From contig NZ_VDMA02000013.1 in the NCBI RefSeq assembly GCF_006334915.2, positions 186,001-250,000 on the forward strand: 64,000 bases of DNA, given 5' to 3'. This DNA comes from Microbispora catharanthi. Lineage in GTDB: Bacteria; Actinomycetota; Actinomycetes; Streptosporangiales; Streptosporangiaceae. The position numbers and the translations under genes were made by a program. Shown one piece after another: positions 1 to 64,000 of the stretch. The notes under the pieces were generated by a model that made no database searches, was not told the origin of the DNA, and saw only the letters and a list, made by a program, of their open reading frames with translations. Numbering within the stretch: the first letter of the stretch is position 1; each line of letters opens with the position of its first letter.

Positions 1-1
1 G

Positions 2-40
2 CGGGCCGCCAAGGAGCTCGGCCTGCCGTCCCGGTCATGA
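2..40 (+). CDS. C-terminal end of upstream gene, possibly MoxR-type ATPase (partial)
   Basis: The window opens inside a reading frame that ends RAAKELGLPSRS followed by TGA. Its stop overlaps the ATG of the VWA gene as ATGA, so the two are probably translationally coupled. VWA/CoxE-type proteins are commonly encoded directly after a MoxR AAA+ ATPase, which is the only reason to suggest that identity; the 12 visible residues are not diagnostic. Confidence 0.4.
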   Translation, partial: RAAKELGLPSRS

Positions 41-1401
41 CGACTCCGGCGTCCCTCGTGGACCGGCACGTGGGGTTCGTCCACGCCCTGCGGGAGGCCG
101 GGCTGCCGGTTTCCCCGGCCGAGGGGCTGGACGCCGCCCACGCGCTCATGGTCATCGACCTGGCCGAGCGGGAGACGCTGCGCGAGGCGTACGCCGCGAC
201 GCTGGTGAAGCGGCCCGCGCACCGGCCGGGGTTCGACCTGCTCTTCGACCTGTGGTTCCCGCCGGTGATCAGCGGCACCGAAGGCACCGCCGTCGCCGAG
301 GACGCCGAGCTGCCCGAGCTGCCCGAGCTGCGCGAGCGGTTGGCGGAGCTGCTGATGGGCGATCCGGCCGATCCCGCGTTCCGTGAGTTCGCCCGGACGA
401 TGGTGGGGCGGTTCGGGCAGGTCCAGGCCGCGCCCGGCAGGCAGTCGTGGTTCTCCTTCCCGGTGCTGCGCGCGCTGTCGCCCGAGACGCTGGTGGCCCG
501 GATGCTGAACGCCATGCTCGACGAGCGCGGCGGCCTGCCGGAGAAGGTCGCCAGGCGGCACATCTCGCGGACCGTCGAGGCGTTCACGGAGGCGGTCGCC
601 TCCGACGTACGCCGAAGGATCGCCGAGGAGTCGGGCATCGAGAAGATCGCCAGGTCGGCGGTCCGGCCACCGATCGACCAGGTCGACTTCCTGCGCGCGA
701 CCAAGGAGGAGCTGGCCCGGCTGCGCCGGGAGGTCTACCCCCTCGCCCGCCGCCTGGCCACCCGGCTGTCGATCAGGCAGAAGCGGGGGCGGCGCGGGCG
801 GCTCGACTTCCGGCGCACCGTGCGTGCCTCGCTGTCCACGGGCGGGGTGCCGCTCACCACCCACATGCGCCCGCCCCGCCCCCACCGGCCCGAGCTGGTC
901 GTGTTGTGCGACGCCAGCGACTCGGTCTCCACGTTCTCGCACTTCACGCTGTTGCTGACGTTCGCGCTCCGGGAGCAGTTCACCAAGGTGCGGGCGTTCG
1001 CGTTCGTGGACACGGTGGACGAGATCACGGACCTGTTCGCCCCGGGTGCGGACGTGCTGGACGCCATCGCCCGCCTGACGGAGGAGGCCGACATCGTCAG
1101 GTTCGGCCGCACCGACTACGGCCACGTCTTCGAGCGCTTCGCCGAACGCTTCCCGGACGCCGTGGGCCCCCGGACGTCGCTGCTGATCCTGGGCGACGCC
1201 AGGTCCAACTACCAGGCCCCGGCGCTGGGCACGCTGAAGCGGCTGGCCGGGCAGGCCAGGCACGCCTACTGGCTCAACCCCGAGCCCCGGGCCCAGTGGG
1301 ACACCGGGGACTCCCTCGCCACGTCGTACGGCTCGGTCGTTCCCATGCACGAGTGCCGCAACGTCGCCCAGCTCGCCGCGTTCGTCGAGACACTGGCCTG
1401 A
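37..1401 (+). CDS. VWA domain-containing protein, CoxE-like
   Basis: A 454-residue cytoplasmic protein with no signal peptide. The C-terminal part is a von Willebrand A-type domain whose metal-binding (MIDAS) motif DASDS lies at residues 292-296, after a hydrophobic strand LVVL; further domain residues follow to the end. The N-terminal 280 residues are helical and charged, as in CoxE-like proteins that work with MoxR ATPases in cofactor or metal insertion into partner enzymes. The ATGA overlap with the preceding frame supports an ATPase-VWA pair, but the target enzyme is not visible here. The family call is firm; the role is inferred. Confidence 0.85.
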   Translation: MTTPASLVDRHVGFVHALREAGLPVSPAEGLDAAHALMVIDLAERETLREAYAATLVKRPAHRPGFDLLFDLWFPPVISGTEGTAVAEDAELPELPELRERLAELLMGDPADPAFREFARTMVGRFGQVQAAPGRQSWFSFPVLRALSPETLVARMLNAMLDERGGLPEKVARRHISRTVEAFTEAVASDVRRRIAEESGIEKIARSAVRPPIDQVDFLRATKEELARLRREVYPLARRLATRLSIRQKRGRRGRLDFRRTVRASLSTGGVPLTTHMRPPRPHRPELVVLCDASDSVSTFSHFTLLLTFALREQFTKVRAFAFVDTVDEITDLFAPGADVLDAIARLTEEADIVRFGRTDYGHVFERFAERFPDAVGPRTSLLILGDARSNYQAPALGTLKRLAGQARHAYWLNPEPRAQWDTGDSLATSYGSVVPMHECRNVAQLAAFVETLA

Positions 1402-1446
1402 ATCGAGACCCTTCGCCCGAATCGATTCCGGCCCGCGTCGGCGTGC

Positions 1447-2214
1447 TCAGCTCATGCGGCGCAGGATGCGGGCCGCCGTACGGGCCAGCAGTTCGATCTG
1501 CTCCTCGGTGAACTCGGCGGAACCGTGGGTGCGGATCCAGCGGGCCACCCTGCCCGGGTAGGCGACGGTCAGCCCCTCCCCGTGCAGCGCGCCGCCCCTG
1601 GCCTTGATCTTCCCGCCGTGCACCGCGAGCACCGGGGCGATGGAGACCTCGATGCCGGTCTCCTTGGTCAGCAGCGCGGCCATCGAACCGGCGGCGGAGA
1701 TGAGGCCCTTGGCGACCGAGGTGCCGAACTTCTCGTCGAAGAACAGGCGCTCGCCGTACCGCGCGATCAGGGTGTCGGGCGACCACGCCTCGTTGTCCAC
1801 GATCCACAGGCCGCCCGGCCCGATGACGAGGTGGTCGATCGACGCCTCGCCGGGCACGGCCCGGCCGTCCATCACCCGGTAGCCGTGCCGGCGCAGCCCG
1901 AGACGCAGCAACCGTCCGGTGCGCACCTCGCCGCGGCGCTTGCCCCGCCACACCGCCGTACGCTCGTGCAGGCGCCAGGCGATGAACAGGTCCGTGCCGC
2001 CCGCGAGGGCGGCCAGCCCGAGGCCGGCGGCGAACATGTTCAGCCCGAGCCGCGGGCCCACCAGGTTGCCGATGACGAACCCCGCGAAGGTGATCGCGGC
2101 CCGCACCCGGATCCGGTTCTTGCGTCCGGCGAACCAGAACGTCTCGTACAGGTTCTGCGGCGAGGCACCGGTGAACTTCTCGTCCTTCGGGACGTAAATA
2201 GACCCATTCGGCAC
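1447..2214 (-). CDS. NERD (nuclease-related) domain protein with membrane segments
   Basis: About 255 residues. The first third holds two hydrophobic stretches (ITFAGFVIGNLVG and FAAGLGLAALAGG), likely membrane spans. The second part reads as a NERD domain: GEASIDHLVIGPGGLWIVDNE is the conserved core with Asp-x-x-hydrophobic-hydrophobic-Gly pattern, followed by a Lys-containing strand. NERD domains are nuclease-fold modules of unknown substrate. The frame stays open to a GTG at 2229, but that codon overlaps a TAGTGT hexamer that could be the -10 element, so GTG at 2214 (VPNGSIYV, after a G-run) is preferred. It stands alone, divergent from the TetR gene. Confidence 0.8.
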   Translation of the reverse strand: MPNGSIYVPKDEKFTGASPQNLYETFWFAGRKNRIRVRAAITFAGFVIGNLVGPRLGLNMFAAGLGLAALAGGTDLFIAWRLHERTAVWRGKRRGEVRTGRLLRLGLRRHGYRVMDGRAVPGEASIDHLVIGPGGLWIVDNEAWSPDTLIARYGERLFFDEKFGTSVAKGLISAAGSMAALLTKETGIEVSIAPVLAVHGGKIKARGGALHGEGLTVAYPGRVARWIRTHGSAEFTEEQIELLARTAARILRRMS

Positions 2215-2321
2215 GCGAACCCCCCACACTAGGCATGCGGCTTTCTCCGGGATACCCGAGCGGGAATCCCAACCCTCCTAAGGTGAGGGAAGTAGCGCAA
2301 TTACGCCAGTGCCGACGCTTG

Positions 2322-2335
2322 ACCGACCAGTCGGT
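2322..2335. promoter_or_regulatory. TetR operator upstream of its own gene
   Basis: ACCGAC-CA-GTCGGT is a perfect 6-bp inverted repeat with a 2-bp centre, directly abutting a TATGCT hexamer at 2335-2340 that can serve as -10. Nearly the same sequence occurs 5.2 kb away at 7538-7553 before the acyl-CoA dehydrogenase operon, so both are probably bound by the TetR protein encoded at 2367. Confidence 0.7.
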
Positions 2336-2366
2336 ATGCTTGACCCGAGAGACGAAGGAGGTCGGC

Positions 2367-2996
2367 ATGGCCCGCCGCGTAACGGGGGATCGCGCGAACG
2401 GGGAGCGCCCCGCGAACGGGTCCCTGGAGGAGCCGGTGCGGCAGCGCCTGCTCGCCGAGGCCACCCGGCTGTTCGCCGGGCGGGGTTTCGAGAGCACGTC
2501 GGTGCAGGAGATCGTCGCGGCGGCCGGCGTCACCAAGGGCGCCATGTACCACTACTTCGACTCCAAGGACGACCTGCTCCACGAGATCTACGCCCGGGTG
2601 CTGCGCCTGCAGATGGAGCGACTCAACCGGTTCGCCGACGCGGAGGGCCCGGTGGCCGACCGGCTGCACGCGGCGGCGACCGACGTGGTGGTGACCACGG
2701 TCGACAACCTGGACGACTCCAAGATCTTCTTCAGGTCGATGCACCAGCTCGCGCCGGAGACGTACAAGAGCGTGCGGGCCGAGCGGCGGCGCTACCACGA
2801 GCGGTTCCGCGACCTCGTCGTCGAGGGGCAGCGCGCCGGCGTCTTCCGCGACGACATCCCCGCCGAGATGGTGGTCGACTTCTTCTTCGGCTCGGTCCAC
2901 CACCTCGGCACCTGGTATCACCCCGACGGCCCGCTGACCGGCCAGGAGGTCGGCCGCCACTTCGCCGACCTCCTGCTCAACTCCCTGCGGCCCTGA
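2367..2996 (+). CDS. TetR/AcrR family regulator of the adjacent acyl-CoA dehydrogenase operon
   Basis: 209 residues. The N-terminal helix-turn-helix region (VQEIVAAAGVTKGAMYHYF, about residues 42-60) is typical TetR DNA-binding sequence; the rest is the ligand-binding helical domain, with the acidic end PAEMVVDFFFGS. The start is the ATG at 2367 because AAGGAG lies at 2355-2360; the frame is open further upstream but runs through the operator. Convergent to the acyl-CoA dehydrogenase at 3016 with only 19 bases between. By analogy with fatty-acid and branched-acid regulators of this class, the ligand may be an acyl-CoA; this is inferred from the shared operator and neighbours. Confidence 0.88.
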   Translation: MARRVTGDRANGERPANGSLEEPVRQRLLAEATRLFAGRGFESTSVQEIVAAAGVTKGAMYHYFDSKDDLLHEIYARVLRLQMERLNRFADAEGPVADRLHAAATDVVVTTVDNLDDSKIFFRSMHQLAPETYKSVRAERRRYHERFRDLVVEGQRAGVFRDDIPAEMVVDFFFGSVHHLGTWYHPDGPLTGQEVGRHFADLLLNSLRP

Positions 2997-3015
2997 CCGG
3001 GCCCGGAAACGCGGC

Positions 3016-4164
3016 TCAGGCGGGCGCCGGGAGGTCCGCCGGACCGGCCAGCGCCTCACGGTGGTCGCCCGGCGTGCCCAGCGCGATCTGATCGGCCTTG
3101 GCCCGCTTGAGGTAGAGGTGCGCCGGGTGCTCCCAGGTCATCCCGATGCCGCCATGGAGCTGCACGCACTCCTCGGCGGCGTGCACCGCCACCGCTCCGC
3201 AATGGGCCTGCGCCACCGCGACGGCCACCGCGGCGTCGTCGCCGAGCGGTCCCGCGGAGGCCGTGTCCGCCAGCCGGGCGGCCGCGTTGCGGGCCGCCGC
3301 CCTGGCCCCCACGACCTCGAGCCACAGGTCGGCCAGCCGGTGCTTGACCGCCTGGAACGACCCCACCGGCCGGGCGAACTGCCTGCGTTCCTTCACGTAC
3401 GCGACCGTCGTGGTGAGGCACCACTCGGCGACGCCGAGCTGTTCCGAGGCGAGCAGCCCGGCGCCGCGCACCAGGGCCTCCCACACCCACGGCACCTCCA
3501 GCCCGTCGGCCCTCGCGACGACCCGCGCCGGCGCCGACGCGAACGACACGGTCGCGATGGGCCGGGTCAGGTCGAGCGAGGTGACCGGCGTCACCCGGAC
3601 CGCGGCGGACGCCTCCACCACGCACAGCCCGGTGCCCTGCGCCAGCCGTACGGGGACGAGCAGGACGTCGGCGACCTCCGCGCCGATCACCCCGGTGACC
3701 GTGCCGGTCACCGTGCCGTCCTCGCCAAGGGTGACCATCGGATTCGGCGGCGCATACGGCGAGGCGGCGAACGACACCGCGAGCGTGGCCGTCGCCTCGC
3801 CCGCGGCCAGGCGTCCCAGCAGCTCTTCCGCGATGTCTCCCCCGGCGGTCAGCAGGGCCTGGGTGGCCAGGACGGCGCTGCTCAGGAACGGCACGGGAGC
3901 CACGGCGCGGCCCAGCTCCTCCAGCACGACGGCGGCCTCGCGGGCCGAGGCGCCGCCTTTACGGGAGGCGGAGCCGCCGAGCTCCTCGGGGATCAGCAGC
4001 CCGGCCACGCCGATGTCGCGGGCCAGCGCCTTCCACAGCTCCGCGTCGTACGGCGTGCCGGACTCGACACGGTCGAGCACGGCCGAGGGGGAGCACTTGT
4101 CGGCGAGCAGGTCGCGCACGGCGGCCCGCAGCTCCTCCTCCACCTCCGTGTACAGCAGCGTCAT
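3016..4164 (-). CDS. acyl-CoA dehydrogenase (FadE-like), last gene of operon
   Basis: 382 residues, normal family length. FAD-binding acyl-CoA dehydrogenase fold: N-terminal helical domain, a middle beta domain, and a C-terminal domain with the stretch ERRQFARPVGSFQAVKHRLADL and later CVQLHGGIGMTWEHPAHLYLKRA, both characteristic of the family. The sequence is more diverged in the middle (few Trp/Thr of the usual substrate loop), as in the alpha-like partners of heteromeric FadE complexes of actinobacteria. It overlaps the upstream dehydrogenase gene by 4 bases, so the two may form a heterotetramer, as known for mycobacterial FadE pairs. Substrate not determinable. Confidence 0.88.
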   Translation of the reverse strand: MTLLYTEVEEELRAAVRDLLADKCSPSAVLDRVESGTPYDAELWKALARDIGVAGLLIPEELGGSASRKGGASAREAAVVLEELGRAVAPVPFLSSAVLATQALLTAGGDIAEELLGRLAAGEATATLAVSFAASPYAPPNPMVTLGEDGTVTGTVTGVIGAEVADVLLVPVRLAQGTGLCVVEASAAVRVTPVTSLDLTRPIATVSFASAPARVVARADGLEVPWVWEALVRGAGLLASEQLGVAEWCLTTTVAYVKERRQFARPVGSFQAVKHRLADLWLEVVGARAAARNAAARLADTASAGPLGDDAAVAVAVAQAHCGAVAVHAAEECVQLHGGIGMTWEHPAHLYLKRAKADQIALGTPGDHREALAGPADLPAPA

Positions 4165-5333
4165 CGGGGGAGGTCCTTCCAGGCGACGTCCTTGTCGGCA
4201 CGCGGCTCGGCGGGCAGGCCGAGGACGCGTTCGGCGATGATGTTGCGCAGGATCTCGGAGGTGCCGCCCTCGATCGAGTTGCCCTTGGCGCGCAGGTAGC
4301 GGTAGCCGGCCTCCCGGCCGATGAAGTCGACCTTGTCGGGCCGGCGGAACGTCCAGTCGTCGTAGGCCAGGCCGTCCTCGCGCAGCATCTCGACCTCGAT
4401 GCCGGACAGCTCCTGGTGCAGCCGGGCGAAGGCCAGCTTCATGCCCGAGCCCTCCGGCCCCGGATGCCCGGCGGCGAGCTGCTCCCGCAGCCGTACGGCC
4501 GTCAGGCGCATGACCTCCGAGTCGACCCAGAGCTTGAGCAGCCGCTGGTGCAGGTCGTGCGTGCGCAGCTCGGGCCGGGAGCGCCAGGTCTCGGCGACGA
4601 CGCCCATCATCGTGCGCCGGGCGGGGGCGCCGCCGATCGCCACCCGCTCGTTCATCAGCGTGGTCTGCGCGACCCGCCAGCCGTCGCCCACCTCGCCCAG
4701 CCGCAGCGCGTCGGGCAGCCGCACCCCGGTGAGGAAGACCTCGTTGAACTCGGCCTCACCGGTGATCTGGCGCAGCGGGCGCACCTCGACGCCGGGGGCG
4801 TGCATGTCGCACACGAAATAGGTCAGCCCGCGGTGCTTGGGCACGCCCGGGTCGGTGCGGGCCACGAGAATGGCCCAGCGGGCGGTGTGCGCGCTCGACG
4901 TCCACACCTTCTGGCCGTCCACCACCCACTCGTCGCCCTCGCGTACGGCGCGGGTGGCCAGCGTGGCGAGGTCGGAACCGGCGCCGGGCTCGCTGAACAG
5001 CTGGCACCACACCTCCTCGCCCGTCCACAGCGACCGCAGGAAGCGCTTCTTCTGCTCCTCGGTGCCGAACGCGAGGATCGTCGGGGCGGCCATGCCGAGG
5101 CCGATGCCGATCCGGCCCGGCTGGTTGTCGGGCGTGCCCTTCAGCTCCCGGTCGGCCACGGCCTGCAGATCCCGGGGCGCGCCGAGCCCGCCGAGGCCCT
5201 CGGGGAAGTGCACCCAGGCCAGCCCGGCGTCGAACCGGGCGCGCAGGAACTCCAGGCGGTCCATGGCCGCCGGGTCGTGCTCCGCGAGGAAGGCTCTGGC
5301 GCGCTCGGCGACCGACGCCTCATCCCATGCCAC
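4161..5333 (-). CDS. acyl-CoA dehydrogenase (FadE-like)
   Basis: 390 residues. Shows the family signature segments: WCQLFSEPGAGSDLATLATRA (FAD/substrate loop), VWTSSAHTARWAILVARTDP, and C-terminal GNSIEGGTSEILRNIIAERVLGLP. The last motif, with GGTSEI, is a classic flavin-site sequence. Position 4161-4164 overlaps the next gene, suggesting coupled synthesis with the more diverged partner. It is 21 bases downstream of the third dehydrogenase. Oxidises an acyl-CoA to the enoyl-CoA in a beta-oxidation-like route; chain type unknown. Confidence 0.9.
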   Translation of the reverse strand: MAWDEASVAERARAFLAEHDPAAMDRLEFLRARFDAGLAWVHFPEGLGGLGAPRDLQAVADRELKGTPDNQPGRIGIGLGMAAPTILAFGTEEQKKRFLRSLWTGEEVWCQLFSEPGAGSDLATLATRAVREGDEWVVDGQKVWTSSAHTARWAILVARTDPGVPKHRGLTYFVCDMHAPGVEVRPLRQITGEAEFNEVFLTGVRLPDALRLGEVGDGWRVAQTTLMNERVAIGGAPARRTMMGVVAETWRSRPELRTHDLHQRLLKLWVDSEVMRLTAVRLREQLAAGHPGPEGSGMKLAFARLHQELSGIEVEMLREDGLAYDDWTFRRPDKVDFIGREAGYRYLRAKGNSIEGGTSEILRNIIAERVLGLPAEPRADKDVAWKDLPR

Positions 5334-5354
5334 GAAATATCAACCCCCACAGAT

Positions 5355-6575
<1,221 letters not shown>

Positions 6576-6576
6576 C

Positions 6577-7527
6577 TCAGACCTCCATCAGCCCGCGGGC
6601 GACGATCGGGGCGACCTGATCGCCGACCTCGGCGAAGCCCTCCCCCACCGTGAGCCCCTTCGTGTATCGGAAATGGATGCCCTCGGCGATCACCGCGAGC
6701 TTGAAGCAGGCGAGGCCGACGTACCAGCCGAGCCGGGACAGGTCGCGGCCGGACGCCTCCCCGTAGTGGGCGGCCAGCTCGAAGCCGGGCGGCGACTCAC
6801 CGGCCGCGCCCCGGTCGAGCGAGGCGACGTCGCCGTACAGGAGGAACAGCGCCAGGTCGGTGAGCGGGTCGCCGAGCGTGGACATCTCCCAGTCGAGCAC
6901 GGCCCGCACCTCGCCGTCGGCGATGAGCGTGTTGCCCAGCTTGAAGTCGCCGTGCACGATCGCCGGCTTGCCGGAGGCGGGCACGTCGCGAGCGAGCCGC
7001 TCGTAGAGGTCGTCGATGCCGGGCACCTCGCGACTGCGCGAGGCGTCGAGCTGCCGCTTCCACCGGGCGACCTGCCGCTCCAGGAAACCGTCGGGCTTGC
7101 CGAAGTCGCCGAGGCCCACGCTCTCGGGGGTGATCGAGTGCAGCGCGGCCAGCACGTCCACCAGCCCGTGGGCGAGGGCCGGGGTGAGCGGCGGCTGCCC
7201 GCCCACGACGTGCTCCATCACGTAGAAGGGCGCGCCGATGATCTCCGGTTCCCGGCACAGGTGATAGGTGCGCGGCACCGGAACGCCGGTGTCCTGGAGC
7301 GCGCTCATGACCCGGTATTCGCGGCCCATGTCGTGCGCCGTCGCCAGGACGTGCCCGAGCGGCGGCCGCCGCACGACATATGTGCTCGTGCCGTCCCTGA
7401 CGACGTACGTCAGATTGGACTTGCCGCCCACAATCAGCTCCGCGGTGAGCGGCCCTTCGGTCAGTCCCTCGCGCTGGAGGTGCTCGGCGAGGCGGGTGAG
7501 GTCGAGGCCGGGCGGGTCAGCGTTCAC
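6577..7527 (-). CDS. aminoglycoside-phosphotransferase-fold kinase, ACAD10/11 kinase-domain-like
   Basis: 316 residues. Protein-kinase-like fold: N-terminal LIVGGKSNLTYVV loop, catalytic loop IVHGDFKLGNTLI (H-G-D-x-x-x-x-N) and the metal-binding segment VLDWEMSTLGDPLTDLALFL. These are the signatures of the APH family branch fused to or paired with acyl-CoA dehydrogenases. First gene of the operon. The start is GTG at 7527: there is no ribosome-binding site, but TACGCT (minus strand, 7539-7534) lies 6 bases upstream and would make a leaderless message. The operator at 7538-7553 abuts this -10, a position suited to repression. Confidence 0.88.
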   Translation of the reverse strand: MNADPPGLDLTRLAEHLQREGLTEGPLTAELIVGGKSNLTYVVRDGTSTYVVRRPPLGHVLATAHDMGREYRVMSALQDTGVPVPRTYHLCREPEIIGAPFYVMEHVVGGQPPLTPALAHGLVDVLAALHSITPESVGLGDFGKPDGFLERQVARWKRQLDASRSREVPGIDDLYERLARDVPASGKPAIVHGDFKLGNTLIADGEVRAVLDWEMSTLGDPLTDLALFLLYGDVASLDRGAAGESPPGFELAAHYGEASGRDLSRLGWYVGLACFKLAVIAEGIHFRYTKGLTVGEGFAEVGDQVAPIVARGLMEV

Positions 7528-7537
7528 GCCGTCAGCG

Positions 7538-7553
7538 TACCGACCAGACGGTA
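7538..7553. promoter_or_regulatory. operator of the kinase/acyl-CoA dehydrogenase operon
   Basis: TACCGACCAGACGGTA differs from the TetR-proximal site (2322-2335, ACCGACCAGTCGGT) at one core position. It sits immediately upstream of the presumed -10 TACGCT and only 11 bases before the GTG start of the operon, so bound protein would block RNA polymerase. Confidence 0.7.
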
Positions 7554-7646
7554 TGTGTGTCGACACGGTCACGCCCAAGTGGTCCTCGCCGTTCCGCCCC
7601 AAGTGGCCATCCGCTCGCACCGTACGTCGCCGATAACGTCGGGCGC

Positions 7647-8225
7647 ATGACCGCGAAGATGCCCGCGCCGGCCGTGCTCGACGGCCGCGCCGTACGCCTT
7701 GAGCCGCTCGCCCCCGGACACGTGCCCGACCTGTTTCTCGCAGCACAGGACGAGGAGGTCTGGCGGTTCCGGCCGGAGCCGGTGCCGGAGACCGAGGAGG
7801 ACATGCGCCGCCTGGTGGACAAGCTGCTCGCCGACCCGCGTACCACCCAGTTCGCGGTGGTCCTCAAGGAGACCGGCCGGGCGATCGGCTCGACCGGCTA
7901 CTGGGACGTCGGCGGCTTCGACGAGAGCGTGGAGATCGGCTCCACGTGGTATGGCAGGGCCTACTGGCGCACCGCCGTCAACACCGAGTGCAAGGTCCTG
8001 CTGCTCGACCACGCCTTCGCTCTGGGGTTCGTCCGGGTGGTGCTGAAGACCGACATCCGCAACCTGCGGTCGCAGGCGGCCATCGAGCGCATCGGCGGCG
8101 TCCGGGAGGGCGTGCTCCGGCGGCAGTACCGCCGCGCGGACGGCACCTGGCGCGACAGCCCCCTCTATTCCATCCTCGACGAGGAGTGGCCTGCCCACCG
8201 CGCCCGCCTGCTGGCCGCCCGTTAG
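7647..8225 (+). CDS. GNAT family N-acetyltransferase
   Basis: 192 residues, RimJ/RimL-like GNAT branch: starts LDGRAVRLEPLAPGHVPDLF, then the acetyl-CoA region EIGSTWYGRAYWRTAVNTECKVLLL and RNLRSQAAIERIGGVREGVLRR. Ends with the RDSPLYSIL strand typical of the branch. No ribosome-binding site precedes ATG 7647; instead TAACGT at 7634-7639 is 7 bases upstream, pointing to a leaderless transcript. The substrate (protein N-terminus, amino acid or small amine) cannot be told from sequence. Confidence 0.85.
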   Translation: MTAKMPAPAVLDGRAVRLEPLAPGHVPDLFLAAQDEEVWRFRPEPVPETEEDMRRLVDKLLADPRTTQFAVVLKETGRAIGSTGYWDVGGFDESVEIGSTWYGRAYWRTAVNTECKVLLLDHAFALGFVRVVLKTDIRNLRSQAAIERIGGVREGVLRRQYRRADGTWRDSPLYSILDEEWPAHRARLLAAR

Positions 8226-8341
8226 ATGCAACTTTCTCGCGATCACCCTCCTGCCGGCTGGAGCGGTGCGGCCGACCTCGGGCACCTGGCAGACCTCCTG
8301 CTACTCCAGCGAGGCTGACGCCACGTCACGACCGGCGAGAC

Positions 8342-8926
8342 TCACCGTCCTGAGGCGATGCGGAGAAGCTCCCGGAAGGCGGCGTCGAGCTCCTCGAGGG
8401 TCGGCACGTCCCCCGCCCCCACGACCGCGTCGAACAGCAGCCCTTCGACGTAGGCGACCATCTGCCGGCCGTGCCGCACCGGATCGGGCGAACCGGCGGC
8501 GGCCAGCACCGCGACGGCCTGCTCCCGGAACCGGCGCCCCATCTCGTCGTACGTCGTGCGCAGCTCGGGGCGCCGGCTCGCCTCCAGCGCCAGCTCGTAT
8601 CGTGCGATGGTGGTCTCCCGGTGCACGGTGATCGCCGCGTGCGTCGTCCTCGCCAGGAGATCCGCCAGCCGCGTCACTTCGCCCGCGCTCTCGGGCGTCC
8701 GGCCGCCGGAGGTCATCGCGGCGGTGAACACGGTCTCCTCGCGCTGGGTGAGCCGGACCAGCGCGAGCTCCAGCAGCGCCGCCCGCGTGCGCGCGTGGTT
8801 CGAGGTGGAGCCCGGCGGCAGCCCCGCGGCCTCGTCCACCGCCCGATGGGTGAGGCCGCGCATCCCCCGCTCGGCCAGGATCGCGATGGCCGCGTCCGCG
8901 ACGACGACCGCCCGCTGACTGCTCAC
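8342..8926 (-). CDS. TetR family regulator, divergent from FAD monooxygenase
   Basis: 194 residues with a short TetR-type HTH (LTHRAVDEAAGLPPGSTSNH, about residues 25-44). The SN-H ending of the recognition helix is of the PaaX/TetR-like kind often found next to flavoprotein monooxygenases. It is divergent from the monooxygenase at 8995, and the 68 bases between carry two 14-bp palindromic sites, so it likely represses both genes. Ligand unknown; probably a substrate of the monooxygenase. Confidence 0.85.
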   Translation of the reverse strand: MSSQRAVVVADAAIAILAERGMRGLTHRAVDEAAGLPPGSTSNHARTRAALLELALVRLTQREETVFTAAMTSGGRTPESAGEVTRLADLLARTTHAAITVHRETTIARYELALEASRRPELRTTYDEMGRRFREQAVAVLAAAGSPDPVRHGRQMVAYVEGLLFDAVVGAGDVPTLEELDAAFRELLRIASGR

Positions 8927-8945
8927 CTCCTCATCGTAGAGGCGG

Positions 8946-8980
8946 ACTACGGCTGTAGTACGCTCACTACAGCTGTAGTG
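8946..8980. promoter_or_regulatory. tandem TetR operators between divergent genes
   Basis: Two copies of the same palindrome lie exactly 20 bp apart: ACTACGGCTGTAGT at 8946-8959 and CACTACAGCTGTAGTG at 8965-8980, the second perfect over 16 bp. A two-turn spacing places two dimers on the same helix face, as seen in cooperative TetR-family binding. Confidence 0.8.
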
Positions 8981-8994
8981 ACGAGGAGGCGGGC

Positions 8995-10134
8995 ATGGCG
9001 CACGCGGTGGTGATCGGGGCGGGCATCGGCGGGCTGACGGCGGCCCTCGCCCTGGCGCGGAAGGACTGGTCGGTGACGGTCCTGGAACAGGCGGCCTCGA
9101 TCGAGCCGGTGGGCGCCGGGCTGGCGGTCGCGCCCAACGCGCTCCGGGCGCTCGACGTGATCGGACTCGGGGACGAGGTCAGGAAGCTCTCCGCCATCCA
9201 GGGCCAGAGCGGCATCCGGTTGCCGGCCGGCCGATGGCTGTCGCGGACCACCGCCGAGGACGCCGCCGCCCGGTATGGCGATCCCATCGTGCTGCTCACC
9301 CGCTCGGCGCTGGTCGACATCCTCGCCGGGCGCCTGCCGCAGGGCGCCCTGCGGGTGAGCACTCGGGTCGAGTCCGTCGATCCCGCGACCGGGCGCGTCA
9401 CCGTGTCGGGGGCGGCGGAGACGATCGAGGCCGACCTGGTCGTGGCGGCCGACGGGATCCGGTCCCGGATCCGCTCGGCTCTGTTCCCCGCGCATCCCGC
9501 GCCGGTCTACGCGGGCGTGACGAGCTGGCGGGCGATCGTGCCGCTGCCCGGCGTGACGGGCGCGTCCGAGACCTGGGGCCGTGGGCTGATCTTCGGAGTC
9601 ATGCCGCTCGCGGGCGGTCAGGTGTACTGCTACGCCACCGCGGCTGTTCCGGCGGGCCTGCGCGCGGCGGACGAGAGGGACGAACTGCTCCGGTTGTTCG
9701 GCCGCTGGCACGACCCGATCCCGGCGCTGCTGGACGCCGCCGACCCCGCGACCGTGCTCCGCCACGACATCCACTGCCTCGACGCCCCGCTGCCCGCCTT
9801 CCACGCGGGACGGGTCGCGCTGCTGGGCGACGCGGCCCACCCCATGACGCCCAACCTCGGACAGGGGGCCTGCCAGGCCATCGAGGACGCCGTCGTGCTC
9901 GCCGAGCGCGTCTCACCTCACGGCGACCCGGCCGCGGGGCTGGCCGTCTACAGCAGGGAGCGACTGGCACGGACGACGCCGATCGTGCGGCGGTCGCGGG
10001 CGATCGGCCGGCTCACCCGGTGGCGCAACCCGTCGGCGGTCGCTCTGCGCGACGGCGCGATGCGGGCGGCGGGCTGGTTCGGGCCCGGGCTCGCGTTGCG
10101 TCAGGGCGACCAGATCTTCACCTGGTCGCCCTGA
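8995..10134 (+). CDS. FAD-dependent aromatic-type monooxygenase
   Basis: 379 residues of the class A flavoprotein monooxygenase family (salicylate/6-hydroxynicotinate hydroxylase-like). Motifs: GAGIGGLTAALAL (FAD Rossmann loop, residues 7-19), VAADGIRSRIR (DG motif, around 150), and GDAAHPMTPNLGQGACQAIED (GD motif, around 280). A ribosome-binding site GAGGAGG precedes the ATG. Uses NAD(P)H and oxygen to hydroxylate a small aromatic or polyketide substrate; which one is not visible. Regulated by the divergent TetR. Confidence 0.9.
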   Translation: MAHAVVIGAGIGGLTAALALARKDWSVTVLEQAASIEPVGAGLAVAPNALRALDVIGLGDEVRKLSAIQGQSGIRLPAGRWLSRTTAEDAAARYGDPIVLLTRSALVDILAGRLPQGALRVSTRVESVDPATGRVTVSGAAETIEADLVVAADGIRSRIRSALFPAHPAPVYAGVTSWRAIVPLPGVTGASETWGRGLIFGVMPLAGGQVYCYATAAVPAGLRAADERDELLRLFGRWHDPIPALLDAADPATVLRHDIHCLDAPLPAFHAGRVALLGDAAHPMTPNLGQGACQAIEDAVVLAERVSPHGDPAAGLAVYSRERLARTTPIVRRSRAIGRLTRWRNPSAVALRDGAMRAAGWFGPGLALRQGDQIFTWSP

Positions 10135-10135
10135 A

Positions 10136-10154
10136 CCGCCGAGGAGATCGGCGG
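10136..10154. terminator. small hairpin between convergent genes
   Basis: CCGCCG (10136-10141) and CGGCGG (10149-10154) form a 6-bp GC stem with a 7-base loop directly after the monooxygenase stop and ahead of the convergent exporter gene. No T-run follows, as usual in this GC range. Confidence 0.45.
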
Positions 10155-10163
10155 CCGCAGCTG

Positions 10164-11051
10164 TCAGGCCGCCTCGGACGCGACCACCGGGTCGCCGATC
10201 CTGTCCGGCTCGGCCGGTGCGGCAGCGGGCTTGGAATGGTCGGGGGCGAGGCGGCCGAGCGTGATCGTCCCGGCGATCAGCAGGCCGGCCGCGAGCAGCG
10301 CGGGGATCACCTTGTCCACTTCGGTGGGCAGCGACTCGCCCAGCAGCACCGCTCCGGCGGTGACCGAGGTGATGGGGTCGACGACCTGGACCCCGGCGTA
10401 GGCGATGCCGAAGTAGCCCACGGCGTACGACTTCTGCAGCAGCACCACGGCGCAGACCAGCAGCACCGGGATGGCCAGGGTGAACCAGTGGAGCAGGTGA
10501 CCGAGGTCTCCTTGGAGCCCACCGCCGACGACCCGGACGAAGGTGGACACGGTAGCGGTGACCGCTCCGGCGCCGACCGCCATCAGCAGCGCCTTCGCCG
10601 GGCCCCTCAGCCGACGGGCCGCGGTGAACGTGACGGCGACCACCAGGGCGACGCAGCCGATCAGCTCCAGGGCGTGCGCGTCGGACAGGACCGGAGTCAC
10701 GTTGTGCGCCGGGACCAGCAACATGAGGCCGAGCAGGCCGACCGCCACCGCGATCGACCCGGCGATCTCTGCCCGGCGCGGGCGCCTGCCGTGCAGCGTC
10801 GCGGCGAGCGGCACCGCGAACACGAGGGTCGCCACGCTCACGGGCTGGACGACGACCAGCGGAGCCAGGCTGAGCGCCACCGCGTGCAGGGACGCCCCGG
10901 TGAAACCGATGACCCCGCCGATCCACCAGCGGGGCCTTCTGACGAGAGCGAGGGTGGCCCCCTCGCTCACCGCTTCGAACTGCTGCAGCGCCGCACCCAG
11001 GGCGTATCCCAGCGCGCCGACGAGGGCGATGGCCACTCCCACCCAGGTCAT
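10164..11051 (-). CDS. DMT superfamily transporter (EamA/NIPA-like)
   Basis: About 295 residues with nine to ten hydrophobic segments (for example WVGVAIALVGALGYALGAAL at the N-terminus, and VLLVCAVVLLQKSYAVGYFG). The layout of two similar halves, with GIAYAGVQVVDPITSVTAGAVLLGE near the end, fits drug/metabolite transporters of the EamA type. The ATG at 11051 begins the first membrane span; a TTG at 11087 would add a basic 12-residue tail. Substrate unknown. Convergent with the monooxygenase, so a functional link is not implied. Confidence 0.82.
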   Translation of the reverse strand: MTWVGVAIALVGALGYALGAALQQFEAVSEGATLALVRRPRWWIGGVIGFTGASLHAVALSLAPLVVVQPVSVATLVFAVPLAATLHGRRPRRAEIAGSIAVAVGLLGLMLLVPAHNVTPVLSDAHALELIGCVALVVAVTFTAARRLRGPAKALLMAVGAGAVTATVSTFVRVVGGGLQGDLGHLLHWFTLAIPVLLVCAVVLLQKSYAVGYFGIAYAGVQVVDPITSVTAGAVLLGESLPTEVDKVIPALLAAGLLIAGTITLGRLAPDHSKPAAAPAEPDRIGDPVVASEAA

Positions 11052-11213
11052 GCGCGCCCGCCGGCGTGTCGAGAAATCACCACGCAAGCTTAGTGGGACC
11101 CGGCACTCGCCCAGGGAGCCCGTGACACAAGTCCGGCTTTCCGGCCAGCTCCCCCAGATCCGCTCCCCGGGATCCGCGACCGGCGCGGATCCCGGTGGGG
11201 AACGATGCGCGGC

Positions 11214-11470
11214 TCAGTCGACGCCGCTGGACAGGGCGAGGTCGATGACCCCGGTGTTCTCGGTCACCCAGGTGGCGGACAGCCCGCCCTCCTTGACAGC
11301 GCGACGCCGTCCGCCCGGACCACGCGGAGGCGGTCGCCGGCGAGGACGAGCTGCATGGCGCTGTCGTGCTCCAGGACCCAGTTCGTGGACAGGCCCCCTC
11401 CTTCACCCAGGCCCTGCCGTCGGCCGTCACCACCCCGATCCGGTCACCCGACGCCCACTTCAGGACCACT
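11214..11470 (-). pseudogene. decayed VKEGGL-repeat protein remnant
   Basis: On the minus strand three frames can be stitched into two tandem units of a repeat: GDRIGVVTADGRAWVKEG..., then LSTNWVLEHDSAMQLVLAGD, RLRVVRADGVAL..., VKEGGLSATWVTENTGVIDL, ending LALSSGVD and TGA at 11214. Each VKEGGL block has lost one G: the G-run near 11398 has five where six are needed, and the Leu-Val junction near 11298 also lacks one. The remnant starts right behind the VOC stop, with no own start codon. Such repeats occur as C-terminal carbohydrate-binding-like domains in related actinomycete secreted proteins (from memory, not searched). Confidence 0.7.
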
Positions 11471-11479
11471 GGGCCCGCT

Positions 11480-11836
11480 TCAGGACCTCTCCGGACACAC
11501 GCAGAAAAGGTGGCCCTCCGGGTCGGCGAGCACCACCCAGTCGCCCGGCTGGAACTCCGGCTTGGTCGCCCCGAGCGCGATGTACTCCTCCACCGCCTTG
11601 GCCACGTCGGGCACCCGGAAGTCGAGGTGGAACTGCTTGTCCGGGCCGGGCCAGGAGGGGGCCTTCCGGTCGGGCACGCGCTGGAAGTAGATGCTCGTCG
11701 CGCCGTCGCCGATCCCCGCGTACTCCTCCTCGGCGTACTGCACGGGGAATCCGGTGATCTGGGAGTAGAACTCGGCGAGCTTCTTCGGCTCGGCACAGTC
11801 GATGGTCACGGCGATGAGCTTCGCGATCGTTGTCAT
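11480..11836 (-). CDS. VOC (glyoxalase/bleomycin-resistance fold) protein
   Basis: About 118 residues, a single VOC module pair: begins AKLIAVTIDCAEPKKLAEFY and ends WVVLADPEGHLFCVCPERS, with the conserved DPEGH strand before the C-terminus. ATG 11836 is preferred because GGAAAG lies nine bases upstream; ATG 11845 overlaps that site. Likely metal-binding or dimeric small-molecule binding protein; function unassigned. A repeat-domain remnant lies immediately downstream. Confidence 0.82.
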   Translation of the reverse strand: MTTIAKLIAVTIDCAEPKKLAEFYSQITGFPVQYAEEEYAGIGDGATSIYFQRVPDRKAPSWPGPDKQFHLDFRVPDVAKAVEEYIALGATKPEFQPGDWVVLADPEGHLFCVCPERS

Positions 11837-11964
11837 GGGGACCATCTTTCCGCGTATACCTGTCAGGGAGTGTCAGGTAGGTGCGCCACGGAAATCGGCA
11901 TCGATAGTGGGACCATGAACCGGGCATGTGGAACCAGTCCGGCAAGCGAGTCGTTGGAGCGGAT

Positions 11965-14232
11965 GTGGCACGGGTAGGCGAATGGATCAAGCGGTTCCTG
12001 GACAAACCAGGAAGCGTCGATCTGGCCCCCTTCCAGCGGATCGTGGCCGAGGCGGGCGAGCTGGAGGGCGAGGTCACCCGGCGCGCCGACCTGCGCCCCG
12101 CGGCCGTCGATCCCGACTGGGTCGGCTCCGCCGACTTCTGCGCCGTGATGCGGGAGGCCGCCCGCCGGGCGCTCGGCCAGCGGCCGTACGACGTGCAGCT
12201 CGTGGGCATGCTCGCCATGCTCGAGGGCCACGTCGTGCAGATGGCCACCGGCGAGGGCAAGACGCTCGTCGGCGCGCTGACGGCGGCCGGGTTCGCGTTG
12301 CGCGGCGCCCGGGTCCACGCGGTCTCGGTCAACGACTACCTCGCCCGCCGCGACGCCGAGTGGATGGGCCCGCTGTACGAGACGCTCGGCCTCACGGCCG
12401 GGTGGATCGCCGAGACCTCCACCTCGGAGGAGCGGGGGGCGGCGTACGCCTGCGACGTCACGTACGGAGCCGTCAGCGAGCTGGGGTTCGACGTGCTGCG
12501 CGACCGCCTGTGCACCGACCCGGCCGAACTTGTCGTGCCCGCCCCCGAGGTCGCGCTGGTGGACGAGGCCGACTCGGTCCTGGTGGACGAGGCCCGCGTG
12601 CCGCTGGTGCTGGCCGGCACGGCCGACCCCGGCACGGCGCTGCCCGAGATGGCGGCCCTGGTGCGGCGGCTGTCGCGCGGCTACCACTACACGATCGACG
12701 AGGAGGGGCGCAGCGTCTTCCTCACCCCCAAGGGCACCGACACGGTCGAGAAGGCCCTCGGGGTCGACCTCTACGAGCACCCCGGCGTGGTGACCCAGGT
12801 CAACCTCGCCCTGCACGCCCACGCGCTGCTGACCAGGGACGTCGACTACATCGTGAGGGACGGCCGGGTCCACCTGATCAACACCTCGCGCGGCCGGGTC
12901 GCCGTGCTGCAGCGCTGGCCGGACGGGCTGCAGGCGGCCGTCGAGGCCAAGGAGCACCTGCCGGCGTCGGAGACGGGCGAGATCCTCGACTCGCTCACCG
13001 TGCAGAGCCTCATCCGCCGCTACCCGCAGGTGTGTGGCATGACCGGCACCGCGATCGCCGTGGCCGAGCAGCTGCGGGAGTTCTACGACCTCAGGGTCGC
13101 GGTCATCCCGCCCAACAGGCCGTGCGTACGGGTGGACGAGCCCGACCGGATCTTCGCCACGCTGGAGGACAAGGAGCGGGCGCTGCTGGAGGAGATCGAG
13201 ACCCGGCACGCCACCGGGCAGCCGATCCTCGTCGGCACGCTCGACGTCGCCGAGTCCGAGCGCCTGGCCGAGGCCCTGGAGGCCGGGGGGCTGAGCGCGG
13301 CCGTGCTCAACGCGAAGAACGACGCCGAGGAGGCGCAGATCATCGCGAAGGCCGGCCGGCGCGGCGCGATCACGGTGTCCACGCAGATGGCCGGGCGCGG
13401 CACCGACATCCGGCTCGGCGCGGGCGACCCGGACGAGGAGCAGGAGGTCGCCGCGCTCGGCGGGCTCTACGTCATCGGCACCGGCAGGCACGAGAGCAGC
13501 AGGCTGGACGACCAGTTGCGGGGCCGCGCCGGACGGCAGGGCGACCCCGGCGGCTCGGTGTTCTTCGTCAGCGGCGAGGACACGCTCCTCACCGCGTACG
13601 CGCCGGACCAGTCGCTGCCCGCGGCCGGCCGCGACGGCGTCGTGCGGGCCGCGGACGCCGCCGGGCTGGTGGCACACGCCCAGCGCGTGGCGGAGGGCGT
13701 CAACCTGGAGATCCACCGCAACACCTGGCGCTACACGCGGCTGCAGGAGCGCCAGCGGGCGGAGGTGCTGGAGCGGCGCGACCGCGTCCTGCACGGCGAC
13801 ACGGGGGCGCGGGCCCTGGAGCAGGCCTGCCCGGAGCGCTACCGCGAGCTGTGCGAGACGGCGGGCGAGGAGACGGTCGAACGGGCCGCCCGGCAGATCG
13901 TGCTGTATCACCTCGACCGCTGCTGGACCGAGCACCTCGGCTTCCTCGCCGACCTCCGCGAGGGCATCCACCTGCGGGCCCTCGGGCGGTTGAACCCGCT
14001 CGACGAGTTCAACCGCGAGGCCGTTCCGGCCTACCGGGCGATGCTCGACGAGGTCGAGCGGCGTTCCAAGGAGACCTTCGAGAAGGCCGACGTCACCCGG
14101 GACCTCGCGGAGCAGGGCCTCAAGCGGCCCACGGCCACCTGGACCTACCTGGTGCAGGACAACCCGTTCGGCTCGGAGTGGGACCGCGTGCTCAAGCGCG
14201 TGGCCGGAGCGCTCAAGCGCCGCAAACGGTAG
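11965..14232 (+). CDS. secA2: accessory protein translocase ATPase SecA2
   Basis: 755 residues from the GTG at 11965, which has TTGGAG at 11954-11959; an ATG at 11926 is in frame but lacks a ribosome-binding site. SecA family features in order: nucleotide-binding domain with Walker A GEGKT (96-100) and DEAD box (200-203), the pre-protein cross-linking region, then the second motor domain with [12 protein letters not shown] and [12 protein letters not shown]. It is shorter than housekeeping SecA (about 900 residues) and lacks the C-terminal zinc-binding Cys tail, as in actinobacterial SecA2. Powers export of a subset of proteins through SecYEG. No accessory SecY2 or export substrates are adjacent. 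Confidence 0.93.
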
Positions 14233-14254
14233 AGGTCCGCGGGCCGCCGGGGCC

Positions 14255-15409
14255 CTACTCGTCGCGGTCGCGGCCCTGCCGGTGCGAGGTTCCGTGAGCG
14301 TGGGCGGGCCGGCTCAGCACGGCCTTGGCGCCCACGGCGGCGAGCGCGCACACCACGATCGCGACCGAGAAGGCGGGAACGGCCGCCTCTTCCAGCTGTC
14401 CGTCCACGGCCGACGCGGGGGTGAACGCCGGGGAGGCCGTCACCTCGCTGGTCCTCGCCCCCTTCACGGTCTCCGCGACGGTCTTCGGGGTGGTCTTCGG
14501 GATGGTCTTCCCGGCGGCGTTCGCGGCAGGGTTCGCGGCAGGATTCGGGGCAGGGTTCGCCCCTGTCGTACCAAAAAGTGGGGACATCTGGGCCGTGGCC
14601 GCCTCGGCCCGCATGGCCGACGCGTCCGGCGTGTCCGGCGAGGCGGGCGGCGCGGGCGCGGCGGGCGCCACGGACGCGGAGGCCACGGGGGCCACGGGGG
14701 CCACGGGGGCCGGGCTCTCCTTCACGCCGGGCGTGGACGTGGGAGCGGAGTCCTGCGGCGCGGCGGGAGAGGCGGAGGGAGCGGGAGCCGTGGCGGGGCA
14801 GGGCGGCGGGGGCTTCGGCTGGTCCTTGACCCCGTACGCGCCCGTCGAGAACGGCTTGGGCGCGCCCGTCTTGCCGAGGCCCTTGCCCCATTGAGTGATC
14901 ACGTACTTCACCGGGATGTGGCCGAGCCCGTCCGCGTCCTCGACGGTGAGCGAGTCGGTGTTCCAGGTGCCGCCGGTCAGATCGGCGAACGTCTTGCCGT
15001 CGAGGTCGAGCATGACGCCGCTGCTGGAGGGAACGCCGGGGCCGCGGTCGCCGATGAAGAAGTCGGCCTTCTTCCCCTTGTAGACCACATAGCCCTTGGT
15101 GCCCATCGGCCAGCTCGGGCTGGCGGCCAGGCCCTCCTGCATCGGCTCGCCCGACGCGGGGGCGCCGGTGTCGCCGTTGACGCCCGACCCGTCGTCCCAG
15201 AAGTACGACGCGGTCGTCTTGCCGGCGTACAGGACGGTGTGGCCTTCGGCGGTCGGGCAGCCGACCTCGGGAACGGCGGGCGCGGTGGCCGCGTCGGCGC
15301 CGTCGGCGGGTGTGTCCTGGGAGCCCGCCGGGGCGGGGCGGGCGGAGGCGTCCTGCCGGTGCGGGGACACGGCGGTCGCGTGAAGCGTCTCGCCCTTCGC
15401 CGGGCTCAT
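14255..15409 (-). CDS. putative barrel-domain protein with Ala/Pro linker and C-terminal membrane anchor
   Basis: 384 residues from ATG 15409. Residues about 50-180 form a compact domain with SWPMGTKGYVVYKGKKADFF, then IGDRGPG and SGVMLDLDGKTFADL; the GT-(x)-V, DRGP and DL-(x)-FA pattern resembles RlpA/3D double-psi beta-barrels, though weakly. A long Ala/Pro/Thr linker follows, then one membrane span (VPAFSVAIVVCALAAVGAKA) and a basic tail. There is no signal peptide after ATG 15409. That ATG has a GGAG only three bases away; a better-spaced AGGAG (15462-15466) precedes an in-frame ATT at 15454, the only upstream candidate. Function unknown. Confidence 0.65.
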   Translation of the reverse strand: MSPAKGETLHATAVSPHRQDASARPAPAGSQDTPADGADAATAPAVPEVGCPTAEGHTVLYAGKTTASYFWDDGSGVNGDTGAPASGEPMQEGLAASPSWPMGTKGYVVYKGKKADFFIGDRGPGVPSSSGVMLDLDGKTFADLTGGTWNTDSLTVEDADGLGHIPVKYVITQWGKGLGKTGAPKPFSTGAYGVKDQPKPPPPCPATAPAPSASPAAPQDSAPTSTPGVKESPAPVAPVAPVASASVAPAAPAPPASPDTPDASAMRAEAATAQMSPLFGTTGANPAPNPAANPAANAAGKTIPKTTPKTVAETVKGARTSEVTASPAFTPASAVDGQLEEAAVPAFSVAIVVCALAAVGAKAVLSRPAHAHGTSHRQGRDRDE

Positions 15410-15586
15410 CTGCTCCCGGAGGGCGTCGTTGTGGGGGTCCGCGTAGCTGGAAATGGGGGATCTCCTGACTGGTCACGGTTGGGTAACCGGACACTAAGCC
15501 AAGAACACCCCAAATCTCGACATCTCAGGCGAAAGTTTTACTTTCTGGACGAACTTCCCATGAAGTGGCAAAGTCAGATGCGACGC

Positions 15587-15605
15587 GCCCCCCTTCCCGG
15601 GGGGC
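15587..15605 (-). terminator. terminator hairpin of the GH5 gene
   Basis: A 7-bp stem, GCCCCCC against GGGGGGC with a five-base loop (TTCCC), lies 33 bases downstream of the GH5 stop on the minus strand. Its position between two same-strand genes fits an intrinsic terminator. Confidence 0.55.
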
Positions 15606-15637
15606 CGGAGGGAAGGAGGGCACGCCACGTATCGGGA

Positions 15638-17194
15638 TCAGGACGTCAGCAGGCGAGCCCGCAGCCCGGCCCCGAAGGCGGTCGGGGTGCCGTTGTAGTC
15701 GCTGATCAGGGACGGGCCGGTGGAGCAGTCCCAGGTGTTCCAGGTCCAGCCGAGGTAGGACAGGCCCTTGGCGTCGAACCAGTTCATGACCTGGTCGATG
15801 AACCCGTGCGAGCAGGTGTTCTCACCGATCTCCCCGGCCACCAACGGGACCTGGGCCGCCACCGGCGCGAGCTGGGCGTCCCAGCACGAGGTGCTGACGC
15901 AGGAGTTGAAGTTGTACACGTGCCACGCGGCGGCCAGGTTGTTCCGCGAGTCCGTGGGCTTGTACTGCAGCCACTGCGACAGGTCGTTGGAGTAGGCCAG
16001 GCCGCCCAGCATGATGATGTTGGTCGCACCGGTGGCGCGCACCGCGTTCACCAGGGACTGGAAGCCCGCCACCTGGTAGGGGATGCCGGAGCAGGTGCCG
16101 CCGTCGCGCCAGCAGGCCCACCCCGAGGCGGCGCCGCCGGTCGCGCGCTCCGGATAGGGCTCGTTGAACAGGTCGAACACGACCTCGTCACGGCCCTTGA
16201 ACGCGTTCGCCACCCCTGTCCAGAACTGCGGGGCGTACTGCGCGTCCGGCATCGGCTTCTGGCAGGAGGCGTGGACGTCGGAGCAGCCCGAGGAGTTGCC
16301 GGTGTACTGGCCGTAGTTCCAGTGCATCTCGACGATCGGGGTGACGCCCTTGGCGACCAGCCGGTCGACGTACGCCTTGACCTCGTTCTGGTAGGCGGCG
16401 CCGCCGTACGAGGACTGGATGTTGCTCAGGCCGAGCCAGCACTCCTCGTTCAGCGGGACGCGGACCGCCCTCACGTTCCACGTCCTCATCGCGTCGATCG
16501 CCGCGTTGTCGACCGGGCCGTCCCAGATGCCGCGGCCCTGGACGCACATGAACTCGCCGCCCGACCGGTTGACCCCAAGCAGCCGGTACGGCGTGCCGGT
16601 CGCGGCGTTCACGATCTTGTTGCCCGACACCTTCAGCTTCGGCGCCGCCCCTGTGGAGGGGCTGGTGGAGGGGCTGGGCGACGTCGAGGGCGAGGGGCTC
16701 GGGGACGGGCTCCGCGAGGGGCTGGGCGACGGGCTCGGCGACGGGCTCGGCGAGCGGGAGGGCGAGGGCGACGGGGACTGCGACGGCGTGCCGCCGTCGC
16801 AGGCGACGCCGTTCAGCGTGAAGTCGGTCGGCGCCGGGTTGCTTCCGGACCAGGATCCGTTGAAGCCGATGCTCGTCGAGCCGCCGGTGGACAGGGACCT
16901 GTTCCAGTCCACCGCCGTCGCGGTCACGGCGCTGCCCGACTGGCTCCAGGTGGCCGACCACCCCTGGGTGACCTTCTGACCGCTGTCGGGGAACGTGAAG
17001 GTGAGCGTCCAGTCGCTCAGGGCGTCGCCCAGGTTCTGGATGCTCAGGTTGGCGGACATGCCGCCCTGCCACTGACTGGCCGTGTAGGTGACCTTGCACG
17101 CCACGGCGGCCTGGGCCGCCGGCGTGTTGCCCAAGGCGAGTCCGCCTGCGGCGATCAGCCCCAGTGCGGTGAGGATCGCGCCTCTCCGTCGCAT
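15638..17194 (-). CDS. secreted GH5 cellulase with N-terminal CBM2
   Basis: 518 residues from ATG 17194 (AAGGACGGAG upstream). Signal peptide to about residue 31 (RRRGAILTALGLIAAGGLAL, cleavage near AQA-AV). Next a family 2 carbohydrate-binding module of about 100 residues with conserved surface Trp (QWQGGMSANLSIQNLGD, GWSATWSQSG, GFNGSW). A Ser-Pro linker of about 50 residues, built from tandem six-base units, leads to a GH5 barrel: DLFNEPYPE gives the acid/base Glu (345) and VAGEIGE the nucleophile (455). Hydrolyses beta-1,4-glucans outside the cell. It is monocistronic with an inverted repeat in its promoter region at 17235-17250. Confidence 0.93.
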   Translation of the reverse strand: MRRRGAILTALGLIAAGGLALGNTPAAQAAVACKVTYTASQWQGGMSANLSIQNLGDALSDWTLTFTFPDSGQKVTQGWSATWSQSGSAVTATAVDWNRSLSTGGSTSIGFNGSWSGSNPAPTDFTLNGVACDGGTPSQSPSPSPSRSPSPSPSPSPSPSRSPSPSPSPSTSPSPSTSPSTGAAPKLKVSGNKIVNAATGTPYRLLGVNRSGGEFMCVQGRGIWDGPVDNAAIDAMRTWNVRAVRVPLNEECWLGLSNIQSSYGGAAYQNEVKAYVDRLVAKGVTPIVEMHWNYGQYTGNSSGCSDVHASCQKPMPDAQYAPQFWTGVANAFKGRDEVVFDLFNEPYPERATGGAASGWACWRDGGTCSGIPYQVAGFQSLVNAVRATGATNIIMLGGLAYSNDLSQWLQYKPTDSRNNLAAAWHVYNFNSCVSTSCWDAQLAPVAAQVPLVAGEIGENTCSHGFIDQVMNWFDAKGLSYLGWTWNTWDCSTGPSLISDYNGTPTAFGAGLRARLLTS

Positions 17195-17234
17195 GCTCCG
17201 TCCTTCCATAGAAGACCGGAGCGAAGCGTTGTGA

Positions 17235-17250
17235 ACTAGACCGGTTAAGT
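17235..17250. promoter_or_regulatory. imperfect palindrome in the GH5 promoter
   Basis: ACTAGACCGGTTAAGT is symmetric at 12 of 16 positions around ACCGGT and lies next to a minus-strand TTGACT (17253-17248) that could be the -35 element. It is not the classic cellulase-repressor (CebR) box. A role as an operator is plausible but unproven. Confidence 0.35.
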
Positions 17251-17368
17251 CAAAGACGCGGCGGGCGTCACCCCGGCTGAACTGGGCCTACCTGCCGCGA
17301 GCAGGTGAAATTTTCAGCCGGGATCCGGCCCGGCGCGCCGCCTCCGGGGCGTCGGCCGCCCGCCGCCG

Positions 17369-17980
17369 TCAGGACGCCCCCGCAGCACTCGATTCTCTGA
17401 CGAAGTGCCCGCGGCAATGGGGGCAGCAGAAGCCGTAGGTCTGCCCGTCGCGCTCCAGGATCACCGCCTCTTCCAGCGGCACGGTGGCGCCGCAGACCGG
17501 GTCGACGACCATGCCGTCCGGCACGTGCGCGGCCGATCCGGTCTTGGCCTCCTCGATCAGGGCGAGGAAGTCCGAGGAACGCCGCACCCGCCCGCGCAGG
17601 CCGTAGCCGCCCTCCGGAAGACTGATCACGTTCACCACGACACGCGGCTCGGGGCGCCCCTCCGCCTCCGCGAGTTCGGCGGTGATCCGGGAGATGAGGT
17701 GCTCGCTCATCTCCTTGCCCCACAGTCCGACGATGACGTTCACCACATACCAAGGGTCCTGCGAGCCGTCGAGCAGGTTCCCGCCCGCGATCCAGACCTC
17801 CTCCTCACGGACCACCACGTGGGAGAGCGAGTCGAACAGATCCATGACACCGGGGTCCGCGGCGGGTGTCGTGCCGTCCACGGGCGACAGCAGACGCCGC
17901 GCCGTGAGCCGCCCGGCGAGCACCCGGCGCTCCCACTCGTCGAACATGCCCTTGGGCACCAGCAGCTCGACAAACAACAT
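17369..17980 (-). CDS. tautomerase-like protein with C-terminal YHS metal-binding domain
   Basis: 203 residues. The N-terminal 130 residues resemble the tautomerase/MIF fold, with EMSEHLISRITAELAEAEGR and the NVISLPEGGYGLRGRV strand near its end; the catalytic N-terminal Pro of classical tautomerases is not evident. Residues about 155-200 are a YHS domain: VDPVCGATVPLEEA, then QTYGFCCPHCRGHFVRE, giving three or four Cys and a His for a metal ion. GGAG five bases before the ATG supports the start. Possibly a metal-handling or sensing protein. Neighbours (orphan LanC-like upstream, GH5 downstream, each more than 170 bases away) give no pathway. Confidence 0.7.
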   Translation of the reverse strand: MLFVELLVPKGMFDEWERRVLAGRLTARRLLSPVDGTTPAADPGVMDLFDSLSHVVVREEEVWIAGGNLLDGSQDPWYVVNVIVGLWGKEMSEHLISRITAELAEAEGRPEPRVVVNVISLPEGGYGLRGRVRRSSDFLALIEEAKTGSAAHVPDGMVVDPVCGATVPLEEAVILERDGQTYGFCCPHCRGHFVRESSAAGAS

Positions 17981-18157
17981 CGTCGCTCCATCCTTCCCGA
18001 AAAGGGTCGATCGGTGGCGATTTTGCCGCGACGAATCCTCACTGTCGTCGCCCCGGGGAGGACTCTCCCGGCTACTGCGCCGGGCGCAGTGGGCGGGCGC
18101 GCTACGCCGTACGGAGTAGTCCGCTCCCGACCCCGTCCGGCGTCTGCGAGCGCGTGG

Positions 18158-19483
18158 CTATGCCTGGTCGCCGCGCAGGACGGCGGCGGGGATCGGGATG
18201 GCCGGGAACGGGTTGTCCGGCAGGAGGATCAGCCGGCGCGGTGTGCCGGTGCGCTCCGTGGCGTCCAGGTGCAGCAGGGCCGTCCCGATGCCCGCGGCTC
18301 CCACCATGTATCCGGTGTCGGCCGTGACCTCCCCGGGCCGGAGCCGCCGATAGGCCTGATACCAGCGGAAGCCGGCCTCGTCGCCCGCGGTCGCGCGCCC
18401 GATCAGGTCGATCGCGAGCGTGCGCGCGAAGCCGAGGTACGGCTCGTGCCCCGTGGCCGCGTACAGGCCCACGAAACACTCGATCAGCCCGGCTGTGCCG
18501 CAGCACAGGCAGGCCACGTCCCAGTGACCCTGGGGCCGGGCCCCGGGCACGCCGCTCTGCATGATTCCGTGCGCGAGCCGTTCCATCCAATCGAGATCGC
18601 CCGGGTCGCCGGTGACCCGGTGCAGCTCGTGGAACATGCGGGCCACCCCGGCGGATCCGGAGCAGAAGCCGAGGTAGTGGAGCCGGCGCCCCTGCGGGAT
18701 GTGGTGCGGCACGAGCGCGCATCTGTCGGTGACCACGCTGACCGTGCGGACGAAGTCGGCGCCCCTGCGGGCCGCCGCCAGGAATCGCCCGTCGCGGGTC
18801 ACGCCGTACAGTCGGGCGAGCAGGAACGCCGTGCCCGCCGTCCCGGACAGGAACCCGGGGGTGACGGCGTCCACGGGCAGGTCGGGGGCGGCGTCGCCGC
18901 CGAAGCGGTGCCCGGGGACGACGAGGCCCGCGATGCGCTCCCCCGCCTCGATCGCCACCTCCTCGTACGCCGGGACGCCGAGGATGCCGGCCGCGTGCAG
19001 GAGCGCGAGCACGATCCCCCCGTCACCGCGCTGCGCCGGGTCGCCGGTCCAGCCGATGCCGTCGCCGAGGGGGCGGGCGTCGCGGACGAGGCGGTCGGCG
19101 GCGGCGCGGGCCGCCCCGAAGATCTCCTCGTCGCCCGTCGCCCACCCCGTCTCCGCCATCGCGAAGACCAGGCCGGCGAGCCCGTGATAGAAGGTCGGGT
19201 CGCGCTGCTCGGGCCAGGTGACGGCGAGCCTGCGCGCTCCCGCGAGCGCGTCCTCCAGGTACGCCTCGTGGCCGGTGGCGGCGGCGAGTTCGAGGAAGAA
19301 CAGCACGACGCCGGCCGCGCCGGCGTAGAGGGACGAGACGTCACCGGCCCCGGCCGACCGCCCCCGGGGATCGGGGTTGGCCCGCCATCGCCGTCCCAGG
19401 TCGTCGTCGACCGCCGCCGACCGCACCCAGCGCGCGGCCGTGACAGCGGCGGTGACAGGTGTCTCGCGGGGCCAGGCGCTCAT
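18158..19483 (-). CDS. stand-alone LanC-like cyclase
   Basis: 441 residues. Alpha-toroid repeats each show an hxGxAG turn: SLYAGAAGV, FYHGLAGL, FLSGTAGT, FCSGSAGV, CLCCGTAGL and MVGAAGI. Zinc ligands would be Cys274 (FCSG) and Cys327-Cys328 (CCG). Classical LanC enzymes have Cys-His-Gly at the last site; a Cys-Cys-Gly variant, giving three Cys ligands, is known from ProcM-type LanM enzymes. ATG 19483 is preferred (GGGAG upstream); ATG 19501 is also in frame. No dehydratase, precursor peptide or transporter lies near, so a lanthipeptide role is not supported. Alternative: glutathione- or mycothiol-adduct chemistry, as for eukaryotic LanCL. Confidence 0.85.
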   Translation of the reverse strand: MSAWPRETPVTAAVTAARWVRSAAVDDDLGRRWRANPDPRGRSAGAGDVSSLYAGAAGVVLFFLELAAATGHEAYLEDALAGARRLAVTWPEQRDPTFYHGLAGLVFAMAETGWATGDEEIFGAARAAADRLVRDARPLGDGIGWTGDPAQRGDGGIVLALLHAAGILGVPAYEEVAIEAGERIAGLVVPGHRFGGDAAPDLPVDAVTPGFLSGTAGTAFLLARLYGVTRDGRFLAAARRGADFVRTVSVVTDRCALVPHHIPQGRRLHYLGFCSGSAGVARMFHELHRVTGDPGDLDWMERLAHGIMQSGVPGARPQGHWDVACLCCGTAGLIECFVGLYAATGHEPYLGFARTLAIDLIGRATAGDEAGFRWYQAYRRLRPGEVTADTGYMVGAAGIGTALLHLDATERTGTPRRLILLPDNPFPAIPIPAAVLRGDQA

Positions 19484-19564
19484 CACCCCAGTCTCCCACA
19501 AAGCTGGTAGGAAATTAAGGCTATTGTTCTTCCACTCGGAAGCCTACGGGCAGTCGTGCGCCGA

Positions 19565-21286
19565 TCACACCGTCGGCGCGGAAACGTCCGGGTGACGTGC
19601 CGCGAGGACCGGGGTCGGCGGTGGCGCGGACGGGAGTCCGAGCAGCGTCCTTGCGTGGGCGATCGCGGCCGGCGTGTCCGGGAAGACGAGCCCGTCACGG
19701 CGGAGGTGGTCGGCCACCCCGAGCCCGCCGAGGACCTCGTCGTGGCCCGGCCGGATGCCCGACAGCAGCACGATGATCCCCTTCCCCTCCAGCCGCCTGA
19801 TCGCGTCCCCGAGGACACCGGCGCCGGTGGCGTCGATCGTGGACACGCGCGACATGCGCAGGATGACCACCCGCACGTCGGCGACCTCCGACAGCTCGAG
19901 CAGGAAGCGGTGGGCCGCGCCGAAGAACAGCGGGCCGTCGAACCGGTAGGCCACGATGTGCTCGGCCAGCAGGCGCCGTTCCTCGTCGCTGTGGTCGCCG
20001 GTCTCCAGCGGGACCTGCTCGATCTGCGCGCTGCGCGCGACGGCCCGCAGGGCGAGCACGATCGCGACGCCGACGCCGACCGCGACCGCGGTGACGAGGT
20101 CGAAGACGACGGTGACGGCGAAGGTGAGGACCATCACCGCGGCGTCGCCCCGGGTGGCGCGGGCGATGGCGCGCAGCGAGCCGACCTCGACCATGCGGAC
20201 CGTCGTGGCCAGGAGCACTCCGGCCAGCGCGGCCAGCGGGATGCGCCCCACCAGGCCGCCCGCGCTGAACACGATGGCGGCAAGCACGACGGCGTGCGCC
20301 AGGGCGGCCAGGCGCGAGCGGGCACCCGATCGGACGTTGACCGCCGTACGGGCGATCGCGGCGGTGGCGGGGATGCCGCCGAAGAGCGGGGAGACGACGT
20401 TCGCCAGGCCCTGCCCGAACAGCTCGCGGTCGGGGTCGTGCCGCTCCCCCACGCTCATGCCGTCGGCGACCGAGGCGCACAGCAGGCTCTCCAGGGCCCC
20501 GAGTGCGGCCACGGCGAGGGCCGCCGGGAGCAGCGAGGTGACGGCGCCCGGATCGAGGAAGCCGATCGACGGCGCGGGCAGCCCGGCCGGCAGGGTTCCG
20601 ATGCGGGCGACGTCCAGCCCTGCGGCCTCGGCCACGACCGTGGCGGCCACGACCGTGAGGAAGGAGAACGGCACCGCGGGCCGCCACCGCGCGCCCAGCA
20701 GCATGACTCCGGCGACCACGAGCGCCATCGCGATCGGCACCGGATGCGGATCGCGCGCGAAGTTCGCGACCGCGCTCCCCGCCGCCTGCCACACCCGCTC
20801 ACCCTCGCCGGTCACGCCGAGCGCCGCGGGCACCTGCTGGAGCGCGATGACGACGGCGATGCCCGCCGTGAAACCTTCGATGACGGGGGTCGGCATGTAG
20901 CGGGCGTACCTGCCGACCCGGGCCAGCGCGAGCACCACGAGCACGATCCCGGCGAGCAGGCCGACCGCGAGCACCCCGCCCGGGCCGTGACTGTGCACGA
21001 TCGGGACGAGGACGACGGTCATGGCCCCCGTGGGCCCCGACACCTGGAGGTTGCTGCCGCCGAAGACGGCGGCGATCGCGCCCGCGACGACGGCGGTCGC
21101 CAGGCCGGCCTGCGCGCCCAGCCCGGAGCCGACCCCGAAGGCCAGCGCGAGCGGCAGGGCCACCACCGCGACCGTGAGCCCGGCGATCAGGTCGCGGCCG
21201 GGGCTGCGGCGGGCCGGTCGCCAGTCGGCGGGCGAGGGCAGCAGACCCGCGATCCGGCCGTACAGCCGCTTGGCCGCGCCGGTCAC
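19565..21286 (-). CDS. SulP family anion transporter with STAS domain
   Basis: 573 residues. About ten to twelve membrane spans begin at DLIAGLTVAVVALPLALAFG, the SulP signature region, with the conserved SGPTGAMTVVL loop next. A cytoplasmic STAS domain occupies about 425-545 (VYRF-like strand IVAYRFDGPLFFGAAHRFLL, then RMSRVSTIDATGAGVLGD). Likely takes up sulfate, bicarbonate or another oxyanion. It overlaps the ArsR gene by 4 bases and is the last of three genes, so expression is controlled by the ArsR operator at 21843-21862. Confidence 0.9.
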   Translation of the reverse strand: MTGAAKRLYGRIAGLLPSPADWRPARRSPGRDLIAGLTVAVVALPLALAFGVGSGLGAQAGLATAVVAGAIAAVFGGSNLQVSGPTGAMTVVLVPIVHSHGPGGVLAVGLLAGIVLVVLALARVGRYARYMPTPVIEGFTAGIAVVIALQQVPAALGVTGEGERVWQAAGSAVANFARDPHPVPIAMALVVAGVMLLGARWRPAVPFSFLTVVAATVVAEAAGLDVARIGTLPAGLPAPSIGFLDPGAVTSLLPAALAVAALGALESLLCASVADGMSVGERHDPDRELFGQGLANVVSPLFGGIPATAAIARTAVNVRSGARSRLAALAHAVVLAAIVFSAGGLVGRIPLAALAGVLLATTVRMVEVGSLRAIARATRGDAAVMVLTFAVTVVFDLVTAVAVGVGVAIVLALRAVARSAQIEQVPLETGDHSDEERRLLAEHIVAYRFDGPLFFGAAHRFLLELSEVADVRVVILRMSRVSTIDATGAGVLGDAIRRLEGKGIIVLLSGIRPGHDEVLGGLGVADHLRRDGLVFPDTPAAIAHARTLLGLPSAPPPTPVLAARHPDVSAPTV

Positions 21287-21627
21287 TCTGCCGCCTCCGC
21301 CTGAAGCTCGGCCAGCAGCTCGCCCTGGCCGGTGATCATGTCGGTGAGGATCCGCCGGGCCGTCGCGAGCAGGTCCACGACGTCGGGGGTGGCCAGCGAG
21401 TAGACCACCGTGCCTCCCTCCCTGACCGCGCCGACCAGGCCGGTACGGCGCAGCACGGCGAGCTGCTGGGACAGGTTCGACGCCTCCACCTCGATCTCGG
21501 TGAGTAATTCGCGGACCGGGCGGGGCCCGTCCCGCAGGAGTTCGAGCACGCGGATCCGCACCGGATGACCCAGAGTGCGGAAGAAATCGGCCTTGGCTTG
21601 GTAGAGCGGGACGGGCATCGGGCTCAT
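21283..21627 (-). CDS. ArsR/SmtB family regulator
   Basis: 114 residues: winged-helix with FFRTLGHPVRIRVLELLRDG, recognition helix region VEASNLSQQLAVLRRTGLV and wing REGGTVVYSLA. No Cys-rich metal site is visible, so the inducer is probably not a classical thiophilic metal. Lies between a small helical protein gene and the SulP transporter, overlapping both by 4 bases; autoregulation through the upstream palindrome is expected. The same ArsR-SulP pairing is common in actinobacteria. Confidence 0.88.
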   Translation of the reverse strand: MSPMPVPLYQAKADFFRTLGHPVRIRVLELLRDGPRPVRELLTEIEVEASNLSQQLAVLRRTGLVGAVREGGTVVYSLATPDVVDLLATARRILTDMITGQGELLAELQAEAAE

Positions 21628-21803
21628 TCCGCCCCTCCTGCGGCCTCCAGGCTGATCCCGTGGTCGGCGGCCAGGCGGTTCAGGTTGTCCAGCCGGCCCG
21701 AGGCGACCTGGACGCCATGCTCGTCGCCGCTCTCCCGCGCCCGCCGCAGCTCCTCGCGCGCCTCCGCGAGCCGGGCGCGCAGCTCCGCCGTGAACTCGTG
21801 CAT
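21624..21803 (-). CDS. small acidic helical protein, first gene of the ArsR-SulP operon
   Basis: 59 residues from ATG 21803, which has AGGA six bases upstream; the frame is open further but lacks a site. Nearly all is predicted charged helix (TAELRARLAEAREELRRARE) that could form a coiled coil. It overlaps the ArsR start by 4 bases. No family recognised; a small partner of the regulator or transporter is possible. Confidence 0.65.
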   Translation of the reverse strand: MHEFTAELRARLAEAREELRRARESGDEHGVQVASGRLDNLNRLAADHGISLEAAGGAE

Positions 21804-21842
21804 GTCGTCCTCTCTTCCGTCGACGGTACCCAGCATATTCGC

Positions 21843-21862
21843 AATTGAAGAATTCTTCAATT
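21843..21862. promoter_or_regulatory. perfect 20-bp palindromic ArsR operator
   Basis: AATTGAAGAATTCTTCAATT reads identically on both strands and is far more AT-rich than its surroundings. It lies 40 bases before the first gene of the ArsR-SulP operon. The form (TTGAA near each end, inverted) matches known ArsR/SmtB operators. Confidence 0.85.
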
Positions 21863-21902
21863 CAGCAGCACCGCAACCATGCGGGGCGGCCGGAGACGGG
21901 GC

Positions 21903-22307
21903 TCAGGCGGGGCGCGCCGTGAAGGAACGCTGGTCGCGCCGCAGTGGATGGCCCTCGGGGATCTCGACCAGCACGATCGGCAGGCCGTCGGGGTCCTCGA
22001 TCCACATCTCCACCAGCCCCCACGGCTCCAGCCGGGGCGGGCGGGACACCCGCACCCCGGCCTCCACCAGCCGGTCGTGCTCCCTCTGCACGTCGCGCAC
22101 CTGCAACCAGACCGCCGGCCCCTCCCGTACGTCGCCGGTGCGCGGCGAGACCTCGACGAACCCCTGCCCCAGGAAGAACACCACCCCGGGGTCCTCGACC
22201 GGGCCGAACTCCCGGTTGACGGCCAGGCCCAGGACGTCCCGATAGAAACGGCGGCTCGCGGCCCGGTCGGCCGATCGCAGGAGTATGCGGCTGCTCAGCA
22301 CTTCCAC
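21903..22307 (-). CDS. VOC family protein (glyoxalase-like)
   Basis: 134 residues with paired VOC modules: SSRILLRSADRAASRRFYRD at the N-terminus, and LVEMWIEDPDGLPIVLVEIP near the end, where the DPDG turn and a metal-type Glu are conserved. Contains a typical hydrophobic strand EGPAVWLQVRDV in the middle. Role unknown. Stands alone between the ArsR palindrome and the PPOX gene on the other strand; the shared 170-base upstream region holds the DosR-like box. Confidence 0.82.
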   Translation of the reverse strand: MEVLSSRILLRSADRAASRRFYRDVLGLAVNREFGPVEDPGVVFFLGQGFVEVSPRTGDVREGPAVWLQVRDVQREHDRLVEAGVRVSRPPRLEPWGLVEMWIEDPDGLPIVLVEIPEGHPLRRDQRSFTARPA

Positions 22308-22376
22308 GTGACGGTCGTGCCCATTCGGGGCATGCGGTTGGGGATGGATTACGGCAAACGGCGGCCAAGGCTTCCC

Positions 22377-22390
22377 GGGCCCTTAGTCCC
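22377..22390. promoter_or_regulatory. DosR/DevR-like box upstream of PPOX-ADH genes
   Basis: GGGCCCTTAGTCCC matches 12 of 14 positions of the mycobacterial DosR core GGGACTWWAGTCCC; the right half TTAGTCCC is exact. It lies 90 bases before the PPOX start. A second box of equal quality occurs at 25175-25188, in the same functional block. Confidence 0.6.
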
Positions 22391-22480
22391 TCCGTCGAGC
22401 GACGGACGTCGGTGCCGCCGGAGGGACGGGAACGGCAGACTGGTCGCCGACGCCCGTTGAGGATCATCGTGGAGGTTCGC

Positions 22481-22909
22481 ATGACTGAAGACACGGCTCC
22501 CGCCGGCATGCCGCGCCTGGACAAGCTCGACCGCGAGGAGTGCCTGCGGCTGATCTCGCCGGGCGGTGTGGGCAGGGTCGCCTTCAACAACCCGACCGGG
22601 CCCGTGATCCTGCCGGTCAACTACACGATCGAGCAGGGCGCCGTCTTGTTCCGCACCGCTCTCGGCGGCCCGATGGACGCCGACCTGCGCACGGGGATCG
22701 AGGGGGCCGACTTCATGGTGGCCTTCGAGGTGGACCACATCGACGAGAGCACCCGGGAGGGCTGGAGCGTGCTCATGCGCGGCGGGGCCCACCACATCAC
22801 CGGCGACGTGAACAAGAACGCCGTGGAGTCGTGGGCGGGCGGCGACCGTCCGCTCTACATCCGGATCTCGCCCAACGAGGTCAGCGGCCGGCGCATCCAG
22901 CACGCGTGA
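22481..22909 (+). CDS. pyridoxamine 5'-phosphate oxidase-fold flavin-binding protein
   Basis: 142 residues from ATG 22481 (GGAGG at 22471). Split-barrel features: [20 protein letters not shown], then [19 protein letters not shown] and the [20 protein letters not shown] strand pair that is typical of the family found in DosR-type dormancy loci (FMN- or F420-binding). Ends with [12 protein letters not shown]. Overlaps the alcohol dehydrogenase by one base (TGATG), so it is co-translated. Flavin-dependent reductase role is inferred. Confidence 0.85.
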
Positions 22910-23913
22910 TGGAGGCCTGGGTCGTGGCCCGGCCGGGGCCCGTCGCGACACGGCCGCTGGAGCGGGCCGTGCTGCCGGACCCCGTGCCCGGGCCCGGGGA
23001 ACTGCTGGTCCGCGTCGAGGCCTGCGCGGTCTGCCGCACCGACCTGCACCTCGCCGAGGGCGACCTCCCCCCGAGACGCCCTCGTACGGTTCCCGGGCAC
23101 GAGGTCGTGGGACGCGTGGCGGGGCTCGGCCCGGACACGGCGGGGCCGCCGGTCGGCACCCGCGTGGGGGTGGCCTGGCTGCGCTCAACCTGCGGCCGGT
23201 GCCGCTACTGCCTGCGCGGCGCGGAGAACCTGTGCCCCGCGTCCACCTACACGGGCTGGGACGCCGACGGCGGGTACGCGGAGCTGCTGACCGCCCCCGC
23301 GGCGTACGTCTACCCGCTGCCCGAGGACACCCCGGCCGAGACGCTCGCCCCGCTGCTGTGCGCGGGGATCATCGGATATCGCGCGCTGGTCCGCGCCGAC
23401 CTGCCCCCGGGAGGGCGGCTCGGCGTCTACGGGTTCGGTGCCTCGGCCCATCTGACCGCCCAGATCGCGATCGCCGAGGGCGCGACCGTACACGTGATGA
23501 CGAGGTCGGCGGCGGCGAGGGAGCTCGCGCTCCGGCTGGGCGCGGCCTCCGCGGCGGGCAGCGCCGAACCGCCGCCCGAGCCCCTGGACGCGGCCATCCT
23601 GTTCGCCCCGGTCGGCGACCTCGTGCCGGTCGCGCTGGCCGCGCTCGACCGGGGCGGCACGCTCGCGGTGGCGGGGATCCACCTCACCGACATCCCGGTG
23701 CTGAACTACCAGCGCCACCTGTTCCAGGAGCGCACGCTGCGCAGCGTCACGGCCAACACCCGCGACGACGGGCGGGAGTTCCTGCGGCTGGCGGCCCTCC
23801 ATCATCCGCGGGTCACGACGACGCCCTACTCCTTCGACGCCGCCGGCCAGGCGCTGGCCGACCTGGCCGCCGACCGCGTCGAGGGGGCGGCCGTCCTGCT
23901 CATGGACAGGTGA
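22909..23913 (+). CDS. zinc-dependent alcohol dehydrogenase
   Basis: 334 residues, MDR family. Catalytic zinc residues appear in [12 protein letters not shown] and GHEVVGRV; the structural zinc lobe is [15 protein letters not shown] with four Cys. A diverged Rossmann loop [13 protein letters not shown] follows. Such genes repeatedly accompany PPOX, CBS and universal-stress genes in actinobacterial hypoxia loci. Coupled to the PPOX gene by a TGATG junction; its 3' end overlaps the convergent CBS gene by 14 bases. Substrate unknown. Confidence 0.9.
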
Positions 23914-24379
23914 CGGGCGGCACCGGCTCCAGGTGGAACAGGCCGCCCTTCACGTCCGCGGGGTCGCCGGCCGGACGCGCCGTCCTCCCGGCCAGCGCCA
24001 TCAGCACGTCGGTGGTGGTGACCAGGCCCCGCAGGACGTCGTCCGGGCCGAGCACGGGGACCGCGCCGCAGTCGGCGTCGACCATCAGCGCGGCGACCTC
24101 GGACAGCGGGGCGTCCGGGGCGACCCGGGGACAGCGCCGCCCCTGCACGAGCGTGCGCACCACCGCCTGCGACTGCTCGGCGGGGCCACCCGACCAGTGC
24201 GCGGCGACGTCCTCCCGCCCGAGCACGCCGACGAGCCGGCAGCAGGCGTCCACGACCGGGAGGTGGTGGACGCCGGCCCGCCACATGAGCTCCCAGGCCA
24301 TCAGCGGCGACTCCTCCGGCTCCACCGTGACGAGCGTCCGGGTCATCACCTCGGACGCGGTCGTGGTCTCGACGCTCAT
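23900..24379 (-). CDS. CBS-pair protein
   Basis: 159 residues with two CBS motifs: [20 protein letters not shown] to [20 protein letters not shown], and then [41 protein letters not shown] pairs bind adenine nucleotides and modulate partners. It is the second of two CBS genes and overlaps the upstream one by 4 bases (ATGA). Confidence 0.88.
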
Positions 24380-25074
24380 CGATCCCGTCCGCCTTCCGCC
24401 GGGCCGGTCCGCCGGGGCGCGCCCGCGGGGACGGCCCGGTCCACATCGTCGATCTCGTATGTGATGGAGGAGTCGACGTCCACCACGCCGTCCACCTGCC
24501 AGACCTCCTCGATCAGGGCGCAGAGCTGGGAACGCCGCTCCACGCCGCCGTCGAGGTGGACGATCCCGTCCTGGATCCGTACGGCGCACTGGCGGGAGTG
24601 GCGCGACGTCACCTCGAGGACGTCGTCGCGGAGGTCCTCCGGGGGCCGGCAGAACGCCCTGATCAGATCGAACTGTTTGACCAGCCCGGTGATGCGGCCG
24701 GTCTGCCCGTCCACCACCGGCAGCTCCTTGATCCTGTTGCGGTGCATGAGACAGGCCGCCCGCCGCAGCGGGGTGTCCTCGGTGACCGTGATCGCGGGGC
24801 TGCTCATGATCTGGGCGACGCTGCGGCCGCTCGCCTTCCTGCGCTCCCTGCGGCGGGACGGCCCCTCGATGATCAGATCGCCGGGCCGCATGTCGAGGTC
24901 CTTGAGCAGCAGGTCGTCGTCGCTCACCATGCCGATCACGCGGCGGTCCCCGTCCACGACAGGGACGGCCCCGACATGGAACCGGCACATGGCGGTGACC
25001 ACGTCGGAGAACGAGGCCGTGGCCTCGACGGCGACGACGAACCTGTTCATGACGTCGCAGACGGTCATCGGCAC
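24376..25074 (-). CDS. CBS-pair protein with C-terminal BON domain
   Basis: 232 residues. The two CBS motifs are MTVCDVMNRFVVAVE to FHVGAVPVVDGDRRVIGMVS and VAQIMSSPAITVTEDTPLRR to NRIKELPVVDGQTGRITGLV. A BON domain follows (about 150-215): VLEVTSRHSRQCAVRIQDGI, then VHLDGGVERRSQLCALIEEV and VDGVVDVDSSITYEI. The CBS-CBS-BON order is common in stress and DosR-type loci. First gene of a two-gene operon whose upstream region holds an inverted repeat (25107-25138) and the divergent DosR-like box. Confidence 0.9.
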   Translation of the reverse strand: MPMTVCDVMNRFVVAVEATASFSDVVTAMCRFHVGAVPVVDGDRRVIGMVSDDDLLLKDLDMRPGDLIIEGPSRRRERRKASGRSVAQIMSSPAITVTEDTPLRRAACLMHRNRIKELPVVDGQTGRITGLVKQFDLIRAFCRPPEDLRDDVLEVTSRHSRQCAVRIQDGIVHLDGGVERRSQLCALIEEVWQVDGVVDVDSSITYEIDDVDRAVPAGAPRRTGPAEGGRDR

Positions 25075-25106
25075 GGCGACCTCCCCCCGATCATGACCAC
25101 TCCCCA

Positions 25107-25138
25107 GTCATGGCCACGCCCCCAGCCTCGGCCATGAC
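25107..25138. repeat. inverted repeat upstream of the CBS operon
   Basis: GTCATGGCC (25107-25115) and GGCCATGAC (25130-25138) are perfect inverted copies with 14 bases between; a third related TCATGACC lies at 25091-25098. This may be an operator for the CBS operon. No known regulator site matches. Confidence 0.5.
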
Positions 25139-25174
25139 CGGCGGCGGGGCGACCGGCGAACGTCCCCCTACCGT

Positions 25175-25188
25175 GGGACCTATGTCCC
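25175..25188. promoter_or_regulatory. DosR/DevR-like box upstream of the receiver-reductase gene
   Basis: GGGACCTATGTCCC matches 12 of 14 positions of the DosR core. It is centred 49 bases before the presumed leaderless start at 25231, a normal activator position. A TACCGT hexamer at 25218-25223 fits as -10. Confidence 0.6.
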
Positions 25189-25230
25189 GGGGGTGCCGTT
25201 CAGCGAAGAGCCGCCAGTACCGTGTGAGTT

Positions 25231-26889
25231 GTGCAGAATGCCGCGATCCTCACCGTCGATGACGACCCTTCCGTCTCCCGGGCTGTGGCTCGTGACGTAC
25301 GCCGCCGATACGGCGACCGCTACCGGGTGATCCGAGCCGAGTCCGGCCCCAGCGCGCTCGACGCGCTGCACGAGATCAAGCTGCGCGGCGAGCAGGTCGC
25401 CGTCATCCTGGCCGACTACCGGATGCCCCAGATGAACGGCATCGAGTTCCTCGAAGCGGCCATGGACGTCTTCCCGCTGGCGCGCAGAGTGCTGCTGACC
25501 GCCTACGCCGACACCGACGCGGCCATCAGCGCGATCAACATCGTCGATCTCGACCACTACCTGCTCAAGCCGTGGAACCCACCGGAGGAGAAGCTCTACC
25601 CGGTGCTGGACGCGCTGCTGGAGGCCTGGCTCGCCACCCCCGCCGTGACGATGCCGGAGACCAAGGTCGTGGGTCATCGCTGGTCGGCGCACTCGTTCAC
25701 GGTGCGCGACTTCCTCGCCCGCAACCTCGTGCCGTACCGCTGGCTGCGGGCCGACGAGGCCGAGGGCGTACGCCTGCTGACCGCCGCCGGGATGAGCGAG
25801 GCGGACGTGCCGGTGGTGATCACCACGGACGGCAAGGCCCTGGCACGGCCCACGGAGGCCGATCTCGCCGCGCACGTCGGCATGGCCACCACCCCGGCCT
25901 CGGATCTCTACGACCTCGCCGTGATCGGCGCGGGCCCCGCCGGCCTCGGCGCCGCGGTGTACGGCGCGTCCGAGGGACTGCGCACTCTGCTCGTGGAGCA
26001 GCGGGCCACCGGCGGTCAGGCCGGGCAGAGCAGCCGGATCGAGAACTACCTGGGCTTCCCCGACGGGGTCTCCGGCGCCCAGCTCACCGACCGCGCCCGC
26101 AGGCAGGCGCTCAAGTTCAACACCGAGCTGCTCACCACCCGGGAGGTCGTCGGCCTCCAACGAAGCGGTTCGGCCACCCTGCTGCACTTCGGCGACGGCA
26201 CCGCCGTGACGGCGCACACGGTCGTGCTGGCGACCGGCGTGTCCTACCGGCTCCTGGACGCGCCCGGCCTGGCCGACCTGACCGGCCGGGGCGTTTTCTA
26301 CGGTGCCGCCGCCACCGAGGCCCCGAGCTGCGCCGGGGAAGAGGTCTACATCGTCGGCGGCGCGAACTCGGCCGGGCAGGCGGCGGTGTACTTCTCCCGG
26401 TACGCCCGCAAGGTGCACATCCTCATCCGAGGAGAGGACCTCACCCGGTCGATGTCGCAGTATTTGATCGATCAGATCGAGGCCATTCCGTCGATCGAGG
26501 TCCATCCGCGCACGCAGGTGGTCGGCGGCGAGGGCCGCGACCACCTGGAGCGCCTGATCCTGTGCGACGGGCGGACCGGCCTGACGACCGCCGTGCCGAC
26601 GTCGTGGCTGTTCGTCTTCATCGGGGCGGAACCGCGCACCGACTGGCTCGGCGACGTGGTCGCCCGCGACGGATCCGGCTACGTGCTGACCGGCTCCGAC
26701 CTGCTGGCGGACGGCCGCCGCCCGGCCGGGTGGACGCCGTCCAGAGATCCTTATCACCTGGAGTCGAGCATGCCCGGCGTCTTCGCGGCGGGCGACGTGC
26801 GGGCCGGATCGGTCAAGCGCGTCGCCTCGGCCGTCGGCGAGGGCGCCATGGCGGTCTCGCTCGTCCACCGCTATCTGGAGGCTCGATGA
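25231..26889 (+). CDS. response-regulator receiver fused to thioredoxin-reductase-like flavoprotein
   Basis: 552 residues, GTG start, no ribosome-binding site but TACCGT seven bases upstream. Residues 1-125 are a receiver domain with acidic pocket DDD (10-12), phospho-acceptor Asp62 (LADYRMPQ), switch Thr (LLTAYAD) and Lys113. A linker domain of about 100 residues comes next. From residue 230 a two-nucleotide flavoprotein domain begins: GAGPAG (FAD), ENYLGFPDGVSG, GGANSAGQAAVYF (NAD(P)H) and PGVFAAGDVR. The redox-active CxxC of thioredoxin reductases is absent; residues 357-363 read YGAAATE there. So it is a reductase of another acceptor, possibly controlled by phosphorylation. Overlaps the next gene by 4 bases. 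Confidence 0.88.
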   Translation: MQNAAILTVDDDPSVSRAVARDVRRRYGDRYRVIRAESGPSALDALHEIKLRGEQVAVILADYRMPQMNGIEFLEAAMDVFPLARRVLLTAYADTDAAISAINIVDLDHYLLKPWNPPEEKLYPVLDALLEAWLATPAVTMPETKVVGHRWSAHSFTVRDFLARNLVPYRWLRADEAEGVRLLTAAGMSEADVPVVITTDGKALARPTEADLAAHVGMATTPASDLYDLAVIGAGPAGLGAAVYGASEGLRTLLVEQRATGGQAGQSSRIENYLGFPDGVSGAQLTDRARRQALKFNTELLTTREVVGLQRSGSATLLHFGDGTAVTAHTVVLATGVSYRLLDAPGLADLTGRGVFYGAAATEAPSCAGEEVYIVGGANSAGQAAVYFSRYARKVHILIRGEDLTRSMSQYLIDQIEAIPSIEVHPRTQVVGGEGRDHLERLILCDGRTGLTTAVPTSWLFVFIGAEPRTDWLGDVVARDGSGYVLTGSDLLADGRRPAGWTPSRDPYHLESSMPGVFAAGDVRAGSVKRVASAVGEGAMAVSLVHRYLEAR

Positions 26890-28334
26890 CCGACCATCCG
26901 AGTGAGCCGACACTGTCGCCTGACGAGCTGCGCACCCTGTTCCTGTTCGAGGCGCTGGACGACGCGCAGCTCGCCCGGTTGTCGGAGGCGGGCCGGGTGG
27001 AGCGGCGGCTCGCCGGGACCCGCGTCTACCAGGAGGGCGACCCCGCCACCTGCTTCTTCGTGCTGCTGAGCGGCACGGTCGCGATGAGCAGGCGGGTGCA
27101 GGGCGACGAGGTCGAGGTGAGCCGCACCGGCCAGCGCGGCGTGTACGGCGGCGCCACCCAGGCGTACATCACGGGGGAGTTCTCCCAGCTCTACATGAAC
27201 ACGCTGACCGCGGTCACCGACGCCGAGTTCTTCGTGCTCCCGGCCGAGGTGATCAGGGCGTGTGTGCGCGAGTGGTTCCCGATGGCGATGCACCTGCTCG
27301 AGGGGCTGTTCCTCGGCATGCGCGCCACCCAGACGATCGTCGGCGAACGGGAGCGGCTGCTCGCGCTCGGCTCGCTGTCGGCCGGTCTGACGCACGAGCT
27401 GAACAACCCGGCGGCCGCCGCCGTACGGGCGACGTCGGCGCTGCGCGAGCGGGTGGCGGGCATGCGGCACAAGCTCGCCATGATCGCCGACGGGCGGCTG
27501 GACGGCAGTCAGCTGCACGACCTGGTGGAGCTCCAGGAGGACGCGGTCAAGCGGTCGGCCTCCGCCCCCGACCTGACGCCGCTGGCGCGCTCCGACGCCG
27601 AGGACGCGGTCGCCGACTGGCTGGACGACCACGACATCGTCGGCGGCTGGGACCTGGCGGCGACGCTGGTGGCCGGCGGCCTCGACGCGGCCTGGCTCGA
27701 CCAGATCGCCGGGGCGGTGGGCGAGGAGAACCGGGAGGCCGCGGTCCGGTGGCTCACCTACACCGTGGACACCGAGCTGCTGATGTGCGAGATCGACGAC
27801 GCGGTCAACCGGATCTCCGGCCTGGTCGCCGCCGCCAAGCAGTACTCCCAGCTCGACCGCGCCCCGCACCAGACGGTCGACGTGCACGACCTGCTCGACG
27901 CCACGCTGACCATGCTGCACGGCAAGATCCCCGAGGGCGTCCGCACGGTCAAGGAGTACGACCGGTCGCTGCCGCTCATCCCGGCGTACGCGGCGGAGCT
28001 GAACCAGGTGTGGACCAACCTCATCGACAACGCGCTCGGCGCGATGGACGGCACGGGCACGCTGACCCTCCGCACCCGGCGCAAGGACGGCCACGTGATC
28101 GTCGAGGTCGGCGACACCGGCTCCGGCATCCCGCCCGAGGTCCGGCCCCGCATCTTCGAACCGTTCTTCACCACCAAGCCCGTCGGCGAGGGCACCGGCC
28201 TGGGCCTGGACATCTCCTATCGGATCGTGGTCAACAAGCACCACGGGGACATCAGGGTGGATTCGCGTCCCGGCGACACCCGGTTCCGGGTCTACCTCCC
28301 GGTGGACCAGGCCGCCCCGGAGCCCGTTCGATAG
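26886..28334 (+). CDS. cyclic-nucleotide-binding-domain histidine kinase
   Basis: 482 residues, soluble. Residues about 15-140 form a cNMP-binding-type sensor ([20 protein letters not shown], then [20 protein letters not shown]), although the usual cAMP-site Arg signature is not clear. The HisKA region is [19 protein letters not shown] with His170. HATPase motifs are [12 protein letters not shown] (N box), [12 protein letters not shown] (G1), FEPFFTTK (F) and [11 protein letters not shown] (G2). It is coupled by ATGA to the receiver-reductase fusion, which is its obvious phospho-partner. Together they form a two-component unit with an enzyme as output. Confidence 0.92.
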
Positions 28335-28370
28335 GGCCGCCCACAAACGGCCTGGCCGTACAGTGTGGAC

Positions 28371-29234
28371 ATGGGCATGGTCAGCACCGTGGGTCTCGTC
28401 CTGCACCCGCAACGCGACTCCAAGGAGGCGATCGACACGATCGTCGAGTGGGCGCGCAAGCGGGACTGCACGGTGCTGGGGCTGCCCGACGAGGTGGGGC
28501 GCATCGACTGCAGCGCCATCGCGGTGGACGCCCCGACCCTGGTCAGACGGTCCGACCTGCTCGTCAGCCTCGGCGGCGACGGCACGATGCTGCGCACGAT
28601 GCGCCTGATCGCCGGGCGGCCGACCCCCGTCCTCGGGGTCAACCTGGGACGGCTCGGCTTCCTCGCCGAGATCGACGTGGACGAGCTGGCCCCCGCGCTG
28701 TCCGCGATCGACGAGCACCGATACACGGTCGAGCCGCGCATGGCGGTCCGGGCGACCAGCCACGACGGCCGGATGGTGACCGCGTTCAACGACATCGCCC
28801 TCGTCCGAATCCCCGGCGACGGGCTCGCGGCCGTGTCCGTCTCTGTCTACGGTGAGCCGTTCGTCCGGTACGCCGCCGACGCCGTGATCGTCTCCACCTC
28901 CACCGGGTCCACCGCGTACAGCTTCTCGGCGGGCGGCCCGATCGTCTCCCCCACCGTCGAGGGCTTCCTCGTCGTCCCGGCCGCCGCCCACTCGGCGTTC
29001 AACCGGGCGCTGGTCCTGTCGGCCGACGAGGAGGTGACGCTCGACGTGCTCCCGACCAGCGGGCAGCTCGCCCTGGAGGTCGACGGCACCATCGGCGGCC
29101 ACCTGTGCCCCGGCGACCGGCTCACGGTGACCGCGCTGCGCGCCGCCGCCCGCGTGGTGCGGCTCGGGACGACGACCTTCTACGAGCGGGCCCGCCGCAA
29201 GCTCCGCGTGAACGGCAGCGCCGAGGTCGACTGA
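28371..29234 (+). CDS. NAD kinase
   Basis: 287 residues. Core motifs: LLVSLGGDGTMLRTMRLIAG with GGDG at 68-71, GVNLGRLGFLAEID, the FNDIAL segment (equivalent of the NE motif), and VIVSTSTGSTAYSFSAGGPI. Makes NADP from NAD and ATP. Possible starts are GTG 28365 and ATG 28371 or 28377; TACAGT at 28359-28364 ends six bases before 28371, arguing for a leaderless ATG there. It follows the redox two-component genes by 36 bases on the same strand. Confidence 0.93.
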   Translation: MGMVSTVGLVLHPQRDSKEAIDTIVEWARKRDCTVLGLPDEVGRIDCSAIAVDAPTLVRRSDLLVSLGGDGTMLRTMRLIAGRPTPVLGVNLGRLGFLAEIDVDELAPALSAIDEHRYTVEPRMAVRATSHDGRMVTAFNDIALVRIPGDGLAAVSVSVYGEPFVRYAADAVIVSTSTGSTAYSFSAGGPIVSPTVEGFLVVPAAAHSAFNRALVLSADEEVTLDVLPTSGQLALEVDGTIGGHLCPGDRLTVTALRAAARVVRLGTTTFYERARRKLRVNGSAEVD

Positions 29235-29259
29235 CCGCGGCGCCCCTCACGCCGCCGGA

Positions 29260-29679
29260 TCATCGTGACGGCGTCGGCGACCAGAGTCCCGCCGCGGTCC
29301 CGTCGCGCAGGTGCCCGCGATAGGTGACCACCTTGTCGTGGATGACGGCGAGGCTCGCGTCGAGCTCGGCGATCCGTGCCCTGACGGTGCGCTCGTGCTC
29401 CTCCAGCAGAGCGAGACGCTCGTGCTCGTTGCCCGGCCCCGACCGTACGAGCTCGGCGAACCTGCGCAGGGTGGCGATGGGCATGCCGGAGTCGCGCAGG
29501 CGGTTGCACAGGACCAGCCACTGCACGTCCGCCGGGTCGTACATTCGCTGTCTTCCGGCCGATCGGGGGATCGGGCGGAGGAAGAGCCCCTCGCGTTCGA
29601 AGAACCGCAGCGCGTGCACGCTCAGCCCGGTCGCCTCCGAGACCTGCCCGATGGACAGAGCTTCCGTATGCCTGGTCAT
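29260..29679 (-). CDS. MerR family regulator of the divergent SDR gene
   Basis: 139 residues from ATG 29679. The N-terminal winged HTH reads ALSIGQVSEATGLSVHALRFFEREGLF with wing RSAGRQRMYDPADVQWLVLC, followed by a long coiled-coil helix (LALLEEHERTVRARIAELDA). It has no effector-binding Cys pattern, so it is of the small-molecule or SoxR-unlike group that often senses electrophiles. Divergent to the SDR gene, whose promoter carries a 19-bp spacer with a dyad, the hallmark of MerR activation. Confidence 0.9.
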   Translation of the reverse strand: MTRHTEALSIGQVSEATGLSVHALRFFEREGLFLRPIPRSAGRQRMYDPADVQWLVLCNRLRDSGMPIATLRRFAELVRSGPGNEHERLALLEEHERTVRARIAELDASLAVIHDKVVTYRGHLRDGTAAGLWSPTPSR

Positions 29680-29696
29680 GCGGCGGATCGTACAGC

Positions 29697-29727
29697 TTGA
29701 CCTAGAGCACACTCTAGTTTCTAGCGT
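29697..29727 (+). promoter_or_regulatory. MerR-type promoter with 19-bp spacer
   Basis: -35 TTGACC (29697-29702) and -10 TAGCGT (29722-29727) are separated by 19 bp. The spacer holds the perfect dyad CTAGAG-CACA-CTCTAG (29702-29717). The SDR start at 29735 is seven bases after the -10. The over-long spacer with centred dyad is the classical arrangement twisted into activity by MerR proteins. Confidence 0.85.
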
Positions 29728-29734
29728 CCTTCTC

Positions 29735-30688
29735 ATGACGACACAGCACAGGATCGGCAGTGGTTTCGGCGCCCGCAGCACCGCGCGCGAGGTGCTCGCG
29801 GGAATCGATCTGTCCGGCCGGACGGCCCTGGTCACCGGGGGGTACTCCGGGCTCGGCCTGGAGACGACGCGGGCGCTGAGCACGGCGGGGGCTCAGGTGA
29901 TCGTCCCCGCGCGCAGGCCGGCGGTGGCGAAGGAGGCGCTGCGCGACATCCCGGGCACGGAGACCCGCGAACTCGACCTGGCGGACCTGCAGAGCGTTCG
30001 CATGTTCGCGGAAACGCTTGTGGAGACCGGCAGGACCATCGACATCCTCATCGCCAACGCCGGCATCATGGCCTGCCCGGAGACCCGCGTCGGCCCCGGG
30101 TGGGAGGCCCAGTTCGCGGTCAACCACCTCGGTCACTTCGCCCTCGTGAACCGCCTCCGCCCCGTCCTGGCCGCCGGAGGGTCGCGGGTGGTGTCGGTGT
30201 CGTCCGCCGGCCACTTCGCGACCGGGATCCGATGGAACGACATCCACTTCCGCGACGGGTACGACAGGTGGCTGGCCTACGGGCAGTCGAAGACGGCGAA
30301 CATCCTGTTCGCCGTGCGCCTCGACGCGCTCGGTGCGGCCACCGGCATACGGGCCTTCTCGTTGCATCCGGGCGAGATTCTCACTCCCCTCCAGCGGCAC
30401 ATCCCCCGCGAGGAGCAGATCGCCCTCGGCTGGATCTCCCCCGACGGCACGGCGGCGGAGGGCTTCAAGACTCCGGAGCAGGGCGCGGCCACGACGGTCT
30501 GGGCGGCGACCTCTCCCATGCTCGCGGATCACGGCGGGGTCTACTGCCAGGACTGCGACGTCGCCGAGCTCGCCACGGCCGACGACATGGACACCGGAGG
30601 GGTCAAGCCGTGGGCGATCGACCCCGAGGAGGCGTCCCGGCTCTGGGACCTGTCGTGCGAGCTCACGGGCGTCGACGCGTTCTCCTGA
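29735..30688 (+). CDS. short-chain dehydrogenase/reductase (retinol-dehydrogenase/WWOX-like)
   Basis: 317 residues. NAD(P) loop TGGYSGLGLETTRAL (TGxxxGxG), NAG motif IANAGIMACPE, catalytic Ser (VSVSSAGHF) and Y-x-x-x-K in LAYGQSKTANILF. The length and the WNDIHFRDGYDRW segment fit the long RDH-like SDR branch. ATG 29735 has no ribosome-binding site and is probably leaderless from the MerR-type promoter. Likely reduces an aldehyde or ketone that the MerR protein senses. Confidence 0.9.
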   Translation: MTTQHRIGSGFGARSTAREVLAGIDLSGRTALVTGGYSGLGLETTRALSTAGAQVIVPARRPAVAKEALRDIPGTETRELDLADLQSVRMFAETLVETGRTIDILIANAGIMACPETRVGPGWEAQFAVNHLGHFALVNRLRPVLAAGGSRVVSVSSAGHFATGIRWNDIHFRDGYDRWLAYGQSKTANILFAVRLDALGAATGIRAFSLHPGEILTPLQRHIPREEQIALGWISPDGTAAEGFKTPEQGAATTVWAATSPMLADHGGVYCQDCDVAELATADDMDTGGVKPWAIDPEEASRLWDLSCELTGVDAFS

Positions 30689-30689
30689 C

Positions 30690-30739
30690 GCGGACGGCCG
30701 GGGCGGCGTGTGCGCGCCGGCCCCGGGGACCGCGTCCGC
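30690..30739. terminator. long bidirectional hairpin between convergent genes
   Basis: Outer arms GCGGACG (30690-30696) and CGTCCGC (30733-30739) enclose inner arms around CCGGGGC and GCCGGCCCCGG. The structure fills nearly the whole 56-base gap between the SDR and the aldo/keto reductase stops. Confidence 0.65.
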
Positions 30740-30744
30740 GTGGC

Positions 30745-31740
30745 CTACAGCAGGCTCTCGATCTCGGACAGCTCCTCGGCGGTGAGCGCCGGTGCGGCCA
30801 GGGCGGCGACGTTCTGTTCGAGCTGCCCGACCGAGCTCGCCCCGACCAGCACGGACGTGACCCTCTGGTCGCGCAGGATCCACGCCAGTGCGAGCTGCGC
30901 GAGCGACTGGCCGCGCTCCTGGGCGATCTTGTTCAGGCCGCGCAGGGTCTCCAGCAGATCGGGGGTGAGCCGGTCGCGCTTCAGGAAGTGGCCGATCGCC
31001 ATCCGCGAGTCGGCCGGCACCTCGCCGTCGAGGTAACGCCCGGTGAGCAGGCCCTGCGCCAGCGGCGAGTAGGCGATGCACCCCGCCCCGGCCCGCTCCA
31101 GCGTGTCCAGCAGGCCGTCCTCCACCCAGCGGTCCAGCATGGAGTAGCGCGGCTGGTGGATCAGGAGCGGGGTGCCCAGCTCGCGCAGCACGGCGGCGGC
31201 CCGCTCGGTCTGCTCGGCGGAGTAGTTCGAGATGCCCACGTAGAGCGCCTTGCCGGAGCGCACCGCCGTGTCGAGGGCGCCCATCGTCTCCTCGATGGGG
31301 GTGTCCGGGTCGGGCCGGTGGGAGTAGAAGACGTCGACGTAGTCGAGGCCCATCCGGCTCAGCGACCGGTCGAGGCTCGCCAGCAGATACTTGCGCGACC
31401 CCCACTCGCCGTACGGCCCGGGCCACATGTCGTAACCCGCCTTCGTCGAGACGAACAACTCGTCGCGGTAGGGCCGGAAATCGGCGCGCAGGTGGCGGCC
31501 GAAGTTCTCCTCCGCCGAGCCGTACGGCGGGCCGTAGTTGTTGGCCAGGTCGAAGTGGGTGATGCCGAGGTCGAAGGCCCGGCGCAGAACGGCGCGCTGC
31601 ACGTCGAGCGGGTGGCCGTCGCCGAAGTTGTGCCACAGCCCGAGGGAGATCTCGGGGAGCAACACGCCACTCCTTCCGCTGCGCCGGTACCGCATGTCGT
31701 CGTATCGAGCGGGGGCGGGGACGTAGGGGTGCGGGATCAT
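30745..31740 (-). CDS. aldo/keto reductase (YghZ/MgrA-like)
   Basis: 331 residues. AKR signature segments: GVLLPEISLGLWHNFG, FDLGITHFDLANNYGPPYGSAEENFG (catalytic Asp, Tyr), YVDVFYSHRPDPDTP and LAWILRDQRVTSVLVGASSV. The GLWHNFGD and GPPYGSAE forms are specific to the L-glyceraldehyde-3-phosphate reductase (YghZ) subgroup, also seen as Kv-beta-like proteins. AAAGG precedes the ATG. NADPH-dependent carbonyl detoxification is the expected role. Confidence 0.9.
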   Translation of the reverse strand: MIPHPYVPAPARYDDMRYRRSGRSGVLLPEISLGLWHNFGDGHPLDVQRAVLRRAFDLGITHFDLANNYGPPYGSAEENFGRHLRADFRPYRDELFVSTKAGYDMWPGPYGEWGSRKYLLASLDRSLSRMGLDYVDVFYSHRPDPDTPIEETMGALDTAVRSGKALYVGISNYSAEQTERAAAVLRELGTPLLIHQPRYSMLDRWVEDGLLDTLERAGAGCIAYSPLAQGLLTGRYLDGEVPADSRMAIGHFLKRDRLTPDLLETLRGLNKIAQERGQSLAQLALAWILRDQRVTSVLVGASSVGQLEQNVAALAAPALTAEELSEIESLL

Positions 31741-31890
31741 CCGTGGCCTTTCTTACGCGACTGGGCCGGTCCTTTGCCGCGGCCTTACTCAAGGACTACC
31801 AGCAAACCGCACATGTCTACGGCGGCGGATCTCGGGACGCGGGCCGTTCCGGTCAGTCTCGGCGTCGCATCGACAGAGAGGCGATCCCGG

Positions 31891-32388
31891 TCAGGGCGAG
31901 CGCGTTCCCCCCTCCTCCCGGCCGGTCAGCTCGTGCATGCGCCTCAGCAGCGCCGCCCGCCGCGCATGGGCGCGCACCGCCAGCACCAGGGCCACCGCGA
32001 CGAACAGGCCCCCGACCGCCAGGGCTGGCCCCGCCCCGCTGCCGCGGCCTACGGCCACGACCGTCACGACCGCCGTGGTGGCCAGCGAGGCGGCCAGGCC
32101 GATCCAGGCGGCGATCACCTGGTCGGTGGCGAACAGCGGAACCCGGCGCGTCAACAGCCACCCGCCGTATCCGGCCCAGGTCAGGCAGAACACGGTGAGC
32201 ATCGCGAACGCCAGATGCGTGCGGCCGGGCAGCGGGCCGGGCTCCGACCACCACAACGCGCTCACGAACACCGTGCCCGCCATGCCGGCCAGCAGCGCCG
32301 TCACCGCCCGGATGCGGGTGGTCAGCGACAGCGCCGGCGCCAGCCGCTCGATCATGTCCTGCGCCGGCAGGCGCGGCTCTTCGGTCAT
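31891..32388 (-). CDS. four-helix membrane protein encoded with an ECF sigma factor
   Basis: 165 residues with four hydrophobic spans (VTALLAGMAGTVFVSALWW, AFAMLTVFCLTWAGYGGWLL, VIAAWIGLAASLATTAVVTV, LAVGGLFVAVALVLAV). A cytoplasmic N-terminus of about 28 residues lacks the His-Cys zinc motif of ZAS anti-sigma factors. Overlaps the sigma gene by 4 bases, so it is the probable anti-sigma or sensor partner of that factor. Not a recognised family. Confidence 0.7.
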   Translation of the reverse strand: MTEEPRLPAQDMIERLAPALSLTTRIRAVTALLAGMAGTVFVSALWWSEPGPLPGRTHLAFAMLTVFCLTWAGYGGWLLTRRVPLFATDQVIAAWIGLAASLATTAVVTVVAVGRGSGAGPALAVGGLFVAVALVLAVRAHARRAALLRRMHELTGREEGGTRSP

Positions 32389-32921
32389 GGCCGGTATCCC
32401 TTCTCCTCCAGGTGCTCACGCAGCAGACGACGGGCGCGGTTGAGCCGGGACTTGACCGTTCCGGCAGGAATCTGGCAGATGTACGCGCATTCCTCTATCG
32501 GCAGGTCCTCCAGGTAGAACAGGACGAGGATCTCCCGCTCCGGCACCGGCAGGTCTGACAGCACGTTCACCAGCGCGGCGCGATCCACCATGGCCTCGGC
32601 CGGGTCTTCGGCGATCCCCTCGCCCACCATGTCGCCGAGTCCGGACGTTTCCTGGGCCCAGGCGTACTCGCCGCGCAGCCGGTCGGTGACCGACCGCCGG
32701 GCGATCGTGAACAGCCACGGCGCGAACCGGCCGGGCTCCCTGAGCCGGGGCAGGCCGCGCACCACGGCCAGCCAGATCTCCTGGGTCACGTCGTCGGCCC
32801 GTTCGCCGTCCAGCATGCGCCGCACGTACGTCCACACCGGCATCCGCCACCGGGCCAGCAGCTCGGCCAGCGCCGCACGCTCGCCCAGCTGAGCGCGAAC
32901 CACCAGCAGCTCATCGGTCAT
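32385..32921 (-). CDS. ECF RNA polymerase sigma factor
   Basis: 178 residues with region 2 (WTYVRRMLDGERADDVTQEIWLAVVRGL), including the DDVTQE core-binding motif, and region 4 (LPVPEREILVLFYLEDLPIEE, GTVKSRLNRARRLLREHL). Directs transcription of an unknown regulon. Coupled by ATGA to a four-span membrane protein. GGGAGGA upstream of the ATG is a strong ribosome-binding site. The 194 bases upstream (32922-33115) contain no gene or clear site. Confidence 0.92.
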   Translation of the reverse strand: MTDELLVVRAQLGERAALAELLARWRMPVWTYVRRMLDGERADDVTQEIWLAVVRGLPRLREPGRFAPWLFTIARRSVTDRLRGEYAWAQETSGLGDMVGEGIAEDPAEAMVDRAALVNVLSDLPVPEREILVLFYLEDLPIEECAYICQIPAGTVKSRLNRARRLLREHLEEKGYRP

Positions 32922-33115
32922 CTCGTCCTCCCGTCATCATGGACAGTCGGACGAGAAGCCGTGCGGGTTCACGATGCGCGGATCACGATGCCGAGCACGG
33001 TCACCGCGGATCGGGATCGAGGTGCCTGAAGACCGCGGCGCGGCTGCCCGGAGATCCATCGCGTCCCGCGGCGGTGAGGGCGTCGCGCCGGCTGTCAGGG
33101 GCGGGCCGCGATCCC

Positions 33116-33742
33116 TCAGCGCACGCCTCTCGGGCGGAACTGGACGCTGATCCGGGCGCCGATCACCTTGGCCGACTTGGGGATCGCGTGCTCCCAGGTG
33201 CGCTGACAGCTTCCGCCCATGACGACGAGGTCGCCGTGGCCCAGGTCGTGCCGCAGCGCCGGGCCCCCGCCGCGCGGGCGCAGCAGCAGCGGGCGCGGCG
33301 TGCCGACCGACACGATCGCGACCATCGTGTCCTGCGTGCTCCCCCGCCCGATCGTGTCGCCGTGCCAGGCGACGCTGTCCCTGCCGTCACGGTAGAGGCA
33401 CATCCCCGCCGTACGGAACGGCTCGCCGAGCTCCTCCCCATAGTGGGCGTTGAGCGCGTCCCTCGCCTCGGCCAGCACCGGGTCGGGAAGCTCCTCGTCC
33501 TCGTCGTAGAACTTCAGCAGGCGCGGCACGTCCACGACCCGGTCGTACATGTGCCTGCGCTCGGCGTGCCACGGCACCGCCTCCAGCAGGCGTTCGAAGA
33601 GCGCGTCGGCCCCCTCGATCCAGTGCGGCCGGACGTCGATCCAGGCACCGCGCTCCAAGGAGGTGCGCCGCACGGACGAGCCGAGCGGGCCGACATGAAC
33701 ATCTTCACCCCAGTCCAGCAGTGAAGCCTGAAAAGCCGTCAT
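33116..33742 (-). CDS. AlkB-like 2-oxoglutarate/Fe(II) dioxygenase
   Basis: 208 residues. Iron site is the HxD of VAWHGDTIGRG and a distal His (TWEHAIPKSAKV), with the 2-oxoglutarate Arg pair in GARISVQFRPRG. The GDLVVMGGSCQRTWEH stretch is highly characteristic of AlkB DNA/RNA demethylases. Its promoter has a LexA-like site at 33756-33771, consistent with damage-induced repair of alkylated bases. Confidence 0.92.
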   Translation of the reverse strand: MTAFQASLLDWGEDVHVGPLGSSVRRTSLERGAWIDVRPHWIEGADALFERLLEAVPWHAERRHMYDRVVDVPRLLKFYDEDEELPDPVLAEARDALNAHYGEELGEPFRTAGMCLYRDGRDSVAWHGDTIGRGSTQDTMVAIVSVGTPRPLLLRPRGGGPALRHDLGHGDLVVMGGSCQRTWEHAIPKSAKVIGARISVQFRPRGVR

Positions 33743-33755
33743 GCGACTATCGTAT

Positions 33756-33771
33756 TAGAACATCTATTCGA
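33756..33771. promoter_or_regulatory. SOS (LexA)-like box before the alkB-like gene
   Basis: TAGAACATCTATTCGA matches ten of the twelve conserved positions of the actinobacterial LexA consensus TCGAAC-N4-GTTCGA. It is AT-rich within GC-rich flanks and ends 13 bases before the start codon. Confidence 0.5.
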
Positions 33772-33808
33772 TCATGTCCGGCTCCGCCGCCATCGCGAAC
33801 CGAGCTCG

Positions 33809-33991
33809 TCACAGCACGTCGAGGTCGAGGCCCGGCGGCGGGCCGGTGACGGTGGCATGACCCGCCGCGTCCACGGCGACGCCCGCCTCCGCGCCCGCCA
33901 CCCACAGTCCCCGGGCCGACAGCGCTCCGAGCGGCGCCCCGGCCATGGACCGCAGCAGCACCCGCCCCCGCCGGGCCGGTCCGGGGACGCC
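33809..33991 (-). other. coding-like continuation after an in-frame TGA
   Basis: Beyond the TGA at 33992 the same frame stays open for 60 codons with over 90 percent G or C at third positions, ending in TGA at 33809. It translates to sequences such as VLLRSMAGAPLGALSARGLW and HATVTGPPPGLDLDVL. This looks like the former C-terminus of the preceding protein cut off by a nonsense change, or a separate small gene starting from an internal GTG. Confidence 0.5.
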
Positions 33992-34447
33992 TCAGGGACT
34001 GTCCAGCAGGCGGACCGGGCAGTGCAACTCGGCGCCCACCCGGTCGAGCAGGACCGCGAAGCCCGCACGCGTGGCCGGTCGGAACCCGAGGAAGAACCGG
34101 TTGGCCAGGGGCACCCCCCATCTCAGCCGCTCGGCCACGTTGCGGACCTGGTAGACCAGCAGCGTGCCGGCGGGGTCGGGTGCGAGGCGGTACTCGCCCC
34201 GCCACCACCAGCCCCCCTGCGCGGCCAGCCGGTCCCGGCCCACCTCGACCGTCATCGCGTGGCCGGGCGCGGCCAGGACGAAGCGGTCCGGCCCGCCCGT
34301 GAGCGTTCCGCCGTGGTCGGCGAACGGGAAGCAGTTGTCGCGTCCCACCGGCCCCGGCCGTACGCGCAGGAGCAGGCCTGCCACACGCTCGACCGGCGCC
34401 TCGACGACGCCGCGCACCTCGCAGAGGAGGGTTCCGGCGGCCGTCAC
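33992..34447 (-). CDS. SRPBCC-like protein, possibly truncated by a nonsense codon
   Basis: 151 residues. The N-terminus TLLCEVRGVVEAPVERVAGL has the VxApxexV pattern of START/SRPBCC lipid-binding folds; the middle strand region RLAAQGGWWWRGEYRLAPD and the NVAERLRWGVPLANRFFLGF helix fit that fold, but the match is weak. It overlaps the upstream NTF2-like gene by 4 bases (ATGA). The frame continues as coding-like sequence after its TGA, so the protein may be shortened. Function unknown. Confidence 0.6.
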   Translation of the reverse strand: MTAAGTLLCEVRGVVEAPVERVAGLLLRVRPGPVGRDNCFPFADHGGTLTGGPDRFVLAAPGHAMTVEVGRDRLAAQGGWWWRGEYRLAPDPAGTLLVYQVRNVAERLRWGVPLANRFFLGFRPATRAGFAVLLDRVGAELHCPVRLLDSP

Positions 34448-34842
34448 GGCGTGCCGATCCGCGTGTTCTGGAACGACGAGAAGCGCCAGCCGTCACCCTC
34501 CCTGACCGCCGTGAACGTCATGATCGAGTCGCGGCGCGGATCGGCCGCGCCGTCCGGCAGGGCCGAGCCCCCTGTGGTGACGACCAGCGCCGCGTCCGGG
34601 CTCAGGAAGCGGATCTTCCGCAGCGGCGGCGCGGCGGCGGGCCCGCCCAGGCGAGACCCCTTCAGCGGGCCCTCGAACAGCGCCCGATGGCTGTCCTCGA
34701 TGGCCCGGCGGCCCTCCATGTGGAGGCCGAAGAACGTCACGTAGTCGGCGTCCTCGGTGAACAGCCCGGCGAAGGCGGCGGCGTCCGCGTCGTTCCAGGC
34801 CGCGGTCAGCGCGTCGAGCAGGCGGTGGATGTCGTCGGACAT
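34444..34842 (-). CDS. NTF2-like/SnoaL-fold protein
   Basis: 132 residues of the SgcJ/EcaC-type NTF2 superfamily: LLDALTAAWNDADAAAFAGLFTEDADYVTF, GRRAIEDSHRALFEGPLKGS and the final strand GWRFSSFQNTRI. GAGAGGAG precedes the ATG. Forms a cone-shaped small-molecule binding fold; no enzymatic role visible. Likely two-gene operon with the SRPBCC-like frame. Confidence 0.85.
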   Translation of the reverse strand: MSDDIHRLLDALTAAWNDADAAAFAGLFTEDADYVTFFGLHMEGRRAIEDSHRALFEGPLKGSRLGGPAAAPPLRKIRFLSPDAALVVTTGGSALPDGAADPRRDSIMTFTAVREGDGWRFSSFQNTRIGTP

Positions 34843-34963
34843 GGGTGCGGCTCCTCTCGGATGACCGCGAAGCCGCCTATCCTCTGGGGTGCGAGTCCTG
34901 ATCGGCCGCTTCGCGGTGGTCGGGTCCGGCGCCGGCCGGATGTTGGCGCATCCGGCCGGCGCG

Positions 34964-35566
34964 TCACTGTCGGTCGAGCTGTCCGCTGTTCGAATCGGCG
35001 CTCCAGGAGACCTGGCCGGACCGGATCTCGGCGAGGGTCGCGCGGACCCACTCCAGCTCGGCGGCCTTCATCGCCCGGTCGTACTCCACCTCCAGCAGCA
35101 GCACGCGCGGCAGGCCTGAGCCGGTGAGCGCCTCGATGTGCGCGTCGGCGGAGACGATGGCGCCCTCCAGCGTGGCGGCCCGGGTGCCCAGCGCCCGCTC
35201 CGCCTCGGGGACCGGAAGGCATCCCATCAGCGACACCGCGGCCACGAAGACCTTGGTGTCTCCGTCCGGCTGTTCCAGGAGACGGCGCAGCCGCGTGCCC
35301 AGCTCGGCCCGCCCCTCCTCGGTCACCTGGTAGACCGTACGCTCCGGCCGGCGGCCCTCCCTGCTGGTCTCCACGGGGGCGATGAGCTCCTCGCGGGCCA
35401 GCCGGTCGACCGCGTGGTAGAGGCTGCGCGGCAGGCCGCTGATGTAGTCCTTGTGCGTGTCGATGACGAACCGGTGCAGCTCGTAGGGGTGCGCGGGCCG
35501 TACGGACAGCAGGGCGAGCACCGTGAGCCCGACCAGGTCCCTGTCCGCCCGTCCCCGCGCCATCAC
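34964..35566 (-). CDS. PadR family transcriptional regulator
   Basis: 200 residues. Winged helix LTVLALLSVRPAHPYELHRFV, the typical SLYHAVDRLAREELI recognition helix, and wing GRRPERTVYQVTEEGRAEL; a C-terminal helical domain (VR-type, about 90-190) mediates dimerisation. GGGGAG precedes the ATG. Preceded by a good -10 TATAGT. Target unknown; the divergent or adjacent small genes are candidates. Confidence 0.9.
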   Translation of the reverse strand: MMARGRADRDLVGLTVLALLSVRPAHPYELHRFVIDTHKDYISGLPRSLYHAVDRLAREELIAPVETSREGRRPERTVYQVTEEGRAELGTRLRRLLEQPDGDTKVFVAAVSLMGCLPVPEAERALGTRAATLEGAIVSADAHIEALTGSGLPRVLLLEVEYDRAMKAAELEWVRATLAEIRSGQVSWSADSNSGQLDRQ

Positions 35567-35592
35567 TCCCCCATTGCCTTATTGCAACTCGC

Positions 35593-35610
35593 ACTATAGC
35601 GATGCGCATC
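35593..35610 (-). promoter_or_regulatory. promoter and small palindrome of the padR gene
   Basis: A minus-strand TATAGT (35598-35593) lies 27 bases before the ATG. GATGCGCATC (35601-35610), a perfect 10-bp palindrome, sits directly upstream of it and could be part of an autoregulatory site. The classic PadR ATGT-N8-ACAT form is not present. Confidence 0.45.
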
Positions 35611-35793
35611 TGAGGCGGGAAGCCCTTACACGGAGACCTGCGGGCGGCGCCGGGCGGCGAATGGAGGTGCCGACGAACGCCACGCCGGTGATCCTCGACA
35701 CCGTACGGAAGGAGCTGAGGCGGCAGACGGGACACAATGCGGACGAGAAGGACGGCACGATCTCCTCGTCTGAGCAGCGGAGGGCATGGGCGG

Positions 35794-35997
35794 ATGGACC
35801 TGTTGCAGATCAAGTTCTGGGAGGCGGACGACTACCGGCCGGGCACGAAGGGCCACGAACGCCGGTGCAGTTGGGGCGGGTCGTCGTGCGCGTCACCGGC
35901 CGAGTTCACTGTCACCGATCGCGCAGGCGCCCACAACGGCGCCTGCGCGGTTCACGTCGTCGACTACATCAGGGACCGTCTCCGGCACGGCCGCTGA
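35794..35997 (+). CDS. small hypothetical protein with three Cys
   Basis: 67 residues starting MDLLQIKFWEADDYRPG, preceded by GGAGGG nine bases upstream. It contains Cys in RRCSWGGSSCASP and GACAVHVV, plus two His, and could hold a metal or disulfide, but no family is recognised. The region 35567-35793 upstream has no other gene. Codon bias is moderate, so the call is tentative. Confidence 0.45.
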   Translation: MDLLQIKFWEADDYRPGTKGHERRCSWGGSSCASPAEFTVTDRAGAHNGACAVHVVDYIRDRLRHGR

Positions 35998-36015
35998 CCG
36001 CGCCGCGACCCCCGG

Positions 36016-36243
36016 TCACCCGGCGGCGGCGGGGTCGGCGGCGAACGCCGCGATCAGCTCGGCCTGGGCGGCCAAGGCGGCGGCGAGGGCCTCGGGGTCG
36101 TCGGCGTCGAGCGTCATCGCGCATCCCATGCGGATCGCGTCGAGGTCCACCGGCCCGCGCCTGGTCGCCCACCAGCGGCCGACATCCGACCGCCAGATGA
36201 TCCAGCCGGTATGGACCCGTGCGATGTCCTCCAACGTGGTCAT
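36016..36243 (-). CDS. small hypothetical protein divergent from HTH-TPR regulator
   Basis: 75 residues from ATG 36243, which has GGAG nine bases upstream (ATG 36252 is also possible). Reads MTTLEDIARVHTGWIIWRSD, then VGRWWATRRGPVDLDAIRMG and an acidic Ala-rich helix. Trp-rich core and short length are reminiscent of small proteins encoded beside HTH/DUF397 regulators in actinomycetes; no function known. Divergent from the regulator at 36425. Confidence 0.55.
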   Translation of the reverse strand: MTTLEDIARVHTGWIIWRSDVGRWWATRRGPVDLDAIRMGCAMTLDADDPEALAAALAAQAELIAAFAADPAAAG

Positions 36244-36367
36244 GTCACCCATCTCCAACGGCTGCTCGCGGAAGTGGGCCAAGCTAAGCGCTTTTGAAGC
36301 GGTTGGAGTATCAGCCAGGAGACGTCCAATCACAGCCAGTAGCCACGCGAACACGGAATCTCCCGTA

Positions 36368-36390
36368 GTGTCAGCGTGTCACGCTGACAC
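36368..36390. promoter_or_regulatory. perfect 11-bp inverted repeat before HTH-TPR regulator
   Basis: GTGTCAGCGTG (36368-36378) is followed after one T by its exact reverse complement (36380-36390). It overlaps a TAGTGT hexamer (36366-36371) and lies 34 bases before the ATG, so it is a likely autoregulatory operator shared with the divergent small gene. Confidence 0.8.
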
Positions 36391-36424
36391 AGCGTGCTTG
36401 CGGTCGTGCGAGGAGGGGTGCGAC

Positions 36425-37765
36425 ATGCCGGCCAACCACCGCCATCCGCCGAACCGCCGGCTCGCGTGGGAACGCCTGCAGCGCGGGTGGTCCTACGAGG
36501 AGCTGTGCGAGCGCATCCGTACGTCCATGCGGTCGTGCGACGAGAAGGACACCGGCCTGACGGCCAACACGGTGCGGCGGTGGGAGACCGGGGAGCGGTG
36601 GCCGGATCCGCGCTACCGCAAGCATCTCGTGACGATTTTCGACAAGCCCGCGAGCGAGCTGGGACTGCTCACCCCCGACGAGATGGCCATGCGGCCGGTC
36701 ACGGAGGTGGTGGACGAGATACGGAGGCTGCTGAGCATGATCGTCGCAGACGGCATCGACCGCTCCACGTTCCTGCGGGGGCTCCTCGGCGCGGGCGTGC
36801 TCGCCCCGCTCCTCGGCGAGGGCGGCGAGCGTCTTCCCGCGGCGGTGGAACGCGGGCGCGGGGTCGACGCCGAGTCGGCCGAGGCGTTCGCCCGGGTCGT
36901 CGACAAGCAGGGCGCCCTCTACTGGACCTCGCCGCCGGACGACATCTTCCAGGCGTCGGTCGCGCACACCCGGCTCGGCATGAGCCTGCTGCGGGCGGCG
37001 CCGGAGGGAGCGGTCAGGCAGACGCTGGCCGAGGCGGCCGCGCGCTCGGCCCTGCTGTCGGGCAGGGTCGCCTTCTTCGACCTGAACGACGGCCCAACCG
37101 CGGCGCGGCTGTACCGGATGGCCCTGTCGGCCACCCGGGAGTGCGGCGACCATCCGCTCGCCGCCGCCGTGCTCGCCCACGCGGCGTTCGTGCCGGGGTT
37201 CGAGGGCAACCGTACGGACGCCCTGGGCCTGCTGGACGCGGCGTTCGCGCACGCCTGGCACGGCGTCGGCCCGCTCACGAGGGCATGGCTGCACTGCGTG
37301 GCCTCGGAGATCTCGGCCCGCTGCGGCGAGCCGAAGGAGTGCATGCGCCACATCGACCGCGCCGACCACATGGTGGACGCGGGCGGCGACGACCCGCCCT
37401 GGCTGGACTTCTTCGAGCGGGCCAGGCTCGACGGCTTCGCCGGCTACAGCGCGCTGACGGCGGGCAACCACGAGGAGGCGGCCCGCCGGCTGCGCAAGGC
37501 GCTCGACGACCTGGGCCCGAACGGCGGCAAGCAGCGCTCGGTGCTGCTCGCCGACCTCGCCGCCGCCCACGCCTCCACCGACGGCGACCAGGCCGCCGAA
37601 CACCTCAGGCAGGCGGTCGACGCGCTGGAGGATCAGTGGTACGCGATCGGGCACGACCGCGTACGCGGCGTGCTGAAGGTCCTGCCGCCCGCGGGGCAGA
37701 CGCGGGCGCTGGACGAACGGCTGACCGACCTCGGCCGTTCGAGTCATCCCGAACTCATGATGTGA
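36425..37765 (+). CDS. XRE-type HTH regulator with TPR-like domain
   Basis: 446 residues from ATG 36425 (GAGGAGGGG upstream). The N-terminal HTH reads LAWERLQRGWSYEELCERIR and GLTANTVRRWETGERWPDPR, as in actinomycete XRE regulators. A hydrophobic segment (TFLRGLLGAGVLAPLLGEGG) follows near residue 115, then about 300 residues of helical repeats (for example AARLYRMALSATRECGDHPL and GNHEEAARRLRKALDDLG) resembling TPRs. Such proteins regulate secondary metabolism or development by peptide or ligand binding, but the target here is not visible beyond its own operator. Confidence 0.85.
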   Translation: MPANHRHPPNRRLAWERLQRGWSYEELCERIRTSMRSCDEKDTGLTANTVRRWETGERWPDPRYRKHLVTIFDKPASELGLLTPDEMAMRPVTEVVDEIRRLLSMIVADGIDRSTFLRGLLGAGVLAPLLGEGGERLPAAVERGRGVDAESAEAFARVVDKQGALYWTSPPDDIFQASVAHTRLGMSLLRAAPEGAVRQTLAEAAARSALLSGRVAFFDLNDGPTAARLYRMALSATRECGDHPLAAAVLAHAAFVPGFEGNRTDALGLLDAAFAHAWHGVGPLTRAWLHCVASEISARCGEPKECMRHIDRADHMVDAGGDDPPWLDFFERARLDGFAGYSALTAGNHEEAARRLRKALDDLGPNGGKQRSVLLADLAAAHASTDGDQAAEHLRQAVDALEDQWYAIGHDRVRGVLKVLPPAGQTRALDERLTDLGRSSHPELMM

Positions 37766-37823
37766 CGACGGCCCCGCCCGCCACCTCGCGCCACCGCGGA
37801 CTGCGAGATCTCTGAGGTAGCGC

Positions 37824-37844
37824 CTATACGACCGGTCGTATAGT
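37824..37844. promoter_or_regulatory. perfect 20-bp TetR operator overlapping -10
   Basis: CTATACGACCGGTCGTATAG (37824-37843) is a perfect palindrome. A TATAGT -10 (37839-37844) overlaps its right arm, and the ATG at 37851 is six bases further, so the repressor would occlude a leaderless promoter. A related sequence lies before the SDR at 39625. Confidence 0.85.
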
Positions 37845-37850
37845 GACCTT

Positions 37851-38465
37851 ATGGGACGGACCAGCGATGCCAGGGAGAAGATCCTCGGCGCCGCGCGAAC
37901 GCTCATCGAGCTGCGCGGTTACTCCGCCTTGGGCGTGGCGGAGATCTGCAAGGCGGCCGGCGTGCCCAAGGGCAGCTTCTACTACTTCTTCGAGACCAAG
38001 GAAGCCCTCGCTCTGGCGGTCATCGACGAGCACTGGGCCGACCAGGAGCGGGCCTGGAAGCAGATTCTGTCCAGCGAGGCGGAGCCGCTGCACCGTCTGC
38101 GCCGGCTGTTCGAAGCGGCCCAGGCCGCCCAGCGTGCCGGGCAGCGGGACTGCGGCACCGTCTCGGGCTGCCTGTTCGGAAACCTCTCGCTGGAGATGAG
38201 CAACCAGACCGAAGCCATCCGCGGGCGGCTGCAGGAGATCTTCGACGCGCAGGTCGAGATGATCGATGCGGTCATCGTCGAGGCCCTGGCGCGTGAGGAC
38301 GTCACCGTGGCCGACACCCGGGAAGCCGCACGGTCGGTGGTGGCCCAGTTGGAGGGGCACGTTCTGTTCGCCAAGCTCTACAACGACACGCGGCGGCTCG
38401 GCCCCCTGTGGGCCAACTGCCTGGCGCTGCTCGGTGCCCGCGCCGAGGCGGCCGCCGGGCTTTGA
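37851..38465 (+). CDS. TetR/AcrR family regulator
   Basis: 204 residues. HTH: LGVAEICKAAGVPKGSFYYFFETKEALALAV, typical of the NemR/AcuR-like group; a Cys-containing stretch (QRDCGTVSGCLFGNLSLEM, around 100-118) also fits this group, whose members sense electrophiles through Cys. Leaderless start with its own palindromic operator. A degenerate copy of the operator precedes the SDR operon at 39625, which it may control. The final helices (RLGPLWANCLALLG) close the dimer domain. Confidence 0.9.
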   Translation: MGRTSDAREKILGAARTLIELRGYSALGVAEICKAAGVPKGSFYYFFETKEALALAVIDEHWADQERAWKQILSSEAEPLHRLRRLFEAAQAAQRAGQRDCGTVSGCLFGNLSLEMSNQTEAIRGRLQEIFDAQVEMIDAVIVEALAREDVTVADTREAARSVVAQLEGHVLFAKLYNDTRRLGPLWANCLALLGARAEAAAGL

Positions 38466-38524
38466 CACCCGCCCGGATGGTCGGGCTGGTAGGCGCAGCC
38501 TCTCGCCGTCCTAGCATGGCGAGC

Positions 38525-39436
38525 GTGGAGTTGCGCCAGCTGCGGTACTTCGTCGCGGTCGCCGAGGAACTGAACTTCGGCAGCGCCGCCAGGCGCCTGC
38601 TGATCGCCGGCCCTTCCCTGTCCCAGCAGATCAAGGCGCTGGAGCGCGACCTGGGCGTGCGCCTGTTCGACCGGGACCGCCGCTCGGTGTCCCTCACCCC
38701 GGCCGGTTTCGCCCTGCTTTCCGACGCCCGGGCCCTGCTGGAACGCGCCGACGACCTCCGGCACCGGGCCCGCCGGCTGGCCGGATCCGAACCGGTCCGG
38801 CTCGGCTACGTCAACTGGCTGCCATCGGACCTGATCGCCCGCACCGCGGCGGTGGCGCAGGTCAATGTCGACGCCTGGGTCGCGCCCTCGCACACCCAGG
38901 CCGCCCGGGTCGCCGAAGGCGGCCTGGACCTCGCGATCTGCTGGCTGCGCACCGACGATCTGGAGCGACGCGGCCTGCACGCCCAGCTCATCGGCGCCGA
39001 CCGCCTCTACGCCGTGGCCACCGGCCGTGACACGACCGCGGTTCCCGCCCGGGAGACCGGCGTCCTCCTCGACGAGGACACCACCTCCTGGGCGTCCTGG
39101 AACGCTTACGCCGAGGAACTGGCCGGCCGGACCGGGGCCCGCGCGGTACGCATCTCCGACGGCGGCATCACCGGCCCGGCGTTCTTCGACCATGTGCGCC
39201 GCTGCCGCCGCCCGGTCGTCAACTCTCCCAAGGGCCAGGCCACCCCGCTGCCGCCGGACCTCGTCCGGCGGCAGGTCATCGCGCCGGAGATCTACTGGAC
39301 CTGGTCTCTGGTGTGGCGTCGCGGCGAAGTCCGCACCTCGGTGCTCGCCGTCGTCGAGGCTCTGCGCACCGACGACCGCTTCGGGATCCACGGCCCGGAC
39401 GCCTGGCTGCCCGAGGGCGACCCGCACCGTCGCTAG
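38525..39436 (+). CDS. LysR family transcriptional regulator
   Basis: 303 residues. HTH: LRQLRYFVAVAEELNFGSAA, then SLSQQIKALERDLGVRLFDR; the substrate-binding domain follows (VRLGYVNWLPSD onward), which is short on the usual LPxxHPLA segment. GTG 38525 is preferred: TAGCAT (38512-38517) ends seven bases earlier and there is no ribosome-binding site; ATG 38516 would lie inside that hexamer. It follows the TetR gene in the same direction and precedes the SDR operon, one of whose genes it may regulate. Confidence 0.88.
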   Translation: MELRQLRYFVAVAEELNFGSAARRLLIAGPSLSQQIKALERDLGVRLFDRDRRSVSLTPAGFALLSDARALLERADDLRHRARRLAGSEPVRLGYVNWLPSDLIARTAAVAQVNVDAWVAPSHTQAARVAEGGLDLAICWLRTDDLERRGLHAQLIGADRLYAVATGRDTTAVPARETGVLLDEDTTSWASWNAYAEELAGRTGARAVRISDGGITGPAFFDHVRRCRRPVVNSPKGQATPLPPDLVRRQVIAPEIYWTWSLVWRRGEVRTSVLAVVEALRTDDRFGIHGPDAWLPEGDPHRR

Positions 39437-39572
39437 CCCTCGCCCCCGGGCCTAGGTGCGCTGATCCGGGTGTAGGAGCCTGCGCCTATCAGTTGGAAGG
39501 ATTCCGGTTCTGGCTGAGGCGCCGTGAACCTTTGATTTCTCCTCTCCGGCGGCCTAAGTTCACAGGCAGAAA

Positions 39573-39604
39573 TAGACGACCGGTTGACTAGTAACCGATC
39601 GGTT
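39573..39604. promoter_or_regulatory. candidate operators before the SDR operon
   Basis: TAGACGACCGGTTGACTA (39573-39590) matches 14 of 18 positions of the TetR palindrome core at 37825-37842. Two bases downstream lies a perfect palindrome AACCGATCGGTT (39593-39604). Both lie just ahead of the ribosome-binding site of the SDR gene. Confidence 0.55.
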
Positions 39605-39624
39605 CCCTCTGGAGGAAAGCAATC

Positions 39625-40338
39625 ATGAGCATTCAGCAGCAGAAGGTCGCCCTCATCACCGGCGCGTCGCAGGGCATCGGCGCCGCACTGGTCGAGGCCT
39701 ACCGCAAGCTGGGCTACGCCGTCGTCGCCGTCTCGCGCACCATCGCGCCCTCCGACGACCCCGGCGTCCTCACCGTCCAGGGCGACGTCGCCGACCCCGC
39801 CACCGCCGAACGCGCAGTCGCGGCGGCCGTCGAGCGGTTCGGCCGGGTGGACTCCCTGGTCAACAACGCGGGCATCTTCGTCGCCAAGCCGTTCACCGAC
39901 TACACCCTCGACGATTACACCGCCGTGACCAAGGTGAACCTCGACGGCTTCTTCCACGTCACCCAGCTCGCCATCGCGCGCATGCTGACCCAGGGCGGCG
40001 GCCACGTCGTCACCATCACCACCAGCCTGGTGGACAACGCCGACTCCCGGGTCCCGTCCGTGCTGGCCTCGCTGACCAAGGGCGGCCTGCAGTCCGCGAC
40101 CAAGTCGCTCGCCATCGAGTACGCCACGCGGGGCATCCGCGTCAACGCCGTCTCGCCCGGCACCATCAAGACCCCCATGCACCCCGAGGAGACCCACGAG
40201 GCCCTCGCAGCGCTGCACCCGGTAGGCCGGATGGGCGAGCCGAGCGACATCGCGGACGCGGTCGTCTACCTGGAGAACGCACCCTTCGTCACCGGTGAGA
40301 TCCTCCACGTCGACGGCGGCATGAGCGCCGGCCACTGA
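39625..40338 (+). CDS. short-chain dehydrogenase/reductase (classical)
   Basis: 237 residues. TGASQGIGAALVEAY cofactor loop, LVNNAGIFVAKP, a catalytic Ser in TITTSLVDNADS and the C-terminal IRVNAVSPGTIKTPMHPEET and GEILHVDGGMSAGH. The usual catalytic Tyr-x-x-x-Lys is not found: the segment reads LASLTKGGLQSATKSL, with Leu where Tyr is expected and Lys kept one turn on. This may mark a binding rather than catalytic role, or altered chemistry. GGAGGA precedes the ATG. First gene of a cluster with NTF2-like, VOC and ADH genes. Confidence 0.88.
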   Translation: MSIQQQKVALITGASQGIGAALVEAYRKLGYAVVAVSRTIAPSDDPGVLTVQGDVADPATAERAVAAAVERFGRVDSLVNNAGIFVAKPFTDYTLDDYTAVTKVNLDGFFHVTQLAIARMLTQGGGHVVTITTSLVDNADSRVPSVLASLTKGGLQSATKSLAIEYATRGIRVNAVSPGTIKTPMHPEETHEALAALHPVGRMGEPSDIADAVVYLENAPFVTGEILHVDGGMSAGH

Positions 40339-40374
40339 TCCGCGAGCCCCGGTTCCACCGGCAGGAGGCGCCTG

Positions 40375-40743
40375 ATGACCAGCGACAAGGACAGGGAAAC
40401 GATCCTCAGGGACGTCCTCGACCGGTGGAAGGCCGGCGTCGACGCCCACGAACCGCAGCAGATCGCCGCCCTGTTCACTGAGGACGCGATCTTCCAAGGG
40501 CTGCGCCCCTACACCGTCGGGAGGCCGGGTGTAGCCGCCTACTACGACTCCCAGCCGCCCGGACTGACGGCCGCGTACCGCATCCTGGAGACCGCGGCCC
40601 CCGCCGACGACCTCGTCCTCGGATACCTGGCCGTCGACTTCTCCTTCACCGACCGCCCCACCCTCGACGTCTGTCTCAGCGTGCTGGTGAAGCGGACGGA
40701 GGAGGGCTGGCGCATCGGCCACTACCAGGTCTCCCGACTGTGA
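40375..40743 (+). CDS. NTF2-like/SgcJ-type protein
   Basis: 122 residues of the SgcJ/EcaC NTF2-like group: ILRDVLDRWKAGVDAHEPQQIAALFTEDAIFQ, GRPGVAAYYDSQPPGL and LKRTEEGWRIGHYQVSRL-type end strand (here VLVKRTEEGWRIGHYQVS). AGGAGG precedes the ATG. Located 36 bases after the SDR gene, probably the same transcript. Confidence 0.85.
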   Translation: MTSDKDRETILRDVLDRWKAGVDAHEPQQIAALFTEDAIFQGLRPYTVGRPGVAAYYDSQPPGLTAAYRILETAAPADDLVLGYLAVDFSFTDRPTLDVCLSVLVKRTEEGWRIGHYQVSRL

Positions 40744-40845
40744 GCCCCGCCGCTCGTCCGGGACGGCCTGGCCGACCCGGACGCCCGCCGCTCGGAGTCT
40801 CGTCGTTTCGGCATTTCCTCACAACCAGCGCAGGAGGCGCAGGGC

Positions 40846-41463
40846 ATGGACATGAAACTTGAGGTCGTCGTGGTGCCGGTCTCGGACGTCGACCGGGCCA
40901 AGGACTTCTACACGGCGCTGGGGTGGCGGCTGGACGCCGACATCGCCACCGGCGAGGGGTTCAGGGTGGTGCAGGTGACCCCGCCCGGCTCGCCGGCGTC
41001 GGTCATCTTCGGCACGTCGGTCACGTCCCAGACGCCGGGCTCGGCCCAGGGCCTGCATCTGATCGTCGACGACATCGAAGCCGCGCACGACGAGCTCAAG
41101 CGGCTCGGCGCCGACCCGAGCGAGGTGTTCCACGACGCCGGTGGCATCTTCCACCACGCGGGCACCGACGCCCGAGTGCCCGGCCCGGATCCACAGCGCC
41201 GCAGCTACGGCTCGTTCCTGTCGTTCGGCGACCCGGACGGCAACGGCTGGGTGGTGCAGGAGGTCACCACCCGGCTCCCGGGACGGCTGGACCCGCCGGT
41301 CGCCACGTTCGTCTCGGCCCCGGACCTCGCGGCCGCGCTGCGCCGTGCCGCGGTCGCGCACGGCGAGCACGAGGCGCGCATCGGTGCCGAGGACCCCGAC
41401 TGGCCGGACTGGTACGCCGGCCACATGGTGCGCGAACAGGCCGGAACGGACCTGCCGGCATGA
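40846..41463 (+). CDS. VOC family protein
   Basis: 205 residues. A VOC module (LEVVVVPVSDVDRAKDFYTALGW, later FLSFGDPDGNGWVVQEVTTR) occupies the first 150 residues. A C-terminal extension (FVSAPDLAAALRRAAVAHGEH, DPDWPDWYAGHMVREQAG) is an extra helical segment found in a subgroup of actinobacterial VOC proteins. GGAGG precedes the ATG. Overlaps the downstream ADH gene by 4 bases, so the two products are made together. Confidence 0.88.
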   Translation: MDMKLEVVVVPVSDVDRAKDFYTALGWRLDADIATGEGFRVVQVTPPGSPASVIFGTSVTSQTPGSAQGLHLIVDDIEAAHDELKRLGADPSEVFHDAGGIFHHAGTDARVPGPDPQRRSYGSFLSFGDPDGNGWVVQEVTTRLPGRLDPPVATFVSAPDLAAALRRAAVAHGEHEARIGAEDPDWPDWYAGHMVREQAGTDLPA

Positions 41464-42512
41464 GCGCCTCCACCTACCGTGCCGTCACCGTCACCGGCCG
41501 GCGGCAGTTCGACCTGGTCGAACGCGAGCGGCACGAGCCGTCACACGGGCACGTGCGGATCCGTGTCGAGGCCTGCGGCATCTGCCACACCGACGTGCTC
41601 GCCGTCGAAGGGCTGCGGCCCGACCCCTCGGCGCCGATCGTGCCCGGCCACGAGATCATCGGCGTGATCGAGGCCCTCGGCGAGGGCGTCGGCCCGGCGT
41701 GGCAGATCGGGGAGCGTGTCGGCGTCGGCTTCCTCGGCGGCCAGGACAACGCCTGCGAGCCGTGCCGGCGCGGAGACTTCGTCAACTGCTCCGATCAACC
41801 GCGTACGGGCACCGACGTCGACGGCGGCTACGCCGAGGTGACCTACGCACGGGCGACCGGCCTCGTTCGGATCCCGCCCGAGCTCGGCTCCCTGGCCGGT
41901 GCGCCCCTGCTGTGCGCGGGCCTGACCATGTACAAGGCGCTGCTGTCGGCGGCCCCGCGTCCCGGCGCGCTGGTTGCGGTGCAGGGACTCGGCGGCCTCG
42001 GCCACCTCGGCCTCCAGTACGCCCGGGCGCTGGGCCATCGGGTCGTCGCCATCGCGCGAGGCAGCGGGAAGGCTGCGCTGGCCGCCGAACTCGGTGCCGA
42101 CGACTACATCGACACCACGCGGACCGATCCCGGCGCCGCCCTGCAACGGCTGGGCGGAGCGGCCGTCATCGTCGCCACCGCGGCCTCGGGTGCGTCGATG
42201 TCGCCACTGGTGCCGGGGCTCGGCCGGCGTGGGCAACTGGTCGTCGTCGGGGCCGCTCCCGATCCGATCCAGGTGGCGACGAGCGACCTCATCTTCGGTG
42301 AGCGCGTCGTGCGCGGCAGCCTGACCGGCACGGCGATCGACAACGAGGACAACCTGCGGTTCGCGCTCGACCAAGGCATCCGCTCCCGCAACGAGGTGTT
42401 CCCGCTGAGCGAGGCGCCCAAGGCCTACCAGCGCATGATCTCCGGTGACGCCCGCTTCCGCGTCGTCCTCGACCCCAGCGCCGGCGACTCTAGACGCTCG
42501 TCGCCCGGCTGA
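41460..42512 (+). CDS. zinc-dependent alcohol dehydrogenase (AdhP-like)
   Basis: 350 residues. Catalytic zinc ligands in EACGICHTDVLAVEG and GHEIIGVIE; the structural zinc lobe has Cys in NACEPCRRGDFVNC (three or four Cys); Rossmann loop QGLGGLGHLGLQYA. The overall form matches AdhP/ADH1 enzymes that interconvert alcohols and aldehydes. Translationally coupled to the VOC gene; convergent overlap of 23 bases with the SDR at 42490. Confidence 0.92.
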   Translation: MSASTYRAVTVTGRRQFDLVERERHEPSHGHVRIRVEACGICHTDVLAVEGLRPDPSAPIVPGHEIIGVIEALGEGVGPAWQIGERVGVGFLGGQDNACEPCRRGDFVNCSDQPRTGTDVDGGYAEVTYARATGLVRIPPELGSLAGAPLLCAGLTMYKALLSAAPRPGALVAVQGLGGLGHLGLQYARALGHRVVAIARGSGKAALAAELGADDYIDTTRTDPGAALQRLGGAAVIVATAASGASMSPLVPGLGRRGQLVVVGAAPDPIQVATSDLIFGERVVRGSLTGTAIDNEDNLRFALDQGIRSRNEVFPLSEAPKAYQRMISGDARFRVVLDPSAGDSRRSSPG

Positions 42513-43317
42513 GCTTCTCCCAGTCGTCCAGGTCCGCGCGGAGCATCTCGTGGTGGGCGCGGATGGCGTCCACCGCGTCGTCGCCCAGGGCGAGCCGCAG
42601 CGGCGGCTCGTCGTGGTCGAGGACCTGGAGGATCGCCTGCGCGGCCTTGGCCGGGTCCCCCGGCTGGGCGCCGTCCATCTCGTCCACCGCGGTCCGGGTC
42701 GCGCCCGTGGACACCCGGTAGGCGTCGATGGGCTCCGAGCGGTGCATGCGGTGGCCGCCGAACTCGGTGCGGAACGCGCCCGGCTCCACGATCAGCACCC
42801 GTACGCCGAAGGGCGCGACCTCGGCGGCGAGCGCCTCCGACACTCCCTCCAGGGCGAACTTGGCGGCGCAGTAGGCGCCGAAGCCCGGCATGCTCAGCTG
42901 CCCGCCCATCGAGCTCATCTGCACGATCGTCCCGCTCCCCTGCCGGCGCAGACGCGGCAGGACGGCCTTGGTCACGGCCACCGCCCCGAAGAACATGACC
43001 TCCATCAGCGCGCGCAGGTCGGCCATGTCGAGCTCTTCGACGGCCCCCACCGACCCGTGGCCGGCGTTGTTCACCACCACGTCGATCCGGCCGAAGGCCG
43101 ACAGGGTCTCGGCCACCGCGACGTCGATCGACGCGGCGTCGGTGACGTCCAGCCGTGCGACGCGCACGCGGTCGCCGCCCGTTTCCGCCAGGTCCGCCAG
43201 CGTCTCGGGGCGTCGCGCCGTCGCCATCACCCGGTCACCGGCGGCCAGAGCGGCCTCGGCCAGCTCCCGGCCGAAGCCCGCAGAGCATCCGGTGATCAAC
43301 CACACCCGTCCGGTCAT
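42490..43317 (-). CDS. short-chain dehydrogenase/reductase
   Basis: 275 residues from ATG 43317 (GAGGAG upstream). TGCSAGFGRELAEAAL loop, VVNNAGHGSVGAVEEL, catalytic Ser in VQMSSMGGQLS and YCAAKFALEG (Y-x-x-x-K). The length and the PLRLALGDDAVDAIR segment match the common actinobacterial oxidoreductases of this type. It is divergent from the LysR gene at 43417, a usual regulator-target arrangement. Confidence 0.92.
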   Translation of the reverse strand: MTGRVWLITGCSAGFGRELAEAALAAGDRVMATARRPETLADLAETGGDRVRVARLDVTDAASIDVAVAETLSAFGRIDVVVNNAGHGSVGAVEELDMADLRALMEVMFFGAVAVTKAVLPRLRRQGSGTIVQMSSMGGQLSMPGFGAYCAAKFALEGVSEALAAEVAPFGVRVLIVEPGAFRTEFGGHRMHRSEPIDAYRVSTGATRTAVDEMDGAQPGDPAKAAQAILQVLDHDEPPLRLALGDDAVDAIRAHHEMLRADLDDWEKLSRATSV

Positions 43318-43416
43318 GGTCCCACTCCTCGTCCTCGTGATCAGTGCGACCACTCTCCCCGGAGCGAGCCCCGCGCGGCCAACACACGTTCCCTGCAGCG
43401 GTTACAGTCAGAGCCT

Positions 43417-44319
43417 GTGACCCCCGAGCTGCGTCATCTGCGGTATTTCGTCGCCGTGGCCGAGCATCTGAGCTTCACCGTCGCCGCACGGGAGCTGCAC
43501 CTCGCCCAGCAGTCGCTGTCGCAGCAGATCGCGGCGCTCGAACACGCCCTCGGCGCACGGCTGTTCGACCGCGACACCCGGGGCACGCGTCTGACCGAGG
43601 TCGGCCGCGTGTTCCTGCCCGAGGCACGGGCCGTCCTGACTCGCGCGGACGCGGCCCTGGAGACCGCCAGAAAGGCGGTGCGCGGTGAGATCGGCCGGCT
43701 TCGGGTGGCCTTCCTCGTCTCCACCGCGAACTACATGATGCCGCCGGTCGTCCGCGCGTTCCGGGAGCGGTATCCGGACGTCGAGCTGCTCGCCGAGGCC
43801 GTCGGCATCGCCGGCCTCGTGGCGGGCCTGCGCGAGGACCGGTACGACGCGGCGTTCACCCGGCCGCCGCTGGTCGACGACCTGGTGACCGCGACGCTGG
43901 TCGCCGAGCCCGTCTGTGCGGTCCTGCCGGCGGGCCACCCGCTCGCCGGGCGGGCCGGGCTGCGGCTCGCCGATCTGGCCGGCGAACCCTGGGTGCTCAC
44001 CCCGCGCGGCTCGTGGGAGCCGTGGCACCGGAAGTACGACGAGGACTTCCGCGCGGCGGGCTTCGAGCCGCAGGTGGTGCAGCGGGCAGACGGCGTGCCG
44101 AGCCTGCTCGGCCTGGTCGCCGCCGGAGTCGGCGTCACCCGGCTCGCCCGGTCCGCGCACAGCCTCCGGCGCACCGGGGTCGTCTTCGTGCCGCTCGCCG
44201 GTGAACGCGCCGAGACCGTCATGGCCTGGCACCCCGCGCGCGACCGGCAGGCCGTACGGAACCTGCTCGACGTGGCGGCGGAACTGGCCGTCTCGATCGA
44301 CCTCACCGAGGCCGGTTGA
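43417..44319 (+). CDS. LysR family transcriptional regulator
   Basis: 300 residues, GTG start at 43417. HTH: LRHLRYFVAVAEHLSFTVAARELHLAQQSLSQQIAALEHALG; effector domain with FLVSTANYMMPPVVRAFRER, AVLPAGHPLAGRAGLRLADL and GVGVTRLARSAH. TACAGT (43403-43408) lies eight bases upstream and no ribosome-binding site is seen, so the message is probably leaderless. Likely controls the divergent SDR. Confidence 0.92.
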   Translation: MTPELRHLRYFVAVAEHLSFTVAARELHLAQQSLSQQIAALEHALGARLFDRDTRGTRLTEVGRVFLPEARAVLTRADAALETARKAVRGEIGRLRVAFLVSTANYMMPPVVRAFRERYPDVELLAEAVGIAGLVAGLREDRYDAAFTRPPLVDDLVTATLVAEPVCAVLPAGHPLAGRAGLRLADLAGEPWVLTPRGSWEPWHRKYDEDFRAAGFEPQVVQRADGVPSLLGLVAAGVGVTRLARSAHSLRRTGVVFVPLAGERAETVMAWHPARDRQAVRNLLDVAAELAVSIDLTEAG

Positions 44320-44323
44320 GCGA

Positions 44324-44977
44324 TCAGTCGCCGTTGTGCTTGCGGATCAGGGCGGGCAGCTCGGCCAGCGAGTCGACGTGGAACAGGCACGCCCGGGCCG
44401 CCGGCTCGTCGCGGAGGATGTGGCCCCAGGGACCCCGCCGGACAAGGGCGGTGCGCACCCCGGCCTTCTGCGCGGGACGGATGTCGTTGTCGAGGCGGTC
44501 GCCCACGTAGAGGACGGACTCCGCCGGGCAGCCGGCCTCCGCCACCAGGCGATCGAAGAAGGACGCGTCCGGCTTCTCCACGCCCCAGCCGTCGGAGGTG
44601 CCGATCACGTCCACGGGCAGGTCCAGGGCGCGCAGGATGGTCTCGGCGCGGGCGGTCTGGTTGCCGGCGAGGCCGACGCGCAGCCCCATCTCCCGCAGCT
44701 CGGCCAGGCAGGGCCGGGCGTCGGGGTAGAGGTTCTCCTCGCCGAACGTCTCGGGCCTGCCTTCCCGGGCCCGGCGCTCTCGCTCCTTGTGGAGGTCGAA
44801 ACCCGGCCGGAAGTGCTGGAAGGTGTCCCGGTAGTCGCCGCCGCGCGCGATCACGGCGCCGAACACGGCGGAGAAGGTGTGCCGCGGGACGCCCAGCCAG
44901 TCGGCCCAGGTGCCGTACTCGCGGGTCTCGTCCACCAGGGTCTCTCCGACGTCGAAGAAGACCGCCTCCAGCCGCAT
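44324..44977 (-). CDS. HAD family hydrolase
   Basis: 217 residues from ATG 44977 (GGGAGG upstream); the frame is open to 45163 but without a site. HAD motifs: FFDVGETLVDE (motif I; the second Asp of DxDx is Glu-shifted), AGNQTARAE (motif II), VEKPDASFFDRLV (motif III Lys) and YVGDRLDNDIRPAQKAG (motif IV). The cap is the small helical type. Probably a phosphatase or dehalogenase-like enzyme; substrate unknown. Ends four bases from the LysR stop. Confidence 0.88.
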   Translation of the reverse strand: MRLEAVFFDVGETLVDETREYGTWADWLGVPRHTFSAVFGAVIARGGDYRDTFQHFRPGFDLHKERERRAREGRPETFGEENLYPDARPCLAELREMGLRVGLAGNQTARAETILRALDLPVDVIGTSDGWGVEKPDASFFDRLVAEAGCPAESVLYVGDRLDNDIRPAQKAGVRTALVRRGPWGHILRDEPAARACLFHVDSLAELPALIRKHNGD

Positions 44978-45025
44978 CGGTACCTCCCGTCTCTCGCGCT
45001 GCATGCACCTTACGCGGTTTCGGGC

Positions 45026-45109
45026 GGCCTCCACTGCCCTGTTGGACCCGGCCTCTACTGCCCCAGGGGACAGGGCCGAACCACCGAGGAAACCGAAGAG
45101 GATTCGGTT
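45026..45109. repeat. short direct repeats and inverted repeat in the HAD-aldolase gap
   Basis: GGCCTCCACTGCCC (45026-45039) recurs with one change at 45050-45063. Further on, AACCGAA (45091-45097) and TTCGGTT (45103-45109) form a 7-bp inverted repeat with a five-base loop. The gap of 203 bases (44978-45180) lies between divergent genes and holds no other frame, so these may be regulatory sites. Confidence 0.5.
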
Positions 45110-45180
45110 TTCGGCATGGACACGAGAGGGGTGCCGGAGACAGGCTGGACGGGTACGCCTCATGAGCTTTGGGAGCCGCG

Positions 45181-45972
45181 ATGAGCCTGTCCGACCTGCA
45201 GCCCGTGCCCGCCGACCAGCTCGCCTTCCGGCTGCCGCCGACGTTCGACACCGTGGAGGAGGAGCGGCGCCACCGCAAGGAGCGGCTGGCGGCGGCGCTG
45301 CGCCTGTTCGGGAGGTTCGGCTTCGAGGAGGGGGTGGCCGGCCACATCACGGCCCGGGATCCGGAGCACACCGATCACTTCTGGGTGAACCCGTTCGGCA
45401 TGTCGTTCAAGCAGATCAAGGTCAGCGACCTGATCCTGGTCAACCACGAGGGCCAGGTGGTGGAGGGCCGCTACCACGTCAACCAGGCGGCGTTCGCCAT
45501 CCACTCGATGGTCCACCAGGCCAGGCCCGACGTGGTCGCGGCCGCCCACTCCCACTCGGTGTACGGCAAGGCCCTGTCGGCGCTGGGCACGCTGCTCGAA
45601 CCGCTGACGCAGGACGCGTGCGCGTTCTACGAGGACCACGCCCTGTTCGACGACTACACCGGGGTGGTCGTGGAGACCGAGGAGGGCCGCCGCATCGCGC
45701 AGGCGCTGGGCTCGCACAAGGCCGTGATCCTGCGCAACCACGGGCTGCTGACCGTGGGCGACAGCGTGGAGGCGGCGGCCTGGTGGTTCATGACGATGGA
45801 GCGCAGCTGCCAGGCGCAGCTCGCGGCCAAGGCCGCCGGGCCGACGGTGCCCATCTCGCACGATAACGCCAAGCTCACCCACGGCCAGATCGGCAACGAC
45901 GTCGTCGGCTGGATCAACTTCCAGCCCCTGCTGGACCAGATCCTCGCCTCCGACCCCGACCTGCTGGACTGA
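45181..45972 (+). CDS. class II aldolase/adducin family protein
   Basis: 263 residues from ATG 45181 (GGGAG upstream). Zinc-site and core segments: GVAGHITARDPEHTDHFWVNPFG, AFAIHSMVHQARPDVVAAAHSHS (His pair), and AVILRNHGLLTVGDSVEAAA (third His). The adducin-like branch acts on sugar phosphates or as a ketoacid decarboxylase-like enzyme; the substrate is uncertain. Convergent with the GH16 gene, separated by a strong hairpin. Confidence 0.9.
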   Translation: MSLSDLQPVPADQLAFRLPPTFDTVEEERRHRKERLAAALRLFGRFGFEEGVAGHITARDPEHTDHFWVNPFGMSFKQIKVSDLILVNHEGQVVEGRYHVNQAAFAIHSMVHQARPDVVAAAHSHSVYGKALSALGTLLEPLTQDACAFYEDHALFDDYTGVVVETEEGRRIAQALGSHKAVILRNHGLLTVGDSVEAAAWWFMTMERSCQAQLAAKAAGPTVPISHDNAKLTHGQIGNDVVGWINFQPLLDQILASDPDLLD

Positions 45973-45993
45973 GCCCTTCCGGACCGGGCACGG

Positions 45994-46026
45994 GGCCCGG
46001 GCCCGGCCGCCGCCGGGGCCCGGGCC
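45994..46026. terminator. bidirectional GC-rich terminator hairpin
   Basis: GGCCCGGGCCCGG (45994-46006) pairs with CCGGGGCCCGGGCC (46013-46026), 13 pairs with one bulge, six-base loop. It fills the gap between the convergent aldolase and GH16 genes. Confidence 0.7.
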
Positions 46027-46041
46027 GGACCGGCTGCGGAG

Positions 46042-47448
46042 CTACGGCATCGGCACCGTGTCCTTCCACGTGGTGCCCGCGCTCCGGAACGCGTTCACCC
46101 TGGAGGCGATCTCGGCCGGAGCCACGACCTCGTTCTTGCTGAAGTAGAACCAGTCGACCTGCTGGGTGTAGGCGCGCGGAGTGGCGCTGCCCAGCAGCCC
46201 GCCGCTGATGAACCAGAGGTTGAAGTTCACCGACTGCGGGGTCTCGGGGTAGTAGTCGCCGCCGTGCTCGGCGAACAGCGTGCCGTCGATGTAGTAACGG
46301 ACCGTGCCTCCGGAGACCTGCAGCACGAGGTCGTGCCAGCCGGCGTAGCTCGCCGTCCGCTCGGTGTGCGTGTTGACCGCGAGCCAGGGCTCGTTGCGGT
46401 AGGTCTCCCAGGTGGTCGTGTACATGATCGGGCCCTGCGCGCCCCAGCCGCCGTTCGGCAGATACTCGAAATCCTGCTCGCTGTAGTCCGGGTCGAGGTC
46501 GTACGCCAGGGGCGTGATGGTGAAGAACGTCTCCACGATGTTGTCGCCGTCCGGACCGCTGTCGGGGGCGTCGGCGAACTTCACCCGCGCGGCGTACGTG
46601 CCCTCGAAGAACTTGCGCTGGTGCAGGAACTCGGCCTGCGAGGTGCCCCCGGCGGTGCCGTCGGTGGCCGCCCGCAGTTGCAGGGCCCTGTTGCTCCCGC
46701 TGACGACGGGGAAGCCGACGTTGGACGCCGGCCAGCTCGCCCCGGGGACGCCGGGGCCGCCGCTGTTGGTCCGCACGGTCCAGTTGTGCGCGGTGATCTG
46801 CGGGTCGGACGAGGAGGCGTAGGCGAAGTCGTCGAAGACGACCCCGCTGCCGCCGCCAGGCCCGCCCGGCGAAGGCGAGGTGGAGGGCGACGGGGACGGC
46901 GAGGGATCGGTCCCGCCCGCGGGCGGGACGCCCCAGACCAGCGTGCCGCCCTGGTAGACCGCGACCTTGTCCCAGTCGCCGTACGTCGTCCGCGTGGGGC
47001 CGAAGGAGTAGTCGTCGCTCTGCCGGATCGTCTGCCAGTCGGACCGGTAGAAGCGCAGTTGCATGTCGCCGGTCGAGGCGCCGGCCGCCAGGCTGCCGGA
47101 GGTGAAGCCGACCTCCAGGTAGCGGTCGGCCGCAGCCGTGCCCGAGACCGTCTGGAAGGTGCCGGTGACGGCCGAGCAGGAGACGACCGCCCACGAGCAG
47201 GCGAACCGGTACTGCTGCGCCGGCGAGTCGGCTGTGAAGTAGTAGCGGATCTTCACGGTGTTCAGCGGCACCGCCGTGGTCCCGCTGTTGACGAGGTCGA
47301 ACCACGGCTCCACCTGGTCGGCGGTGGCGCCGGTGGCGCTGGTCTTGTATCGCAGGCGCAGCGACTGGGCCGCCTGCGCGGGCAGAGCCACCGCGAGCGC
47401 GGCCAGCAGGACGGCCACGAGGCCGCCCCATAAGAGCTTTCGTGACAC
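46042..47448 (-). CDS. secreted CBM3-GH16 glycoside hydrolase in the das-like operon
   Basis: 468 residues, GTG start at 47448 (AAAGGAAG upstream). Signal peptide KLLWGGLVAVLLAALAVALP, cleavage near AQA. Residues about 30-180 are a family 3 cellulose-binding-type module (LRLRYKTSATGATADQVEPW, FDLVNSGTTAVPLNTVKIRY, GGTLVWGVPP). After a Ser-Pro/Gly linker, a GH16 jelly roll has catalytic EQDFE (Glu324, Asp326, Glu328). Lies 35 bases after the GH20 gene, so it seems co-transcribed with the transporter genes. GH16 enzymes cleave beta-1,3-/1,4-glucans; some fungal members act on chitin-glucan. The exact target is not fixed by sequence. Confidence 0.88.
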   Translation of the reverse strand: MSRKLLWGGLVAVLLAALAVALPAQAAQSLRLRYKTSATGATADQVEPWFDLVNSGTTAVPLNTVKIRYYFTADSPAQQYRFACSWAVVSCSAVTGTFQTVSGTAAADRYLEVGFTSGSLAAGASTGDMQLRFYRSDWQTIRQSDDYSFGPTRTTYGDWDKVAVYQGGTLVWGVPPAGGTDPSPSPSPSTSPSPGGPGGGSGVVFDDFAYASSSDPQITAHNWTVRTNSGGPGVPGASWPASNVGFPVVSGSNRALQLRAATDGTAGGTSQAEFLHQRKFFEGTYAARVKFADAPDSGPDGDNIVETFFTITPLAYDLDPDYSEQDFEYLPNGGWGAQGPIMYTTTWETYRNEPWLAVNTHTERTASYAGWHDLVLQVSGGTVRYYIDGTLFAEHGGDYYPETPQSVNFNLWFISGGLLGSATPRAYTQQVDWFYFSKNEVVAPAEIASRVNAFRSAGTTWKDTVPMP

Positions 47449-47483
47449 CGCAGTCTTCCTTTCGTGGGGGGTGGGTCGCGGAG

Positions 47484-48764
47484 TCAGGGGATGACCGGCC
47501 CCGGCCGGACGCCCAGGGACTCCAGGTGAGGGGTGAGCCTGTGGAGGAACTCGCGGTAGTCCCCCGCCGTGCCCCACGCCACCTCGGCGAAGGCGCACAG
47601 CCGGGGGAAGGCCATCGCCTCGACGTGCTCGGGCGTGGGCATGTACTCGGTCCAGAGCTGGCACTGCACGCCGAGGATCCGGCCGGTGGCGCCGTCCGGG
47701 GCCGGAGGCGGCGTGAACCCGTAGACGTCGGCGAGGGAGAGCATCCGGCCGTGCGGCCCCGGGGCGTCGGCGGGATAGTCGAAGTAGGTGCTGGTGTGCG
47801 GGGCCAGCACGACGTCGAACCCCTCGATCGCCGCACGCGGGCCGCTCTCGTGGTCGAGCCACGTCATCGCCGTCACGCCGGGAGCGCCTCCGGGCCCGTC
47901 GTACCAGTGGATCGGGCGCCGGCCGCGGGAGGTCACGTGGGCGCCGACGGTGGCGGTGAACCACGCCCGGGCCGCGTCCGGGCCCGTCAGTCCGAGCCGG
48001 GCGATCCGCCGCAGCGCCGCCTCGCTGTGCTCCCACTCGTCCGGCGGGCACTCGTCGCCGCCGAGGTGGACGTACTCGCCGGGGAACAGGTCCATGACCT
48101 CGTCGAGCACGTCCCGGCAGAAGCCGACGGCGGTCTCCTCCAGGTTGAACACGTGCGGGCTGATGCCCCACGAGTCCCGCACCGGCAGCCGGCGCGACGG
48201 CTGGTTGCCGAGCCAGGGATAGGCGGCGATGGCCGCCTGGGCGTGCCCCGGCATCTCGATCTCCGGCACGATCGCGACGAACCGGTCGGCGGCGTAGGAC
48301 ACGATCTCCCGGATGTCCTCCTGCGTGTAGTGCTCCCCGCTGACCTCGGTGAGCCGGGGGTAGCGCTTGATCTGCAGCCGCCAGCCCTGGTCGTCGGTCA
48401 GGTGCAGGTGCAGCCGGTTGAGCCGGTGGACCGCGAGCAGGTCGATCAGCCGCAGCACGAAGTCCTTCGGCATGAAGTGCCGCGCGACGTCGAGCATCAC
48501 CCCGCGCCAGGAGTGCGCGGGCCGGTCGGTGATCCGGCACAGCGGCGCCTCGGGGCCGAGCGCCGTCAGGGTGCGCAGGCCGTAGAAGCGCCCGGCGGGT
48601 CCGCCGGCGGCGAGTTCGGCGCCGGCGGGGGTGACGTCGATCCGATACCCCTCCTCCCCGAGCCGGGGATCGTCGGGCGCGTGCCGTACGAGGCCGTCGT
48701 GGAGCGTGACGGTTCCCCCGAGCACGGCCACCTCGCGGGGCCGCGGAATCATCATGTGGGTCAT
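47484..48764 (-). CDS. GH20 beta-N-acetylhexosaminidase (DasD-like)
   Basis: 426 residues without signal peptide, so cytoplasmic. GH20 core: SWRGVMLDVARHFMPKDFVL, HLHLTDDQGWRLQIKRYPRL, VPEIEMPGHAQAAIAAYP and the catalytic Asp237-Glu238 in HLGGDECPPDEW. Splits GlcNAc from imported chitobiose. ATG 48764 overlaps the permease stop (ATGA); ATG 48755 has a better-spaced GAAGGG. In Streptomyces the equivalent gene dasD follows dasABC. Confidence 0.92.
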   Translation of the reverse strand: MTHMMIPRPREVAVLGGTVTLHDGLVRHAPDDPRLGEEGYRIDVTPAGAELAAGGPAGRFYGLRTLTALGPEAPLCRITDRPAHSWRGVMLDVARHFMPKDFVLRLIDLLAVHRLNRLHLHLTDDQGWRLQIKRYPRLTEVSGEHYTQEDIREIVSYAADRFVAIVPEIEMPGHAQAAIAAYPWLGNQPSRRLPVRDSWGISPHVFNLEETAVGFCRDVLDEVMDLFPGEYVHLGGDECPPDEWEHSEAALRRIARLGLTGPDAARAWFTATVGAHVTSRGRRPIHWYDGPGGAPGVTAMTWLDHESGPRAAIEGFDVVLAPHTSTYFDYPADAPGPHGRMLSLADVYGFTPPPAPDGATGRILGVQCQLWTEYMPTPEHVEAMAFPRLCAFAEVAWGTAGDYREFLHRLTPHLESLGVRPGPVIP

Positions 48765-49579
48765 CCCTTCACCGCGCCCGCGATCATCCCGGAGGACACG
48801 CGGCGCTGGAGCACGAGGAAGACGAGCAGGACGGGGAGCATGAACAACGTGGCGGCGGCCATGGTGGCGCCCCAGTCGGTGCCGAAGACGTTGCTGAACC
48901 CGGACAGCCAGATCGGCAGCGTACGGTCGCCCTGATCCTTGATCATGAGGGCGTTGGCGAAGGCGAACTCGTTCCAGGCCGTGATGAAGCCGAACAGCGA
49001 CGTGGACATCAGGCCCGGCGCGAGCAGCGGCAGCACCACCCGGCGGAACGCCTCCGTCCGGCCGCACCCGTCCATCAGCGCGGCCTCCTCCAGCTCGGGC
49101 GGGACCGCCGCGATGAAGCCGCGCAGCGTCACGATCGTGAACGGCAGCGTCGTGACGAAGTACACGAGCGTCAGCGTCGGCAGCCGGTCGAGCATGTCCG
49201 CGTCGCGGGCGATGATGTAGACGGGCACGAGCAGCGCCGACCAGGGGGCGGTCTGGGCGACGAAGACCATCAGGACGAACCCGCGCCGCCCGGACCAGCG
49301 CAGCCGGGCCACCGCGAATGCGGCCGGCAGCGCCACGACCAGTGCGAGCAGCACCGCGCTGACGGTGACGGCGAGGCTGTTGCGCCAGAACGTCCAGAAC
49401 CCCGCGGCCCTCACGGCCGTGGCGAAGTGGTCGAGGGTCGGCCGTGCGGGCCAGAACGCCGGGGTCTCGGTGAGGATGTCCACCGTCGGCTTGAACGCGG
49501 TGATCACCATCCAGTAGACGGGGAACACCGACACCGCCAGCACGCCCAACGCGGCCAGATTCAGCGCGACCCTCTTCAC
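48761..49579 (-). CDS. carbohydrate ABC permease (DasC-like, CUT1)
   Basis: 272 residues with six spans; GTG start at 49579 with GGAGGGAG before it, overlapping the preceding stop by 4 bases. EAA loop: ELEEAALMDGCGRTEAFRRVVLPLLAPGL. The MalG-type order of N-terminal FPVYWMVITAFKP and C-terminal tail is clear. Partner of the permease at 49576 and the binding protein at 50525; the ATPase (MsiK-type in Streptomyces) must be encoded elsewhere. Confidence 0.92.
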   Translation of the reverse strand: MKRVALNLAALGVLAVSVFPVYWMVITAFKPTVDILTETPAFWPARPTLDHFATAVRAAGFWTFWRNSLAVTVSAVLLALVVALPAAFAVARLRWSGRRGFVLMVFVAQTAPWSALLVPVYIIARDADMLDRLPTLTLVYFVTTLPFTIVTLRGFIAAVPPELEEAALMDGCGRTEAFRRVVLPLLAPGLMSTSLFGFITAWNEFAFANALMIKDQGDRTLPIWLSGFSNVFGTDWGATMAAATLFMLPVLLVFLVLQRRVSSGMIAGAVKG

Positions 49580-50523
49580 GCTCCCTCCTCCCGGAACATG
49601 CGGCGCAGATGGACGACCAGCACCGCGAGCAGCATCAGCACGGTGAGCGTGGAGACGGCCGACCCCAGGTCGTACCGGTGCAGCGACTGCGCGATCTGAA
49701 ACGCGTAGACCGGCAGCGTGGCCGTGGCGCCTCCGGGGCCGCCCTTGCTGATCGCCCAGATCTGCGCGAAGCAGGTGAAGACCCAGATCACCTCCAGCGA
49801 CGTGATCAGGCCGAACAGCGGGCGCAGGATGGGGAACGTGACCCGGCCGAAGACCTGCCAGGGTCCGGCGCCATCGATCCTGGCCGCCTCGTACAACTCG
49901 CCGGGGATGGTCGTGAGCCCCGCGTAGAGGGTGAGCACCGCGAACGGCACCGACTGCCAGACGACAAGCGCGACCAGGATCGCGAACGTCGCCCCACCGT
50001 CGGCGAACCACGTGTAGTCGCGGAAGGAGTCGAAGCCGAGGCGGACCAGCAGCCAGTTGACCACGCCCAGGCGTGACTGGAAGAGCCACTGGAAGATCGT
50101 GGTCGCGGCGAGCACCGGCGTGGCCCAGGTGAGCACCATCCCGCTCATGACCGCCAGCCGCATCCGCCGCCCGAGGCGCGGCAGCATCAGCGCGACGGCC
50201 GTGGCGATCACCATGATCACCACGACGTTGGCGGCGGTCCACAGGAAGGTCCGCCGCACGACCGCCCAGAACTCCGGGCCGCCGAGGGCCTCGGCGTAGT
50301 TGGCGAGCCCGGCGAAGTCCGCTCCGCCCCTGATCAGCTCGCCCAGCCGGAAGTGCTGGAAGGAGATCACGATGCTGCGGGCCAGCGGATAGACGAGCAG
50401 GCACGCGAAGCCGGCCACCGCCGGGCCCACCAGCAGGTAGGGCCACAGCGCGCCTTTTCTGCGGGGTCTCGCCTCGATCACGAGAGCAGGACGGGCCGCC
50501 GTACGGGCGAGGGTGCGCGCCAT
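49576..50523 (-). CDS. carbohydrate ABC permease (DasB-like, CUT1)
   Basis: 315 residues of MalF type. An N-terminal cytoplasmic tail leads to LWPYLLVGPAVAGFACLLVY, and the EAA loop is GELYEAARIDGAGPWQVFGRVTFPILRP. Starts one base after the binding-protein stop (50525). Works with the DasC-like permease. Confidence 0.92.
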   Translation of the reverse strand: MARTLARTAARPALVIEARPRRKGALWPYLLVGPAVAGFACLLVYPLARSIVISFQHFRLGELIRGGADFAGLANYAEALGGPEFWAVVRRTFLWTAANVVVIMVIATAVALMLPRLGRRMRLAVMSGMVLTWATPVLAATTIFQWLFQSRLGVVNWLLVRLGFDSFRDYTWFADGGATFAILVALVVWQSVPFAVLTLYAGLTTIPGELYEAARIDGAGPWQVFGRVTFPILRPLFGLITSLEVIWVFTCFAQIWAISKGGPGGATATLPVYAFQIAQSLHRYDLGSAVSTLTVLMLLAVLVVHLRRMFREEGA

Positions 50524-50524
50524 G

Positions 50525-51784
50525 TCAGGACTTGGTGTTGAGGATCGTGGTGATCACGTCGGAGGCCGCCTTCGCCTCGGTGGCCGCGTCGCCGCCGGTG
50601 AGCACCTTGGTCATGTACTCCTTGATGACGTTCCTGGCCTCCACGGCCGCCCAGTTGGGCGAGTTGGGCGTGGCGTGCCCGACCACGGCCCCCGCCGCCA
50701 TCGCCGCGGTGGCCTCGTCGCCGCTCAGCACCCCGGCGTACGCGGTGCGGTTGGGCACGTAGCTCATCTCCTTGGCCATGTCGAGCTGGAACTTCTCCCC
50801 GGCCAGGGCCTTGACCACCTCGTACGCCTCGTCGGGGTGGGCGGACGCCTCGGGGACGATCAGGTCGGACCCTCCGGTGAAGACGGCGCCCGGTTTGTCC
50901 GCCGTCTTGCCGGGGATCGGGAAGAAGCCGAGCTTGCCCTTGAGGTCGGGGTTGGCCTTCTCGATCGCGACCGCGCCGCCGGGAGCGGAGATGATCTGCG
51001 CGACGTCGCCCTTGCCGAACACGTCGGCCTGCGGCGGCCTGGCCTCGTCGGAGTCCTTGGGCCCCTTGCCGAGCGCCTGGAGGCGCTGGTAGAACGCCAT
51101 CCCGGCGAGCGCCTGCGGCGTGTCGAGCACGCCCTTCCAGCGGTCGCCCTCCTTGACGGCGAGGTCGCCGCCCTCGTCCCAGACGAGCCCGGCGAACGTG
51201 TACCAGTTCTGGCCGGGCAGGTAGATGCCCTGCACGCCGCCCTTGTTCAGCTTCGTGGTGACGTCGATCCACTCGTCGCGGGTCTTCGGCGGGGTCGTGA
51301 CGCCGGCCTTGGCGAACAGGTCCTTGTTGTAGACCACCACCCGGTTGGCGGCGTACCAGGGAATGCCGTACTGCCTGCCGTCGATCTTCCCCGGCTCGGC
51401 CAGGCCGGACAGCCAGTCGGAGCCGCCCAGGTCGGCGACCTCGCCGGTGAGGTCCCTGACCCCGCCGCTCGCGGCGTACTCGGCGACCTGGGTGTTGCCG
51501 ACCTCGATGACGTCGGGGGCGTCCTTGCTGGCGAGCGCGCTGGTGACCTTCTGCCCGATGCCGTCCCACTCCTGGATCTGGACGTTCAGGGTGATCCCGG
51601 GATGCGACCGCTGGAAGTCGTCCGTGAACCGCTTCACGATCGCGTCCGACAGGCTGTCGCGCATGAACCACACGGTCAGCGTGGTCGTGCCGGTCTTTCC
51701 GGATGTCCCGGGCTCGGACGCCGAACCGCAACCGGCGAGCGCGAGGCTGAACGCGGCCGCCGCGGCGAGGAGGCGTAACCTCAT
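50525..51784 (-). CDS. extracellular sugar-binding lipoprotein (DasA-like)
   Basis: 419 residues. Lipoprotein signal LLAAAAAFSLALAGC with lipobox LAGC (Cys about 19), then the bacterial extracellular binding-protein type 1 fold: LTVWFMRDSLSDAIVKRF, GIPWYAANRVVVYNKDLFAK and FTGGSDLIVPEASAHPDEAY. First gene of the operon, divergent from the GntR gene, with dre-like sites in the promoter. DasA binds N,N'-diacetylchitobiose; assigned here by context (GH20, GntR) as well as fold. Confidence 0.9.
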   Translation of the reverse strand: MRLRLLAAAAAFSLALAGCGSASEPGTSGKTGTTTLTVWFMRDSLSDAIVKRFTDDFQRSHPGITLNVQIQEWDGIGQKVTSALASKDAPDVIEVGNTQVAEYAASGGVRDLTGEVADLGGSDWLSGLAEPGKIDGRQYGIPWYAANRVVVYNKDLFAKAGVTTPPKTRDEWIDVTTKLNKGGVQGIYLPGQNWYTFAGLVWDEGGDLAVKEGDRWKGVLDTPQALAGMAFYQRLQALGKGPKDSDEARPPQADVFGKGDVAQIISAPGGAVAIEKANPDLKGKLGFFPIPGKTADKPGAVFTGGSDLIVPEASAHPDEAYEVVKALAGEKFQLDMAKEMSYVPNRTAYAGVLSGDEATAAMAAGAVVGHATPNSPNWAAVEARNVIKEYMTKVLTGGDAATEAKAASDVITTILNTKS

Positions 51785-51794
51785 CGGTCCTCCC

Positions 51795-51914
51795 AGTGGT
51801 CAGTTATTGGTAAACCGTTGAGAGGAGAGTGGTCTTAACCAGTCGGGCTGTCAAGGGGCGAAATTTCGGATATTCCCAGGCACAATGCCGAGAGGAGTGG
51901 TCAGCTACTGGTAA
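51795..51914. promoter_or_regulatory. dre-like GntR sites between das-like operon and gntR
   Basis: Three related sites occur. AGTGGTCTTAACCAGT (51828-51843) has the dre core TGGT-N4-ACCA. AGTGGTCAGTTATTGGTAA (51795-51813) and AGTGGTCAGCTACTGGTAA (51896-51914) are near-identical to each other, each with TGGT repeated directly 11 bases apart. The outer two flank the whole gap and lie next to the start codons, fitting joint control of the operon and its regulator. Confidence 0.7.
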
Positions 51915-51924
51915 GGTCGAGGAC

Positions 51925-52653
51925 GTGCAGAGACTTCCAGCGGGTCTCAAGCGCGACCGGGTCAGAGACGTCCTGCTCGACCTGATCGCCGACAAGGAGC
52001 CCGGCACCGCCATCCCCTCGGAACGCGACCTGTCCCGGGAGCTCGGCGTCTCCCGCCCGACCCTCCGCGCGGCGATCGACGGGCTCGTACGGCAGGGCAT
52101 GCTCGTGCGGGAGCACGGCCGGGGGACGTTCACCGGCCGCCGGAAGGTCACCCAACCCCTCGCGGCCGGTGACGACTCCTTCCACGCCCCCGCCGCCGAG
52201 GGAAACTGGCTCAGCCGCATCCTCGAGTTCGACTCGGCCCCGGCCACCGCCCGGCTCGCGCACCGCCTGCAGGTCTCCCCCGCCGACCCGGTCCTGCGCG
52301 TCGTACGGCTCCGCCTGGTGGACGACGAGCCGATGGCCATCGAGCGCATCCACCTGCCGCACCGCCTGGTCGAGTCCCTGAGGCCCGACGACATGGTGTC
52401 CGGCTCGTTCTACCGGTTCCTGCGCACGAGGTTCGGCATCGACGTCCGCCGCGCCACGCAGAGCATCGAGCCGACCGTCACCGACGAGACCGAGGCCGAA
52501 CTGCTCGGCGTCCCCCAGCACGCCCCCGCCCTGCTCATCGAACGCACGGCCCGCGAGGCAGGCGGCCGGGTCGTCGAGTTCACCCGGTCCATCTACCGCG
52601 GCGACCGCTACCGCATCACCTCAGAGCTCCACTTCGACGACACCTCCGGCTGA
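51925..52653 (+). CDS. GntR/HutC family regulator, DasR-like
   Basis: 242 residues, GTG start with GAGG upstream. HTH: GTAIPSERDLSRELGVSRPTLRAAIDGLV with wing VREHGRGTF; the UTRA ligand domain covers about 90-240 (RLAHRLQVSPADPVLRVVRL, ITSELHFDDTSG). Family and position (divergent from dasA-like genes, dre-like sites) match DasR, the GlcNAc-6-P-responsive regulator, although this may be a dedicated paralogue rather than the global one. Confidence 0.88.
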   Translation: MQRLPAGLKRDRVRDVLLDLIADKEPGTAIPSERDLSRELGVSRPTLRAAIDGLVRQGMLVREHGRGTFTGRRKVTQPLAAGDDSFHAPAAEGNWLSRILEFDSAPATARLAHRLQVSPADPVLRVVRLRLVDDEPMAIERIHLPHRLVESLRPDDMVSGSFYRFLRTRFGIDVRRATQSIEPTVTDETEAELLGVPQHAPALLIERTAREAGGRVVEFTRSIYRGDRYRITSELHFDDTSG

Positions 52654-52736
52654 CCCGGCGCATCCGAGTGCGGGTTCGCTGAGAGCGTGGGCAGGGGCTC
52701 TTGCCGGGGGCTCGGCGCGCTCCGTACGGTCCGGAC

Positions 52737-53261
52737 ATGGCCACTCTTCCTTCGACCGAGCCGGCACTGGCGGTGGTGCGGGCCGCCACAGGCGACGAAC
52801 GGCAGGTCCTGGAGGCGTTCCTCGACTTCCTCCGCGCGATGGTCGTCCGCAAGGCCCAGGGGCTGTCCGAGCAGGACGTGCGCCGGCGTCACGTGCCGTC
52901 GGCGACGACGCTGGCCGGACTGGTCGGGCACCTGACCGTGGTGGAGCGGAACTGGTTCGAGCGGGTGCTGGCCCAGGACCCGGCCATGGCGCCTCCTTCG
53001 GAGGAGGACGCCGGCAGGAGCTTCGCGGTCGGCGACGACGACACCATCGAAGCCCTGATCGCGGCCTACGAGCAGGCCTGCGCCCGGTCGCGGAGCATCG
53101 CCGCACGGTTCCCGCTCGATCACGAGGTGCCACACGAGCAGGTCGGCGCGATCTCGCTGCGCTGGATCTACGTCCACATGATCGAGGAGACCGCGCGGCA
53201 CGCCGGGCACGCGGACATCCTCAGGGAGCTCACCGACGGCGCCACCGGATCCGTCGTCTGA
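52737..53261 (+). CDS. DinB/DUF664-like protein (mycothiol-dependent type)
   Basis: 174 residues, four-helix DinB fold: AFLDFLRAMVVRKAQGLSEQ, SATTLAGLVGHLTVVERNWF (metal His about 66) and SLRWIYVHMIEETARHAGHA (two His). This triad and the W-I-(x)-H-M-(x)-EE motif mark the actinobacterial DUF664 branch of mycothiol-dependent enzymes. TACGGT (52725-52730) six bases ahead of the ATG suggests a leaderless message. Thiol-transfer substrate unknown. Confidence 0.9.
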   Translation: MATLPSTEPALAVVRAATGDERQVLEAFLDFLRAMVVRKAQGLSEQDVRRRHVPSATTLAGLVGHLTVVERNWFERVLAQDPAMAPPSEEDAGRSFAVGDDDTIEALIAAYEQACARSRSIAARFPLDHEVPHEQVGAISLRWIYVHMIEETARHAGHADILRELTDGATGSVV

Positions 53262-53281
53262 TCGCGCCTCGTCACGCACGC

Positions 53282-53313
53282 GACGCCGGGCCCCCGTGCG
53301 GGAACCCGGCGTC
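53282..53313. terminator. bidirectional terminator between DinB and GH114 genes
   Basis: GACGCCGGG (53282-53290) and CCCGGCGTC (53305-53313) form a perfect 9-bp stem; the 14-base loop can fold further. It lies between two convergent genes. Confidence 0.7.
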
Positions 53314-53331
53314 CTCACCGCGGGTGGGCGA

Positions 53332-54189
53332 TCAGCGGCAGGCGACGCGGTAGGCGTCGAGGTCGAGGCGTTTCTTCAGGGAGTTGAAGTTCTGCGCGTT
53401 GGCCTTGGCGCAGAACTTCGAGGTGGCGAGGTTGTACTCCACGTTGAAGACGGCCTTGCCCGCCTTGACGAACTGGTCGAGGCCGTAGTCGCCGTTCTGC
53501 GCGGTGGTGCACTCGCTGAACTCCCAGCACTGCTCGTTCAGCGCCCAGTCGAAGTACGGCAGGAGCTGGGGGATCTGCTCGTTGTCGTTCTTCAGGCCGG
53601 CCGACAGCCCGCGGGCGTGGGCCTCGTTCGCGAGCCAGGCGTTGTAGCGGAGCTGGTCGTCCGCGGTGAGCGGGAACCCGGTCGTGTTGGTGTAGCCGTC
53701 GACGTTGTCGAACTCCACGGCGTCGAAGCCCTTGGACCTGCACATGTCGAGCCGCGCCCGCATGATCTGGCCGAGCGTGCCGCCGTACTGCCGGATGTCG
53801 AGCCAGCGCTCGCCCGCCCAGCCGTCGAGGGCCTTGCCGAGGACGGAGGCGGGGAAGGAGCCGGCGTCGGGCCGCCAGTCCTCGTAGGACCCGGCGCTGA
53901 TGTAGCAGACGACCTTGCGGCCGGTCTTGGTGGCGTGCAGCCGCTGGACGGTCGCCGCCGTGGCGTTGAAGCCGTCGATGTCGTACATCGCGACGTCCAG
54001 GAACGGCTCCGCGGGCACCGAGCTGAGCTGCCACTGCCAGCTCGTGTTCAGCGCGGGATGCCAGCAGCTGGCGCACGAGACGGGTGCGGGCAGGGCCGCC
54101 GCGTCCGCGGCGGCCGGGGCGCCGAAGAGCGCGCCGAGGAACGCCGTGCAGGCGGCGAGCATCGCCGCCAGGTATCGGAGAATGCGCAT
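53332..54189 (-). CDS. secreted GH114 endo-alpha-1,4-polygalactosaminidase-like enzyme
   Basis: 285 residues from ATG 54189 (GGGAGGAAG upstream). Signal peptide RILRYLAAMLAACTAFLGAL to about residue 33. GH114 fold segments in order: WHPALNTSWQWQLSSVPAEP, MYDIDGFNATAATVQRLHA, KVVCYISAGSYEDWRPDAGS, ERWLDIRQ, GFDAVEFDNVDGYTNTTGF, LSAGLKNDNEQIPQ and FNVEYN near the end. The family contains bacterial polygalactosaminidases and fungal Ega3, which hydrolyse alpha-1,4-galactosamine. It is next to a sugar ABC transporter and GH4 genes. The exact substrate is inferred. Confidence 0.9.
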   Translation of the reverse strand: MRILRYLAAMLAACTAFLGALFGAPAAADAAALPAPVSCASCWHPALNTSWQWQLSSVPAEPFLDVAMYDIDGFNATAATVQRLHATKTGRKVVCYISAGSYEDWRPDAGSFPASVLGKALDGWAGERWLDIRQYGGTLGQIMRARLDMCRSKGFDAVEFDNVDGYTNTTGFPLTADDQLRYNAWLANEAHARGLSAGLKNDNEQIPQLLPYFDWALNEQCWEFSECTTAQNGDYGLDQFVKAGKAVFNVEYNLATSKFCAKANAQNFNSLKKRLDLDAYRVACR

Positions 54190-54239
54190 GTTCTTCCTCC
54201 CAGTGAGATCGACGGGGCGCATGCGTGCTGTTCCGCACT

Positions 54240-54284
54240 CTCCACACCGCCTCGCCCCCGGGGGATGCTCTAGACGGTGTGGAG
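54240..54284. repeat. 10-bp inverted repeat between GH114 and transporter genes
   Basis: CTCCACACCG (54240-54249) and CGGTGTGGAG (54275-54284) are exact inverted copies around a core CCCCCGGGGG (54256-54265). It could terminate the transporter operon ending at 54378 or be an operator of the GH114 gene starting at 54189. The rest of the 188-base gap shows nothing else. Confidence 0.55.
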
Positions 54285-54377
54285 TGGCGTGGCCCAGGGA
54301 GGTCGGCAGGGCGCACGCCAGCACGGGGAAGGAAACCTCCTCTCTGCCCGGATGCTCCAGGTGCTCCGGGGGCGCGA

Positions 54378-55703
54378 TCAGCCGCCGGAGAACAGGGCGT
54401 TGACCTTCTGGTTGGCCGCGGTCAGCGCGGTGCGCGCGTCCTTCTGGCCGAGCCAGACCTCCTCCATCGCGGTGGAGACGATCTGGTTGATCTCGTCGCC
54501 GTGGTCGCTCACCGGCAGCAGGAACGTCCCGCCGGGCGCCTCGGCCTCGTCGACGAACAGCCGCACGTCGCGGCCCGCCGCCTTGTGGGCCTTGAGCGCC
54601 CGCTCGACCGAGGAGGTGATGGCCGGGAAGACCACCGCGTTGTCGGCGACGATGTCCTGGCAGCCTGTGGAGCCGAGGAACCTCACCCACTTCCAGGCGG
54701 CGTCCTTGTGCTCGGTGCCCGCGTAGATGACGTCGGCGAGGCCGTTGAAGGCGGACTTGCGGCCCTGCGGCCCGGTCGGCAGCGGCGCGAAGGCGAACTT
54801 CTGCGACTTCGAGTCGAGGTAGGTCCTGATCATCCAGGAGCCGGTGATGCCGAGCGCGCCCTTGCCCGCGTTCAGCATCGTGTCCGGGCCCAGCGAGCTC
54901 GTCTTGTCGTACGGCGTGGCGTACCCCTTGTCGGCCAGACGCCTGAACCAGTCGGCGGTCTCGGCGAGCTTGGGGCTGTCGTAGAAGTAGCGGGTGCCGA
55001 ACGGGTTCTTGTCGATGAACGTGAAGCCGTTGGAGACCGCCAGGTCGCCCCAGCCGTTCTGGCCCTGCGAGCCGTCGTTCAGCTCGGGCACGATGCCGTG
55101 CACGGCGACCTTGGTCTTGTCGAAGCCGGGCTCGTCGCCGCGCTTGCCGTTCGCGTCCACGGTCAGGTGGGCGATGGCCTTCTCGAAGGTGCCGCCGTCG
55201 GCGGGGTTCCACGTCAGGCCGGACATGTCCACGCCCGCCTTCTTCGCCATGTCGACGTTGTAGACGATGGCGATCGTGTCCCAGTCCTTGGGCAGGCCGT
55301 ACCGCTTGCCGTCCTTCACCCAGAGGTCGGCCAGGCCGGGCCAGTACTGCCCCAGGTCGATCTTGTCGGCCGTCACCATCGGCTGGATGTCCAGGAGCTG
55401 GCCGTTCGCGACGAACTGGGGATAGTACGACGCCTGCATCGTGATCACGTCGGGGGCGCCGCCGGAGACCATCTGGGTGGTGAGGTTCTGCCAGTACTGG
55501 TCCCAGGCGCTCTGCGAGATCTTGATGGTGATGTCCGGGTTGGCCTTGTGGAACGCGTCGGCGCACTGCTGGTAGGCGCCCTGCTGGACGTCGTCCCACA
55601 ACGCGTAGGTGAGCGTGACGCCGCCGGCGTCCGCCGGGCCGCCGCCCCCGCCGCAGGCCGCCGTCAGGAGCAGGGCGGTCACCGCCATGAATGCCTTCTT
55701 CAA
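54378..55703 (-). CDS. extracellular sugar-binding lipoprotein (CUT1 type)
   Basis: 441 residues, TTG start at 55703 with AAGGG six bases upstream (a second TTG at 55709 overlaps the permease stop). Lipoprotein signal KKAFMAVTALLLTAAC, Cys about 17 followed by Gly-rich sequence. Binding-protein fold segments: LTYALWDDVQQGAYQQCADA, YGLPKDWDTIAIVYNVDMAK and GKGALGITGSWMIRTYLD. Third gene of an operon with two permeases. Ligand unknown; neighbouring GH114 and GH4 enzymes suggest a galactosamine or galactose oligosaccharide. Confidence 0.9.
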   Translation of the reverse strand: MKKAFMAVTALLLTAACGGGGGPADAGGVTLTYALWDDVQQGAYQQCADAFHKANPDITIKISQSAWDQYWQNLTTQMVSGGAPDVITMQASYYPQFVANGQLLDIQPMVTADKIDLGQYWPGLADLWVKDGKRYGLPKDWDTIAIVYNVDMAKKAGVDMSGLTWNPADGGTFEKAIAHLTVDANGKRGDEPGFDKTKVAVHGIVPELNDGSQGQNGWGDLAVSNGFTFIDKNPFGTRYFYDSPKLAETADWFRRLADKGYATPYDKTSSLGPDTMLNAGKGALGITGSWMIRTYLDSKSQKFAFAPLPTGPQGRKSAFNGLADVIYAGTEHKDAAWKWVRFLGSTGCQDIVADNAVVFPAITSSVERALKAHKAAGRDVRLFVDEAEAPGGTFLLPVSDHGDEINQIVSTAMEEVWLGQKDARTALTAANQKVNALFSGG

Positions 55704-55705
55704 CG

Positions 55706-56641
55706 TCAACCCTTCATGCCGGAGAACTGGATGGAGTCCACGAGGCGGCGGCCGAAGAAGACCACCAGCAGCAGGACGGGGACGACCGACAGGGCGGAGC
55801 CCGCCATCAGGCCGGTCCAGTCGGGCGAGGTGTTGGGCGACTGCTTGAGGAAGATGCCGAGCGCGGCGGTGAGCACGCGGGTGTCCTCGCCCGGCGCCAC
55901 GAGCAGCGGCCACAGGTAGTCGTTCCAGGTCCACACCGCGGTCGTCAGCGCCAGGGTGAACAGCGGCCCCTTGGTCATGGGCAGCACCACCCGCCAGAAG
56001 ATCGTCCAAGGCCCGGCTCCGTCGATGAACGCCGCCTGCTCGACGTCGCGGGGGATGCCGAGGAAGAACTGGCGCAGGAAGAACACCGCGAACGGCGTCA
56101 CGAGCAGGCTGGGGGCGACCAGGCCCTGGTAGGTGTTGAGCCACCCGAGCTGCTTCACCAGGGCGAAGTTGGGCAGCAGCGTGAAGATCGGGGGCACCAT
56201 CAGCGCGGCGACGAACACGTTGAACAGGGCGTCCCTGCCGCGGAAGCGCAGCCGCGCGAACGCGTACCCGGCCATGGCGCAGAAGATCGTCTGCGCGCAG
56301 GTGATCAGGCCGGTGTAGACGACGGAGTTGCGCAGGTAGAGGAAGAAGCTGAGGTTCGCCCCCGACCCGCCGGCCGCGCGGGCCTCGTCCCGGCTCACCA
56401 GGCCGAGCACGCGCTCGAAGTTGATCAGCGTGGGGTGCCGGGGCAGCAGCCCGGCGTTGTCCGACGGCAGTTCCGGGCCGGGGGTGATCGCGGTCCGCAG
56501 CATCCACCACAGCGGGAAGAGCGAGATCCCGAGAGCGAGGATCAGGCAGATCCAGGCCGGCAGGCGGCGCAGCCGCCGGCGGCCCACACTCGCCGGTGCG
56601 CCCACACCAACCGGCGCGCTCATGCTCACCGGCGCGCTCAT
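55706..56641 (-). CDS. carbohydrate ABC permease (CUT1, MalG type)
   Basis: 311 residues. N-terminal repeats MSAPVSMSAPVGVGAPASVG precede the first span (WICLILALGISLFPLWWML). The EAA loop reads DVEQAAFIDGAGPWTIFWRVVLPMTKGPL. Ends three bases before the binding-protein start. The N-terminal extension is odd but may be a spread of short DNA repeats at 56590-56641. Confidence 0.92.
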   Translation of the reverse strand: MSAPVSMSAPVGVGAPASVGRRRLRRLPAWICLILALGISLFPLWWMLRTAITPGPELPSDNAGLLPRHPTLINFERVLGLVSRDEARAAGGSGANLSFFLYLRNSVVYTGLITCAQTIFCAMAGYAFARLRFRGRDALFNVFVAALMVPPIFTLLPNFALVKQLGWLNTYQGLVAPSLLVTPFAVFFLRQFFLGIPRDVEQAAFIDGAGPWTIFWRVVLPMTKGPLFTLALTTAVWTWNDYLWPLLVAPGEDTRVLTAALGIFLKQSPNTSPDWTGLMAGSALSVVPVLLLVVFFGRRLVDSIQFSGMKG

Positions 56642-57561
56642 GCGAGGTCAGACCGGGAGGCGCGCAGGAGGCGCATCTGGACGAAGGTCAGCAGGCCGAG
56701 GATGAGCACCAGGCTCAGCGCCAGCGCCGAGGCGTATCCCATCTTGAAGTGGGTGAACGCCTCCTCGTAGATGTAGAAGTAGACGACGCGGGTGGCGTCC
56801 ACCGGTCCCCCCTTCGTGGTCACCGCGACGGCGTCGAACAGCTGGAACGAGTCGATCAGCGAGACCACCAGGACGAACGCCAGGATGGGGCGGAGCAGCG
56901 GCAGGGTGATGCGGAAGAACTGGCGCACCTCGCCGGTGCCGTCGAGGGCCGCCGCCTCGTAGATCTGCCGCGGCACCAGCAGCATCCCGGCGTACAGCAG
57001 CAGCGTGGTGTATCCCGTGGCGCCCCAGGCGTTGATCGCCGCCACGCTCGGCATCGCCAGCCCGGGCGAGGTCAGGAAGCCCTGGTTGTCCAGGCCGAGG
57101 CTCACCAGCAGGTGGTTGAAGAAGCCGAGGTTGGCGTCGAGCAGCCACATCCACAGCAGTGCCGAGGTCACGTTGGGCACCAGCCAGGGCACGACCAGCA
57201 GCGAGCGGAGCACGAGCGACCGGGTGAGGCGGTGCATCAGGGCGGCCAGGCCGAGGCCCGCGACGATCTGCATCCCGACGGTGAGCACCACGTAGTAGGC
57301 GGTGACCTTCAGCGAGTTCCAGAACAGCGGGTCCCCGACGAGCTCGGCGTAGTTGTCCAGGCCGACGAACCCGGGCTCGGACAGCAGATTCCAGTCCGTC
57401 AGGGAGTACCAGGCTCCGCGTACGGCCGGATAGACGTAGAAGGCGGCGAACCCGATGAGCACGGGCGCCAGGAAGGCCAGCGCCACTCTGCCGTCCCCGC
57501 GTCTGCGGCGGGGCAGGGCGGCGCCGGCGGTCTCCGTTTTCGTGAGGGTCGCGGTCGTCAT
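56638..57561 (-). CDS. carbohydrate ABC permease (CUT1, MalF type)
   Basis: 307 residues from ATG 57561; the frame is open to 57687 but without a start signal. First span VALAFLAPVLIGFAAFYVYP; EAA loop QIYEAAALDGTGEVRQFFRITLPLLRPIL. First gene of the transporter operon, overlapping the next permease by 4 bases. Expression is probably controlled by the TCGAA/TTGACA operator element at 57642-57667. Confidence 0.92.
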   Translation of the reverse strand: MTTATLTKTETAGAALPRRRRGDGRVALAFLAPVLIGFAAFYVYPAVRGAWYSLTDWNLLSEPGFVGLDNYAELVGDPLFWNSLKVTAYYVVLTVGMQIVAGLGLAALMHRLTRSLVLRSLLVVPWLVPNVTSALLWMWLLDANLGFFNHLLVSLGLDNQGFLTSPGLAMPSVAAINAWGATGYTTLLLYAGMLLVPRQIYEAAALDGTGEVRQFFRITLPLLRPILAFVLVVSLIDSFQLFDAVAVTTKGGPVDATRVVYFYIYEEAFTHFKMGYASALALSLVLILGLLTFVQMRLLRASRSDLA

Positions 57562-57641
57562 CGTCGCGGCATCTCCAGACCTCCTGAGACCACCGGGACG
57601 AGCCGGTGCGGGCGGGATGTTGGAGACCATAATGGTCGCTT

Positions 57642-57734
57642 TCGAAACCTTGTCAATACCTTCGAAGACGTCCCACTCACCACTCAAGGTGACCGTTTTC
57701 GGCCCATATCGAAAGACTTGACAAGTTATCGAAG
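57642..57734. promoter_or_regulatory. mirror-image promoters with shared TCGAA-flanked -35 blocks
   Basis: Each divergent promoter has a 27-bp block of the form TCGAA-N4-TTGACAAG-N3-TCGAA: minus strand at 57668-57642 for the ABC operon and plus strand at 57709-57735 for the kinase-GH4 genes. TTGACA is an exact -35 in both. The TCGAA copies flank it one helical turn on either side, so one repressor could shut both promoters. Confidence 0.8.
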
Positions 57735-57755
57735 GTGCTGGGACCGTTCCGGTCC

Positions 57756-58682
57756 ATGGGGAGACCAGATTTCGACCTGCTCGTCGTCGGTGACGCGAAC
57801 CCCGACGTGGTCGTCACGGGAGCGCCGCGCGTTCCGGAGTTCGGCCAGCGCGAGCGGCTCGTCGAGGCCGGCGCGCTGGTGCTCGGCGGATCGGGGGCGA
57901 TCACGGCCTGCGGCGCGGCCCGGCTTGGCCTGCGCACCGCCTTCGCCGGCCGCGTGGGCGACGACGCCGCGGGCGCGTTCGTGCTCGACGCGCTCACCCG
58001 CAGCGGGGTGGACGTCGCCGCCTGCGTCGTGGACCCCGCCGCGCCTACGGCCCTCACCGTGGTGCTGGCCGACGGCGGTGACCGGGCCATCCTGACCGCA
58101 CCCGGCTGCCTGGACCGGCTCGAACCGGGCGACGTGCCGGCGGACCTGCTGGAACGCGCCGCCCACGTCCACGTCTCGTCCTATTTCCTGCAGCCCCGGC
58201 TGGCCTCCGGCCTGCCCGCCCTGTTCCGTACGGCACGGGCCGCGGGGGCCACCACGTCCCTGGACACCAACGACGACCCGTCGGGCCGCTGGCAGGGGCT
58301 CGACGAGGTCCTGCCGCTGACCGGCGTCCTGCTGCCGAACGAGCGCGAGGCCCTCGCCATCGCCGGGCGCGCCGACGGCGACCTCGAAGGCGCCGTACGC
58401 GACCTCGCCGCCCGGGGCACCACGCCCGTGGTCAAGTGCGGCGGCGACGGCGCGCTGACGATCCACGAGGGCGAGCCGGTCCGCGTGCCGGCCGCCCCGG
58501 CCACCGTGGTCGACACGGTCGGAGCCGGCGACAGCTTCAACGCCGGCCTCCTCGCGGCCCGCCTGCGCGGGCTCCCGCTCCACCGCGCCCTGGAGGTCGC
58601 GGTGGCCTGCGGCACCCTCTCCACCCGAGCCGCGGGGGGCACAGCGGCGCAGCCGACCTGGGAGGAAGTAGTCACCCGATGA
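57756..58682 (+). CDS. PfkB family carbohydrate kinase
   Basis: 308 residues. N-terminal FDLLVVGDANPDVVVTG and LVLGGSGAITACGAARLGL, anion-hole motif DTVGAGDSFNAGLLAARLRG with catalytic Asp near residue 255. Phosphorylates a sugar freed after import; substrate not readable. ATG 57756 has no ribosome-binding site but lies eight bases after GACCGT, suggesting a leaderless message from the promoter with TTGACA at 57718. Overlaps the GH4 gene by 4 bases. Confidence 0.9.
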   Translation: MGRPDFDLLVVGDANPDVVVTGAPRVPEFGQRERLVEAGALVLGGSGAITACGAARLGLRTAFAGRVGDDAAGAFVLDALTRSGVDVAACVVDPAAPTALTVVLADGGDRAILTAPGCLDRLEPGDVPADLLERAAHVHVSSYFLQPRLASGLPALFRTARAAGATTSLDTNDDPSGRWQGLDEVLPLTGVLLPNEREALAIAGRADGDLEGAVRDLAARGTTPVVKCGGDGALTIHEGEPVRVPAAPATVVDTVGAGDSFNAGLLAARLRGLPLHRALEVAVACGTLSTRAAGGTAAQPTWEEVVTR

Positions 58683-59983
58683 GAAACCCGAAGATCGCCT
58701 TCATCGGCGCGGGAAGCGTCGTCTTCACCCAGGGCCTGCTCGCGGACCTGCTGGCCTACCCCGAACTACGGGAGGCCAGGATCGCGCTGCACGACATCGA
58801 CGCCGAGCGGCTGCGGGTCGCCGAGACCGTCGCGCACCGGATCGCGGCGGCCCGCGGCGCCCGACCGGCGGTCACCGCCGATCTCGACCGCCGGGCCGCC
58901 CTCGACGGCGCCGACTTCGTGATCAACATCATCCAGGTGGGCGGGCACGACGCGACCGTCACCGACTTCGAGATCCCCGCCCGGTATGGCCTGCGGCAGA
59001 CGATCGCCGACACGATCGGCGTCGGCGGGATCTTCCGGGCGCTGCGCACCTTCCCGGTCCTCGACGCCCTCGCGGCCGACATGGCCGCCGTCTGCCCCGA
59101 CGCCCTGCTGCTCAACTACACCAACCCGATGGCCATGAACGTCTGGTATCTCAGCGGCAAGGTGCGCAACGTCGTCGGCCTGTGCCACTCGGTGTACTGG
59201 ACCATGCGGGGGCTGGCGGATCTCGTGGCCGTGCCGTACGAGGAGGTGGCGTACCTGGCCGCCGGGGTGAACCACCAGGCGTGGGTGCTGCGGTTCGAGC
59301 GGGACGGCGAGAACCTGTACGACCGGCTGGACGACGCCATCGCGCGCGACCCGGAGCTGCGCCGCCGGGTGCGGGTGGAGATGTACCGGCGCCTGGGCCA
59401 CTACCCCACCGAGACCAGCGAGCATTCGGCCGAGTATCTGCCCTGGCTGCTGCGCCACGACGACGAGATCGACCGGCTGCGCATCCCGGTGGGCGAGTAC
59501 GTGCGGATCAGCGAGGAGAACGTGCGCGAGTACAAGCGCACCCGCGACGCCGTACGGCACGGCGGGGACCTGCCCGTGGAGGGCACCGGCGAGTACGCCC
59601 CGCAGATCATCCACAGCGTCGTGACCGGCACCCCGCGCGTGGTCTACGGCAACGTCGTCAACGACGGGCTGATCGCCAACCTGCCGCCCGGGTGCGTGGT
59701 CGAGGTGCCGTGCGCGGTGGACGCGACCGGGGTGCTGCCCACCCGGGTCGGCGCCCTCCCGCCGCAGTGCGCCGCGGTCAACCGGGCGTACGTCAACGTC
59801 AACGAGCTGACCGTGCGGGCCGCGCGGGAGGGACGGCCGGAGCACGTGCGGCACGCCATGATGGTGGACCCGAACACGTCGGCGACGTTGTCGCTGGAGG
59901 AGATCTGGCGGCTGTGCGACGACCTGACCCGGGCGCACGGCGACCTGCTTCCCGAGGCGCTGCGCGCGACCCTCGCCGGCTGA
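58679..59983 (+). CDS. GH4 glycosidase (alpha-galactosidase/alpha-glucosidase-like)
   Basis: 434 residues. NAD(H) loop IAFIGAGSVVFTQGLLADLL; Mn2+ ligands in LCHSVYW (Cys169, His170) and VNHQAWVLRF (His199); conserved DFVINIIQVGG, NYTNPMAMN and EHSAEYLPWL. GH4 enzymes cleave by NAD-dependent oxidation at C3, inside the cell. The branch resembles MelA-type alpha-galactosidases. Coupled to the PfkB gene, so the two probably process one imported glycoside. Confidence 0.92.
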   Translation: MRNPKIAFIGAGSVVFTQGLLADLLAYPELREARIALHDIDAERLRVAETVAHRIAAARGARPAVTADLDRRAALDGADFVINIIQVGGHDATVTDFEIPARYGLRQTIADTIGVGGIFRALRTFPVLDALAADMAAVCPDALLLNYTNPMAMNVWYLSGKVRNVVGLCHSVYWTMRGLADLVAVPYEEVAYLAAGVNHQAWVLRFERDGENLYDRLDDAIARDPELRRRVRVEMYRRLGHYPTETSEHSAEYLPWLLRHDDEIDRLRIPVGEYVRISEENVREYKRTRDAVRHGGDLPVEGTGEYAPQIIHSVVTGTPRVVYGNVVNDGLIANLPPGCVVEVPCAVDATGVLPTRVGALPPQCAAVNRAYVNVNELTVRAAREGRPEHVRHAMMVDPNTSATLSLEEIWRLCDDLTRAHGDLLPEALRATLAG

Positions 59984-59994
59984 CGTCCGCCGCC

Positions 59995-60786
59995 TCAGGC
60001 CGCGATCTCCACCTTGAGGCCGCGATCGCGGAGCACGGCCACCGTCGCCGGATCGGCCGACTCTCCCGTGATGAGCAGGTCGATCTCCGACAGCGGGCAG
60101 ATCGGCGCCATTCCGATCGCCCCGAGCTTGGAGGAGTCGGCGACCACGATGCGGCGGCCGGCCGCCCGCAGCATGCGCTGCTTCATCTCCGCGTCGGGCA
60201 GGTTCACGTTGGTGATCCCGACGTCCGGGTGGACGCCGCCGCAGCCGATGAAGACGGTGTCCACCCGGATGCCCTCGATGGCCTTGCCGCCGAGCGGATC
60301 CACCAGGGAGTGCTGCTGGCGGCGCAGGCTCCCCCCGGTCACGACGACGGCGAAGCGGGGCAGCGCGGGCTCCAGCTCCAGCGCCGTACGCAGGCCGTTG
60401 GTGAAGACGGTGACCTCGGTGAGGTCGGCCCGGGCGACGAGCTCCCTGGCCACGTAGGCCGTGGTGGTCCCCGCGCCCATCATCACGCTCTCCCCCGAGC
60501 CGACCAGCCGGGCCGCCGCCTTGGCGATCAGCGCCTTCTCCACGGCCGCCGTGCCGAGCGACAGCTCGAACGACGGCTCGGTGCGCCGCGGCGGGCCGGC
60601 CGCGACGGCCCCGCCGCGCACCCGGCGGATGCGTCCCTGCTCCTCCAGCGCGTCCAGGTCGGCGCGTACGGTGACGCTGGAGACGCCGAACGCCTCGGCG
60701 AGCTCGGCGACCCGGGCGAACTCCTGCTCCATGAGCATGCCGAGCATGCGCTCCCGCCGCACCTCCGTGGGCATGGAGTCGGTCAT
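59995..60786 (-). CDS. DeoR/GlpR family regulator (AgaR-like)
   Basis: 263 residues from ATG 60786. HTH: RRERMLGMLMEQEFARVAELAEAFGVSSVTVRADLDALEEQGRIRRVRGG. The DeoR C-terminal sugar-phosphate domain follows with MMGAGTTTAYVARELVAR, VFTNGLRTALELEPALPRF and ADSSKLGAIGMAPICPLSEI. Inducer is a phosphorylated sugar. Overlaps the upstream GH4 gene by 4 bases. Direct repeats at 62168-62184 and 62265-62281 are its likely sites. Confidence 0.92.
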   Translation of the reverse strand: MTDSMPTEVRRERMLGMLMEQEFARVAELAEAFGVSSVTVRADLDALEEQGRIRRVRGGAVAAGPPRRTEPSFELSLGTAAVEKALIAKAAARLVGSGESVMMGAGTTTAYVARELVARADLTEVTVFTNGLRTALELEPALPRFAVVVTGGSLRRQQHSLVDPLGGKAIEGIRVDTVFIGCGGVHPDVGITNVNLPDAEMKQRMLRAAGRRIVVADSSKLGAIGMAPICPLSEIDLLITGESADPATVAVLRDRGLKVEIAA

Positions 60787-62096
60787 GGCCTGCTCCCGGC
60801 GAATCGGACGCCCTCCGGCAGCAGGTCGCCGTGCGCCTCGATCAGCTCGTCGCAGAGCGCCTCGATCGCGGGCAGGGGCAAGGTCGCGGCGGTGTTCGGG
60901 TCGAGCATCGCGGCGTGGTGGACGTGCCTGCGGTCGCCGTCGAGCACCGCGCGCACGGTCAACTCGACGACGTTGAGGAACGTGCGGTTGAGCGCCACGA
61001 GCTGGATGGGCAGCTCTCCCACCGGCCGGGGGTGGACTCCGTCGGCGTCGACCAGGGCGGGCACCTCCACGCAGCAGCCCTCGGGCAGGTTGCCGATCAG
61101 CCCGTGGTTGGGGACGTTGACGTAGACCTCCTTCTCCTGGCCGGTCAGCATGGCCAGGAGCGCGGCCGCCGCGGGCTCCTGGTGCTGCCAGCGCACCAGC
61201 AGCGAGCGGCCGGCCGACAGCGCCCGCCGCGTCTCCTCGTACAGGTGCAGGCTGTGGCCCACCCGCCGCAGGTACTCCTCGGGACGCACCCCGAGGCGCG
61301 CGGTCTCCTCGCTGTGCCGCATGAACCACGGGACGTACTCGGCGGCGTGCTCGCTCGACTCCGTCGGGAAGTAGCCGAACCGGCGGTAGAGCTCCACCCG
61401 CACGTGCCGCCGCAGCTCGGGATCGGCCTCGAGCACCTCGTCGAGGTCGGGATACAGGGAGCGGCCCTCGGCCTCGAACCGCAGCACGAACGACTGGTGG
61501 TTGAGGCCCGCGCTGAGGAACGTGACCTCGTCCAGCCCCCGGCCGACCAGATCGGCCAGGTACGCGTGCGTGTCGCAGACGGCGTGGCACACCCCGGCGA
61601 ACCGCTTGAAACCGGTCGCCTCCTGCACCGCCCAGCCCGTCATCGCCATCGGGTCGCTGCAGCTCAGCAGCCAGGCGTCCGGGCACAGCTCGGCCATCTC
61701 GCGGCCCAGCTCGACGAAGACCGGAATCGTCCGCAGCCCGCGGAAGATGCCGCCGATGCCGATGGTGTCGCCGATCGTCTGGCGCAGGCCATACCTGTGC
61801 GGGATCTCGAAGTCGCGCAGGGTCGCCTCGAACCCGCCCACGTCGATGTGGCCGACGACGAAGTCGGCGCCGTCCAGCGCCCTGCGCCTGCTCGGGCAGG
61901 TGACGATCGCCGCCACCGACCCGGCTTCGGCGTCGAGCGCGCGGACCAGGGCCTCTGCCGTCGCGAGCTGCCCGGGGTTCTCGTCGTGCAGCACGATCTC
62001 CAGCTCGCCCCGCAGCGAGGGGGCGAGGAGAAGATCGGAGACCACCCTGCGCGTCAGCTCCACGTCCCCGACGCCGACGAAGACGATGCGCGCCAT
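60783..62096 (-). CDS. second, diverged GH4 family enzyme
   Basis: 437 residues. NAD(H) loop VFVGVGDVELTRRVVSDLLL; putative metal site in VCHAVCDTH (Cys170, His171) and LNHQSFVLRF; DFVVGHIDVGGFEATL and EHAAEYVPWF in place. The loop GVGD and the second Cys174 set it apart from the GH4 at 58679, with which it shares only moderate similarity, so it may act on another glycoside or epimeric sugar. Transcribed with the DeoR gene. Confidence 0.88.
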   Translation of the reverse strand: MARIVFVGVGDVELTRRVVSDLLLAPSLRGELEIVLHDENPGQLATAEALVRALDAEAGSVAAIVTCPSRRRALDGADFVVGHIDVGGFEATLRDFEIPHRYGLRQTIGDTIGIGGIFRGLRTIPVFVELGREMAELCPDAWLLSCSDPMAMTGWAVQEATGFKRFAGVCHAVCDTHAYLADLVGRGLDEVTFLSAGLNHQSFVLRFEAEGRSLYPDLDEVLEADPELRRHVRVELYRRFGYFPTESSEHAAEYVPWFMRHSEETARLGVRPEEYLRRVGHSLHLYEETRRALSAGRSLLVRWQHQEPAAAALLAMLTGQEKEVYVNVPNHGLIGNLPEGCCVEVPALVDADGVHPRPVGELPIQLVALNRTFLNVVELTVRAVLDGDRRHVHHAAMLDPNTAATLPLPAIEALCDELIEAHGDLLPEGVRFAGSRP

Positions 62097-62167
62097 CCCA
62101 CCTCCCGCCCGGTACGTGCGCGAAGACTACTTCACCCAATGCTCCCACGCACCCCATGAAAGGACGA

Positions 62168-62281
62168 TGCGCGATCTTGCGCGTAACCCATTGATTCCGC
62201 GCACATCACCTCATCACCCGTCCCGGTCCGCTGGCGTTCGCGACGACCGTACGACGTCCTCCATTGCTCGAATCTGCTCGA
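62168..62281. promoter_or_regulatory. direct-repeat DeoR-like sites between divergent operons
   Basis: TGCGCGA (62168-62174) and TGCGCGT (62178-62184), and TGCTCGA (62265-62271) and TGCTCGA (62275-62281), are each repeated with exact 10-base spacing. DeoR-family proteins bind such helical direct repeats. One pair is near the GH4/DeoR start, the other near the SIS start. Confidence 0.6.
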
Positions 62282-62321
62282 TAGTGCTACAAATCTTGCA
62301 TCAATGAGCACTGGAGGGCCT

Positions 62322-63215
62322 GTGAGTCACACCGAGACCGAGATCGCGTCCCAGCCGGCCTGCTGGAGCCGCGCCGCCGGCCTGGCCTCCTCCGGCGCCC
62401 TGCCGGCGAAGGGCGAACGGGTGGCGGTGGTCGGCTGCGGCACCTCGTGGTTCATGGCCCAGGCCTACGCCGCGCTCCGCGAGGGCGCGGGGCACGGCGA
62501 GACCGACGCCTTCCCCGCGTCCGAGGCCCCGATCGGCCGCCGTTACGACCGGGTGCTGGCGCTCACCAGGTCGGGCACCACGACCGAGGTGCTCGACCTG
62601 CTCCGCCGCATCCGCGAGCAGGGCGGGGAACGGGCCCGGACGGCCGCGGTCACCGCCGATCCGCACACGCCGGTCATGTCCCTCGCCGACGAGGTCGTCG
62701 TCCTCGACTTCGCCGACGAGCGGTCGGTCGTGCAGACGCGGTTCGCCACCGCGCAGCTCGCCATGCTGCGGGCGCACCTCGGCGAGGACCTCACCGGGGC
62801 GATCGCCGACGCGGAGCGCGCGCTCGCCGAACCGCTGTCCCCCGGCCTCGTGGCCGCCGAACAGTTCTCCTTCCTCGGCACCGGCTGGACGTACGGCCTG
62901 GCGCGGGAGGCGGCGCTGAAGATGCGGGAGGCCTCGCAGTCGTGGACGGAGGCCTACCTCGCCATGGAGTATCGCCACGGCCCGATCAGCATCGCCGCGC
63001 CCGGCCGCGTCACGTGGGCGTTCGGCCCGGTGCCGCGCGGGCTGCGGGGCGAGGTGGAGGCCACCGGCGCCACGTTCGTGGAGGGCGGCCTCGACCCCAT
63101 GGCCGAGCTCATCCTGGTGCAACGGCTCGCGGTCGCCAGGGCGCACGCCCGCGGTCTCGACCCCGACGCGCCGGCGCACCTCACCCGATCGGTCATCCTC
63201 CGCGAATCGCCGTGA
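62322..63215 (+). CDS. SIS-domain sugar isomerase/deaminase (AgaS/GlmS-C-like)
   Basis: 297 residues, GTG start with GGAGG upstream; ATG 62304 is in frame but without a site. Two SIS domains: VAVVGCGTSWFMAQAYAALR, LALTRSGTTTEVLDLLRRIR, and AAEQFSFLGTGWTYGLAREAALKMREASQSW, then AMEYRHGPISI. The second matches the isomerase half of GlmS and AgaS-type enzymes acting on amino-sugar-6-phosphates. Overlaps the kinase gene (GTGA). In the Aga route AgaS converts galactosamine-6-P toward tagatose-6-P. Confidence 0.88.
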   Translation: MSHTETEIASQPACWSRAAGLASSGALPAKGERVAVVGCGTSWFMAQAYAALREGAGHGETDAFPASEAPIGRRYDRVLALTRSGTTTEVLDLLRRIREQGGERARTAAVTADPHTPVMSLADEVVVLDFADERSVVQTRFATAQLAMLRAHLGEDLTGAIADAERALAEPLSPGLVAAEQFSFLGTGWTYGLAREAALKMREASQSWTEAYLAMEYRHGPISIAAPGRVTWAFGPVPRGLRGEVEATGATFVEGGLDPMAELILVQRLAVARAHARGLDPDAPAHLTRSVILRESP

Positions 63216-64000
63216 CCGGCGTGATCCTCACCGTCACGGTGAACGCGGCGCTCGACGTCACCTACGGCGTCGACGACGTCGACTGGAACGGCGTCAACCG
63301 CGTGCGCGGCGTGCACCGCAGGGCGGGCGGCAAGGGCGTCAACGTGGCCCGCGTCCTCACCGCCCTCGGCCACGAGGTCCTCGCCGTCGGCCTGGCCGGC
63401 GGCCCGACCGGCGACGCCGTGCTCGCCGACCTGTCCGCGGCCGGCGTCCCCGCCGCGTTCACCCCCATCGCGGGAGAGACCCGCACCACCCTCGCCGTCC
63501 GCGCGGCCGGGAGGACCACGCTGTTCAACGAGCCGGGGCCGGTGGTCACCCCGGAGGAGCTGGCGCGCTTCGTCGACGCGTACGAGCGGGCCCTCGGCGG
63601 GGCGTCCGCCGTGGTGATCTCCGGCAGCCTCCCGCGCGGACTGCCCGCCGACCTCTACGCCACGCTGGCCGCCGTCGCCGCCCGGCACGACGTCCCGGCC
63701 GTCGTGGACGCCGACGGCGCTCCCCTGCGCCACGCCCCCGCCGGCCGGCCCGCCGTGCTCAAACCCAACGCCGAGGAGCTCGCCCGCGCGCTGCGTCCGG
63801 ACGCCGGGGAGGTGCTGGACATCGCCACCGGAGCCCGCCTCCTGAGGGACGAGGGCGCCGGCTCGGTCGTGGTCTCGCTGGGGTCGGACGGCGTGCTCGC
63901 CGCGACCCCGGAGGGGACCTGGCGGGCCCGCATGCCCTACCGGGTGGAGGGCAATCCGACCGGCGCCGGAGACGCGCTGGTGGCGGGACTCGCGCTCGGC
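63212..64000 (+). CDS. PfkB kinase, 1-phosphofructokinase/tagatose-6-phosphate kinase-like (partial)
   Basis: 263 residues are visible; the window ends before the stop. GTG start at 63212 overlaps the SIS stop. Sequence features: ILTVTVNAALDVTYGVDDVD, RRAGGKGVNVARVLTALGHE, VVISGSLPRGLPADLYATLA and NPTGAGDALVAGLALG with catalytic Asp. Typical of LacC/FruK, which phosphorylate tagatose-6-P or fructose-1-P. Its partner aldolase would be expected just beyond the window. Confidence 0.9.
   Translation, partial: MTGVILTVTVNAALDVTYGVDDVDWNGVNRVRGVHRRAGGKGVNVARVLTALGHEVLAVGLAGGPTGDAVLADLSAAGVPAAFTPIAGETRTTLAVRAAGRTTLFNEPGPVVTPEELARFVDAYERALGGASAVVISGSLPRGLPADLYATLAAVAARHDVPAVVDADGAPLRHAPAGRPAVLKPNAEELARALRPDAGEVLDIATGARLLRDEGAGSVVVSLGSDGVLAATPEGTWRARMPYRVEGNPTGAGDALVAGLALG

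Follow-up and report, generated by a model that had tools for sequence, protein, structure and literature searches.

A Microbispora gene cluster predicted to serve the utilization of extracellular polymers containing α-1,4-linked galactosamine

Which sugar is handled by a 10.7-kb carbohydrate gene cluster of Microbispora catharanthi, and from what polymer would that sugar be obtained? Soil galactosamine is reported to originate mostly, if not exclusively, from extracellular polymers made by microbes (PMC11014887), and cationic galactosamine-containing polymers are reported as a component of fungal and bacterial matrices (PMC12054363). Our literature search found no description of bacteria feeding on such matrix polymers. 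It also found no bacterial cluster with the present combination of genes, in agreement with a preliminary description of this DNA. The cluster occupies positions 53332–64000 of the window, the 64,000-nucleotide stretch of contig NZ_VDMA02000013.1 that was analyzed, and its gene content suggests that it is probably a utilization system for extracellular polysaccharides or oligomers containing α-1,4-linked galactosamine. If so, the cluster would yield a bacterial GH114 enzyme, a candidate GH4 exo-α-galactosaminidase and a candidate galactosamine kinase, and would provide a genetic marker for consumers of galactosamine-containing matrix.

The gene families of the preliminary description were all confirmed by Pfam and NCBIfam scans. 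Genes for a GH114 enzyme, a CUT1 transporter, two GH4 enzymes, a PfkB kinase, a DeoR regulator, a SIS protein and a 1-PFK/LacC-type kinase are located together (Table 1). The cluster extends past the window, where the kinase gene ends and is followed by a class II aldolase gene, the candidate tagatose-bisphosphate aldolase that had been proposed as a check, and by a second DeoR gene. No transporter ATPase was found among the genes scanned at the locus; actinobacterial importers of this type usually share the MsiK ATPase.

Table 1. Features of the cluster in window numbering, except where contig C4 is named
Feature	Position	Strand or location	Basis and remarks
GH114 endo-α-1,4-galactosaminidase (predicted)	53332–54189	−	PF03537; probable start ATG 54189
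CUT1-type solute-binding lipoprotein	54378–55703	−	SBP_bac_1/8; start TTG 55703 or ATG 55688
Importer permease, UgpE/MalG type	55706–56641	−	BPD_transp_1
Importer permease, UgpA/MalF type	56638–57687 (ORF as listed; perhaps ATG 57630)	−	BPD_transp_1
Two similar elements (TCGAAA, TTGNCAA, TCGAAG)	57641–57735	between divergent genes	read from sequence
PfkB/ribokinase-type sugar kinase, predicted galactosamine 6-kinase	57735–58682	+	PfkB, 188 bits; probable start ATG 57756
GH4a, GH4 glycosidase, predicted exo-α-galactosaminidase	58679–59983	+	GH4 domains, NF011657, linkage, motifs
DeoR-family regulator	59995–60786	−	DeoRC and HTH_DeoR (Pfam)
GH4b, second GH4 glycosidase	60783–62096	−	GH4 domains
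SIS-domain amino-sugar-phosphate deaminase/isomerase, predicted GalN-6-P to tagatose-6-P	62304–63215	+	SIS domain
LacC/1-PFK-type kinase, predicted tagatose-6-P kinase	63212–64000, on to 64150	+	TIGR03168
Class II aldolase	64172–64996 (C4:250172–250996)		PF01116
Second DeoR	C4:251036–251791	after aldolase gene	

We infer the following substrate specificities (those of GH4a and the PfkB kinase included), oligomer import and regulation. The secreted GH114 enzyme would cleave deacetylated galactosamine stretches of an α-1,4-galactosamine polymer, and the resulting oligomers would enter the cell through the ABC importer. In the cytoplasm, NAD+-dependent GH4a would free galactosamine, and the PfkB kinase would convert it to galactosamine-6-phosphate, which the SIS protein would deaminate and isomerize to tagatose-6-phosphate. 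The LacC-like kinase would then generate tagatose-1,6-bisphosphate, and the class II aldolase would split this product into DHAP and GAP. Control of the set would fall to one of the DeoR proteins or to both.

The predicted route from galactosamine-6-phosphate through tagatose-6-phosphate and tagatose-1,6-bisphosphate to triose phosphates is common to the aga/gam pathway of E. coli and other bacteria, which is described with AgaS, KbaYZ and AgaR (PMC3668189, PMC5583593), as is the DeoR-type regulator. The cluster differs from aga/gam in an ABC-type importer and a PfkB kinase in place of a PTS, in having a SIS protein that is not an AgaS family member, and in the presence of secreted GH114 and GH4 enzymes. 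The galactosamine-only version of aga/gam is reported to be told by the absence of AgaA (PMC5583593). The cluster, including its part past the window, brings together genes for a SIS deaminase-like protein, a kinase and a ketose-bisphosphate aldolase and has no deacetylase gene, a gene content that points to an aga/gam-type galactosamine pathway. The earlier suggestion that the set could depolymerize, import and catabolize a galactosaminogalactan-like polymer gains support from comparative genomics and from the absence of the deacetylase of GalNAc operons.

The GH114 protein is the single match to PF03537 in the genome (283 bits; cut-off, 27), and its N terminus looks like that of a secreted protein. 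Its best PDB match is Ega3 of Aspergillus fumigatus (6oj1; E = 1.1e-52, 182 bits). The nucleophile Asp189 and the acid/base Glu247 of Ega3 align with Asp157 and Glu215 of the scanned GH114 stretch, numbers that increase by four when counted from ATG 54189. Published work describes Ega3 as having high specificity for stretches that are deacetylated, and a 2025 account termed soluble bacterial GH114 enzymes elusive (PMC12054363). The M. catharanthi protein resembles known GH114 enzymes (Ega3 and the enzyme of Pseudomonas sp. 881) in its catalytic Asp and Glu and its secreted-looking N terminus but is encoded in a putative bacterial catabolic cluster and not in a setting of fungal polymer modification. 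GH114 is absent from the text of a paper on glycoside hydrolase co-occurrence (PMC7922503).

GH4a and GH4b each contain both GH4 Pfam domains. The Cys-His motif, which has a metal-site role, is CHSV in GH4a (motifs NYTNPM, CHSVYWT and NHQAW) and CHAV in GH4b (SCSDPM and CHAVCDT). Against the α-galactosidase model NF011657 (cut-off, 486 bits), whose scope does not include the substrate, GH4a scores 597 bits, above the cut-off, and GH4b 474, slightly under it. GH4a shares with MelA-type GH4 α-galactosidases the GH4 domains and the CHSV motif. It differs from them in its linkage to GH114 and amino-sugar genes, and its clade exhibits CHS[VI][YHF]WT and NHQ[AS]W, whereas E. coli MelA has CHSVQGT and NHMAF. 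GH4b perhaps acts on α-galactoside units and may remove α-galactose from a mixed polymer, such as galactosaminogalactan, which is the least certain part of the model; GH4b-like genes elsewhere adjoin Melibiase-like or DUF4832 proteins. An Asn-to-Asp change in GH4b was considered as an indicator that an amino group is bound, but the idea was abandoned since this Asp is also present in the GH4 genes of loci L135–L145. GFO/IDH/MocA neighbors were also rejected as GH109 N-acetylgalactosaminidases, as the match to 2ixa reached only E = 0.00045 and was the last among the 60 matches listed.

The SIS protein had been called AgaS-like. Its SIS domain was verified, but it is not a member of the AgaS family (TIGR02815, 31 bits; cut-off, 529); the GlmD and GlmS models outscore TIGR02815, yet remain under their own cut-offs. 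Its nearest solved structures are GlcN-6-P deaminases and their relatives, and its eight best fold matches comprise GlcN-6-P deaminases, PH0510 and GlmS. The protein may act like AgaS despite lying outside that family. The kinase described as LacC/FruK-like belongs to the 1-PFK subfamily (TIGR03168, 298 bits; cut-off, 216), whereas its assignment to LacC is not assured (TIGR01231, 197 bits; cut-off, 410); its best PDB match is the tagatose-6-P kinase 2awd. The aldolase matches PF01116 at 266 bits and scores below the cut-offs of the GatY/KbaY models TIGR01858 (187 versus 444 bits) and NF009374 (214 versus 383). Tagatose and fructose chemistry are not separated by the aldolase or kinase models.

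The set of GH114, GH4, SIS, kinase, aldolase, DeoR and importer genes recurs in other genera and in other gene orders, which bears out the conserved neighborhood sought after the preliminary description. Full sets were observed in other genera and orders at loci L117, L118 and L119, and at L121 with DeoR undetected. The survey covered 200 family genomes, including the M. catharanthi genome and its nearest relative. GH4a-like genes were the best 44 of 59 GH4 rows; of the 15 lower rows, four were GH4b genes of window-type clusters and 11 had no GH114 or SIS nearby. Within 20 kb of the 44 genes, GH114 was found in 21 cases (∼0.2 by chance, assuming 8-Mb genomes), SIS in 28 (∼0.3 on the same assumption) and aldolase in 23, and at least one of the three in 40. 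The GH114/GH4/SIS combination thus recurs far above chance expectation. SIS or aldolase lay within 20 kb of only 10 of the 21 GH4a genes adjoining GH114. A SIS gene was present anywhere in the genome in 39 of 41 genomes with GH4a and 68 of 159 without it; Fisher tests take related genomes as independent. The limits of 9, 12 and 20 kb and the bit thresholds were our choice, contig ends fall inside some loci, and gene calls in relatives were made with our own script and have rough boundaries.

Outside the family, 374 genomes of the class contained 17 GH4a matches. Thirteen of these loci, counted by eye and in agreement with a second tally, have GH114 (four) or SIS (ten) within 20 kb, with both in one. 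The other four (L218, L219, L222 and L226) lack GH114 and SIS within that distance; the three that were scanned (L219, L222 and L226) all encode a BadF-type kinase, without PfkB, together with an AgaS-like protein that scores 437–500 bits (cut-off, 529), and one has KbaZ/AgaZ over the cut-off. Among the GH4a-like loci fetched, L212 and L213 contain neither GH114 nor pathway genes, and L214 contains PfkB only. On a SIS tree of 84 entries, the GH4 context changes 11 times, and the linkage is therefore not one inherited event. We lean slightly toward a wider reading, in which an actinobacterial system of several families is built on an NAD+-dependent exo-α-galactosaminidase of the GH4a clade and a galactosamine 6-kinase of a PfkB clade, both undescribed, and has come together repeatedly out of distinct lineages, in some cases with a secreted GH114 and in others without.

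The choice between galactosamine and GalNAc turns on the NagA deacetylase. Of the 53 SIS loci that lack GH4, 33 have a NagA-like gene within 9 kb of SIS, as against 0 of the 20 that have GH4 (L115, whose GH4 is ∼12.5 kb from SIS, was scored as without GH4 under this limit). The corresponding values are 33 of 48 without PfkB and 0 of 25 with PfkB. NagA was also undetected in the 17 outside-family GH4a loci. Because NagA is mutually exclusive with GH4 and PfkB in the SIS loci examined, free galactosamine rather than GalNAc is suggested as the sugar handled. Actinobacterial SIS-NagA-LacC-aldolase operons (e.g. L116 and L123) share the SIS protein (76 and 78% identity), kinase, aldolase and DeoR with the window but carry NagA, and GH4, GH114 and PfkB were undetected there. 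The GH4 enzymes and importer could instead take α-GalNAc oligomers, with deacetylation by a distant NagA. Such an enzyme scores over the cut-off elsewhere in the genome (C33), and the SIS tree, in which 33 of 84 entries have NagA in their loci, places the window's SIS with SIS proteins from NagA-type operons. The mutual exclusion and the reported specificity of Ega3 make this explanation quite unlikely.

The NagA-containing loci of SIS homologs also argue against an α-galactoside locus, in which GH4 would free galactose, PfkB would form galactose-6-P, SIS would yield tagatose-6-P for LacC and the aldolase, and GH114 would be incidental. Such a locus would need no deacetylase and would suit the α-galactosidase score of GH4a, the many GH4a/SIS loci without GH114, and the GH4b-like genes that adjoin Melibiase-like genes in L136 and L137. 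We consider it unlikely, since GH114 adjoins GH4a both within the family and in four outside loci, the closest SIS folds are amino-sugar-phosphate deaminases, and AgaS-like proteins accompany BadF-type kinases in L219, L222 and L226. GH114 could also adjoin an unrelated sugar operon by chance, with no functional tie. As a point against the galactosamine model as well, GH114 is often found without the rest of the set: GH4a is in the fetched flank of 14 of 80 public GH114 loci, is missing within 20 kb from 63 of 84 family GH114 rows (84 of 87 used; three were second pieces of genes already entered), and is missing from the flanks of seven loci with GH114 at 73–80% identity (L038, L042, L044, L047 and L050–L052). 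Two of 15 genus genomes, including that of M. catharanthi, have a GH114 match. Moreover, the GH4b-DeoR-importer part resembles L135–L145, where GH114 and SIS were undetected. A chance composite is nonetheless very unlikely in view of the linkage far above chance in the family, its repetition outside in varied gene orders and the repeated context changes on the SIS tree.

The solute-binding protein of the importer carries LLLTAAC, which is lipobox-like by reading, and its two best PDB matches, at 125 and 123 bits, are both UspC, with the following match at 75 bits. UspC is reported to favor sugars whose 2-amino group is free and to respond to galactosamine (PMC4929945). This likeness was reduced to a weak clue to the substrate, given that L117, an independent cluster, has a binding protein whose 46 matches at E ≤ 1e-8 include no UspC and that the window importer proteins are 51–69% identical to those of L135–L145.

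The DeoR protein in the window scores 161 bits against the AgaR model NF040755 (cut-off, 260), which is below the cut-off and still the top of the 12 models listed. The three intergenic regions share no 10-mer as a common operator. The two similar elements between the divergent importer and PfkB genes are largely conserved in L133 and L114 and represent a possible operator or promoter.

The gene families named in the preliminary description were borne out by domain scans, which confirmed GH114, a binding protein, two permeases, a ribokinase-like PfkB, two GH4 enzymes (GH4a and GH4b), a DeoR regulator, a SIS-domain protein (SIS) and a 1-PFK/LacC-like kinase in the window, positions 186001-250000 of contig C4 in this 9.25-Mb genome. 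Beyond the window lie the remainder of the LacC-like kinase, a class II aldolase (PF01116, 266 bits) and a second DeoR gene. The aldolase, which had been proposed as a gene to seek after 64000, is present directly downstream of the kinase. The next Pfam-family genes past the second DeoR (DUF2786, RNA-ligase/ASCH and HNH nuclease) are not sugar-related; the ASCH protein is a fusion with 2'-5' RNA ligase, and the HNH protein has a below-cut-off likeness to phosphorothioate-DNA restriction nucleases. A GntR-like gene, named from reading ORFs, is divergent from a second importer-like set on the other side of the cluster. Paired TCGAAA/TTGNCAA/TCGAAG elements are largely kept in L133 and L114, two loci from other genomes, and are a possible DeoR operator or promoter.

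Gene identities, GH114 residues, linkage and NagA exclusion in the loci examined, together with specificity clues from GH4 and SIS, are best explained by a pathway, with presumed substrates, oligomer import, order of steps and regulation, that would run from GH114 through the ABC importer, GH4a, PfkB, SIS and the LacC-like kinase to the class II aldolase. The genome has no PF03537 match other than the window GH114, which shares 95% identity with its nearest named relative, from Microbispora siamensis. Its best solved relatives are both entries of Ega3 (182 bits), the endo-alpha-1,4-galactosaminidase of Aspergillus fumigatus. In the scanned stretch, Asp157 and Glu215 (numbers four higher when counted from the ATG at 54189) align with Ega3 Asp189 and Glu247, given as nucleophile and acid/base in excerpts of PMC12054363, which also ascribe to Ega3 a high specificity for deacetylated galactosamine stretches and call bacterial GH114 enzymes still elusive. 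The same excerpts list galactose, GalNAc and galactosamine as constituents of galactosaminogalactan; such a mixed polymer as substrate would account for two different GH4 enzymes. GH114 could equally well act on Pel-like or other polymers.

Linkage was analyzed in 200 genomes of the Streptosporangiaceae, with matches at the thresholds used to GH114 in 76, GH4a in 50, SIS in 107 and the aldolase in 97. Within 20 kb of the best 44 of 59 GH4a-like rows (from 41 genomes, among them this genome and its nearest relative), GH114 occurs in 21, SIS in 28 and the aldolase in 23; 40 have at least one of the three and four have none. The 15 lower rows set aside comprise four GH4b genes of window-type clusters and 11 genes without GH114 or SIS nearby. 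Random placement in 8-Mb genomes would yield ∼0.2 GH114 and ∼0.3 SIS pairs with GH4a. Anywhere in the genome, SIS is found in 39/41 genomes with GH4a versus 68/159 without, and GH114 in 31/41 versus 45/159. From the GH114 viewpoint, linkage is looser: GH4a is nearby in 21 of 84 family rows, only 10 of the 21 GH4a genes beside GH114 also have SIS or the aldolase within 20 kb, and GH4a lies in the examined flank of 14/80 public-genome GH114 loci. These family and public-locus counts indicate that GH114 occurs in other contexts too and that GH4a-like genes usually accompany GH114 or catabolic genes. SIS is near GH114 in 10/84 rows. Among 20 regions compared, L117, L118 and L119 (two other genera) combine GH114, GH4 and PfkB with importer genes (binding protein and permeases) and with SIS, LacC-like kinase, aldolase and DeoR, arranged differently from the window. 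No DeoR was detected in L121, which otherwise has this set. L115 spreads all members across ∼17 kb among other genes. L133 shows synteny with the window, and in L114 only GH114 is missing.

In 374 genomes of the class searched at 1e-120, GH4a was matched in 21, 17 of them outside the family (L220 and L105 are identical DNA). Within 20 kb of these 17 genes, GH114 occurs in four, SIS in ten and both in one, giving 13/17 with either; PfkB was detected in nine of the loci and NagA, a deacetylase, in none. L218, L219, L222 and L226 have neither GH114 nor SIS nearby. AgaS-like proteins in L219, L222 and L226 score 437, 489 and 500 bits, below the curated cut-off of 529, and all three scanned loci encode a BadF/BcrA-type kinase; L219 also has KbaZ/AgaZ above cut-off (638.6 vs 568.8), and the layout of L218 matches theirs. 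An excerpt of PMC3668189 assigns galactosamine-6-P deamination in E. coli to AgaS. Because other deaminase and kinase types replace SIS and PfkB in the three scanned loci, the comparison argues that their steps would be galactosamine-6-P deamination and amino-sugar phosphorylation.

Many actinobacterial SIS genes reside in a DeoR-SIS-NagA-LacC-aldolase operon, which is likely an actinobacterial GalNAc route; the NagA of L116 exceeds cut-off. The L116 operon adjoins an alpha-glycerophosphate-oxidase-like gene. An excerpt of PMC5583593 treats the presence or absence of AgaA as an established way to tell GalNAc from GalN pathways. NagA was scored at ≥100 bits within 9 kb of SIS in 73 loci (49 random from 95 without GH4 nearby, plus 14 and 10 chosen mostly for GH4). 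It is present in 0/20 loci with GH4 versus 33/53 without (31/49 of those randomly drawn; Fisher p ∼4e-7) and in 0/25 loci with PfkB versus 33/48 without (p ∼2e-9), both p-values being too small because the genomes are related. On an 84-entry SIS tree, GH4 context changes 11 times (shuffled mean 25) and NagA context six times (26), and therefore the pattern is not a single inherited event. The window SIS groups with SIS proteins of NagA operons, and the window importer and DeoR are similar to their counterparts in L135-L145, so the window set looks re-assembled from several sources.

GH4a-clade motifs in the loci examined are NYTNPM, CHS[VI][YHF]WT and NHQ[AS]W (once NHQGW), in contrast to NYVNPM, CHSVQGT and NHMAF of E. 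coli MelA; CHSV[YHF]WT and NHQAW are found in 17/17 outside-family members. A second GH4 group, in the full sets L117-L119 among others, mostly has CHSVRDT and NHQA[FW]. GH4b has SCSDPM and CHAVCDT, and its Asp recurs in the GH4 genes of L135-L145. These motifs delimit clades and do not prove substrate. In L135-L145 a DP-motif GH4 gene and DeoR recur together, and in most of these loci importer genes are 51-69% like those of the window; this is perhaps another alpha-galactoside system. Scanned neighbours include Melibiase-like (L136, L137) and DUF4832/DUF4874 (L136, L141) proteins. The predicted SIS structure (pLDDT 89.8) best matches GlcN-6-P deaminases, PH0510 and GlmS in fold.

Full-text literature searches, with most subscription journals outside coverage, found no bacterial cluster of such combination, in agreement with the preliminary description, and no paper on galactosamine kinase together with PfkB. 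The catabolic route is already known; what appears new is how the genes are combined, how widely the set occurs and the roles predicted for GH4 and PfkB.

The GH4-like genes of L154 and L187 are much more divergent (32 and 38% identity, respectively), and both are truncated by the end of the compared stretch. The GH114 proteins of L117, L118 and L119 are ∼600 residues long, and the first 300 residues of that of L117 match no Pfam family. A GFO/IDH/MocA-type oxidoreductase lies near GH114 or GH4a in several genera (domain-scanned in L039 and L053, assigned by similarity in L043, L046 and L129).

Coordinates of features in the window, in its continuation (L003) and in loci of other genomes
Feature	Coordinates	Remark
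Second sugar-importer-like set	window 48761-52653	adjoins GH114 cluster; binding protein and two permeases, named from reading ORFs
Two similar elements	window 57641-57666 and 57709-57735	between divergent genes; read from sequence
GH4a	window 58679-59983 (+)	
GH4b	window 60783-62096 (-)	
SIS	window 62304-63215 (+)	
RNA ligase/ASCH	L003:4478-5404	past cluster
HNH protein	L003:5608-7056	past cluster
NagA-containing operon	L116:7193-12322, L123:7182-12098	
Much more divergent GH4-like gene	L154:14771-15901, L187:15104-15901	PfkB-SIS-LacC-aldolase loci without GH4a
Long GH114	L117:6589-8409	
602-residue protein	L130:2299-4107	no Pfam family; adjoins GH4
Second, divergent GH114 gene and IS605 OrfB-type gene	L053:12355-13194 and 5474-6682	within cluster; Streptomyces luteolifulvus
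GFO/IDH/MocA-type oxidoreductase	L039:15205-16455, L053:10855-12141
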